From the NCBI GenBank assembly GCA_021790215.1, contig JAJYIG010000003.1:1-42406 (forward strand): a stretch of DNA of 42,406 bases, written 5' to 3'. The translations under genes and the position numbers were made by a program. The DNA is from a bacterium. Its GTDB lineage: Bacteria; Patescibacteriota; Microgenomatia; UBA8517. The first letter of the stretch is position 1; the number at the start of each line of letters is the position of its first letter. Below the pieces are notes generated by a model. That model was not told the DNA's origin. It saw nothing but the letters and a program-made list of their open reading frames with translations, and did not search any database. Positions 1 to 42,406 of the stretch are shown piece after piece.

Positions 1-28
1 ATGCGGTAAAATATGCTTGTTCAGATGA

Positions 29-102
29 TGCGGGATCGTCTAACGGTAGGACACGGCCCTCTGGAGGCTGGTATCGGGGTTCGAATCCCTGTCCCGCAGC
101 CA
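29..102 (+). tRNA. tRNA-Gln (anticodon CTG), CCA encoded
   Basis: Acceptor TGCGGGA/TCCCGCA, anticodon stem CGGCC/GGCTG with loop CTCTGGA (anticodon CTG), T-arm GGGGTTCGAATCCCT, discriminator G then CCA; U1-A72 pair typical of tRNA-Gln. Confidence 0.93.
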
Positions 103-104
103 AG

Positions 105-143
105 TTGGGCACCCTAGAGACCGAGATCTCTAGAAAAGCCCAA
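105..143 (+). ncRNA. Two-tier hairpin immediately downstream of tRNA-Gln (candidate structured RNA / tRNA trailer)
   Basis: TTGGGC-acc-CTAGAGA-CCGAGA-TCTCTAG-aaaa-GCCCAA: nested 6-bp and 7-bp perfect stems; related copy at 20174-20249. Confidence 0.5.
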
Positions 144-206
144 TAACACCTTCAAAACCACCATTTTTATTACCAAACTCCCGTACCACACGCTCGTTGT
201 CTGGAG

Positions 207-230
207 AAAGACCGTAAAATAGGTCTTTTT
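207..230 (+). terminator. Rho-independent terminator
   Basis: AAAGACC-gtaaaata-GGTCTTT followed by TT. Confidence 0.6.
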
Positions 231-328
231 GCTAGTTATAGGGATAAATTTCGGATAAAATAGTAGCTGGATGCTGAGGTTGGCGAGGCAGCAATAAGCA
301 TCTGATTAATTAATACAAACACAAACTT

Positions 329-362
329 CATTAATTAAATCTTAATTTTTCACTTGTACCAT
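329..362 (+). promoter_or_regulatory. Putative response-regulator box plus -10
   Basis: CATTAAT (329-335) and TCTTAAT (340-346), 11-nt period; TG-TACCAT -10-like at 357-362. Confidence 0.5.
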
Positions 363-375
363 TGACTTAGAACAG

Positions 376-618
376 ATGGAAGAGATAGATAAAAATCAAA
401 TACTTAAGAAGTTGGGTTTGGCCAAAGACTCTATTAAGAAAACTATTTCCATGTTGGAAAAAGACATTCTTTGGACAGATATTCTTCATCAAAATTCAAA
501 ATCTATTAATTATTTAGATGTGGCTACTAGGTTGCTAGTCAAATACCACCTTTCTCATGTCCAAATTAACAAGAATAGTACAAACGAAATAGTAAAGATG
601 TATAGATATTTAAATTAA
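376..618 (+). CDS. CsoR/FrmR-like (DUF156) protein lacking the canonical Cys ligands
   Basis: 80 aa; helical pattern and motifs resemble CsoR (..SMLEKDILWTDILHQ..LLVKYHLSHV..) but ligand Cys positions appear as W/T and V. Confidence 0.5.
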   Translation: MEEIDKNQILKKLGLAKDSIKKTISMLEKDILWTDILHQNSKSINYLDVATRLLVKYHLSHVQINKNSTNEIVKMYRYLN

Positions 619-619
619 T

Positions 620-1114
620 ATGTCAGCTAAGGCAATTATTATTAGTTCCATAATATTTATAGGTTTGATAGTTGGAATGGCTTTTTTATTCACCTCAGGT
701 CAAAAACCAGAGGTTAAAGCAATTTCCTATTCTCAATCAGATACCGACAGGCCTAAGGCGGAGGTGGGTAATAAATTTACCGATATTGGAAGTATGGGCG
801 TTAACGATGAAAAAACTGCAGATTTTTCACTTAAAAACACCGGCACCAGACCATTGCAAATACTGGATGTAACTACGAGTTGTCACTGCACCTTTGGCCA
901 GATTATTTACAAAGGAACAGAAAGTCAGAAATTTAGTATGAACGGATCGGGATTTGTTTCAGAGATTGCTCCGGGAGATACTGCAACGGTCAGAATAACG
1001 TACATTCCATCAATTATGCCGGTCTCAGGAATTATCGAAAGAGAAGCTTACGTTAAAACAAATGACCCTGAAAATCCAAGAATAATTTTTAGCATACAAG
1101 CAAACGTTAAATAA
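620..1114 (+). CDS. DUF1573 domain protein, membrane anchored
   Basis: N-terminal TM; KTADFSLKNTGTRPLQILDVTTSCHCT...PGDTATVRITYIP...REAYVKTNDPENP typical DUF1573. Confidence 0.8.
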   Translation: MSAKAIIISSIIFIGLIVGMAFLFTSGQKPEVKAISYSQSDTDRPKAEVGNKFTDIGSMGVNDEKTADFSLKNTGTRPLQILDVTTSCHCTFGQIIYKGTESQKFSMNGSGFVSEIAPGDTATVRITYIPSIMPVSGIIEREAYVKTNDPENPRIIFSIQANVK

Positions 1115-1115
1115 C

Positions 1116-1937
1116 ATGAATACAAATTTTCTTTTTGGAATTTCTCTAACAGCGTCATTTTTAGCAGGGGTACTAGCTCTTTTTGCGCCATGTTGTATTA
1201 CATTTTTGTTTCCATCATATCTTGGGACAATATTTAAAGAGGGAAAAAGAGTCATGTACTATACGCTAGTATTTGCAGTAGGCTTAGGATTTGTTTTAAT
1301 TCCTATTGCGCTCGGTGTACGTTTTGTTGTTTTCTTTTTAGATTCTTATCATTCTCAGGTTTACTATTTAGGTGCTTTGATCATGATTGCAATGGGGTTC
1401 ATGACGTTAAAACCTGTATTTCATTTACCACAGTTTTTCCATGTCAGTGGAATACAAGATAAAAAAATTAACACGGCTAGCGTTTTTGGGCTCGGGTTAA
1501 TGTCAGGTTTAACATCTGCATGTTGTGCACCGGTTCTTTTTGCAGCAGTTACTTTGACTTCACTTTCGCCGACACTTCTCCAAGCGATTTTTGTTTCTGT
1601 TGCCTATATAACCGGTATTGTTATGCCACTTTTCTTAATTTCAATGTTTTATGACAAGGTTACTAATAAAATTGCAGGCGCAAATAGAAAGAAAATTTAT
1701 GATGTTCTCAAATATATCGGCGCCGGAATATTTTTTATTACAGGGATTTTGATAGCAGTTTTTAACTATCTCGGAAAGATTCAGATGAACCAAATGGAAG
1801 GCTATGGCAGGTCAATCCGTTTAACTGTCTATTATATTTCTAAATATTTTCAAAATCCTTTAGTTGATTTGTTAACTTTCGGTTTAATTGTTTTTAGCTT
1901 TTATAAGCTATTGAAACATAAAGACAAAGAATCTTAA
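1116..1937 (+). CDS. CcdA/DsbD-like transmembrane thiol-disulfide transporter
   Basis: Multi-TM, LFAPCCITFLFPSYLG and GLTSACCAPVLFAAVT Cys-Pro motifs. Confidence 0.75.
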   Translation: MNTNFLFGISLTASFLAGVLALFAPCCITFLFPSYLGTIFKEGKRVMYYTLVFAVGLGFVLIPIALGVRFVVFFLDSYHSQVYYLGALIMIAMGFMTLKPVFHLPQFFHVSGIQDKKINTASVFGLGLMSGLTSACCAPVLFAAVTLTSLSPTLLQAIFVSVAYITGIVMPLFLISMFYDKVTNKIAGANRKKIYDVLKYIGAGIFFITGILIAVFNYLGKIQMNQMEGYGRSIRLTVYYISKYFQNPLVDLLTFGLIVFSFYKLLKHKDKES

Positions 1938-1966
1938 TTAAATCTTAAAGTATCGCTTAGTATTAT
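1932..1966 (+). promoter_or_regulatory. Putative response-regulator box plus -10
   Basis: TCTTAAT (1932-1938) and TCTTAAA (1943-1949), 11-nt period; TATTAT 1961-1966; ATG at 1974. Confidence 0.6.
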
Positions 1967-1973
1967 TAATAAA

Positions 1974-2924
1974 ATGGCAAAATTTACAATTAACCTACCA
2001 GATGTTTCAAAATTAGTCCCTTTGATCTTATTTTTGAGTTTAATTACAAACCTGATTTTTGTGATTATTCTTGTTCCTTCATTGCTAAGTCAATTTAGAT
2101 CAACAAGCAATAAATCAACAACATCAACTGCTACAACTAGCAAAGACAATATTTTCGACCAGATTAATCCTACCAGCGGATTTGAGATAAATGCAACTTA
2201 CGGTGATTTGGGGCCGAAAATGGTCGCTCTTGGAGTGATCGACCAAAAGAAGTTCGAAAGCACATACCAAAATTCTAATCAGCCATTAACGGCCGATCAA
2301 GAAAAAATTTTGACTCAAGGCTCGGATCAAAAAATTAAAATCACAAGTGACAATTCCTACTTCTTGCTTAACTTTTTTTGGGCGGTAGGTCTCGCCAATA
2401 AATCAAATATCCTCTCTCAGGGGGATATGGTCAAATATGGAGGTCAGGGCGGAGCAGGCAACTTTGCTTCAACCGGTGGTTGGACTTTGGCTAAATCTTC
2501 TGCAATGAATTATTATTCGAAATCTCCCTTGATTTCGCTCACACCAGATCAAGAAAAGTTAGTCGAGAACGTATCCTCAAATATTTATAGACCATGTTGT
2601 GACAACCCAACGTCCTTTCCTGATTGCAATCACGGAATGGCACTCCTGGGAATCTTGGAGCTGATGGCTTCTCAGGGCGCGAGCGAAGCGGATATGTACA
2701 ATGCTGCTAAATATATAAACGCTTTCTGGTTCCCGGGTAACTATTCTGATTTGGCTTTATATTTCAAGAATAAAGAGGGTAAATCGTTCAAAGATATCGA
2801 TGCAAAAACCATTTTAAGCAAGGATTATTCATCGGCTACAGGCTATCAGAACAAGAAACAATGGCTGACTCAGAATGGTGTAGTAGAAACTCCTGCAAAA
2901 CAAGGTGGGGGTTGCGGCGTGTAA
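1974..2924 (+). CDS. Membrane-anchored hypothetical protein with Cys/His cluster
   Basis: 316 aa, N-terminal TM, YRPCCDNPTSFPDCNHGMA motif, C-terminal GGGCGV. Confidence 0.7.
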   Translation: MAKFTINLPDVSKLVPLILFLSLITNLIFVIILVPSLLSQFRSTSNKSTTSTATTSKDNIFDQINPTSGFEINATYGDLGPKMVALGVIDQKKFESTYQNSNQPLTADQEKILTQGSDQKIKITSDNSYFLLNFFWAVGLANKSNILSQGDMVKYGGQGGAGNFASTGGWTLAKSSAMNYYSKSPLISLTPDQEKLVENVSSNIYRPCCDNPTSFPDCNHGMALLGILELMASQGASEADMYNAAKYINAFWFPGNYSDLALYFKNKEGKSFKDIDAKTILSKDYSSATGYQNKKQWLTQNGVVETPAKQGGGCGV

Positions 2925-2925
2925 T

Positions 2926-3024
2926 ATGAACCTGAATACAGTATTATTAATATTAGTAATACTTGCCTGCCCTCTTATGCATTTATTTATGATGCGGGAA
3001 CATAAAGGGAAACACAGGCATTAA
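2926..3024 (+). CDS. DUF2933-like small membrane protein (missing from ORF track)
   Basis: 32 aa MNLNTVLLILVILACPLMHLFMMREHKGKHRH; TM then CPLMHLFMM and His-rich tail; starts 1 nt after the upstream stop. Confidence 0.7.
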   Translation: MNLNTVLLILVILACPLMHLFMMREHKGKHRH

Positions 3025-3037
3025 GGAGGTTATATAA

Positions 3038-3295
3038 ATGAAATTAAAAGTAATGGCAATGGCAAATGCCGCCGGACTTCTAGGGGCAATCTACTTTATC
3101 GGTTGTTGGGTTATCGCCGGAATTTTACCTGATTTATACAAAGCAATTTTTGTTAGTTGGATGCACATGATTGAAGTTTCATCCCTCTGGAAAACCGGCT
3201 CGTCTAGTTTCTTATTAGGTTTCGTGAGTTTTACGGTAGTTAGTTGGGTAACAGGCTGGCTTTTTGCCTGGTTTTACAACAAATTTGCCAAATAA
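3038..3295 (+). CDS. DUF5676-like membrane protein
   Basis: 85 aa, two TM segments; preceded by AAGGAGGT Shine-Dalgarno at 3023-3030. Confidence 0.65.
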   Translation: MKLKVMAMANAAGLLGAIYFIGCWVIAGILPDLYKAIFVSWMHMIEVSSLWKTGSSSFLLGFVSFTVVSWVTGWLFAWFYNKFAK

Positions 3296-3300
3296 AACCA

Positions 3301-3334
3301 ACTTCATGAAATCTTAATGATTTTTTAATATAAT
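3301..3334 (+). promoter_or_regulatory. Putative response-regulator box plus -10 (autoregulatory)
   Basis: ACTTCAT 3301, TCTTAAT 3312, TTTTAAT 3323 in 11-nt register; TATAAT 3329-3334; ATG 3341. Confidence 0.6.
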
Positions 3335-3340
3335 ACGCTC

Positions 3341-4003
3341 ATGTGTATTCTAATTGTTGAGGACGAAAGGCGTCTTTCGAATATTATAAAAAGAGGCCTT
3401 ACCGAAGCTGGTTTCGCAGTCGACCAAGCTTTTGATGGCGAGGAAGGTAGTTACCTAGCTGAGGAGGAAGATTACGATCTAATTATTCTTGACTTGATGC
3501 TGCCCAAAGTTGACGGGATTACGGTATGCAAGAATCTTCGCAAGAACGGTGTTAAAACACCAATTATAATCCTTACCGCCAAATCCTCTATTGAAGACAA
3601 ACTTCAGGGGTTAGACAGTGGAGCTGACGATTATCTTACCAAACCATTCTCTTTTTTGGAACTTAAATCGAGGATTCATGCACTCATTAGAAGAAGCTCT
3701 AAAGAAGCCACTCCGGCCCTCACAATTGAAGACCTTACTCTTGATCCAATAAAACATTCTGTAGTAAGAAATGGCGAGTCTGTTAATCTCACTCCAAAAG
3801 AATTCTCTATTCTAGAGCTTCTTATGCGCCATAGGGACGAGGTGATAACAAGGTCAATGATAATAGAACATGTTTGGGATTATAACTACGACGGAATGAG
3901 TAACGTAGTTGACGTCTTTCTGACTACACTGCGGCGCAAAATAGATTCTAAAGCCAATAAAAAGCTAATCCAAACCATACACGGTGTTGGATATAAAATT
4001 TGA
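3341..4003 (+). CDS. OmpR/PhoB-family response regulator
   Basis: Receiver (VEDERRL, DLMLPKVDG, LTAKS..TKPF) and winged-helix DNA-binding domain (VDVFLTTLRRKID..GVGYKI). Confidence 0.95.
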   Translation: MCILIVEDERRLSNIIKRGLTEAGFAVDQAFDGEEGSYLAEEEDYDLIILDLMLPKVDGITVCKNLRKNGVKTPIIILTAKSSIEDKLQGLDSGADDYLTKPFSFLELKSRIHALIRRSSKEATPALTIEDLTLDPIKHSVVRNGESVNLTPKEFSILELLMRHRDEVITRSMIIEHVWDYNYDGMSNVVDVFLTTLRRKIDSKANKKLIQTIHGVGYKI

Positions 4004-4007
4004 TAAT

Positions 4008-5366
4008 ATGAACACAAAAGGAATTAGATTTAAGATTATTTCTTGGTTCACTGTAACTCTTTTTCTGGTTGTCACTACTACTTTTGCCTCCTTTTATCTA
4101 ATTACTAGACAAATCCTTTTTGCACAGGTAGATAGTGAACTTAAAAATCACTCACAGAAGTTCGTACCGGCATTAACTAATAGGACACAGATTAAAAACA
4201 TAGATTTTAGTGACACACCCGGGATGGTTGTTACACTTTTGGACCAGAACGGAAGTGCGCTGCAAAGTTCCTTGAGCTTAAATAGCCCATTTGTTTCATA
4301 TAAATATCCTTTTAGCGTGGTAGAGAATAGCCCCGAACCTGTTTTTATAGACCAAAGTATAAGCAATATGCCAATGAGATTTATTGCCGTTCCAGTTAGA
4401 GATGGAGATAAACTATTAGGCGTTGTGCTCGTAGCCCACCCAATTGATGTGATTCAAAAGTCATTAAATATTCTGATAGTCGCTCTTGCCGCACTCTTAG
4501 TACTACTTATTTTCCCCATTGTAATCATTGGTAACTTCCTGGCTGGAAAAATGGTAAAACCGCTGACCGAAGTGGTCAATAAAATGCAACATATAAGCTC
4601 CGAAAATCTTGATGAGAGAGTAAATGTCCCCAAGACTAAAGATGAACTACAAAGTCTTGGTATTACGTTTAATAGCCTTCTCGATCGTCTACAGGATTCT
4701 TTCAGAAGGGAAAGACAATTTATTGGAGACATGGCTCATGAGTTAAAAACCCCCATTGCTACTTTAAAAAGTGAGATAGAGTTATCGCTTTCAAAAAATA
4801 GGACAATTGATGAGTACAGAAAAACCTTAGAAAGTTCACTAATCGATACGAACAGGTTGTCAACCTTAACGGGAAACATTTTAGATTTGGCTTGGACCAG
4901 GGCACAGAAAAACTCGGGGAAGAAATTTAGTTTGTCTGATTTGATAAAGGAGATGGGGGAAATTGCAAATAAACTGGCACTTCAAAAGGAGATAACCATC
5001 AAAACCGACATTGGCGATAATGTTTTTATTACAGGTTTCCCCGATAAAATGGGACGAGCAGTATTAAATATCTTGGATAATGCTATCAAATTCACCCCAA
5101 AAGGCGGGGTGGTATCATTAAATCTGTATAAAAAGGGCAATAAGGCTCAGATAGAAATCAAGGATACAGGAATTGGGATTCCAGCAAAGGAACTTCCACA
5201 CATTTTCGAGAGATTTTATAGAGGGACCAATGAGAATAAAGCTACAGGTACCGGATTGGGACTGGCGATTTCCAAAGGAATTATAGAAATGCACAATGGA
5301 AGTATTAATATTAAGAGTAAGGTCGGAGTAGGGACAATCGTAACCATAATCTTAATGAATTCTTAA
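4008..5366 (+). CDS. Sensor histidine kinase (HAMP, HisKA, HATPase)
   Basis: GDMAHELKTPIATLKSEIE H-box; DNAIKFTPKGG; DTGIGIP; GTGLGLAISKGI. Start M9 of the track ORF placed after the RR stop. Confidence 0.93.
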   Translation: MNTKGIRFKIISWFTVTLFLVVTTTFASFYLITRQILFAQVDSELKNHSQKFVPALTNRTQIKNIDFSDTPGMVVTLLDQNGSALQSSLSLNSPFVSYKYPFSVVENSPEPVFIDQSISNMPMRFIAVPVRDGDKLLGVVLVAHPIDVIQKSLNILIVALAALLVLLIFPIVIIGNFLAGKMVKPLTEVVNKMQHISSENLDERVNVPKTKDELQSLGITFNSLLDRLQDSFRRERQFIGDMAHELKTPIATLKSEIELSLSKNRTIDEYRKTLESSLIDTNRLSTLTGNILDLAWTRAQKNSGKKFSLSDLIKEMGEIANKLALQKEITIKTDIGDNVFITGFPDKMGRAVLNILDNAIKFTPKGGVVSLNLYKKGNKAQIEIKDTGIGIPAKELPHIFERFYRGTNENKATGTGLGLAISKGIIEMHNGSINIKSKVGVGTIVTIILMNS

Positions 5367-5384
5367 TCCGAATTCAGATACTAT
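5350..5384 (+). promoter_or_regulatory. Putative response-regulator box plus -10
   Basis: TCTTAAT 5350-5356 and TCTTAAT 5361-5367 (perfect, 11-nt period); TACTAT 5379-5384; ATG 5391. Confidence 0.6.
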
Positions 5385-5390
5385 TTAACA

Positions 5391-5750
5391 ATGGATTTAC
5401 AAAAACTGCTCGTCACAATTTTTAGTTTTGGAGGCATTGCTTTTACCTACTGGTTCTTTTTGATGAAAAAAGAGAAAGAGGTAGAAGCTTCCGATTCAAT
5501 AAATATAACAGTTAATGGTGGTTATAATCCTGAGGTTATATCAATACCGTTTGGTAAAACTACAATTTTGAATTTCACACGAACAGATCCAACAGAATGC
5601 CTGAATGAAATTGTCTTAGGGGACTTCAATATCAGACGAGAACTTCCTTTAGGTAAAAAGATAGCTATAAAACTCGATCCCAAGAAAAAAGGAGAATTTG
5701 GATATTCGTGCGGGATGAATATGTATCATGGAAAAATCGTCGTCAAATAA
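5391..5750 (+). CDS. Membrane-anchored cupredoxin-domain protein
   Basis: TM anchor; [16 protein letters not shown]...[17 protein letters not shown] blue-copper-type motif. Confidence 0.8.
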
Positions 5751-7974
5751 TCAAACAACAAAAACATATCCAATTAAAGGAATGCACTGTGCAAGCTGCG
5801 TTCGAGTGATTGAACGTGCACTGTCCGTCGTTCCAGGGGTGTCAAAATGTAATGTTAATCTGGCAACTGAAAAGGCAACCGTTGTTTTTGACCAAAATAA
5901 AGTTACAAACGACACGATAGCAAATGCTGTCAAAAATGTTGGGTACGAGGCAATTGTTGATCAAAAAATTGAAGAAAAGGACGAACTTCAGCAAGAAAAA
6001 TTAAAGGAACTAAAAGCCCTAAGAAACAAAGTAATCATTGGGCTTTCACTTGGAATCTTAATTCTTTGGGGAAGCTTCCCTGGCCTAATGCACACAGCCC
6101 CAATGATATTACAGAACTTTTGGGTACAAATGCTTTTGGCTACTCCGGTTCAGTTTTGGGTTGGTTGGGAATTTTATAGAGCGACAATAAACTCGCTGCG
6201 CCACAGGACTGCCAACATGGATACATTGGTTACTATTGGCACAACAGTTGCCTATTTATACTCTGTTGTTGTAACGATATTTCCCGCTCTAATAAGTGGA
6301 ATTACCAATAATCCAATGCCTTATTTTGATACGTCTACAATTATTATTGGTCTAATTCTTCTTGGAAGATATTTTGAAGCCAAAGCAAAAGCCGGTACCA
6401 GTGAAGCTATAAAAAAACTCATCGGGCTACAGGCAAAAACAGCCAGAGTTATTAGAAATGGCGAGGAAGTAGATATTCCTATTGATCAAGTAAAAATCGG
6501 AGATGTTATACGAGTTAGACCCGGAGAGAAAATTCCAGTTGACGGAATAATTCTAGAAGGAGAAAGCTCGATTGATGAATCGATGATTACCGGGGAAAGC
6601 TTGCCTGTAGACAAAATTAAAGGTGATACAGTGGTTGGCGCCACAATGAATAAAACCGGCTCCTTTACTTATAAAGCGACCAAAATCGGGGAAGATTCAA
6701 TGTTGGCTCAGATTATTAAATTAGTCGAAGATGCCCAAGGTAGCAAAGCCCCTATCCAACGTTTGGCAGATTTGGTTTCTTCATATTTTGTCCCAATAGT
6801 ATTGATGCTGGCTTTTGTCACTTTTGCTATTTGGTTTGATTTTGGACCAACACCTGCTTTTCTTTTTGCGCTTCTTAATACCGTTGCCGTTCTTATCATC
6901 GCTTGCCCTTGTGCCATGGGTTTGGCGACTCCTACTGCGATTATGGTTGGAACAGGAATTGGCGCTGAGAATGGAATTTTAATTAAAGATGCAGAAAGTC
7001 TGGAAATTGCCGGAAAGATAAAATCTGTCGTTTTTGATAAAACGGGAACTTTAACCAATGGAAAACCAGAGGTTACTGATGTAATACCGGGTGCGGGTTT
7101 TACTAAAAATGACATTTTAAGGATTGCAGCTTCTATTGAAATTAAATCTGAACATTCTCTTGCCGAAGCAATTGTATCGAAAGCTAAACTCGAAAAAATA
7201 AAATTGGTAGATTTAGAAAAATTCCAAGCCATTCCGGGCCACGGAGTTTCTGGTCTAATTAGCAAAAATAAGATCCTTTTTGGTAACGGAAAGTTAATGG
7301 ATAAAGAAGGTATTGTTTTTTCAAAACAGAAAGGTGATATTGAAAATCTTGAAAACGAAGGTAAAACTGTAATGCTTCTAGCTCAGAGTAAGCAATTAAT
7401 AGGTCTTGTTGCCGTTGCCGATACTTTGAAGGAAAGTGCTAAGAATGGTGTAGATAAACTCAAAAAGATGGGAATAGAAACGATTATGTTTACAGGTGAT
7501 AATACTCGCACGGCTAACGCCATTGCTAAAAGAGCTGGTGTCGATAAAGTTCTTGCAGAAGTATTACCGGGGGATAAGGAATCAGAAATAAGAAAAATTC
7601 AGGCTATTGGTAAAAAAGTTGCTATGGTGGGTGACGGAATTAACGATGCACCCGCTCTTGCTGCCGCTGACGTCGGAATTGCAATGGGCACAGGAACTGA
7701 TGTCGCGATTGAGGCCGCGGACATTACACTTATCAACAAAAATCTTGAGTCTGTTGCCAATGCTATCGAACTTTCAAAAAAGACTATGCGGACTATCAAG
7801 ATGAATTTAATTTGGGCCTTTGGCTATAACATTATCTTAATCCCAATAGCGATGGGGGTGCTTTATCCGTTTTTTAGAATTTTACTTAATCCGATATTTG
7901 CTTCGGTTGCGATGGCTTCAAGTTCTGTCTCAGTTGTAACCAACTCCTTGTTACTTAAGAGATTTAAAATTTAA
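5728..7974 (+). CDS. copA: Copper-translocating P1B-type ATPase
   Basis: GMHCASC HMA domain, [31 protein letters not shown]-motif region [28 protein letters not shown]. Confidence 0.93.
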
Positions 7975-7976
7975 AA

Positions 7977-9098
7977 ATGGAAGAAAATTCAAAGAGCTTA
8001 TTTAAAATACTTATTGGAGTCTTAGTTGTACTTGGAATTGTCACGAGCTATTTGTTAATCAAATTATTCTTGGTTACAAACACATCAATTGATTTAACCA
8101 AACTGGCACCCGGTAATACGAATCTTATTCCAATTTTTCTGACAGGGCTTTTAACTGGGGGTCTGACTTGTCTTGCGGTTCAGGGTGGTCTTTTGGCTTC
8201 CACTATTGCAATGCAGGAAGAGGAGAGGTTGGAAGAAAAAGGTAAGAAAAGCGGAAATGCGGTTCCAATATTGTCCTTTTTAATAGCAAAACTAATTGCT
8301 TATACGATTCTTGGATTTTTGTTGGGTTGGTTTGGATCACTTTTCCAATTATCCTTAACTGCTCAAGTAATAATGCAGTTTGTCGTGATCATTTTTATGA
8401 TAGGCACAGCTGGAAACATTTTAGAAGTTCACCCAATATTCAGATATTTTGCGATTCAACCTCCCAGATTTTTAACTAAAATAATTAGGAATCAATCCAA
8501 AAGTAAAAACATTTTCGCCCCTGCTTTTTTAGGGGCGCTTACAATTTTCATTCCTTGCGGAACAACCCAGGCGATGATGGCGTTGGCAATTGGAAGCGGA
8601 AAACCAATCTTGGGGGCTTCCATCCTTTTTTCATTTATCCTAGGCACGACCCCCCTCTTTTTCATTCTTGGTTATTTTGCAACAAAGCTAGGAGATACTT
8701 ATCAAAAAAAATTCATGAAAGTAGCCGCAGTCGCATTGATTTTACTATCAATATTTAATCTCAAAAATGCACTAGGGCTCGCCGGAATCAATATTGGATC
8801 GATCAAACCTTCAAATACTGGCGATGTTGCCGTTAATAATCCTACTATAGAGATAACTTCGAGTGGTTATTCTCCGGGAAGTATAAACGTTAAATCTGGA
8901 GCTAAAATCAAGCTAACATTAAATAACACTACGGGCGGTGGATGTATCCAATCCTTTGTAATACCGAAACTAGGAGTTCAGCAAGTTGTTAGAGAAGGAA
9001 CAACTCAAACTGTGGAATTTACCGCACCAGACCAAAAAGGCCAGATAGCTTTTATGTGCGGCATGGGAATGTTTAGAGGAGTAATTAATGTTATATGA
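7977..9098 (+). CDS. SafE/TauE (UreH-like) membrane domain fused to C-terminal cupredoxin domain
   Basis: Multi-TM with GLLTGGLTCLAVQGG, IPCGTTQAMMALA; C-terminal GGGCIQSFVIPKLG...AFMCGMGMFRGVINVI. Confidence 0.8.
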   Translation: MEENSKSLFKILIGVLVVLGIVTSYLLIKLFLVTNTSIDLTKLAPGNTNLIPIFLTGLLTGGLTCLAVQGGLLASTIAMQEEERLEEKGKKSGNAVPILSFLIAKLIAYTILGFLLGWFGSLFQLSLTAQVIMQFVVIIFMIGTAGNILEVHPIFRYFAIQPPRFLTKIIRNQSKSKNIFAPAFLGALTIFIPCGTTQAMMALAIGSGKPILGASILFSFILGTTPLFFILGYFATKLGDTYQKKFMKVAAVALILLSIFNLKNALGLAGINIGSIKPSNTGDVAVNNPTIEITSSGYSPGSINVKSGAKIKLTLNNTTGGGCIQSFVIPKLGVQQVVREGTTQTVEFTAPDQKGQIAFMCGMGMFRGVINVI

Positions 9099-9322
9099 GT
9101 AAAATTAGAGAGGCGAAATTCAAAATAGACGGTATGCACTGTGTAAGTTGCGCCATGAATATTGATTTTGATTTGGAAGATTTGGACGGAATTCACAGCG
9201 CAAAAACCAGTTATGCTAAATGCGAGTGTCAAGTTAAATATGACGAGGAAAAAATAAACCATAACGATGTGATATCACAAATTAATAAAACAGGATATAA
9301 AGTTAAGGAGGTGAGTATCTGA
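9095..9322 (+). CDS. HMA-domain copper chaperone (CopZ-like)
   Basis: KIDGMHCVSCAMNID metal-binding loop; ATGA overlap with upstream gene. Confidence 0.8.
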   Translation: MSKIREAKFKIDGMHCVSCAMNIDFDLEDLDGIHSAKTSYAKCECQVKYDEEKINHNDVISQINKTGYKVKEVSI

Positions 9323-9323
9323 G

Positions 9324-9515
9324 ATGATGAATTTTGGGTATTATGGAGGAGATTGGAATAATGTACCTAACTATATGCAACAAATGATGCAGAACTATTA
9401 TGGAGGGATAGCTCCTTTTGGAGGACTTCTGGGTTTTTTACAAGTTGTAATTTGCCTATTATTAATAGTTTTGCTGGTCGTGTTAATTAGATATTTTTGG
9501 TTGAAGGCCAAATAA
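9324..9515 (+). CDS. Small membrane protein, last gene of copper locus
   Basis: 63 aa, one TM, Met/Tyr/Gly-rich N-terminus. Confidence 0.55.
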   Translation: MMNFGYYGGDWNNVPNYMQQMMQNYYGGIAPFGGLLGFLQVVICLLLIVLLVVLIRYFWLKAK

Positions 9516-9524
9516 AAAAAACAC

Positions 9525-10829
9525 CTAATGTGCTCTAAGTGAAGTTATGTTCCCATTCTGGACGAATAGAGGAAAGTTAAAAAGATTAAATAGCTCCCGT
9601 TTTTCTTCTATATTTTTATTTGTTATTACATATCTCGCATAATCTCGTATATCCCAAATTCTTGAGTTTGGATTAATATCTTGTTGGAGAAAAATTGCCT
9701 CTCTCATTCTTTTGAATTCGTTTAGACCCTCTTGAATTTTATCTGTTAAGACTAACTCATGAGAATGGGCAATATACATAAAATTGATAAGTTTCAGCAA
9801 GCTTCTTTCTAATTCTTCTTCAGAAATGTACGGTTCCTTACAAGTGTGATCAATTTGCCTCGAGCAGTGATAGTAAATATGATATCTAGGCTCCTTATTT
9901 AATCTTTCTCTATATCTATCTTCTCCAACAATACTTGCTTTACAATTCGCACATTTGAGCAATCCCCTATATGTAAAGGTCTTTGATCCCCATTTAGATT
10001 TTTTGGGAACTACTAATTTTTTCTGAACTTTATCGAATATTTCTTTTGTGATCAAAGGCGGGTAGGATCCTTTGTACCAATTTCCGCTTTTTAACGGAAA
10101 TTCAAACTCTCCGTAATAAAACGGGTTTCTTAACATTAAATATATCTGACTAAGGCTAACCGGAATACCTGATTTGTTAGAAAATTTTATTTCGTCTAAC
10201 CATTTTTTGATCTTTCTACCACTTGCATTTTCTTCAATAACTTTTGTGAACATTTGGGTAATAATTGGGCTTCTTTCCGGATCAAGTATTACGTCTTTTA
10301 TGCCATTAAAACTTCTATTCATATATCCAATTGGGCTAGGCCCCGGTCGCCATCCCATCTCGCATTTTGCCCTGATTCCTCGTTTTACATTTATTCCTTT
10401 TTGGTCATTCTCGAGTTTTGCCTGGGAGCAAAGAATCATTAAAAGAAACTTCTCATTGGGATTATTTGAAAACATTTGTGAGAAAGTTCTAATTTGTAAA
10501 AGCTTTCCCTGATCCATTAAGTCGACTAAATTTCCCAAATCGCCAGCGTTACGTGACAATCTATCTGGTGCCCATGTAAGAATTCCGTTAAATCTTTTTT
10601 CTCGGATGTCGCTAAGGAGTTTCATGAACATCGGGCGTTGTCCTGAATCTTTTGCCGAGTGGCTTTCCTGTAGAATTTCAGTTACCTTCAAACCTTCTTT
10701 AATCGCAAGAGCCTGCATCTCCTTTAATTGGCTATCAATACTCATTACTTGCCGTTCGTCACTTTCTGATGACTTTCTTGCATACAAACAATAGTTTATA
10801 GGTTGTTCTAAGGGTAGGGTTGTTTCCAT
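9525..10829 (-). CDS. Large serine recombinase (resolvase N-domain, recombinase and Zn beta-ribbon domains)
   Basis: YARKSSESDERQVMSIDSQ..; GILTWAPDRLSRN; CANCKASIVG...YHCSRQIDHTC Zn ribbon. Confidence 0.92.
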   Translation of the reverse strand: METTLPLEQPINYCLYARKSSESDERQVMSIDSQLKEMQALAIKEGLKVTEILQESHSAKDSGQRPMFMKLLSDIREKRFNGILTWAPDRLSRNAGDLGNLVDLMDQGKLLQIRTFSQMFSNNPNEKFLLMILCSQAKLENDQKGINVKRGIRAKCEMGWRPGPSPIGYMNRSFNGIKDVILDPERSPIITQMFTKVIEENASGRKIKKWLDEIKFSNKSGIPVSLSQIYLMLRNPFYYGEFEFPLKSGNWYKGSYPPLITKEIFDKVQKKLVVPKKSKWGSKTFTYRGLLKCANCKASIVGEDRYRERLNKEPRYHIYYHCSRQIDHTCKEPYISEEELERSLLKLINFMYIAHSHELVLTDKIQEGLNEFKRMREAIFLQQDINPNSRIWDIRDYARYVITNKNIEEKRELFNLFNFPLFVQNGNITSLRAH

Positions 10830-10842
10830 CAGGATGGAGAGT
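10804..10842 (+). repeat. 39-bp direct repeat copy 1 (overlaps recombinase start codon)
   Basis: tgttctaagggtagggttgtttccatcaggatggagagt, identical to 14355-14393. Confidence 0.95.
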
Positions 10843-10875
10843 ACCGCAAAAATTGTAAAAGTCTAGAGGTATAGC

Positions 10876-13512
10876 CTAAGTATTAGTTCTTTTCAGTAGT
10901 CGGGCAGAGTTTAGAAAAACAGCGACATCAGGGAATGATTGGGCGGCAGCTGCAAATACTGGAGGTAAAAATCCGATTGAGGCTAATCCCATTCCTACAA
11001 TATCAAAACCTATTCCTAAGGCGATATTTTGTTTAATCGTGCTAAAGGTTTTCTTGGCAATAGCAATTGCTTCCGGGAGTTGATTCCAATCATCTCCCAT
11101 CAGCACCACATCGGCGGCTTCTAGGGCAATATCAGTACCGGCTGCACCCATACCGATGCCCACATCGGCCTGTGAAAGTGAAGGTGCGTCATTTACTCCG
11201 TCACCCACCATTGCTACTTTGTACCCTCGTTCTTGTAAATCTTTTACCACCTGAATTTTGTCTTCAGGTAATAATTCCGCCTGACAATCAATGCCTAAAG
11301 CAGATGCCACTGTTTGAGCAGAGTGTTTATTATCTCCGGTCAGCATGATGATCTTTTTAAACCCGAGTTTCTTTAGTGTTTCTATCGCCGGTTTCACTTC
11401 GTTACGGATAATATCAGTGATTGCCAACAAACCCAAAACACCCTCTTTTCTATTGGCTAAGATCAAGACGGTTTTTCCTTGTTTCTCAGATGCTTCAATC
11501 AGGTCTTTTGTTTTAAAGTTGATGGTAATACCCTGTTCATGGAGCAATTTTTGATTACCCAAATAATGGGTTTGCTTTTTAATACTGGCGATCACCCCTT
11601 TACCGGCAAGAGTCGAAAACTTGTCCGGTTCGGATAGATGTACAGCCAACTCAGCCGCCTTATCAAGCACGGATTTAGCCAAAACATGCTCTGAATACCG
11701 TTCCACTGATGCAGCAATCGAAAGGATGTCATCGCTTGTCAAATTAGAAACAGAAATAATATCGGTTACCTGCGGTCTGCCAAAGGTTAAGGTGCCGGTC
11801 TTGTCCACCAATAGCACATTTACTTTAGCTAACAGTTCCAGATAACGACCACCTTTAATGAGAATCCCTTGCTTGGCCGCTCTACCTGTTGCCGCTACCA
11901 CAGCCATAGGAGTCGATAAGGCCACGGCACAGGGACAAGCTACTACCAGTACGGCAATTGTTGCAGATAAGTTTCTGGTGAATAAATATGTCGCGGTGGC
12001 AACTAGGATTACCAAAGGCAAGTAATAACCGCTAAACCGGTCAGCAAACTTTTGAATAGGTGCCTTATTTGTTTCAGCCTCTTCAACCAGATGAATAATT
12101 TTACCCAAAGTAGTATCGGCTCCTACCCGGTTTACCTTGATCTCCAAATGACCTGATTGATTCATTGTGGAAGCAAAAACCTGACTTCCCAGTTCAATCC
12201 GAACAGGTGTAGATTCGCCGGTAATTGTCGCCTGGTCCACCGCACTGACCCCTCGGGAGACAATACCGTCAACAGGAATTCTCTCACCGGGTTTAACCAC
12301 TATCGTGTCTCCAACGATAATATCTGTAATATTGACTTCAACTTCCTTACCTCCTTTTTTAATCCACGCCGTGGTGGGAGCCAATTTAATAAGTTCATTG
12401 ATTGCTTGGCGGGAACGGTCAACAGTAAAACTTTCCAAAAAATGAGCAATGCGCACAAAAAATACAATTAATAATGCGGCAGATAGCTCATGTGAGACGG
12501 AAGCCGCGGTTATACCCACAGTCATGATCAAATCGGTATTGACCTCCTTGTGTAGTAGGTTTTGCAGGGCACTTTTAAAAATCGGATAGCCTCCAACTAA
12601 AACAGCACCAATCAAAAGCCAGTTCGGAATGGGAACAAGTACAGCCTCAAGAATACCAAGTCGTTCAAAGACAATTTCGACTAACAAAAGAACGGCTAAA
12701 AAACCAACAAAAGCAAAAGTAATGATGCCGTCAATCTTGATTCCCTGGGTTTTTGCATCGTTTACCACCTTAAGCCCTGAGCGTTGAATCAACTGTTTAA
12801 TATCAGCCAGCGAAATTATATTTTCGTCATAAGTCAGAGATACTTTTTCAGCAGTAAAAAGAAAGTTATAAGTACTGATACCCGTCTGTGTTTTAAGCAC
12901 TTTCTCCAAAGGAAGAGCGCATTCAGGGCAATCTAATCCTTTCACTTTTAGACTTATCTCTTTTATCGCTTGAGTCTTTGCCGTTGAGTCGATAGTTAGC
13001 CCTGCAACATTTTCAGTCGATTGACGGCTACACTGTCCTTCAGCACACGTATTACAGTTATTATCTTTTCTAATTCGATAAAAACCATATATAACAGAAA
13101 GCAAGGTTAAACCGGCAATAATTGGTTTGGTAACACCCAAAAACGAGACTCCAAATATCCCGGCATAGATAGCCAGCATGGGTGATCCGCAGCAGCCAAT
13201 TAAAAAACAGCCGGCAATCGATAAAATGGAAACCAAGGACAGTCCACCAAAAACGCCTTTCAGATTGCCAGGAGAGGAACGGCGACGGTCTAGATAATTA
13301 ATAAAGGTAAATGTCATAAATGCCGTAGCCAAAGCATAGGAAAAGCCAAGGAAATAGTCCCTTTGATCAAAATATCCTTGAATAATTAGTGGAATCTGGC
13401 TGTTATCGACCACCCAGGGAGAAAAAAGTGTTTTGCTTAATATTCGAAAGCCAAAGTGGAGAACAAAAACGGCTATAAATACGACAAATGGGAGGTAATG
13501 TCTAAATTTCAT
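10876..13512 (-). CDS. P1B-type heavy-metal ATPase with N-terminal MerT-like membrane domain and HMA domain
   Basis: GCFLIGCCGSPMLAIYAG..NNCNTCAEGQC, then VKGLDCPECALPLEKVL, then ATPase core VACPCAVALSTPMAV, DKTGTLTFG, GDGVNDAPSLSQADVGIGMG. Confidence 0.88.
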   Translation of the reverse strand: MKFRHYLPFVVFIAVFVLHFGFRILSKTLFSPWVVDNSQIPLIIQGYFDQRDYFLGFSYALATAFMTFTFINYLDRRRSSPGNLKGVFGGLSLVSILSIAGCFLIGCCGSPMLAIYAGIFGVSFLGVTKPIIAGLTLLSVIYGFYRIRKDNNCNTCAEGQCSRQSTENVAGLTIDSTAKTQAIKEISLKVKGLDCPECALPLEKVLKTQTGISTYNFLFTAEKVSLTYDENIISLADIKQLIQRSGLKVVNDAKTQGIKIDGIITFAFVGFLAVLLLVEIVFERLGILEAVLVPIPNWLLIGAVLVGGYPIFKSALQNLLHKEVNTDLIMTVGITAASVSHELSAALLIVFFVRIAHFLESFTVDRSRQAINELIKLAPTTAWIKKGGKEVEVNITDIIVGDTIVVKPGERIPVDGIVSRGVSAVDQATITGESTPVRIELGSQVFASTMNQSGHLEIKVNRVGADTTLGKIIHLVEEAETNKAPIQKFADRFSGYYLPLVILVATATYLFTRNLSATIAVLVVACPCAVALSTPMAVVAATGRAAKQGILIKGGRYLELLAKVNVLLVDKTGTLTFGRPQVTDIISVSNLTSDDILSIAASVERYSEHVLAKSVLDKAAELAVHLSEPDKFSTLAGKGVIASIKKQTHYLGNQKLLHEQGITINFKTKDLIEASEKQGKTVLILANRKEGVLGLLAITDIIRNEVKPAIETLKKLGFKKIIMLTGDNKHSAQTVASALGIDCQAELLPEDKIQVVKDLQERGYKVAMVGDGVNDAPSLSQADVGIGMGAAGTDIALEAADVVLMGDDWNQLPEAIAIAKKTFSTIKQNIALGIGFDIVGMGLASIGFLPPVFAAAAQSFPDVAVFLNSARLLKRTNT

Positions 13513-13931
13513 TGGGGTTTGAGCTGTGAGGCCTTAATTATTAACTTACCCGAGCCGTCACGGAACACTGTGCCTGAAACTTGGACAAAATCTTTAACAT
13601 TGGGTAGGGTTCCTGAGTAACTTACCGGAATCTGATTGATGGCGCAAGTGACTACCCCGCAATTGGCAAATTCCTTGTTATCAATAATCACCAGTGTTTG
13701 GCTTTCCGGATAAACAAAGGAAACTACCCCTCTAAGATTTATTGATTTATCAAGGTATTGGTTGACATTGTCTGCCATAGTATTAACGTCTAGGACGGTT
13801 CCTGAATTTATTTGGCTAAGGTTGTTCGTACTATTTGTTGCTTTGATCAGCGTTTCGTATTTGACGATTAAGCCAACTCCAATAAGCAGCATTATTATTA
13901 AAACGATAGATAAATATTTTGTTGATTTCAT
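13509..13931 (-). CDS. Membrane-anchored OB-fold-like protein
   Basis: N-terminal TM; KSINLRGVVSFVYPESQTLVIIDNKEFANCG..VQVSGTVFRDGSGKLIIKA; internal Met start chosen, track ORF extends to 13952. Confidence 0.55.
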   Translation of the reverse strand: MKSTKYLSIVLIIMLLIGVGLIVKYETLIKATNSTNNLSQINSGTVLDVNTMADNVNQYLDKSINLRGVVSFVYPESQTLVIIDNKEFANCGVVTCAINQIPVSYSGTLPNVKDFVQVSGTVFRDGSGKLIIKASQLKPQ

Positions 13932-13936
13932 AATTT

Positions 13937-14266
13937 TTAGTATCTGGTACACTCAAAAATATTATTGGCGGTCAACTTCAAGATACTTTGCCCGAGTTTT
14001 ATCAGTTCGGCGATTTTTTCATCCACCAAACAATAAAAAACCTGTCTGCCGTCTTGTCTGCTTTGAACTAAGCCGCACTCCTTAAGACAACTTAGGTGGG
14101 CTGAAACATTTGGTTGTGACAAACCCGTAACTTCAACTACCTCATTCACTGACTTTTCTTTGTCGATTAAGGATTTAAGAATTGCCAAACGGGAACTGTC
14201 GGCAAAACCGTTAAAAAGACGGGCTTCTAGTTGGATAGTGTTTTGATTGGTGATATTACGACTCAT
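13937..14266 (-). CDS. ArsR-family metalloregulator
   Basis: ADSSRLAILKSLI...VTGLSQPNVSAHLSCLKECGLVQSRQDGRQVFYCL winged helix. Confidence 0.88.
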   Translation of the reverse strand: MSRNITNQNTIQLEARLFNGFADSSRLAILKSLIDKEKSVNEVVEVTGLSQPNVSAHLSCLKECGLVQSRQDGRQVFYCLVDEKIAELIKLGQSILKLTANNIFECTRY

Positions 14267-14290
14267 ATATATAATCGTGTAATTATATAT
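14267..14290. promoter_or_regulatory. Putative ArsR operator
   Basis: Perfect inverted repeat ATATATAAT-cgtgta-ATTATATAT abutting the ArsR start codon. Confidence 0.65.
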
Positions 14291-14354
14291 CAATATATTA
14301 ATATTTTTTCAGATTGTCAATAACACTACATTTTATAAGTATTATGTTATGGGC

Positions 14355-14393
14355 TGTTCTAAGGGTAGGGTTGTTTCCATCAGGATGGAGAGT
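14355..14393 (+). repeat. 39-bp direct repeat copy 2 (truncated recombinase 5' end)
   Basis: Identical to 10804-10842; on - strand reads METTLPLEQPIT*. Confidence 0.95.
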
Positions 14394-14441
14394 GCCGTAA
14401 GGATAGATGAAGTCTAGTCACAAGAACAAAACTTATCATAG

Positions 14442-15950
14442 TTACCAGTTATCATCACTGTTGAAAGACAGTGAACGACTAATGCTTTCGTACGGGCCGA
14501 TACAAGGTACGAAATATACGTCAATACCCGGGGTGCTGGCCACTTCTAAGATTTTTAATAGAAGAAGTGAAAAAGCATCTGCCAAATCATCATGCCTTTC
14601 GATTCCGAATCCTGTTAACTGATTTATTAATTCTTCAGCGCCGTATCTTGGAAACCAAACTTTTCCTTGTTGAATTATATGAGTAACTAAAGCGAGTCTG
14701 GTTCTTTTGTCCTGGCCATGAATTTGGACTCCCTCGACGAGAATACTTTTGCTACTCAGATAATCAATGAAGGCTTTTTGATAACCGACCTCTTCGATAA
14801 ATAACTTCGTTTGTTCCCCATTTACTACAGTTTTTGAAAGTGAAATAGCAACATCAACCGTTGTCGGAAAATCCATCCTTTTATTTATAGGGTTTGGTAG
14901 GATATACACACCCAACTTTTCTCCCCGACCAAACATATATGCAGAAACCATTGCGGTGTAATCTGCCGATTCTCTTTCAGAGATAGCAAGATCAATTCCT
15001 ACTGCTGCAAATTCAAAATCATCTGCATCTGGGGAAGGGAGATTATCATAAAATTTAATCCACTCACGTTTAACAAGTCTATCCTCGTCTGAAATAATTT
15101 TGAGTAAATATTCACGATAGAAAGCTGACTCCTGCAAAAATGTTTTCTTTAGTTTTTCGACATCTTCCATGGTGGGGTATTTGGCGGGCCACAAAATATT
15201 TTTACCGTCATCAATAAGGGGATATTCAAAAAATTCTCCCGATAATCTTCCCTCATAGATAGATTTTTTAAATCTCATAATTAAACTGTCCTCGTGAAGA
15301 AGATTTCCGATTACCAAGGTCTTTGTATTTTTATCTCCTACTGGAACAATTTCGGCGTTAAACCATGTATTGGTTCGGTCCCGTCCCTCTTTGGTTTTAA
15401 CGCTGTTTATATCTTCAATATCATCACAAATGATTAGATCGGGTCTATATTGTTCATGCCTTATCCCGCGGATACTTTGTTCGGTAGAAACAGCCGCAAT
15501 CCTTGCTCCGAACTTTGGGATTACAATTGAGTTGGATCCCCACTCGTCTTCCGGTGATTCAAATGGCCCGATATCGGCCTTAAGTAAGTCGTTACTTTCC
15601 AGTTCCCGCTTTATATTTTCCAAGTGCAGTTTTGCCTGCGCTTGGGTTTGGCTGACAATTAATACAAACTTTTTTTGCTGAATTCCTACGATTGACCAAA
15701 TCACATAGGAAAGAGTGACCAGAGTTGACTTTGCCGATCCGCGAAACGCCACAAGAACGGCGAACTCAACATTTTCTTCAGTCAATTTAAATATCTCATG
15801 ATGGAATGGTGCAAACTCACAGTTTATGTAGTGGGGTAGATAAAGTGAGAAAAACCAATAATGGCTTTTCCTGGCAAGAGCACGCCTGATTTTTCTGTCT
15901 CTCCTGATCTTATTCAACTCTTCCTGACCGAGTTGTGGAAAATAAGTCAT
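14442..15950 (-). CDS. Phage terminase large subunit
   Basis: VLVAFRGSAKSTLV (Walker A), LIICDDIED (Walker B), AVGIDLAISERESADYTAMV nuclease-like motif. Confidence 0.87.
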   Translation of the reverse strand: MTYFPQLGQEELNKIRRDRKIRRALARKSHYWFFSLYLPHYINCEFAPFHHEIFKLTEENVEFAVLVAFRGSAKSTLVTLSYVIWSIVGIQQKKFVLIVSQTQAQAKLHLENIKRELESNDLLKADIGPFESPEDEWGSNSIVIPKFGARIAAVSTEQSIRGIRHEQYRPDLIICDDIEDINSVKTKEGRDRTNTWFNAEIVPVGDKNTKTLVIGNLLHEDSLIMRFKKSIYEGRLSGEFFEYPLIDDGKNILWPAKYPTMEDVEKLKKTFLQESAFYREYLLKIISDEDRLVKREWIKFYDNLPSPDADDFEFAAVGIDLAISERESADYTAMVSAYMFGRGEKLGVYILPNPINKRMDFPTTVDVAISLSKTVVNGEQTKLFIEEVGYQKAFIDYLSSKSILVEGVQIHGQDKRTRLALVTHIIQQGKVWFPRYGAEELINQLTGFGIERHDDLADAFSLLLLKILEVASTPGIDVYFVPCIGPYESISRSLSFNSDDNW

Positions 15951-16369
15951 TTTTGCCCCTCCTTTTCTACTGCCGGAATTAGTGAAGCCAGCTGTAAGGC
16001 TTTTGTCACCAACGCTTCCTGTTCAGGGGTTAATGTTTCGTTTTGATTCTTTAAATTCGCTGTAACTTCAACCTTGGTTGCATAAGCTTGATGGTGGTGC
16101 TTTAACCAGAAAATAATAGCTGTCATGTTTTGATCCTTTATGGCCGTCAGGAGCTGGCTCTCCGCCATATCATTCACTAGAGCAGACCCTGCTTCCAGGG
16201 CCAACTCCGCTTCTTTTGCAAACTTTTCGTCATTTATTTTCCATCTGTAATATGTAGCCCTGGCTATCCCGATTTTTCTGCATGCAACCTCAACTACGGG
16301 AGTCTCCTTTAATTTTTCCAGTAAATCTTTCTTCTGAATTGATTGTCTTTTGATAATTGTATTTGTCAT
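15947..16369 (-). CDS. Terminase small subunit-like HTH protein
   Basis: VEVACRKIGIARATYYRWKINDEKFA HTH; ATGA overlaps with both neighbours. Confidence 0.65.
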   Translation of the reverse strand: MTNTIIKRQSIQKKDLLEKLKETPVVEVACRKIGIARATYYRWKINDEKFAKEAELALEAGSALVNDMAESQLLTAIKDQNMTAIIFWLKHHHQAYATKVEVTANLKNQNETLTPEQEALVTKALQLASLIPAVEKEGQK

Positions 16370-17715
16370 TGCATTTTTACGGCTTTTAGCCCGGTCAGGT
16401 TCTCCCATCTTTTTTTAATGACCTCAGCGTAAACCGGCGACTTTTCCATCACATAACATCTTCTATGCATCTTTTCGGCCGCAATTAGGGTACTACCGGA
16501 ACCGCCAAAAGGTTCAATTATTAAATCATTCCTTTTAGTTAGAACTTTTATATAGGGGATAAGTATTTCAATCGGTTTAGTTCCAAAAATTATTCCCTGT
16601 CCAGAACTTTTTTCATCTGATGCCTTATATTCAATAAAATCAGTCGGACAGTATTTCTTCCCTTTCTCATAACTTTCCCATGTTGGTTTACCGGATGTAG
16701 CGTAAAGTGCGGTCTCATATTCCTCTTGAAGTAGGGGTTCACCCTCAGGATCTTTATTCAGATTTATATTTCCTGAGGTTCCCAGCATAGCGAAATCGTA
16801 TTTATTAAAAAACTTATATTTTGCCGCAAATCCCTGCATTCTGTTTGGTAGATGCCAGATAATCGTGTTTCGATATTTCCAATGTTTTTCTAACTCATTC
16901 CAAATAGTTCTTAAGTTCTTCGGATTTTCATAAACAATAATTGAAAAATTCGGTTTTTGGATTTTGGAAACGTTTTCCATCCATTTTTCCGTAAAATCAG
17001 GTGGTAGAACATCGGTCTCCAAATATCTTCGATCCCTTTTGGCCCCGAATCCTGTAATGGCTCCGTTATATTTTTTCTTTCCATGTAGGTAATCCAAGAT
17101 GTAGGGTGGATCGGTGAAACACATGTCTGCTTTTTCATTACCCACTAGTTTCAACACATCAGCTTCAACTGTGGAGTCACCGCACATCAATCTCGAATCC
17201 CCAAGCAAATAGATATCACCTTTTTGAAAATCGATCTTGTTTATATCCAGTTTTTTGAGCTCCTTTTCCAAATCAAATTGTTCAGGTGTTGAATCGATTT
17301 CAAATATTTCGTCAAGGTCTTCTGAAGAAAATCCGACCACCGAAAGAAAGTCTTCGTCAAATTTGGCAAGAAGTTCCCAATCCCACTCTCCGACATTTTT
17401 ATTGAGCCTCAAATTTAACTCCTTTTCCTTCTCAATATCCGGAATGTTTACATAAACTACGGGTATTTCTTTAAATCCCAGGTCTTTAGTAACTTTTAAT
17501 CTAAAATGCCCACCAATAACAACATTCAACCTATTCGGGGCTTTGTTTACTATTATCGGATCCACCAATCCGAATTTTTTGATGCTTGAGGATAATCCGT
17601 TAATTGCCTCAGTTGACCACTTTCTGGGATTATATTCAGCAAATTTAAGCTCTTGTATGTCAACATCTACGATTTTCAGCTTGTCAGATACTGTTTCCAT
17701 AAGCATCTGAAGCAT
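16366..17715 (-). CDS. ParB-like nuclease domain fused to DNA (N4/N6) methyltransferase
   Basis: ELKFAEYNPRKW..IGGHFRLKV ParB; FTDPPYILDY and EPFGGSGSTLIAAEKMHRRCYVME methylase motifs. Confidence 0.88.
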   Translation of the reverse strand: MLQMLMETVSDKLKIVDVDIQELKFAEYNPRKWSTEAINGLSSSIKKFGLVDPIIVNKAPNRLNVVIGGHFRLKVTKDLGFKEIPVVYVNIPDIEKEKELNLRLNKNVGEWDWELLAKFDEDFLSVVGFSSEDLDEIFEIDSTPEQFDLEKELKKLDINKIDFQKGDIYLLGDSRLMCGDSTVEADVLKLVGNEKADMCFTDPPYILDYLHGKKKYNGAITGFGAKRDRRYLETDVLPPDFTEKWMENVSKIQKPNFSIIVYENPKNLRTIWNELEKHWKYRNTIIWHLPNRMQGFAAKYKFFNKYDFAMLGTSGNINLNKDPEGEPLLQEEYETALYATSGKPTWESYEKGKKYCPTDFIEYKASDEKSSGQGIIFGTKPIEILIPYIKVLTKRNDLIIEPFGGSGSTLIAAEKMHRRCYVMEKSPVYAEVIKKRWENLTGLKAVKMQ

Positions 17716-17758
17716 AAAACACCGAAAATCTTATTAAAACGGGAACGGACGGGGAAAA

Positions 17759-18340
17759 TTAATTCGGAAGCTTTGAAATTCCTAACAATCTGTAGCCTTT
17801 TTGCTTCTCTCTGTATAAATCAATCTGTAATCCCGAGTCTCTCAGGGCATCTTTAAGATCCCTTCGTACATATCCTATTCCTTTCATCGGGTTCATAAGA
17901 TCAAGTTCTCTAATCGCTTCAGCATCAGACACATAATTCTCACCATCCGTTAAAAGTAGCTTCAAAAGCTTTCCGTGCTTGGAATTGGTTGTAACAGTAT
18001 CAACCGGCTGGCTCTTAAAAAAGAATCTGCCCTCAACCGATACTGAGAGATCGGTAATACCGCCAATACTGATAACTTCCGCCTCCTGCACGTATGTATC
18101 GGGTTCAAAATTTATTGCAAGCGGATTTATTGCAAGTATTAGACTTTTGGCCAAGCTTATTTGCATTTCCCTCAAACTTTTTGCAAACTCTGCAAATGAC
18201 GGGGTGAGTGCGCTTCGGATTGCCTCGGCACATTGCCTGGCTACCGCATTCTGCATCTCCATCAATTGATTACTAAGCCCCAGTGAAAAATTCATCATCG
18301 GATTTGGATATGCCGCAAGCGTGTTTGACTCTGATTTCAT
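17759..18340 (-). CDS. Putative regulator with C-terminal winged-helix domain
   Basis: HGKLLKLLLTDGENYVSDAEAIRELDLMNPMKGIGYVRRDLKDALRDSGLQIDLYREKQKGYRL resembles OmpR-type wHTH. Confidence 0.5.
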   Translation of the reverse strand: MKSESNTLAAYPNPMMNFSLGLSNQLMEMQNAVARQCAEAIRSALTPSFAEFAKSLREMQISLAKSLILAINPLAINFEPDTYVQEAEVISIGGITDLSVSVEGRFFFKSQPVDTVTTNSKHGKLLKLLLTDGENYVSDAEAIRELDLMNPMKGIGYVRRDLKDALRDSGLQIDLYREKQKGYRLLGISKLPN

Positions 18341-18554
18341 ACTTATATTCTATCAGGCCACGCAAGATAGAATTTCTAATATCACACACTATATGATGCG
18401 AGGCTAAAAGTGCTAAAATTGGCCAGAATGGCAAAAGATTATTCTACTTGGTTACCAAGTTTATCTAATTCTCTAAAGAAAACGAAGAATTTTTCAAAAA
18501 ATATGCCAAAAAACCTTTAATGAAAATTAAATTCGTTAATCCGAGTACTACAAA

Positions 18555-19178
18555 ATGACTTTATATAAAATCGATCCACAATTAACTTCCATTCAATTAA
18601 TAAAGGAAAACTTGAATTTAGCCAGAAGATTAATTGGAAATTCTCAGAAAAAAATTATTCCATTTGACCCAAACGACACGCTTTCTTTTTACAAGGGAAG
18701 GGCAAAACATTTACAAACCATGGCGTTTCTTGGAATAACAACGGAATATCTTTTGAAATTAATTGTATCCAAACGAGGTTATTCAATTCAGGAAGTAGAT
18801 TATATTAAGGGTGTGGGTAAACATATTGATATTAAATATGCCGAAAAGACTATTTCATATGAGAAATCCGTCTCATTATTTAAGAAGTCAAACCCACATA
18901 ATTACTACAAAAATACCAAAGTATATGAGTTTAATACCCACAATATAGATTATCAGTATTCATATTTAGGATATAAGCGGATTGATCCGGAAACTTGTGT
19001 AACTTTGATACAAAAAATAAGGAACAACTACCTACATAAAGTTGATTCCCATGGAGAATGGAACGGCATAATTTGGTATGTTTATGATTTTATTGTTTGG
19101 TTGGCAAAAAAAGAATTCGGCAGTAGTTTTTCAAGATACAGGTTAATTGGAAGTGACGAGATAAAAAAGCTTTTTTGA
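18555..19178 (+). CDS. Hypothetical protein (HEPN-like suspicion only)
   Basis: 207 aa open frame, all-helical look, RNNYLHK motif; no firm family. Confidence 0.55.
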   Translation: MTLYKIDPQLTSIQLIKENLNLARRLIGNSQKKIIPFDPNDTLSFYKGRAKHLQTMAFLGITTEYLLKLIVSKRGYSIQEVDYIKGVGKHIDIKYAEKTISYEKSVSLFKKSNPHNYYKNTKVYEFNTHNIDYQYSYLGYKRIDPETCVTLIQKIRNNYLHKVDSHGEWNGIIWYVYDFIVWLAKKEFGSSFSRYRLIGSDEIKKLF

Positions 19179-19182
19179 TAAA

Positions 19183-20061
19183 TTAGCTCATTAGCTTATC
19201 GGGGAGTAGACTATCCTTTGTCCATTTTCCATCATAAAAAGCAGAATTATTCTCTGAAATTCTTGTAATATCTCTGTCGCCATTTTTGTCTTTAGTTTCT
19301 TCAAAACGATTGATACCAAAATCAACAGCAGCCATTTCTGCATTCTTGGCTGTGTTTGAAAAACCCTTTTTTAAAAGTTCGTTTGAATCAATCCAGGCGA
19401 AATATTCGTGAAGTTTGTGTTCCGGACCAAATGTATTTGTCAACCAAAGATTATTTTCTTTCGATTTGAACTGAAGAATAACCCTCCAAGCTTGATTCTT
19501 TATAGAAACGGGGTGTGTGGCGTAAGCCTCGATTCTTAGACCCGGGGTCAATGTCTTACTATATTTACCATCCCACCAATTCGGATTTTGGACCTCCCGG
19601 AATTTGCCATTCTCAAACTCGAAAGTAAATGTGTCACCGTCGTTAACCAAGTTCTTATCGATATATTCTTTGATCTTTTCAATTGGAAGATTGTCCAAAT
19701 CATCTTTGAGACCGGTTCTGGCAAATAAACTGAGTCCGGAAACTGCAAAGGCAAATCCTACCCATTCATTTTCTTTTTCGGCGGTAACCTTCCCTATGAC
19801 GCCAAAATTTCCCGTCATACTGGCATACCCTTCGCTGTACCATGCGATGGAGTAACCTTTATATTTAACGACTTGGCTATATTGAATAAGTTTTGGATTT
19901 ACTTTAACAAACTCGAGAATATCATCCTCCTTATAGCGCCTGTCTCCGCGGTCGTTTACTTTGATAGCTACCAGTTTTCCTTCCCGATCCCAACGTCTTA
20001 GGGTTTCTGGGTTTACCTTAATTAGAGCAGCTGCCTCATTAATGTCTATGAGTTTGTCCAT
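19183..20061 (-). CDS. MerR/excisionase-type HTH protein with uncharacterised C-terminal domain
   Basis: LIDINEAAALIKVNPETLRRWDREGKLVAIKVNDRGDRRYKEDDILEFV; remaining ~230 aa unrecognised. Confidence 0.7.
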   Translation of the reverse strand: MDKLIDINEAAALIKVNPETLRRWDREGKLVAIKVNDRGDRRYKEDDILEFVKVNPKLIQYSQVVKYKGYSIAWYSEGYASMTGNFGVIGKVTAEKENEWVGFAFAVSGLSLFARTGLKDDLDNLPIEKIKEYIDKNLVNDGDTFTFEFENGKFREVQNPNWWDGKYSKTLTPGLRIEAYATHPVSIKNQAWRVILQFKSKENNLWLTNTFGPEHKLHEYFAWIDSNELLKKGFSNTAKNAEMAAVDFGINRFEETKDKNGDRDITRISENNSAFYDGKWTKDSLLPDKLMS

Positions 20062-20173
20062 ACGTATATTATCTTATACTAACTTATACATTTATGCAAG
20101 TGGCTTTTCTCTTTTATTGTGTCCCAAATGTCTCATTTAGCCTCGGGTGTGATACACTACTCTCAAGCGGTTA

Positions 20174-20249
20174 TGGGCTCAGAAGGGCCTAGACCGAGAT
20201 GCTCAGCCAAGCAGTGCACCCCAGTGACCGAGACTTCTAGAATAGCCCA
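20174..20249 (+). ncRNA. Second, elaborated copy of the structured element (candidate RNA)
   Basis: TGGGCT 20174-20179 pairs AGCCCA 20244-20249; CTAGA 20189-20193 pairs TCTAG 20236-20240; internal GCT-cagcca-AGC and CAC-ccca-GTG; sequence similarity to 97-160. Confidence 0.45.
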
Positions 20250-20364
20250 GAAACACCGCCAAAAAAGCTATTTTCAAAAGCGAGGATTATAACCATCGTT
20301 TACTCTCGAAAAAGCCCCGTTCGAATCTCTATTCTGTTGAGTTTATGGGATATAATCAAATAAC

Positions 20365-20430
20365 ATGAATCACCAAAACTTATGGTTCGTCTTTATATGT
20401 ACAAAAAAGTTAAATAATTTTTATGGATGA
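20365..20430 (+). CDS. Candidate 21-aa leader peptide/uORF overlapping next gene start
   Basis: MNHQNLWFVFICTKKLNNFYG*; TATAAT at 20351-20356; overlaps ATG at 20423 by 8 nt. Confidence 0.3.
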   Translation: MNHQNLWFVFICTKKLNNFYG

Positions 20431-21022
20431 AATTGAAATCAGGGGAAAAATAAATGATGACGAGTTTAAAAAACTTCACGAGTTTTTGTCTAAAAAGGCA
20501 CAACCGGTAGATGAATATGAAAGATTAACTGTAGACATTTCTCCAGGCTTTGACCCCCAAACCCGTAATTGGGGTCAAGTAAATAAAGCAAATAATAACA
20601 ATCAGATTGATTTGCGTATTAAAAAATCTGGCAAAAATGAAAAGATCTCTGTCAAACTTGGCCACTACGCTTCAAAAAATCGGCAGGAATTTGAGATTGA
20701 TCTAAAAGAAGGGGAACTGGTTGATGCTCTACATCTTTTCGAAGCTCTTGGATTTAAAACAGGAATGATTTATTTTTGGAAAAGTAGCCTTTACAAATAC
20801 AAAAATTTTGAGATAAAAATAAATGAATACCCAAGCGGGAATAGGGATTGGGAAATTGAATCACAAAATTCAGAGAGTGACCCGGATGACTTGGCGAAAG
20901 AATTGTCTCTTCATCCGTTTACGGAAGAAGAATTCCGTGAATATATAAACTGGAAAAATATTAATCTCCACGATTTATATTCCTTAGATAGGGTGAAGGA
21001 ATTACTTGAAAAATATGTTTAA
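20423..21022 (+). CDS. CYTH-like domain protein
   Basis: EIEIRGKINDDEF...DLRIKKSGKNEKISVKLG...EFEIDLKEGELVDALHLFEALGFK pattern. Confidence 0.55.
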   Translation: MDEIEIRGKINDDEFKKLHEFLSKKAQPVDEYERLTVDISPGFDPQTRNWGQVNKANNNNQIDLRIKKSGKNEKISVKLGHYASKNRQEFEIDLKEGELVDALHLFEALGFKTGMIYFWKSSLYKYKNFEIKINEYPSGNRDWEIESQNSESDPDDLAKELSLHPFTEEEFREYINWKNINLHDLYSLDRVKELLEKYV

Positions 21023-21746
21023 CGAAAAAGTATCCTTTGAAGAAATTAATGGTAAGCAGATTTTTTGCGATTTTTCCGAACCCGAAAATCCACAAAAGAA
21101 ACTTGTGATAATGAGCCATGGCTTCAGGGGTTCTTCAACTGGTCCTGCCAGAACATTTGTTGATTTCCAGAGAATACTAAATAAAGAAGGATTTTCAGTT
21201 TTGCGTTTTGATCAGTCAAATGGCGGAAATTCAGAAGGAGACTATTTAGAGACCTCATACAACGAATGGGTGGACACGATTGTTTACTTTGCTAAAAAGT
21301 ATTTAGATCGGGGCTATAAAGTTGCGCTTTTAGGACAAAGCATGGGAGGAGCAGCAACGGTCGTTGCAACTAATAAGCCAGAATTGAAAGATAAAATTCC
21401 TGTAATTCTTCTTTGGGTTCCGGGTGTTAACGAAGGAGACTTTAACGGAAAGCCAGAAGAAATTTTTGAAGAAGCCGGACAGAAATATAAAGGAAAGTTT
21501 TGGATGGAAGCAAGAAATGCTGATTTCTTTAAATGTTTAGATGAATATAAGGGAAAGATTCATTTGGTTTACGGAGAATATGACAAATATATTTCACAGG
21601 AATTAAGAAATAAAGTTATGGATGTAATCAAAGCAAAAAATCAACCTGTAATGGTTCTGAAGGGTCAAGATCATAGCCCTTGGGAATTCGATGTGGCCCA
21701 GGAGGTATATAAAGAGGAATTGGGACTTCTTAAATCTACGCTCTAA
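21015..21746 (+). CDS. Alpha/beta hydrolase
   Basis: VIMSHGFRGSS, LLGQSMGGAATV nucleophile elbow, GQDHSPWEF. Confidence 0.85.
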   Translation: MFNEKVSFEEINGKQIFCDFSEPENPQKKLVIMSHGFRGSSTGPARTFVDFQRILNKEGFSVLRFDQSNGGNSEGDYLETSYNEWVDTIVYFAKKYLDRGYKVALLGQSMGGAATVVATNKPELKDKIPVILLWVPGVNEGDFNGKPEEIFEEAGQKYKGKFWMEARNADFFKCLDEYKGKIHLVYGEYDKYISQELRNKVMDVIKAKNQPVMVLKGQDHSPWEFDVAQEVYKEELGLLKSTL

Positions 21747-21761
21747 GGATAATGCGTTTGA

Positions 21762-22016
21762 ACCACTTCTCCTGACCCAGATAACGGCGAACAAAATGTT
21801 GAGCTTTTTATTCTTGGTGATATTAATAAATTTAAAGAGCTAGAACACCACCTTGACCCCCAACATCCGGAAGGCCACATGTGGCTTACCTGGTATGACA
21901 TGAATAATCTACCTGACAATTTATTCCCCAAGCCGCTAACTAAAAAGTTAGTTGAAGATTACAAAAAAGGGTTTCCAAACGCTGGAGAATATGTAGGGAG
22001 AATGGATAGCAAGTAA
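21762..22016 (+). pseudogene. 5'-truncated gene remnant (possible NUDIX-type C-terminus)
   Basis: 85-codon frame without proper start: ..PDPDNGEQNVELFILGDINKFKELEHHLDPQHPEGHMWLTWYDMNNLPDNLFPKPLTKKLVEDYKKGF..*. Confidence 0.5.
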
Positions 22017-22190
22017 TATATTTATCCTTTTTAGGGTATACCCTTAAGGCTTCTTTTAGTACACCCAGTATTCTTTTTGAAGCTGATTTACATCAAAAGT
22101 CTCTTTTTGACACTCAATATCGTGACTTATTAGAAATTGGTTTTATTCAAATACCCGACGTATAGGTGCTTGTTTAGGAATAACAATCTT

Positions 22191-22361
22191 CTATCCAACG
22201 TCTTGGTCGTTATTCATGAGTTCATTACTTTTAAGGCAGGTGGCATCTGTTATCGTTTGTTTTCTTTTATCAATGCCATAAAGTAGTGCAGGTGCAACAA
22301 CCAAAAACCACGCAACAAACATTGCCAACATACCTGAAAATCTAAGAAAAAATTGTAGCAT
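22191..22361 (-). CDS. Small membrane protein (56 aa)
   Basis: MLQFFLRFSGMLAMFVAWFLVVAPALLYGIDKRKQTITDATCLKSNELMNNDQDVG*; below ORF track cutoff. Confidence 0.45.
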   Translation of the reverse strand: MLQFFLRFSGMLAMFVAWFLVVAPALLYGIDKRKQTITDATCLKSNELMNNDQDVG

Positions 22362-22435
22362 CAATTCAAATTATATACGATCGGAATTAAATGCGGGATA
22401 TTGTGTAGGCCCAAGCACTGCGCTGGTTTTTTGAC

Positions 22436-22687
22436 TTAACGACTATTGGGGCCACCCCTTTTAACACAGTCTTGAACCAAACTTTCTGAAGCTGCTTGTA
22501 GTTGCAGATCTCCTAATTTACTATCCCCTGTTCCCAACATGGATCCTAAATTTTGAACATACCGTTTGCACCTAGACTCAACTGAATTGTAATTAAATAG
22601 GTAAATTACCCCAACAACAATAGCCAAAACTAAGACAATGATAAGGAAATATTTGTTCTTGAAGAGGTCGTCTCTAAGTATGTCCAT
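22436..22687 (-). CDS. Small membrane protein
   Basis: 83 aa, TM YFLIIVLVLAIVVGVIYLF. Confidence 0.5.
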   Translation of the reverse strand: MDILRDDLFKNKYFLIIVLVLAIVVGVIYLFNYNSVESRCKRYVQNLGSMLGTGDSKLGDLQLQAASESLVQDCVKRGGPNSR

Positions 22688-22844
22688 TTTTGTTTTTTAC
22701 CGATTTCCAAATAAATCCCAAGATAAAACCACCCACCGGGCTTAAAACCAAACTCCAAATTATCCCTGAGATGAAACTCAACCCCCATTTTTTCCACAAA
22801 TAGCCCATGGCTATTGCAACTAATATCCAAACTATATAAATCAT
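22674..22844 (-). CDS. Small membrane protein (56 aa)
   Basis: MIYIVWILVAIAMGYLWKKWGLSFISGIIWSLVLSPVGGFILGFIWKSVKNKNGHT*; overlaps the next gene by 14 nt. Confidence 0.5.
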   Translation of the reverse strand: MIYIVWILVAIAMGYLWKKWGLSFISGIIWSLVLSPVGGFILGFIWKSVKNKNGHT

Positions 22845-23032
22845 AAATTTGACATGTTACCTTTTTCTCTCCGTCTTTTTTCTAATTCGACTTCCTGCTG
22901 TAAATCATGCTTAACTTGACAAATAGTAAACTTACCTACAGCTATTTTTAACAAGGCTACCTCTCTTAGTATCAATAATTTGATTATATACCAATCCTCT
23001 TCCCGTATGTCAATCTCCAATTGGTGTACAAT

Positions 23033-23839
23033 ATGAAGATTCATTTAGTTTCTATGAAAATACCGCTACTTAAACGTATTACAACTAAAGGGTTACAGAA
23101 AGTCCCTGAAATAACAGTTTTCTTTTGGATCGTTAAACTGTTCACCACTGCAATGGGAGAGTCGACGTCCGACTACCTTGTACACCACATTAATCCCGTT
23201 ATCGCCGTCATTATTGGAGCGTTCGGGTTTGCCATCGCAATAGCTCTTCAATTTTTGACGAAGAAGTATATTGCATGGGTTTATTGGTTGGCAGTCATGA
23301 TGGTTGCTGTATTTGGCACAATGGCTGCAGATGTGGTTCATATTGTACTTGGTGTTCCGTATCTTATTTCAACAATTGTTTTTGCGACCCTTTTGATAAT
23401 TGTCTTTACTTTATGGCATAAAATAGAGCATTCACTTTCTATTCATAGCATTACAACCCCACGCCGGGAGTTTTTTTACTGGTTAACCGTAGGGGTAACG
23501 TTCGCTCTCGGAACCGCTGTGGGTGACATGACTGCTATGACTTTCCATCTTGGTTATCTCAACTCAGGTATACTCTTTGCCTTCCTATTTGCGCTACCAC
23601 TTCTTTTCAACCGAATGTTTCATACAAATGAGGTAACAACATTCTGGGCTTCCTATGTTGTGACACGTCCCATTGGCGCTTCGTTTGCCGATTGGTTTGG
23701 ACGAACACAGGACTTGGGAGGCATAGGTTTTGGCACAGGCAGGACAAGTATAGTTTTAACAGTGTTTATCATTCTTTTTGTCGTCTATCTAACCATTACA
23801 AAAGCAGATACAAAAAACGCTCATCAACTGCATTTATAA
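23033..23839 (+). CDS. COG4705-like multi-TM membrane protein
   Basis: KVPEITVFFWIVKLFTTAMGESTSDYLVH and repeated WLTVGVTFALGTAVGDMTA...RPIGASFADWFG. Confidence 0.75.
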   Translation: MKIHLVSMKIPLLKRITTKGLQKVPEITVFFWIVKLFTTAMGESTSDYLVHHINPVIAVIIGAFGFAIAIALQFLTKKYIAWVYWLAVMMVAVFGTMAADVVHIVLGVPYLISTIVFATLLIIVFTLWHKIEHSLSIHSITTPRREFFYWLTVGVTFALGTAVGDMTAMTFHLGYLNSGILFAFLFALPLLFNRMFHTNEVTTFWASYVVTRPIGASFADWFGRTQDLGGIGFGTGRTSIVLTVFIILFVVYLTITKADTKNAHQLHL

Positions 23840-23841
23840 AA

Positions 23842-24110
23842 ATGATGAATCTACTCATTGTTCTTATTGCACAATACGCGTTTCTTCTCTCTATCGGAAT
23901 AGCTGCTATTTCATTTGGAAAAGCTCAGCGTCCGTACGAAAACATATCATAAAATTTTCCTTCGTAGCATTACCCTTTGGACATTTACTGACAAAACTCT
24001 CCCGTATGCTCTGGTGCAATCCGCAGCCGTCTGTTTCTGATTAATTCTACCGTACTGATATATCCTACTCTCACATCTCTTTACCACTATATGATCAACA
24101 TCTCAAAAAG
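23842..24110 (+). pseudogene. Decayed PAP2/BcrC-like phosphatase fragment
   Basis: MMNLLIVLIAQYAFLLSIGIAAISFGKAQRPYENIS* then, in another frame, HIIKFSFVALPLGHLLTKLSRMLWCNPQPSVSD*FYRTDISYSH; frameshift plus stop. Confidence 0.5.
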
Positions 24111-24202
24111 TTTGCCTCTTAGAATAAGAAATATTCTAATGATTAACGCAATCCTAGTTACCAGGCTTTTTACCAATCTCTATATATTCCTTCGGTTCCA
24201 TC

Positions 24203-24227
24203 ACTTAAGAGGACTGTCCTCTAAAGT
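24203..24227. repeat. 25-nt near-perfect palindrome, copy A
   Basis: acttaagaggactgtcctctaaagt; similar to 41567-41591. Confidence 0.6.
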
Positions 24228-24273
24228 AACTTGACAAAAATTCAAAATTACGTAATCATGGATAAAGTGAGTT

Positions 24274-24441
24274 ATGAAAGATAAAGGTATGGGAGGAATT
24301 TACGGATTAGCTTTTATTGGAGCAGCTATCTACTTTGTTCAACACTCAACTTCTTTTTGGAATGGAGTCCTTGGATTTCTTAAAGCCCTTGTTTGGCCAG
24401 CAGTTCTTATGTACAAAGTGTTAGAGCTCCTGAAGATATAG
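24274..24441 (+). CDS. Small membrane protein (55 aa)
   Basis: MKDKGMGGIYGLAFIGAAIYFVQHSTSFWNGVLGFLKALVWPAVLMYKVLELLKI*; below ORF track cutoff. Confidence 0.6.
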   Translation: MKDKGMGGIYGLAFIGAAIYFVQHSTSFWNGVLGFLKALVWPAVLMYKVLELLKI

Positions 24442-24446
24442 TCTCC

Positions 24447-25733
24447 TTAAGAATCAGCGGGTAACCCTATCGGTATTCCCTTTACTTCTTTTGGTTGTAT
24501 TTTTCTAAACCAAACAAAATAAAGAATTGCGTTCATTCCGGAAAAGAGAGCACTTGCAAAAAATGGCAATTCGAGCTCGTTAAGACTTAGCCAATAACCG
24601 GAAATTGCCGGCGAAATTGCGGCAGGAAGCCTTCTCGCTACCCCTCCTATACCAGCCGCTGTCCCGCGAAATTCCTCATCGATAATCCCCATTGTGTAAG
24701 ACTGGCGGATAGGCATTGCAGACATTGTAGAAACCATTCTGATAACCACAAGAAATGCCGCAACCGGATATGTAGGCGAAAAGGCAAGTAAGACGGTGAA
24801 TAAAACTCCAAGAAGTCTGGAGACAGAGATAATATTAACCTCACCGAATCTTCTTGCAAAAGGTGCGATCCAAAGTGACGTAAAAGCTGTCAGAAGTGAA
24901 CTTATGCCAATTACAGGGCCTATTAACATCGGCGAAACTCCAAAACGAAGGTAAAGCCAGTAAGGGAGAAGCCCGCCTATAAATCCAAAACCCACTCCGT
25001 TAAGTAACCCGGCAACGGAAAATTTCCAGATGATTTTAAAATTTGCCTTACGTTTAATTTTTTCGCCATCTGTTTTTGGCCTATTACTTCTAGGAATCTC
25101 CGTAATAGGCAGAAGAACAAAAAGAGATAAAGCTCCGATTGCGGCGACACTTAAAAAAAGAGGCTTATATGATGCGAGGAAAGATAAATGAAGTGCCCTT
25201 TGTAAAAGTTCCGGAATTCCAGCTATAAGTCCACCAACTGCCGTAGCGGAAGTCCCTACCATATTATTAAAACTAAATACCTTCGGGCGCGTCTCAACCG
25301 TAGTTTTTTCGGAAAGGAGAGCCGTTTCTGCCGGGGCAAACGGGCCGGCCTGGCCTCCTGCCCCACCACTTCTTCCAATGCCCCCCAAGGCACTTACTGC
25401 AATAATAACAAATGGTATTGTAGTAATACTAAAAACGATACCGGAAAAAATTAACAAGATACTGTAAAGAATCAAAAACGGTTTTCTACCGAATTTATCA
25501 CTCAGAATTCCTGTAAAAAGCGTGATTACTGCACTTACCAGACTTCCGATACCAAGAGTAATGCCAATAAGCCAATTCGAAAATCCAATCTGGCTCAAAT
25601 AAATGGCAAATATCACAATAATGTATCCTTGTGCAAAACTTCTAAGCCCACGCACGATAACAAGCCTCCTAAGGTCTTTTGTTGGCAACCATTTCTCAAT
25701 AAAGTTCGTGATCAACATCTTATATCTCAGCAC
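24447..25733 (-). CDS. MFS transporter
   Basis: 12-TM pattern, GILSDKFGRKPFLILYS motif; 25718 is an alternative start. Confidence 0.88.
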   Translation of the reverse strand: MLRYKMLITNFIEKWLPTKDLRRLVIVRGLRSFAQGYIIVIFAIYLSQIGFSNWLIGITLGIGSLVSAVITLFTGILSDKFGRKPFLILYSILLIFSGIVFSITTIPFVIIAVSALGGIGRSGGAGGQAGPFAPAETALLSEKTTVETRPKVFSFNNMVGTSATAVGGLIAGIPELLQRALHLSFLASYKPLFLSVAAIGALSLFVLLPITEIPRSNRPKTDGEKIKRKANFKIIWKFSVAGLLNGVGFGFIGGLLPYWLYLRFGVSPMLIGPVIGISSLLTAFTSLWIAPFARRFGEVNIISVSRLLGVLFTVLLAFSPTYPVAAFLVVIRMVSTMSAMPIRQSYTMGIIDEEFRGTAAGIGGVARRLPAAISPAISGYWLSLNELELPFFASALFSGMNAILYFVWFRKIQPKEVKGIPIGLPADS

Positions 25734-25762
25734 ACTATATTATATCTACATCGAAGGTGTTA

Positions 25763-26044
25763 TTAAGGTTTATTTTCTATTCTGATTGCTTTGCCTTTGA
25801 TAATCCCTTCTGCAACTTTTTTTTGAGCACTACCTAAAATTCTGGCAAAGGTTGGTTGGGAAACTTTCATCTTTCCTGCAGCTTTTATCTGTTCCAATCC
25901 GTCAACTTCATAAAGTTTTAAAGCTTCCAGTTCATCCGGTAACAGAATTACTTCCTCAAGCTGCCACATGGGAATCCCCTGGGGTTTGAAATAGGTAACA
26001 TCAGGGTTAAATCTAAGGCAGCGGTGAATTCTTGGTCTTGGCAT
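25763..26044 (-). CDS. DUF134 family DNA-binding protein
   Basis: MPRPRIHRCLRFNPDVTYFKPQGIP...LLPDELEALKLYEVDGLEQIKAAGKMKVSQPTFARIL. Confidence 0.88.
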   Translation of the reverse strand: MPRPRIHRCLRFNPDVTYFKPQGIPMWQLEEVILLPDELEALKLYEVDGLEQIKAAGKMKVSQPTFARILGSAQKKVAEGIIKGKAIRIENKP

Positions 26045-26068
26045 GATCCACGCTTGAGAAACAAGTAT

Positions 26069-26320
26069 TTATACTTGTTTCTCAAGCTCTCCCGATTCTT
26101 TCTTTACATACTCAAGCTCTTCCTCAAGAGCTTTTTTGTAGTCGGCAAGGGCTTTTATCTTTTTCTCTTTGCTTTGGGGTTCGTTCCAACCAAAATATCT
26201 TCCCATTTCACTGCCAGCACCAAATCTACGGCGCCATCCCAGACCTAAACCACAAGGTCCAAAGCCATATCTAGTTCCCGGACCCATTCCTCTTGGGCAT
26301 GTTCCATCAAAGTTCGGCAT
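26069..26320 (-). CDS. DUF5320-like protein
   Basis: MPNFDGTCPRGMGPGTRYGFGPCG... plus C-terminal coiled coil. Confidence 0.75.
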   Translation of the reverse strand: MPNFDGTCPRGMGPGTRYGFGPCGLGLGWRRRFGAGSEMGRYFGWNEPQSKEKKIKALADYKKALEEELEYVKKESGELEKQV

Positions 26321-26407
26321 ATTTATTTTACCTCCTTTCTGATACTAATATTGAATACCTATTCATTATAGAAGAATAAAAAATATTTTGTCAAGAAGCG
26401 GGCGGGT

Positions 26408-27373
26408 TCACAAAACCCAGTTAAATAAGTAGCCTGTGAAAATGATTCCTATCGTCAAAATGGCAATATAAATCGCCAAAAGTTTTGGCTTAAGAACTTT
26501 TCTTAAAATTATCATTTCGGGGAATGATAAGGCAGTAACCGACATCATAAACGCTAAAGCGGTACCAATTGGCAAACCTTTTTCGATAAGTGACTTAACA
26601 ATCGGGATTGTTCCGGCAGCATTTGAATAAAGGGGAACTCCGATTAGAACTGCAAGTGGAACCGCAAAAAGATTCCCTTTGCCGGCAATTTTTGCCAAAA
26701 GGTTTTCCGGAGCGTAACCGTGAACTAACGCCCCCGCTGCAACCCCGACCAAAACATAAGGGAAAACCTTTTTAATAAGATCCAAGGTGTATTGGTATGC
26801 TTCTCTGAGTCGGTCCGTAAATGTTTTTTTGATATCTACCGTTTGACAATTTGCCTTGATTTTCCAGACATAGTCCTCAACCAGATATTCAAGTTTCAAT
26901 CTTCCAAGAATGAATCCAACTATAACTGCTATAGCGACTCCAGATACAATGTATAAAAGTGCAATCATTGGTCCAAAAAGTCCCAGAAGCATAACAGCCG
27001 CAACTTCATTAACCATCGGGGCAGAAATAAGATAAGAAAAAGTTACCCCCAAAGGAACTCCGGACTCAACCAACCCGATAAAAAGTGGGACCGCAGAGCA
27101 GGAGCAAAACGGCGTCACGATACCGATTAGAGCAGCAATAATATTGCCGACTATTTCAAAACGATTTGTTAACCACTTTTTAGTTTTTTCCGGAGGCAAA
27201 TACGAACGAATGACCGATACCGCAAAAATAATTACTGAAAGTAAAAGAAATATTTTAACGCTATCATTGACGAAAAAATCCACGGCCCCACCCAAAATAC
27301 TTCCTTTTACAAAATGGAGAATCGAATAGGTAATCCAATCAGCTAGTATCTGGATAGGGTAAAAAATGTCCAT
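26408..27373 (-). CDS. Permease (DUF318/UPF0718, ArsP-like)
   Basis: TPFCSCSAVPLFIGLVESGVPLGVTFSYLISAPMVNEVA; multi-TM. Confidence 0.88.
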   Translation of the reverse strand: MDIFYPIQILADWITYSILHFVKGSILGGAVDFFVNDSVKIFLLLSVIIFAVSVIRSYLPPEKTKKWLTNRFEIVGNIIAALIGIVTPFCSCSAVPLFIGLVESGVPLGVTFSYLISAPMVNEVAAVMLLGLFGPMIALLYIVSGVAIAVIVGFILGRLKLEYLVEDYVWKIKANCQTVDIKKTFTDRLREAYQYTLDLIKKVFPYVLVGVAAGALVHGYAPENLLAKIAGKGNLFAVPLAVLIGVPLYSNAAGTIPIVKSLIEKGLPIGTALAFMMSVTALSFPEMIILRKVLKPKLLAIYIAILTIGIIFTGYLFNWVL

Positions 27374-27613
27374 TTAGAGATTCTCTTTTATAAGCTTTTT
27401 GATTTTCTCCGTGTCTGGGGTAAACCCAACCATTACAGGTTTGCCGTTTACAATGAGAACCGGGCTACTCATAATCCCAAGCTCAATAATTTTTGTAACA
27501 TCGGTACTATACTCAACTTCGTCTTTTAAGTTTAATTCCTTTGAAATCTCCTGGACCACCTCATATAGTTTTCTGCAGGTGGGGCAACCGGAACCTAGAA
27601 CCTGAATTTTCAT
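27374..27613 (-). CDS. Thioredoxin-fold protein (redox-active disulfide type)
   Basis: MKIQVLGSGCPTCRKLYEVV...GIMSSPVLIVNGKPV. Confidence 0.88.
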   Translation of the reverse strand: MKIQVLGSGCPTCRKLYEVVQEISKELNLKDEVEYSTDVTKIIELGIMSSPVLIVNGKPVMVGFTPDTEKIKKLIKENL

Positions 27614-27969
27614 TTTTCCTCCACTCCCTTCGGTCTGCCATAGCTTTTAGCGGTGGCGACCTTTTTTGGAATCCTAAAAAGCAAATCTGTAATTCTTCTG
27701 CCTTCCGGAGTCAGAGAATAAAATACATTCAACCCTTGTTTACTACTCTTGACAATTCCTTCAGCCTTCAAGTCCTTCAGATGATGAGAGATTAGGCTCT
27801 GCGAGGCTTTAGTGTGGTCGTTTATTTCACAAACACAGTGCTCACCTTGCCTTAAAATGCATAAGATTTGCAAGCGACTACCCTCCCCTACAAGCTGCAA
27901 TATTGAGGAAATTGAACCAACTTTTTTATATTCATCTTTGTCTGGCGAGCAACAACTATATGAACTCAT
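27610..27969 (-). CDS. ArsR-family regulator with N-terminal CC motif
   Basis: MSSYSCCSPDKDEY; ILRQGEHCVCEINDHTKASQSLISHHLKDLKAEGIV; start placed at the downstream Met, track ORF extends to 28005. Confidence 0.85.
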   Translation of the reverse strand: MSSYSCCSPDKDEYKKVGSISSILQLVGEGSRLQILCILRQGEHCVCEINDHTKASQSLISHHLKDLKAEGIVKSSKQGLNVFYSLTPEGRRITDLLFRIPKKVATAKSYGRPKGVEEK

Positions 27970-27979
27970 ATTCATATAG
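27956..27979. promoter_or_regulatory. Putative ArsR operator
   Basis: Perfect inverted repeat CTATATGAA-ctcata-TTCATATAG overlapping the ArsR start. Confidence 0.65.
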
Positions 27980-28025
27980 TTTATACTTGAAATTTTCTTT
28001 TGCAAGAGGCGATTTTAGATTCCTG

Positions 28026-28430
28026 TTACACTTTTTGAAGTACCCCACAATACTTACACCTTTTTGCTGTTAGAGGAATCTGGCTCAGACACTCCGGACA
28101 GACTTTTTCTGTAACGTCAACTTTCTGTCCTTTATTAATACGTGCCGTAATTTTATTCATCGGCATAACTATCAAGAAGTAAACAACGGAGGCAGTAATC
28201 AAAAAAGAAACGAGTGAATTGACAAAATCGCCAACCATAAATTTGCTGTTATTGATAGTAAAATACAGCTGCGAAAAATCAGCTTCGCCACCAAAAGCTG
28301 CAATAAAAGGCGTTATAACGTCCTTTACAAGTGAGGTAACAATTCCATTGAAGGCTGCTCCAATAACGACAGCTACTGCCAAATCAATAACGTTTCCCCT
28401 TAAAATAAAATCTCTGAAACCTTTAAACAT
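28026..28430 (-). CDS. mscL: Large-conductance mechanosensitive channel with C-terminal zinc ribbon
   Basis: FRDFILRGNVIDLAVAVVIGAAF; CPECLSQIPLTAKRCKYCG. Confidence 0.93.
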   Translation of the reverse strand: MFKGFRDFILRGNVIDLAVAVVIGAAFNGIVTSLVKDVITPFIAAFGGEADFSQLYFTINNSKFMVGDFVNSLVSFLITASVVYFLIVMPMNKITARINKGQKVDVTEKVCPECLSQIPLTAKRCKYCGVLQKV

Positions 28431-28542
28431 CTTCTCACTTCAAATATTATATATTTTCCCTTCATAAATCAAATCTATTTTCGACAATTTAAGTTTTGTT
28501 TCAGCTTCCAAACGATAGAATTAGGCTTTACTTAACTTTTTT

Positions 28543-29472
28543 ATGATATCCAAGAAAACCAGACCAATATATAACAAAACCGTTACGATCTTGCCGATAG
28601 TTTTTATGGCCGCTATCTCTTTTTACATGATTTCTCATAGAATCTGGTTTTCTCCGGACCAATTTTTTATCTTTGCTTTGGTGGGAGTAATGTTTATAGG
28701 AAGGGTAAAGCTTTTCATCTTGGATTGGGGACCGTTTATGCTTTTGTACCTAAGTTATGAATTCTTGAGAGGGTTGGTCCCTTTCATCAGCAAACATGTC
28801 AATATCTTTCCAATGGTCAATATGGACGAGAAGATCTTTGGTTTTATTCCAACAGTCAAATTACAAAGTCTTTTTTATAATCCTATAAATCTTCATTGGT
28901 ATGATTACGTTGCCGTCACCCTTTATATCTGCCATTTTGTCACGCCAATGATTGTGGCTTTTATCTTTTGGATGAAAGACAGGCAGATTTTCAAAAGATA
29001 CACTCTGGCTTTACTTATTCTTTCCTATGCCGCATTTTTAACATACATAATTTATCCCGCAATGCCTCCCTGGATGGCATCAAGTTACGGATATATTCCG
29101 CCGATTAAAGAGGTTACGGGAGTAGTAATGTCTCACTTTTTCACTACCCCGTTTCATCTACCGTCCCTCTATTCAATAATGGATGCCAATCCTGTTGCAG
29201 CAATGCCGTCTCTCCATTCTGCTTTCCCAATGTTGATACTACTTTATCTTGTTAGAAAATATAAAGTGTCGGGGCTATTATTTTTGCCCTATGCTATGGG
29301 AGTATGATTTGCAGTAATGTACCTAGGCGAACACTACTTTACAGATGTTGTGGCCGGAATAATTTATGCCACAGCCTCATTTATCTTGGTTGAATGGGGT
29401 TTAAAGAAAATCTCCTATTTGATCCCTGATAAGGTCTTGCAAAATAGGTATGTCGGGTTGCTATACAGATAA
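28543..29472 (+). pseudogene. PAP2-family (inositolphosphotransferase-like) gene interrupted by in-frame TGA at 29305-29307
   Basis: Track ORF 28543-29307 ends ..FLPYAMGV*; same frame continues FAVMYLGEHYFTDVVAGIIYATASFILVEWGLKKISYLIPDKVLQNRYVGLLYR* to 29472. Confidence 0.8.
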
Positions 29473-29484
29473 GTACTACAAAAG

Positions 29485-30399
29485 TTACGGCGTTGGGGTG
29501 GGAGTAGGAGTTGCAGTTGGTGTCGGAGTCGGGGTACCAGTAGGAGTAGCTGTCGGTGTCGGAGTAGGAGTACTTGTTGCAGACGGAGTCGGTGTCGCAG
29601 TTGCCACAGGAATCGGGGTCTGGCCAACTCTAAGCCCAGTAATAATAACTACTTGCTGTGATTGGTAAGAGCTTGGATCTACTTGTTGGACATTTTGATA
29701 AATTTGAGACAATTCCTGAGTAATATCGGCCGAAATGCTCTGGTCAACACTTGATAGGTATGAAACTGTAGTTGAGGTGTGATTGGCAGTAGTATTTCCC
29801 AAAGTTATACCTGAATAGCCTAACACACTTAACTTAGTCTGGAGATAGGCAGCTTCTCCCATAATTCCCGTCCCGTTCTCAATTAAAATAGTGATGTTAC
29901 TTTTACCGGATGCAGGAGTCGCAACTGGTGTAGATAAATTAACATCGGCCGGTGTCGGTGCAACTGTTGCATCTGGCGTAGCGGCGGGTGCACCGGATCC
30001 TCTTGCAAGTCTACTGGAAAGTACCGCACCAAAGATAACTCCAGAAGCAATAATGATTGCGCCAACAATAAAAAGAATGCCGTTTGTCTTTTTTCCAGGC
30101 GCCTGGAAATTAGGGTTTATGCCATTTCCATCAACCTGTGGGCGAAAACTCCCTGGCTGACGATGACTACGGAAATCCGTAGGGAGTGGTCTTAAAACTC
30201 TTGTCGAAGAATTTACAGGTTGGCTCTGGGTCGGTAATGGGTTCACAACTGGAGTATTCCCAAGATTATTGCCAGCTGTAACCGGGGGTTGGAAACTACT
30301 ATTCGTCTGGTCATTTTGCATGCCTGATGTATCGTATTTAATTTTCCTGAGTTCCATCTTAAATATTTTGAGGCCCATCCAAATGGGTCTAACTATCAT
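29485..30399 (-). CDS. LytR_C-like domain membrane protein with Thr-Pro-rich C-terminal tail
   Basis: TM GILFIVGAIIIASGVIFGAV; NITILIENGTGIMGEAAYLQTKLSVLGYSGITLGNT; tail ATPTPSATSTPTPTPTATPTGTPTPTPTATPTPTPTP. Confidence 0.75.
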   Translation of the reverse strand: MIVRPIWMGLKIFKMELRKIKYDTSGMQNDQTNSSFQPPVTAGNNLGNTPVVNPLPTQSQPVNSSTRVLRPLPTDFRSHRQPGSFRPQVDGNGINPNFQAPGKKTNGILFIVGAIIIASGVIFGAVLSSRLARGSGAPAATPDATVAPTPADVNLSTPVATPASGKSNITILIENGTGIMGEAAYLQTKLSVLGYSGITLGNTTANHTSTTVSYLSSVDQSISADITQELSQIYQNVQQVDPSSYQSQQVVIITGLRVGQTPIPVATATPTPSATSTPTPTPTATPTGTPTPTPTATPTPTPTP

Positions 30400-30403
30400 A
30401 ACA

Positions 30404-31438
30404 CTACCCTGTCAATTTACTAAGATGCGGTAACTTGTGAACTAAATAAGCGATAAGTAGAGAGGTTGAGGATGTCAATATAAATATAAGTGGATCGAAG
30501 ATAAATCTTCCAAAGATGTTCCCACTAATTAGATTAAATAGACCATTTCCGATATATCTCCAGACATATTCCAAGATTGCAACATGGATAAAGAAAACAA
30601 AAAAGGATAGTCCTGACAACTTTTCGAAAAATGCAGACTGAAATCGTTTCTGCCCAAAAAGATAAAACAGGAAAGCGCCAAGGCAAACGGTATAAATTAA
30701 AATGTCCGGCCTCCATTGCGAATAAAACGCTTTTATATCAAACGTCCTGAAATAAAGATACCTGCCTTGGGCGGTAATAAAGAAACCCAAAATTCCAATC
30801 CCAAGCAGTAGATATTTTTTAGTTCTCACAACAAATTCGGTAATCCGGTCTTTGTGGCGGGCAGCAATCATCCCAATGATAAATACAAAATAGGCAAGAA
30901 TCGCAACGCGAATCGGATCCGGATAGGTAAACTCCTTAACATAATAGTCATACAACAAAAAACCGATTTGGGAAACAAGAAGAAGCCCTAAAATCCATTT
31001 GTTAGAAACAAAATTATAAAATTTATGAAGCAAGGGAAATATTAAATAAAAAATGCAAAGCGTGGGAATAAAATAAAGTTGATATGATGCACCACCGGTT
31101 AAAAGTGCATAGAAAAATTTTTCATTATTTCCTGTATAAATCAAAAAGAAATAAAAGGTGCTCCAGAAAACATATGGAATAAAAATTCTACTGAAGCGTC
31201 TTTTTAAATAATAGAGAAAATTTGGATGGAAATCATAGTTTAATTCCAGAGTAAATCCTGAAATCATAAAAAACATTGGTACTGCAAATCGGACTATTTG
31301 ATCCAAAAAGAGAGTCCATATGAATCCGTTCAGGTGAAACCCAGCAACCTCAAGGGTACGGGTGGTTGTATGAATCATTACAACTCCCAAGATAGAAATA
31401 AGTCTTATATAGTCGATTGGTTTAATATGCTCTTTCAT
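30404..31438 (-). CDS. Acyltransferase family 3 membrane protein
   Basis: YIRLISILGVVMIHTTTR...FAVPMFFMISGFTLEL; multi-TM. Confidence 0.85.
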   Translation of the reverse strand: MKEHIKPIDYIRLISILGVVMIHTTTRTLEVAGFHLNGFIWTLFLDQIVRFAVPMFFMISGFTLELNYDFHPNFLYYLKRRFSRIFIPYVFWSTFYFFLIYTGNNEKFFYALLTGGASYQLYFIPTLCIFYLIFPLLHKFYNFVSNKWILGLLLVSQIGFLLYDYYVKEFTYPDPIRVAILAYFVFIIGMIAARHKDRITEFVVRTKKYLLLGIGILGFFITAQGRYLYFRTFDIKAFYSQWRPDILIYTVCLGAFLFYLFGQKRFQSAFFEKLSGLSFFVFFIHVAILEYVWRYIGNGLFNLISGNIFGRFIFDPLIFILTSSTSLLIAYLVHKLPHLSKLTG

Positions 31439-31447
31439 TTACGAAGA

Positions 31448-32458
31448 TTATTTTAGATAGTGATTGAAGAAATTGATAGTCCTTTGCATAGCAATTTCAA
31501 AGCTTTGGTTGATATCATGATTTGCCCCGGGATATTCATAAAGGGCGGCAACCTTGCCGGCAGCTTTAAGTTTAGTGTAAAGACTCTCCGAAAAAACCGG
31601 CGGAACCTGCGTGTCATTAAGCCCTACCGAAAGCTGCAACGGCGCATTGATATCACTCACAAAATGGGTCGGGTCCACTGAATTCCAAAAATCCGGATTC
31701 TGACCCGGTGTTCCATAAAGTCCCAACAAAGTGTTAAGGTTTTTGGTCCTCAGAGCCACATCTTCCGCATTTGGTTCATAGGAAACATCACCCTGCCAAT
31801 TGAAAATTATGTCATTGCAGTCTCCGACCACCCCGCTCCAGATTGCTGCCGCTTTTATATCTTTTGTATCGACAACCAAATCTCTAATAGTGATGTTGCC
31901 TCCCATTGAATGTCCCCAAACACCAATTTTTTCCGGGTTAACTTCTTTAAATTTCTTAATGGAGGAAATGGCATTTAGATCGTCAATCGTGTAATCGGGC
32001 ATAAAGTATGGGTTTCCCGGACTGCCCTCCGATTTACCATTGCCACGGTAATCAGGTTTAAAAACAACATACCCATTCCTGGCAAAAGCATCCATATAGG
32101 GAATGTAGTTTCCCTCAGGGGTATAGAGTTCTGGTATGATATAGCCATGATTCAAAACTATGGCAGGAAATCCCTTAGTAGGCACTCTGCCTTTTGGAAC
32201 AAGTAGAAGTGCATAGATTTTTAACCCATCGGATTCATAAGAAGCAATGTATCTATTGTAAGTGACGGCTGGATTTAGAGTCTGTTCGATAGTGATGTCA
32301 CTCCCCGGGTAGCTTCTCTCACGCATAGCCTGAATTGCTAAAGGGTTTAACTGAGAAGGTGTGTTTCGGCTAAAAAAGACTTGAAAAGGAGCAAAAATTC
32401 CGGCAAAGAAAGTTGTAAAAGTTAAAAAATAGGAAATCAGTAGATGAATGGCAGTCAT
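31448..32458 (-). CDS. Secreted alpha/beta hydrolase (dienelactone/prolyl-oligopeptidase type)
   Basis: IVLNHGYI, VFKPDYRGNGKSEG, GVWGHSMGGNITI, GANHDI; N-terminal TM/signal. Confidence 0.85.
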   Translation of the reverse strand: MTAIHLLISYFLTFTTFFAGIFAPFQVFFSRNTPSQLNPLAIQAMRERSYPGSDITIEQTLNPAVTYNRYIASYESDGLKIYALLLVPKGRVPTKGFPAIVLNHGYIIPELYTPEGNYIPYMDAFARNGYVVFKPDYRGNGKSEGSPGNPYFMPDYTIDDLNAISSIKKFKEVNPEKIGVWGHSMGGNITIRDLVVDTKDIKAAAIWSGVVGDCNDIIFNWQGDVSYEPNAEDVALRTKNLNTLLGLYGTPGQNPDFWNSVDPTHFVSDINAPLQLSVGLNDTQVPPVFSESLYTKLKAAGKVAALYEYPGANHDINQSFEIAMQRTINFFNHYLK

Positions 32459-32565
32459 TTTTTAATTATATAGTCATCTCGAATCAAAACACCAGCTGTC
32501 CAAACCGTGCTTTTGAGATATCGGCCATTGAATTAAAGACCTTTTTCTTTTAGAATTTGATCTTT

Positions 32566-33804
32566 ATGCAAAAATTATTTAATCATAAAAATGACAAGTT
32601 GATTTTCATCCTTGTCACAATGTTTTTAAATTTCCTGGGATTTTCAATCATTATTCCAATCTTACCGTTTTTGATCCAGGAATTTGTCCCCAATACAAAC
32701 AGTTTAGCCATTTACGTAGGAATAGTCTTCTCCACATACGCTCTCTGTCAATTTTTGGCAGCTCCAGGCCTCGGAGCCTTAAGTGATCTTTGGGGCAGGC
32801 GACCAATACTTCTTATAAGTTTACTTGGATCAATTGTTGGGTATCTATTTTTGGCTCTTGGGGGAAGCTTCTGGATGATTCTTGTGGGGCGTATTATTGA
32901 TGGGTTCACGGGTGGAAATATTTCAACGGTCTACGCATATCTGGCGGATATCACAGACCCAAAGGAAAGGAGCAAATATTACGGAATGGTCGGGGCTGCA
33001 GGAGGGTTCGGTTTCATGGTAGGCCCTGCCATAGGAGGAATTTTAGGTGCAGCCCATTTAACCCTTCCACTTTTCCTTGCCGCCGGAATAACACTTCTAA
33101 ACATGATCTGGGGGTATTTTGTGTTACCTGAAAGTCTTAAAGACGAACACAAGCTCAAAAAATTCGAGATCAAGTATCTCAATCCGTTGGGTCACCTTTT
33201 TGATCTATTTTCAATTGAAATTCTGGCCAAACTTTTTTCCGTCAGCTTAATATTCTTCTTTGCTTTTAACGCAATTTACGGAATTACATCTGTATTTTCC
33301 AAAAATGTCTTGGGTTGGGGAACTACAGGAATCGGAATAATGCTATTTGTCGTTGGGGTAATTGACATATTTTCTCAGGGATTTTTAATAAGAAAAATGA
33401 TCCCAATTTTCGGAGAAATTAAGCTTTCAATAATGGGTCTTATCTTGGCTGCTTTCGGAGTTGCACTTGTTGCAACAACTTCAATTACTCTCTCGGAAAT
33501 GGTTTTTTATATTGGTTTTATTATTCTTAATATAGGCGACGGTCTCTTGGAGCCATCCGTCTCCGGGCTTATAGCAAATTCTGTTGGGCCAAAAATGCAA
33601 GGAAGGGTTCAGGGTGCAAATCAGAGTGTCCAAGCAGTAGCAAGAATCTTAGGGCCGCTTTTTGCTGCATGGGCTTATGGAATTTGGAAAGGTCTTCCCT
33701 TTGCATCAGGATCTATCTTCTTCATAATCTCTGTGGCAATTTTATTCTTAGCCATTCCGGCAATAAAAAATCACAAAGTTAAAGATGCTTTTGCAAAGTC
33801 TTAG
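32566..33804 (+). CDS. MFS transporter (TetA-like)
   Basis: LGFSIIIPILPFLIQEF; GALSDLWGRRPILLISLLGS; GGNISTVYAYLADITDPKERSKYYGMVGAA. Confidence 0.9.
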   Translation: MQKLFNHKNDKLIFILVTMFLNFLGFSIIIPILPFLIQEFVPNTNSLAIYVGIVFSTYALCQFLAAPGLGALSDLWGRRPILLISLLGSIVGYLFLALGGSFWMILVGRIIDGFTGGNISTVYAYLADITDPKERSKYYGMVGAAGGFGFMVGPAIGGILGAAHLTLPLFLAAGITLLNMIWGYFVLPESLKDEHKLKKFEIKYLNPLGHLFDLFSIEILAKLFSVSLIFFFAFNAIYGITSVFSKNVLGWGTTGIGIMLFVVGVIDIFSQGFLIRKMIPIFGEIKLSIMGLILAAFGVALVATTSITLSEMVFYIGFIILNIGDGLLEPSVSGLIANSVGPKMQGRVQGANQSVQAVARILGPLFAAWAYGIWKGLPFASGSIFFIISVAILFLAIPAIKNHKVKDAFAKS

Positions 33805-34133
33805 GAAATATCCTTTTTCATCTGATCAAACTCTTTCTTATTGATTTCTCCTTTTGCGTAACGCTCCTTCAAAATCTTCAAGGCGTTATCTGATTTATCT
33901 TCATTAGTTTCACTTTCGCCATGTCCTCCGGATACAAACCATTTGATTAGACCGACAACTAAAAGTATCAGAAGAACCCAAAAAACAATACCAATTATTG
34001 AACCGAAGATTGATATTCCGGGGCCAAATCCCCAACCGTAATAACCCATCATTTTATTACCTCCTCCATAAGTAACTATTCTAATCAAATCTTCTGAAAG
34101 ACAGCTGAGACCTGACTGGCCAGACCAGATCAT
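33801..34133 (-). CDS. SHOCT-domain small membrane protein
   Basis: ALKILKERYAKGEINKKEFDQMKKDIS C-terminus; MMGYYGWGFGPG is the likely internal start. Confidence 0.78.
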   Translation of the reverse strand: MIWSGQSGLSCLSEDLIRIVTYGGGNKMMGYYGWGFGPGISIFGSIIGIVFWVLLILLVVGLIKWFVSGGHGESETNEDKSDNALKILKERYAKGEINKKEFDQMKKDIS

Positions 34134-34147
34134 TTCTTTATCAAATT

Positions 34148-34354
34148 TTACTTTTTAAGCGTGGATATCTTGAAAAGTTTGTAAATAGCACAAAACCCGC
34201 TTATTCCAGTTACAAGAGCGATGGTACCTAAAACATATCCTAAAATCTGAACGGTCCCGGCTAGTGCGGAATAGGAAACATATAAAAAGAAAATACCCAC
34301 CACAACCCGAATTGCTCTATCTAAAGAGCTTTCATTCTGATATTTTTTCATCAT
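34148..34354 (-). CDS. DUF2892 membrane protein
   Basis: SLDRAIRVVVGIFFLYVSY..ALVTGISGFCAIYKLF. Confidence 0.85.
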   Translation of the reverse strand: MMKKYQNESSLDRAIRVVVGIFFLYVSYSALAGTVQILGYVLGTIALVTGISGFCAIYKLFKISTLKK

Positions 34355-34374
34355 TAATCACCCCCTAAAATAAT

Positions 34375-34394
34375 ATATTAGTGTTTACTAATAT
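34375..34394. promoter_or_regulatory. Putative operator, inverted repeat
   Basis: ATATTAGT-gttt-ACTAATAT between divergent genes. Confidence 0.45.
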
Positions 34395-34418
34395 TATGTC
34401 AATTAGCAACTTCCTAAT

Positions 34419-35024
34419 GTGTATTCTTATTATATAATCAAGCAGCAAATGATTTATAAAAAAAGGCTATTTAAAAACGAGGAAATTGATGGAGAAGATT
34501 TTGAAAATGTGATTTTTGAAACATGTAAATTCGTCGGATTAGATTTCAAATTTGTCAACTTCAAAAGCTGCATTTTTAAAGATTGCGACTTTTCAGAAAG
34601 TTTTTTAACCTCGGTAGACCTTTCAAGTTGCAAGTTTCCCGGATCTAAACTAAGTTTCTTGGATTTTGGAAACGCTTCGATACTAAACTGTGACTTTTCC
34701 GATTCTATCGCCGAAAATTGCATTTTCCAAAAATTGAAAGGCGGCAGCAAAAGCGAAAGAAAATTAATGAATCTAACAAGCTGTAAATTTGAAAATACCA
34801 ACCTTTCCGGTACTATTTTTGCATTTTGTAATCTGGAAAAATTAAGGTTTACAAATTCAGACCTGACAGGAGCGGTATTCGATAAATGTAATTTAGAAGA
34901 AACTGATTTTACCGGTGCAAAACTTCCGGGAACAGGTTTTACCGACTGCAAAGTCAAAAAAACCTATCTCGACATGAACGGCTTTATCGACTTGGGGAAT
35001 TCAAAGGGGTTTGTGATGAGATAA
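34419..35024 (+). CDS. Pentapeptide-repeat protein
   Basis: Repeated C/F-x-x pattern (..FENVIFETCKFVGLDFKFVNFKSCIFKDCDFSES..NSDLTGAVFDKCNLEETDFTGAKL). Confidence 0.85.
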   Translation: MYSYYIIKQQMIYKKRLFKNEEIDGEDFENVIFETCKFVGLDFKFVNFKSCIFKDCDFSESFLTSVDLSSCKFPGSKLSFLDFGNASILNCDFSDSIAENCIFQKLKGGSKSERKLMNLTSCKFENTNLSGTIFAFCNLEKLRFTNSDLTGAVFDKCNLEETDFTGAKLPGTGFTDCKVKKTYLDMNGFIDLGNSKGFVMR

Positions 35025-35028
35025 CTTC

Positions 35029-35718
35029 TTAATACTGCGGATATTTCTCTCCTTGAAGAGTCTCTTTCCAAAAACGCTCCGGATTAAATTCCACTCCAAA
35101 AACTTCCTTCAAAACAACTTTTGCTATATATGCATTACCTAGTTGGTTTGGATGAGTCGAATCAGGAGCTCCCTTTTCCTTAAATGTAAAAAACTTTTCT
35201 AAGGGAAATCTCTTAAAAATTTTCAACATGTTAATCAATCGGAGTCCTTTCTTTTCCTGAATCTCAAGGAGTGCGTCTGCATAAGTACCATAAACTTTGT
35301 TCCTCTCCTCATTAATCGAAAGGGTCGATGTGCACCACACAACATTTGTTTTTACTTTATTAATTATTTCTTCGATGTTGGCAACATGCTTTTCAGGACT
35401 TATCCCAAATTTCACATCATTACTTCCCATAATGCTTATTAACATATCGGGGTGAACCAGATTTATATCGCTAACTTTATCTAAGATATCTTTTGTAGTT
35501 GCCCCATCGTAACCAAAGTTGTAGCACCGAATCCCCCAGGAAGGAATTCTCCAATTTTCTCCATACTCTCTTTCCAGCTCTTCTTTCAATACATATTCAA
35601 CGATCTCTCTCCAGTTTGGGTGAACCCATTCACAAGAAGTCTTAGAATCCCCAACAAAGGCGATCCAAAATTTTTTCTTGCGTTCAACCAAATCAGATAT
35701 TTCTTTAAGAGAAACCAT
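35029..35718 (-). CDS. SGNH/GDSL-family hydrolase
   Basis: IAFVGDSKTSC; LISIMGSNDVKF; DSTHPNQLGNAYIA. Confidence 0.85.
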   Translation of the reverse strand: MVSLKEISDLVERKKKFWIAFVGDSKTSCEWVHPNWREIVEYVLKEELEREYGENWRIPSWGIRCYNFGYDGATTKDILDKVSDINLVHPDMLISIMGSNDVKFGISPEKHVANIEEIINKVKTNVVWCTSTLSINEERNKVYGTYADALLEIQEKKGLRLINMLKIFKRFPLEKFFTFKEKGAPDSTHPNQLGNAYIAKVVLKEVFGVEFNPERFWKETLQGEKYPQY

Positions 35719-35790
35719 ACCCCAATTCTAAATCAGACTCACGGGAGACGCAATGCTAGCCGAAGATCACCCTATCAATCAAGTCTTCCT

Positions 35791-35815
35791 TTTACGATGC
35801 ATTAATGTATAATAA
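35791..35815 (+). promoter_or_regulatory. 25-bp repeat copy 1 containing -10 TATAAT
   Basis: tttacgatgcattaatgtataataa, identical to 36234-36258; TATAAT 35808-35813. Confidence 0.75.
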
Positions 35816-35819
35816 GAGT

Positions 35820-36230
35820 ATGCCACAAGTCTCAAAACGCAAAATTGAACCACGGATTGAAAAGAATCTTCTGGATTCACTCTCCTATTCAATCAAGGAA
35901 CTAAAAACAAAAATCGAAGTTGATAAATTTTTACAGTCCACACTCACTAAAACAGAAAGATTAATGATAGCAAAAAGAGTTCTAACTGCTTATTTGCTAG
36001 ATAATGGGGTAGAAGAAACAAAAATTAGTCATTCCTTAAAATTAACCAATGCAACAATTACTAGATTTAAAATGTGGATTAAACTTCACAAAGAGGGATT
36101 TGATCTGGTTTTCAGAAAATTACGAAAAAAGAGCGCAGAGGACATGGGGAAGCAAATACTTAATAAACTTCTAAGATATGCTTCAAGTGCCGCTTTTGGC
36201 AAGACTCCAAATCCATTCAAAATTCCCTAA
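35820..36230 (+). CDS. TrpR/YerC-like DNA-binding protein
   Basis: LTKTERLMIAKRVLTAYLLDNGVEETKISHSLKLTNATITRFKMWI; start at the Met 7 nt after the -10. Confidence 0.75.
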   Translation: MPQVSKRKIEPRIEKNLLDSLSYSIKELKTKIEVDKFLQSTLTKTERLMIAKRVLTAYLLDNGVEETKISHSLKLTNATITRFKMWIKLHKEGFDLVFRKLRKKSAEDMGKQILNKLLRYASSAAFGKTPNPFKIP

Positions 36231-36233
36231 TCC

Positions 36234-36258
36234 TTTACGATGCATTAATGTATAATAA
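36234..36258 (+). repeat. 25-bp repeat copy 2
   Basis: Identical to 35791-35815, located just after the regulator stop codon. Confidence 0.95.
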
Positions 36259-36327
36259 TAAAAGTAATATCATTGAACCTAACCAAGAAAGCTTGCGGCG
36301 TAATACGAACCCCAAATTTCGAAAACG

Positions 36328-36789
36328 TCAAATTTCCCCCGTGATGTAGTGAATCTGAAGATTAAAATTCTTGGCGTTATTGTGCTCACTAATTGAACCT
36401 TTCGAAATCTCCCATCTGGGAGTCATAAAGATATCAGTTACATATCCCGATCCCAAAATATCTCTCCAAAATTCTTCCCAGTCGGCCGCAGCAATTTTCT
36501 CCATACCGAGTTTTGTAAATAAGTCATCACTAATTACATCCGTTGAAGCAAAAATCGGAAAATTATTTTTTGAACGGATATCATCTGCGTATCTTATTAG
36601 TCTCTTGACATTCTTGTCGATATTTTCTGGCCCTTCCGAAGTAATAAGCCCCGCAACATAGCCAATTCTCTCAACTCCATTTTCCCTAGCGGATTTAAGA
36701 ACATTAAGCAGGATTGTCTTAACCTCTTCTATGTTTTTTGCACTGGTAACAGCTTCTCCAATCTCTTTTTGAATCTCTTTTCCTGCCAT
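36328..36789 (-). CDS. Nucleoside deoxyribosyltransferase/DUF4406-like protein
   Basis: IGYVAGLITSEGPENIDKNVKRLIRYADDIRSKNNFPIFASTDV pattern. Confidence 0.45.
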   Translation of the reverse strand: MAGKEIQKEIGEAVTSAKNIEEVKTILLNVLKSARENGVERIGYVAGLITSEGPENIDKNVKRLIRYADDIRSKNNFPIFASTDVISDDLFTKLGMEKIAAADWEEFWRDILGSGYVTDIFMTPRWEISKGSISEHNNAKNFNLQIHYITGEI

Positions 36790-36836
36790 TTGTCCAATTA
36801 TATCATCCCGGATTTCTTAAGCGCTAAATCTTGCAG

Positions 36837-38045
36837 CTATTCATACTTTAGAGCTTCGATGGGGTTGAGTTTACTCGCGCGGGCGGCGGGGGCAACACCA
36901 AAAATAACTCCAATGACAGCTGAAACTCCGAATGAAAGCGCCACACTCCACCAGGTAACTGTTGTTGCAATAAAATGGTTAATACCCCATGCACCAAGCG
37001 CACCAATAGCAACTCCGATCATTCCGCCACCGAGAGATAGAACCACCGCCTCAATCAAGAATTGAACCAAAATATCACTGGGCTTTGCGCCAACAGCCTT
37101 CCTGAGTCCAATTTCGCGGGTTCTTTCGGTTACCGAAACAAGCATGATATTCATTATTCCCACCCCTCCAACAACCAAAGAGATCGCCGCAATTCCACCA
37201 AGAGCCAATGTTACAACTCCCAAAATCTGGTTTATTGTTGAGAGTAGGCTTGAAGAATCAAGTACCGAGAAATCGTCACTTTTTAGCACCTTTCCCAACT
37301 CTTTGTTGGCCATTGAAATAACCTGGGGGATACTCGCTTTATCGCGGGCTTTGATGCTAATTGCCTGAACAGTCTTCATTCCGGTAATTCGTTGTGCTGC
37401 AGTAATAGGAATTACTGCATAACTATTTATGTCTACCCCAAACCCGCCTGCACCGATTTTACTCAAAATTCCGACAACCTGGAATTTCTGACTGCCAATG
37501 GTGACTTCCTTACCAATTGGGTACGATGCCCCAAAAAGAGTGGTAGCAAGCCCCTCACCTATATCAATCACACTCCGGGCCGAAGAATTATCTGAATCAC
37601 TAATCATTCTGCCCGATGAAGTAACTAAATTACGCATCTTTTGATATTCCGCAGTCACTCCCGCAACGGTTGTATATTTAGATTTACCAAGATAAGAAAC
37701 TCTTGACTGAGTTTCGATCCCAGCACCAACTGACTCAATTGGGCCTCCAAGAAGAGAAAGTCTGTTCACGTCTTCCAAAGTTAATTTACTCCCAGCAATA
37801 TTTGGAGCAGAAGAAATTGAAGCGCCGCCGCTACTCGATACCTTTCCTGGCAAAACTACAACCAAGTCGCTTCCCAATGATTGAAATTCTTCAGTTATGT
37901 AATTTTGCAAACCTTGTCCTATGGAAACCAATAGAATCACAGCCGAAACTCCGATTATAATTCCCAACATCGTTAAAAGGGAACGGCTTTTGTTCCTGAG
38001 TAAACTCTGTATTGCCAGTTTTACAATTTCATTAATTGCAATCAT
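36837..38045 (-). CDS. MacB/FtsX-type ABC transporter permease
   Basis: RSLLTMLGIIIGVSAVILLVSIGQG; GGVGIMNIMLVSVTERTREIGLRKAVGA. Confidence 0.92.
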   Translation of the reverse strand: MIAINEIVKLAIQSLLRNKSRSLLTMLGIIIGVSAVILLVSIGQGLQNYITEEFQSLGSDLVVVLPGKVSSSGGASISSAPNIAGSKLTLEDVNRLSLLGGPIESVGAGIETQSRVSYLGKSKYTTVAGVTAEYQKMRNLVTSSGRMISDSDNSSARSVIDIGEGLATTLFGASYPIGKEVTIGSQKFQVVGILSKIGAGGFGVDINSYAVIPITAAQRITGMKTVQAISIKARDKASIPQVISMANKELGKVLKSDDFSVLDSSSLLSTINQILGVVTLALGGIAAISLVVGGVGIMNIMLVSVTERTREIGLRKAVGAKPSDILVQFLIEAVVLSLGGGMIGVAIGALGAWGINHFIATTVTWWSVALSFGVSAVIGVIFGVAPAARASKLNPIEALKYE

Positions 38046-38767
38046 TTATGACCTCCATTATTCTTCTTTCCCGTCCGGCCGGAAACCAGATGATCAGAAA
38101 TAATCAGACCATCCTTTATTTCTATTATCCTTTTACTTTCCAGGGCAATATCCCTTTCATGAGTAACCAAAACAATAGTATTACCTGACTCATTTAAGGC
38201 CTTTAACAAATCAATTATTTCCTGACTGGCTTTGCTATCCAAATTACCAGTCGGCTCATCGGCTAGAATTAGACTCGGTTTCGTTATTAAAGCTCTTGCG
38301 ATTGCGACCCTCTGTTGTTGTCCGCCGGAAAGTTGCGAGGGAGTATGACCAACTCTGTCCCCCAAACCAACCACTCTCAATACTTCAAGCGCTTGCTTCC
38401 TTCTTTCGGATGAAGAAACTCCCGAATAAATTAAAGGGAGCTCTACATTCTCAAGCGCAGAAGTTTTTGGGAGTAGATTAAAAGCCTGAAATACAAAACC
38501 GATATGTTTATTCCGTAACTCCGCCAATTTTTCCTCCGGAAGCTCTATAATATCCTTCCCCTCAAGGCTTACCGTACCAGAAGTGGGCTGGTCCAAGATC
38601 CCAATAATATGCATCAAGGTAGATTTCCCGGACCCCGACGGCCCGATTATGGAAACAAACTCTCCCTGCCCTATTTCCAAATCAATTCCCTTAAGGGCTT
38701 GTACCTCAATATCTTCGCCCAGTTTATATTTTTTTGTGACTTTTGAAAGAGAAATAAGTGAAGCCAT
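38042..38767 (-). CDS. ABC transporter ATP-binding protein (MacB/LolD type)
   Basis: [43 protein letters not shown]. Confidence 0.95.
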
Positions 38768-38811
38768 ATTAAAAATAACTAATTTAAAATTATAAATTTC
38801 AAACGAAACCG

Positions 38812-39885
38812 CTAAGAACCCACTCTTTGTCCTTCTTTAAGCGTTGGTGATGGTTGAGAAATTATTTGCTCACCTTCCGTCAACCCAGACGTGATTTGGA
38901 TCTCATCAGCATTTGAGGCGCCCACCTCGACATTAACTTTCTTCGCTCTCCCATTTTCGATCATCCAAACATAATTTGTGGAATCGGTAACAAGTGCGGT
39001 TGAGGGGATTTTTAGAACATTTTCAATTTTATTGAATACTATATCCGCATCTCCACCCATTCCGACTCTAAACTTCAAACCACTATTATCCGGAAGTGAA
39101 ATTCTTACATGATAAGCATTGCCACCAGTTGATGAAGTAAACGCAACAACTCCGATACTTGATACTTTACCCTGAAAAGTCTGGTCCGGATAAGCGTCAA
39201 GTTTTATGTTGGCTGTTTGCCCAACCGTTACATTTAGTAAATCCATCTCCTCCACCTGTGCATCAAAATATACAGAAGAAGGATCAACTATTGTGTAATT
39301 AGCAGCACCTGCCGTAACATTAACTCCGGGAGAAGACGGGGAAACTGTGTCAACTATTCCATCGAATGGTGCATATAAAGAAGCATTTTTCAATGCATCC
39401 TCAGCTGCCAAAACATCATTGTATGCGTTATCATTTGCCACCTCTGCTGCAGTGCGGGTTGACTTTTGTGAGAAAGTTTCAGCGCTGCCATAATTTTTAT
39501 CGTTATCGTGCTCAAGTTGAACCGCAGCCTGGGTTGCCCTATAAGTATTTAGGGCATTTTGATAGGCAGCATTAAGGGAAACAGCGTCTACCTGAGCAAT
39601 AAACTGCCCCTTTTTAACTGTTTCACCTACTTTTACCCCAACCGCTGTAACTTTTCCGCCAGCAGGAAATGTAAGTTCAGTATCTCTGTCCGCCTCAACA
39701 TAACCCGAAGTAGAAACCGATTCAGTAAGTTCACCTGACGTAACTTTTGCAGTTTGAACATTAACAGACTTATTAGCTGAAACAATAACCCGCCAAATAA
39801 TGATTGCAGCGATCACTAAAAATACCCAAAACCATTTCCCCAATCTTTTCCTGAAATTGCTTATTGAATCAAATATTCTTTTCAT
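38812..39885 (-). CDS. Periplasmic-adaptor-like (HlyD/MacA) efflux subunit
   Basis: N-terminal TM, GKVTAVGVKVGETVKKGQFIAQVD, LYAPFDGIVDTVS. Confidence 0.9.
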   Translation of the reverse strand: MKRIFDSISNFRKRLGKWFWVFLVIAAIIIWRVIVSANKSVNVQTAKVTSGELTESVSTSGYVEADRDTELTFPAGGKVTAVGVKVGETVKKGQFIAQVDAVSLNAAYQNALNTYRATQAAVQLEHDNDKNYGSAETFSQKSTRTAAEVANDNAYNDVLAAEDALKNASLYAPFDGIVDTVSPSSPGVNVTAGAANYTIVDPSSVYFDAQVEEMDLLNVTVGQTANIKLDAYPDQTFQGKVSSIGVVAFTSSTGGNAYHVRISLPDNSGLKFRVGMGGDADIVFNKIENVLKIPSTALVTDSTNYVWMIENGRAKKVNVEVGASNADEIQITSGLTEGEQIISQPSPTLKEGQRVGS

Positions 39886-39934
39886 ATTATGGCAAACTCA
39901 GATTTTACTCCTTAAGTATGACTTCGCACAATAC

Positions 39935-40237
39935 TTAGCGAAAAATCCTCTTAATAATAAATCTCCAAAAAGATTCGGGGGCATTTTTGTTTTCGGAGGC
40001 AGAACTTGACCAAACCGAAAGAATTACCCATTCATGCCTCTCATTTTGTTTTGCAACAACCTCAATCCGGGTTTTTCCATACCTACGATAATAAACCCGC
40101 GAACCGGAAGCGGTTCCTTTTCTTGATCTTTCAGGATTTCTCCATGTAGCCCAGGCATCGCTTTGCGATATTCTACGCTGTCTTAACCTTTCAAGCGCAT
40201 GATTTGTCCAGATAACTTTACCGAAATTTGGATCCAT
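39935..40237 (-). CDS. DUF4258-like protein
   Basis: WTNHALERLRQRRISQSDAWATWRNPERSRKG..YYRRYGKTRIEVVAKQNERHEWVILSVW. Confidence 0.6.
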   Translation of the reverse strand: MDPNFGKVIWTNHALERLRQRRISQSDAWATWRNPERSRKGTASGSRVYYRRYGKTRIEVVAKQNERHEWVILSVWSSSASENKNAPESFWRFIIKRIFR

Positions 40238-40240
40238 AGA

Positions 40241-40573
40241 TTACCCATTCAATGATTTGATTTCCGACAGCAAATCATCTGAAATCTTTTTTAGTTCTTG
40301 CTTTAATATTTCTTCAATATTTTCATCTGTTTTTCCATGCAGGTAGGCAAAAATGATTTGTTCATCATGAGGACTTTTATGAAAAATCTCCAAAAATTCT
40401 TCATGGCATTCTCTTGGTAACTTGTCTAATATCTTTTCAATCACTTTATGGTTGATAATCTCATCAACTAACATCCACATCTCGTCCCGTTCCTCCTTGG
40501 AGGAAGCGGAATTTTTAATTACAAGTTCTATCTCCTTAAATTCAATTAGATTATCAAAAAAAAGTTTTGACAT
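40241..40573 (-). CDS. Hypothetical helical protein (DUF5663-like)
   Basis: 110 aa acidic helical; 3 nt upstream of the DUF4258 gene. Confidence 0.5.
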   Translation of the reverse strand: MSKLFFDNLIEFKEIELVIKNSASSKEERDEMWMLVDEIINHKVIEKILDKLPRECHEEFLEIFHKSPHDEQIIFAYLHGKTDENIEEILKQELKKISDDLLSEIKSLNG

Positions 40574-40576
40574 ATG

Positions 40577-41554
40577 TTACGCCTGCGTCAAAGTTACTCC
40601 AGGAACGTTGATTTTATTGTACTCTACCGGCCCCAGAGGAACTTTGTTCTCAGGATCATCAACAAAAAACAAAAGTACAACTCCCTTTTTGTACCTTGGT
40701 CCACCCAGGTAATTCATGACCTCGGGGCTTCCTCCAAATTGCTTCCCCGTCCAGTCGGCTGGTCCGGAATCCGCGATATCAGCCACAACCGCATTACCAT
40801 TAAGAGTATTAACAACCAAAACTTTTCTATATTTGTACCAATTCTGGAGGTATGGTTGACGGCTGTTCCAATCCGGAAGGTACAAAGTCTGAACAGCCAC
40901 ATACCATTCTTCATCGCTTGCCAATTGGGAAGTCAGAGATGACTTGGATAAAGCAAAATATCCCCAAGCTCCAAGCCCCGGGGCCATCCCTTCATCAAGC
41001 TGTGGGACTTTGGGATGCACCGCCATGGTATCTCCGGGGTAGCGGGCCAGGTGCTGCTCTGCCCCAATATAACCATATGTGGTATTTAGATGTTCCCCCT
41101 CCAAAGAGGCACGTGCAGGAACTCCCGTTAACTCTGTTAGAACTTGTTCCAGAGTTTTTTCCTGATATCTATTGAGTGGGCTTACTTTCTGGGGCAATGT
41201 AGACTTTAGATCGTTAATGAGACTTTCCTGAGGAGAAATATCCAAAGAGTTTCCCCCGATATCTGAAACATTTTTTACGATCTCGGTTACGGAAGGAATA
41301 TTTTTAGCAATGATAGGAGGAGTAAAAAGTAAGGTTCCTGTTAGAGCTCCAGTTGCAATAACTTTAGCTGAGTGTTGCCTGATTTTTCCCAAATCTACTC
41401 CTTTTTCCGAAAAGAATTTTGCAACATGGGGATACCTTCCAAAAAGTGAGTTTTTAGTCTCAATACTTTTGAGTTTTAACTTGTTTCGAAGAAATTCACT
41501 ATCAACCTTTTCCTGTATAAACTTTTGGTATGTTCTTTTGGCAGGCTGCGTCAT
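40577..41554 (-). CDS. Membrane-anchored hypothetical protein, possible double-psi beta-barrel-like C-terminus
   Basis: TM VIATGALTGTLLFTPPIIA; VLVVNTLNGNAVVADIADSGPADWTGKQFGGSPEVMNYLGG. Confidence 0.5.
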   Translation of the reverse strand: MTQPAKRTYQKFIQEKVDSEFLRNKLKLKSIETKNSLFGRYPHVAKFFSEKGVDLGKIRQHSAKVIATGALTGTLLFTPPIIAKNIPSVTEIVKNVSDIGGNSLDISPQESLINDLKSTLPQKVSPLNRYQEKTLEQVLTELTGVPARASLEGEHLNTTYGYIGAEQHLARYPGDTMAVHPKVPQLDEGMAPGLGAWGYFALSKSSLTSQLASDEEWYVAVQTLYLPDWNSRQPYLQNWYKYRKVLVVNTLNGNAVVADIADSGPADWTGKQFGGSPEVMNYLGGPRYKKGVVLLFFVDDPENKVPLGPVEYNKINVPGVTLTQA

Positions 41555-41566
41555 ATTGTCCGACCA

Positions 41567-41591
41567 GCTTTAAAGGAGACTCCTCTAAAGT
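41567..41591. repeat. 25-nt near-perfect palindrome, copy B
   Basis: gctttaaaggagactcctctaaagt; includes gltX stop codon. Confidence 0.6.
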
Positions 41592-42406
41592 AAGGGTTTT
41601 AACCTTTCCAAGGTTTTCTCTTTTCCTAAAATAATAATTGAATCGTTAATGGGAGGAGTAAACTTCTTCCCGGTTATTGCAATACGAAGATCCATAAAAA
41701 AGTCGCCAGTTTTATAATTTTTCTCTTTTATATTTTGCATCAGCTTTCCATTAAGAGTTTCCAGATTCCATTCTTTAGAATTTCCGATAATTTCAGCCGC
41801 ATCCGAAATATGACTTTTGTAATTTTTACCAAGGAGGTTTTTGTCTACATCTTTTTTCTCCCAGAAAAATCCTGCAATATTTTCCAAATCAGAAATCTTT
41901 GTGATTCTATCCTTTATCAATTTAGTAATTTGAATTTTTGAATTTTTATTCATTGATTCAAATTTAGAATTTAGAATTTCGAATTTGCCGCAAAGCTCAG
42001 AGTCACTGAGCTTCCTAATATATTCTCCGTTAAACCAATCAAGCTTGTCAGTAAAAAATCTGGGGTTTGCTTCCTGAAAACCTTTTATGTCAAAGTGTTC
42101 AACAAATTCGGAAAGGGTAAAAATCTCCCGGTTATCCTTTGGAGCCCATCCCAGAAGCATTACAAAATTGAGAAGCGCCTCAGGTAGATACCCTTTTTCT
42201 AAAAATTGTTCCACAAAAACAGAGTCCCGTCTTTTACTTAACTTTTTTCCTGTAGTTGCAGAAAGAATATCAGTTAAGTGCCCTATTTCAGGGCGTTTTC
42301 CGCCAAGATATTCAAAAAGAAGGAGGTGAATCGGAGTTGAAGGCAGCCAGTCGTGACCCCTGAGAACATGACTCACTCCCATATCGAGATCGTCAACTGG
42401 CATTGC
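41585..42406 (-). CDS. gltX: Glutamyl-tRNA synthetase, 5' end beyond window
   Basis: DDLDMGVSHVLRGHDWLPSTPIHLLLFEYLG; GKKLSKRRDS (KMSKS-equivalent); LLNFVMLLGWAP. Confidence 0.9.
   Translation of the reverse strand, partial: AMPVDDLDMGVSHVLRGHDWLPSTPIHLLLFEYLGGKRPEIGHLTDILSATTGKKLSKRRDSVFVEQFLEKGYLPEALLNFVMLLGWAPKDNREIFTLSEFVEHFDIKGFQEANPRFFTDKLDWFNGEYIRKLSDSELCGKFEILNSKFESMNKNSKIQITKLIKDRITKISDLENIAGFFWEKKDVDKNLLGKNYKSHISDAAEIIGNSKEWNLETLNGKLMQNIKEKNYKTGDFFMDLRIAITGKKFTPPINDSIIILGKEKTLERLKPLL

Follow-up and report, generated by a model that had tools for sequence, protein, structure and literature searches.

The 39-bp direct repeat that brackets a metal-resistance cassette in a tRNA-Gln-anchored island of Patescibacteria is, on balance, probably the footprint of an exchange of large serine recombinase (LSR) modules between related islands, and not a working att site. 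The window, that is the whole stretch of 42,406 nucleotides analysed, carries the repeat TGTTCTAAGGGTAGGGTTGTTTCCATCAGGATGGAGAGT twice on the + strand with 0 mismatches (Table 1), and dinucleotide shuffles gave no match to it at up to 3 mismatches. A search of the 0.99-Mb genome found no third copy. The ATG of the LSR lies inside copy 1, while copy 2 reads METTLPLEQPIT followed by a stop, its upstream motif starting 25 nt beyond the terL stop. Read along the minus strand, terL is followed by copy 2, ArsR, the OB-like gene, the ATPase, copy 1 and the LSR, and an intact LSR stands after copy 1 only. An earlier sequence-only reading had described the perfect repeat, weaker similarity on both sides of it, a recombinase start in each copy (cut short by a stop near terL in the second) and only these three genes between the copies, and all of this holds.

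Table 1. Features of the window bearing on the repeat and on the island that contains it.
Feature	Position	Strand	Evidence and remarks
tRNA-Gln (CTG), chromosomal anchor	29..102	+	ARAGORN, Rfam RF00005
Island left end, candidate attL, ~110-nt conserved DNA site	97..205	+	End model R1; repeat of right end
Cargo 1, copper/metal operon	376..9323	+	Pfam/NCBIfam; within island ends
LSR, 434 aa	9525..10829	-	Resolvase + Recombinase + zinc ribbon
39-bp repeat copy 1	10804..10842	+	LSR leader, ATG, first codons
Family motif copy 1, CTAGACTT-N-GCGGTACT	10840..10866	-	Promoter-like, precedes LSR ATG
MerT-like/HMA heavy-metal P-type ATPase (cargo 2)	10876..13512	-	TIGR01525, 594 bits
OB-like protein, 147 aa (cargo 2)	13509..13952	-	Weak Pfam tRNA_anti-like match, below cut-off
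ArsR/SmtB metalloregulator (cargo 2)	13937..14293	-	Pfam/NCBIfam
39-bp repeat copy 2	14355..14393	+	Putative relic LSR start, METTLPLEQPIT then stop; aligns in register with relatives' LSR starts
Family motif copy 2, decayed, CTAGACTT-N-ACGGCACT	14391..14417	-	GGTA to GGCA; E 0.0037
Terminase large subunit (TerL)	14442..15950	-	Pfam PF17289; PHROG 38, E 2.6e-80
Terminase small subunit (TerS)	15947..16408	-	PHROG 309
ParB-N / N6-N4 DNA methylase fusion	16366..17715	-	Domain and PHROG searches
Conserved island protein, function not assigned	17759..18340	-	Adjoins ParB-methylase in L033 and G010
MerR-like protein	19183..20061	-	PHROG 66, excisionase and regulator
Island right end, candidate attR	20204..20312	+	Direct repeat of left end

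The similarity between the two copies extends in register over 84 nt (10783-10866 against 14334-14417) at 81%. Beyond the 39 bp the copies agree at 16 of 24 nt on the promoter side (shuffle p 5e-5) and at 13 of 21 nt on the coding side (codons 12-18, p 0.002), with only 8/16 matching in the promoter spacer. Against flanks of 8/16 and 13/21 the perfect 39 bp form a sharp island of identity within an older duplication, an arrangement of homologous and diverged flanks around an identical core that would mean recent exchange or conversion inside that duplication. Beyond METTLPLEQPI, copy 2 goes on to encode a degenerate LSR stretch (ATAACATAATACTTATAA, compared with ATAACCTACTGCCTTTAC in the relative L035), and the DNA on both sides of its 39 bp aligns in register with the LSR starts of relatives. 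This homology on both sides argues against a target duplication; a composite transposon or IS insertion was likewise rejected, there being no transposase within 10.8-14.4 kb.

Directly before the ATG in nearly all Patescibacteria relatives of the LSR lies a motif composed of CTAGACTT, 11-14 bases and GCGGTAC, which in the window's own genome occurs at the two repeat copies only. The same motif, with an ATG closely after, precedes a different small gene upstream of the LSR in L038, L060 and G267. Its varying spacing (26/27 nt) and its presence before small genes fit a promoter better than an att site, for which it also has no consistent dyad; the motif would then be a promoter from which transcription starts near the ATG. 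The first ~10 codons of the LSR are not conserved among the relatives. In copy 2 the TA of GGTA has become CA, whereas TA is present before every other LSR start inspected.

Relatives show what the locus may have looked like without the cassette. In L033, whose LSR is 86% identical, and in L063, the TAG of CTAGACTT serves as the terL stop, with the LSR immediately after it, so the relic start of copy 2 sits beside terL where two relatives hold an intact LSR. Genomes with terL directly next to the recombinase had been predicted by the sequence-only reading and are thus in hand, and its view that the cassette sits where the 5′ end of the recombinase gene has been duplicated is supported. Other relatives carry cargo between TerL and LSR with one motif each, and no other motif pair around cargo was found in 374 genomes with a pattern that misses variants such as GTGGTAC. 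The TerL-LSR interval thus appears to be a cargo site, flanked by two LSR starts in the window only.

The promoter and LSR also seem to travel as a unit. Over 91 element pairs LSR identity shows no correlation with TerL identity (r = 0.12), with 86% for LSR and 54% for TerL between the window and G006, 65% and 91% between G006 and L063, and 97% and 61% between L060 and G267. When L060 is compared with G267, DNA identity climbs at the motif CTAGACTT, from ~0.4 to 0.8-0.9; between the window and G006 it goes up at the motif and up again in the LSR body, and in other pairs it changes within about 150 bp of CTAGACTT. The lack of correlation and the abrupt change of identity at the motif suggest LSR modules have been swapped there repeatedly, the exchanged module comprising promoter and LSR with an edge near CTAGACTT.

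In the exchange we propose, the ancestral island would have had TerL at the end of its core, followed directly by the promoter-like motif and start of an LSR. Recombination between homologous LSR starts would have brought in the metal cassette there, along with a second, related promoter-LSR unit; the new LSR would have kept its own start (copy 1), with the old one persisting beside terL as a decayed promoter and ~17 degenerate codons (copy 2). The core of both starts would be identical through the crossover itself or later gene conversion at that point. We infer both this order of events and the homologous rather than site-specific nature of the exchange. Simple swaps in relatives leave a single start, and an extra step is needed to explain the retained relic and the intervening cassette; as no other cargo with an LSR start on either side was found, the scenario has a single locus behind it. 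The weak coding-side homology of copy 2 also counts against it, as does the failure to find a donor of the ATPase/OB cassette in the genomes and contigs searched. A perfect 39-bp core would be left by a site-specific crossover as well.

The candidate att sites of the LSR lie elsewhere. The DNA following tRNA-Gln recurs as a direct repeat at the far end of the island: 48 of its first 60 nt match there, and the second-best position in the window reaches 31/60; the right end was first spotted by eye and then by profile. The 20.2 kb between these ends hold the copper operon (DUF1573, DsbD-like, response regulator, histidine kinase, cupredoxin, CopA, DsbD-cupredoxin and HMA), the LSR, the ArsR/OB/ATPase cassette, TerL, TerS, the ParB-methylase and the MerR/Xis-like gene. 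A search that allowed up to 4 mismatches found no repeat of the tRNA 3′ end itself at the far end. The possibility that the tRNA-side end is a structured RNA was rejected, Rfam giving the tRNA alone and RNAalifold no pairs.

Relatives carry this end site behind tRNA-Gln too. Copies at 4427 and 27336 flank the LSR/terminase genes of G006, and a pair in L034 encloses 7 kb of two-component and phosphoesterase-like cargo; between the four copies in G017 lie recombinase-less cassettes of about 3 and 1.2 kb. G019, G032 and G040, in which no LSR match was found, show tRNA-Gln accompanied by one end copy, as expected of a site that is empty or has been vacated. Within the window's own bin, contig C64 matches the first 104 bases of the window exactly and then continues with another version of the end, so the bin contains two versions of the tRNA-Gln site; downstream, C64 has no match to the window beyond 20312 and is not a clean empty site. 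Judging from these comparisons the island probably integrates behind tRNA-Gln through the ~100-bp candidate end sites, which we infer to be the substrates of the LSR. The relatives come from a sample of a collection of 97,973 genomes, and the analysis draws on metagenome assemblies.

These ends bear on the idea, raised in the sequence-only reading, that the 39 bp are themselves a recombinase att site. The LSR, acting in trans, would have integrated a small circle of metal genes there, which could be excised again with exchange of the LSR promoter region. We consider this unlikely. Perfect direct repeats around a self-contained cassette, a terL-LSR arrangement in relatives that resembles an empty site and a 6-2-6 palindrome (TCCATC-CT-GATGGA) in the 39-bp core would all agree with it, and there is precedent in the rumA group of streptococcal serine-integrase ICEs, in which a direct repeat overlapping the 3′ end of the integrase gene is the att site (PMC4701971). 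However, the 39 bp bear no similarity to the island end sites (p 0.48 and 0.95), which are the likely sites of the LSR. In L033 the region -17 to +33 of the LSR start is only 0.54 identical, though the LSR is 86% identical, and palindrome and core are missing there. The absence of a second bracketed case, in the 374 genomes and within the limits of the pattern, also speaks against a site. The locus cautions against taking any long direct repeat at an integrase gene for the att site of that integrase; here the repeated end is the 5′ end, away from the island boundary.

The cargo-linked expression switch envisaged in the sequence-only reading is similarly doubtful. Excision through the 39 bp would place the LSR behind the promoter of copy 2, which has lost the otherwise universal TA, making a useful switch unlikely on this evidence.

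A single homologous crossover of Campbell type, bringing a circle that carried a paralogous, broken LSR start into the LSR start, would produce the observed order without there ever having been a second functional LSR, and would account for repeat flanks that are both homologous yet diverged. We regard it as improbable, since the parents must have shared exactly 39 identical bases amid flanks of 50-62% identity, and no such circle or donor was found in our searches. That copy 2 has been retained because it is useful, as a promoter and 12-codon leader of an ArsR-OB-ATPase operon whose genes all lie on the same strand, is very improbable: its orientation is right and in L038, L060 and G267 the motif also precedes another small gene, but ArsR has a promoter-like TTGACA region of its own at about 14.32 kb and copy 2 lacks the otherwise universal GGTA. 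A chimera in which the assembly fused two strains at the repeat is scarcely to be expected, for although this is a metagenome bin with strain variation, C64 being a second version of the tRNA-Gln site, C12 and C64 have 104 identical bases in common where they branch, pointing to an assembly word of near 100, more than the 39 bp of the repeat.

No homologues of the ArsR/OB/ATPase cassette were found in viral contigs or in the class and phylum samples (ATPase search at E <= 1e-150), a plasmid search returned ordinary P-type ATPases only, at about 40-48%, and the OB-like protein was not found in the 373 other genomes of the class.

SCC elements, including SCCmec, combine Ccr serine recombinases, an anchor at rlmH, direct-repeat ends, stacked cassettes and resistance cargo. 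The LSR of the window has the Resolvase catalytic domain followed by Recombinase and zinc-ribbon domains (PF00239, PF07508 and PF13408, all above cut-off), and its best NCBIfam match is CcrB. The island also shares a fixed chromosomal anchor, direct-repeat ends and resistance cargo with SCC and, in the relatives G017 and L034 though not in the window, recombinase-less cassettes stacked by a recombinase-bearing unit. On the other hand its left end abuts tRNA-Gln and not the 3′ end of rlmH, its LSR of 434 aa scores far below all Ccr cut-offs (CcrB 97 bits against 900, CcrC 67 against 900, CcrA 55 against 700), it carries TerS, TerL and the ParB-methylase, and its host belongs to the Patescibacteria. 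By analogy, an LSR, a fixed anchor and stacked cassettes would let the island work like SCC, but it is not SCC.

Other known elements resemble it in part. The rumA ICEs are likewise LSR-based islands in which a direct repeat may lie within the integrase gene, but no conjugation genes are among the window's annotated genes. Integrons also have recombinase-less cassettes beside a recombinase gene; the LSR is a serine and not a tyrosine recombinase, and the island ends lack an attC-type fold. With a prophage or PICI-like satellite the ~20-kb island shares terminase genes, an integrase and a MerR/Xis-like gene, but no capsid, portal or tail gene was recognised among the searched proteins of 97-20312. 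A pattern search for TerL in viral contigs gave no match. The conserved terminase is unusual and suggests that the island may be packaged.

We tentatively propose, as a possibility only, that such loci form an uncharacterised family in Patescibacteria: tRNA-anchored SCC-like islands whose LSR inserts and stacks cassettes of metal resistance, two-component systems and hydrolases, and whose TerS/TerL package the island into phage particles, which would make them phage satellites. If so, phage satellites would spread metal resistance among ultra-small bacteria. Gene gain in Patescibacteria is poorly known, and tRNA-anchored 20-kb islands in these tiny bacteria are a little-known kind of element; the literature, covered in part, yielded no description of them. 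What emerges from the locus is a mobile island with defined bounds, which has a recognisable tRNA anchor and end sites, carries metal-resistance cargo and a recombinase module that reassorts, and recurs in many genera; the locus also supplies directly testable candidate att sites. Elements at tRNA-Glu, -Lys, -Ser and -Asp have their own conserved end beside the tRNA.

Behind a single tRNA-Gln gene in a relative (G017, contig C49) the island end site occurs four times, and the cassettes between these copies carry no recombinase, an array that resembles the stacks of the staphylococcal cassette chromosome (SCC). At a further locus, L034, a 7-kb cargo is flanked by two end-site copies. Within the same bin as the window, a contig (G000:C64, locus L158) has exactly 104 bases in common with the window start, past which its end site is of a different version and another tRNA-like gene, the second, is present; the difference may reflect strain variation or an alternative allele.

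Elements with a related large serine recombinase (LSR) are found at tRNA-Glu, -Lys, -Ser and -Asp (loci L041, L043, L044, L046, L047, L050, L039 and L037), with their own conserved ~120-nt end, which differs from the tRNA-Gln island end and terminates in CCTGTAAT. A second LSR of the same family, broken into two reading-frame pieces, lies near tRNA-Ser in the window's own genome.

At three loci the promoter-like motif of the LSR is also found in front of a small gene (~50 aa) that lies upstream of the recombinase, the paired motifs being spaced about 185–200 bp apart. The window itself holds a further perfect direct repeat of 25 bp, TTTACGATGCATTAATGTATAATAA, the copies of which flank a small ORF.

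Coordinates and content of the cassettes, genes and repeats
Feature	Locus	Position	Content or setting
Bracketed cargo	L034	11303-18555	two-component/phosphoesterase-like; between LSR and tRNA-Gln
Cassette array	L085, with L086 (G017:C49)	82-4705 (L085)	PEP-utiliser-like + hydrolase; LD-carboxypeptidase-like; between island end-site copies
Broken LSR	L077 (G000:C69)	142-1867	
Motif before small gene	L060	9585-10000	
Motif before small gene	L038	3681-3940	
Motif before small gene	L131 (G267)		
25-bp repeat	window	35791-35815, 36234-36258	
Small ORF	window	35805-36230
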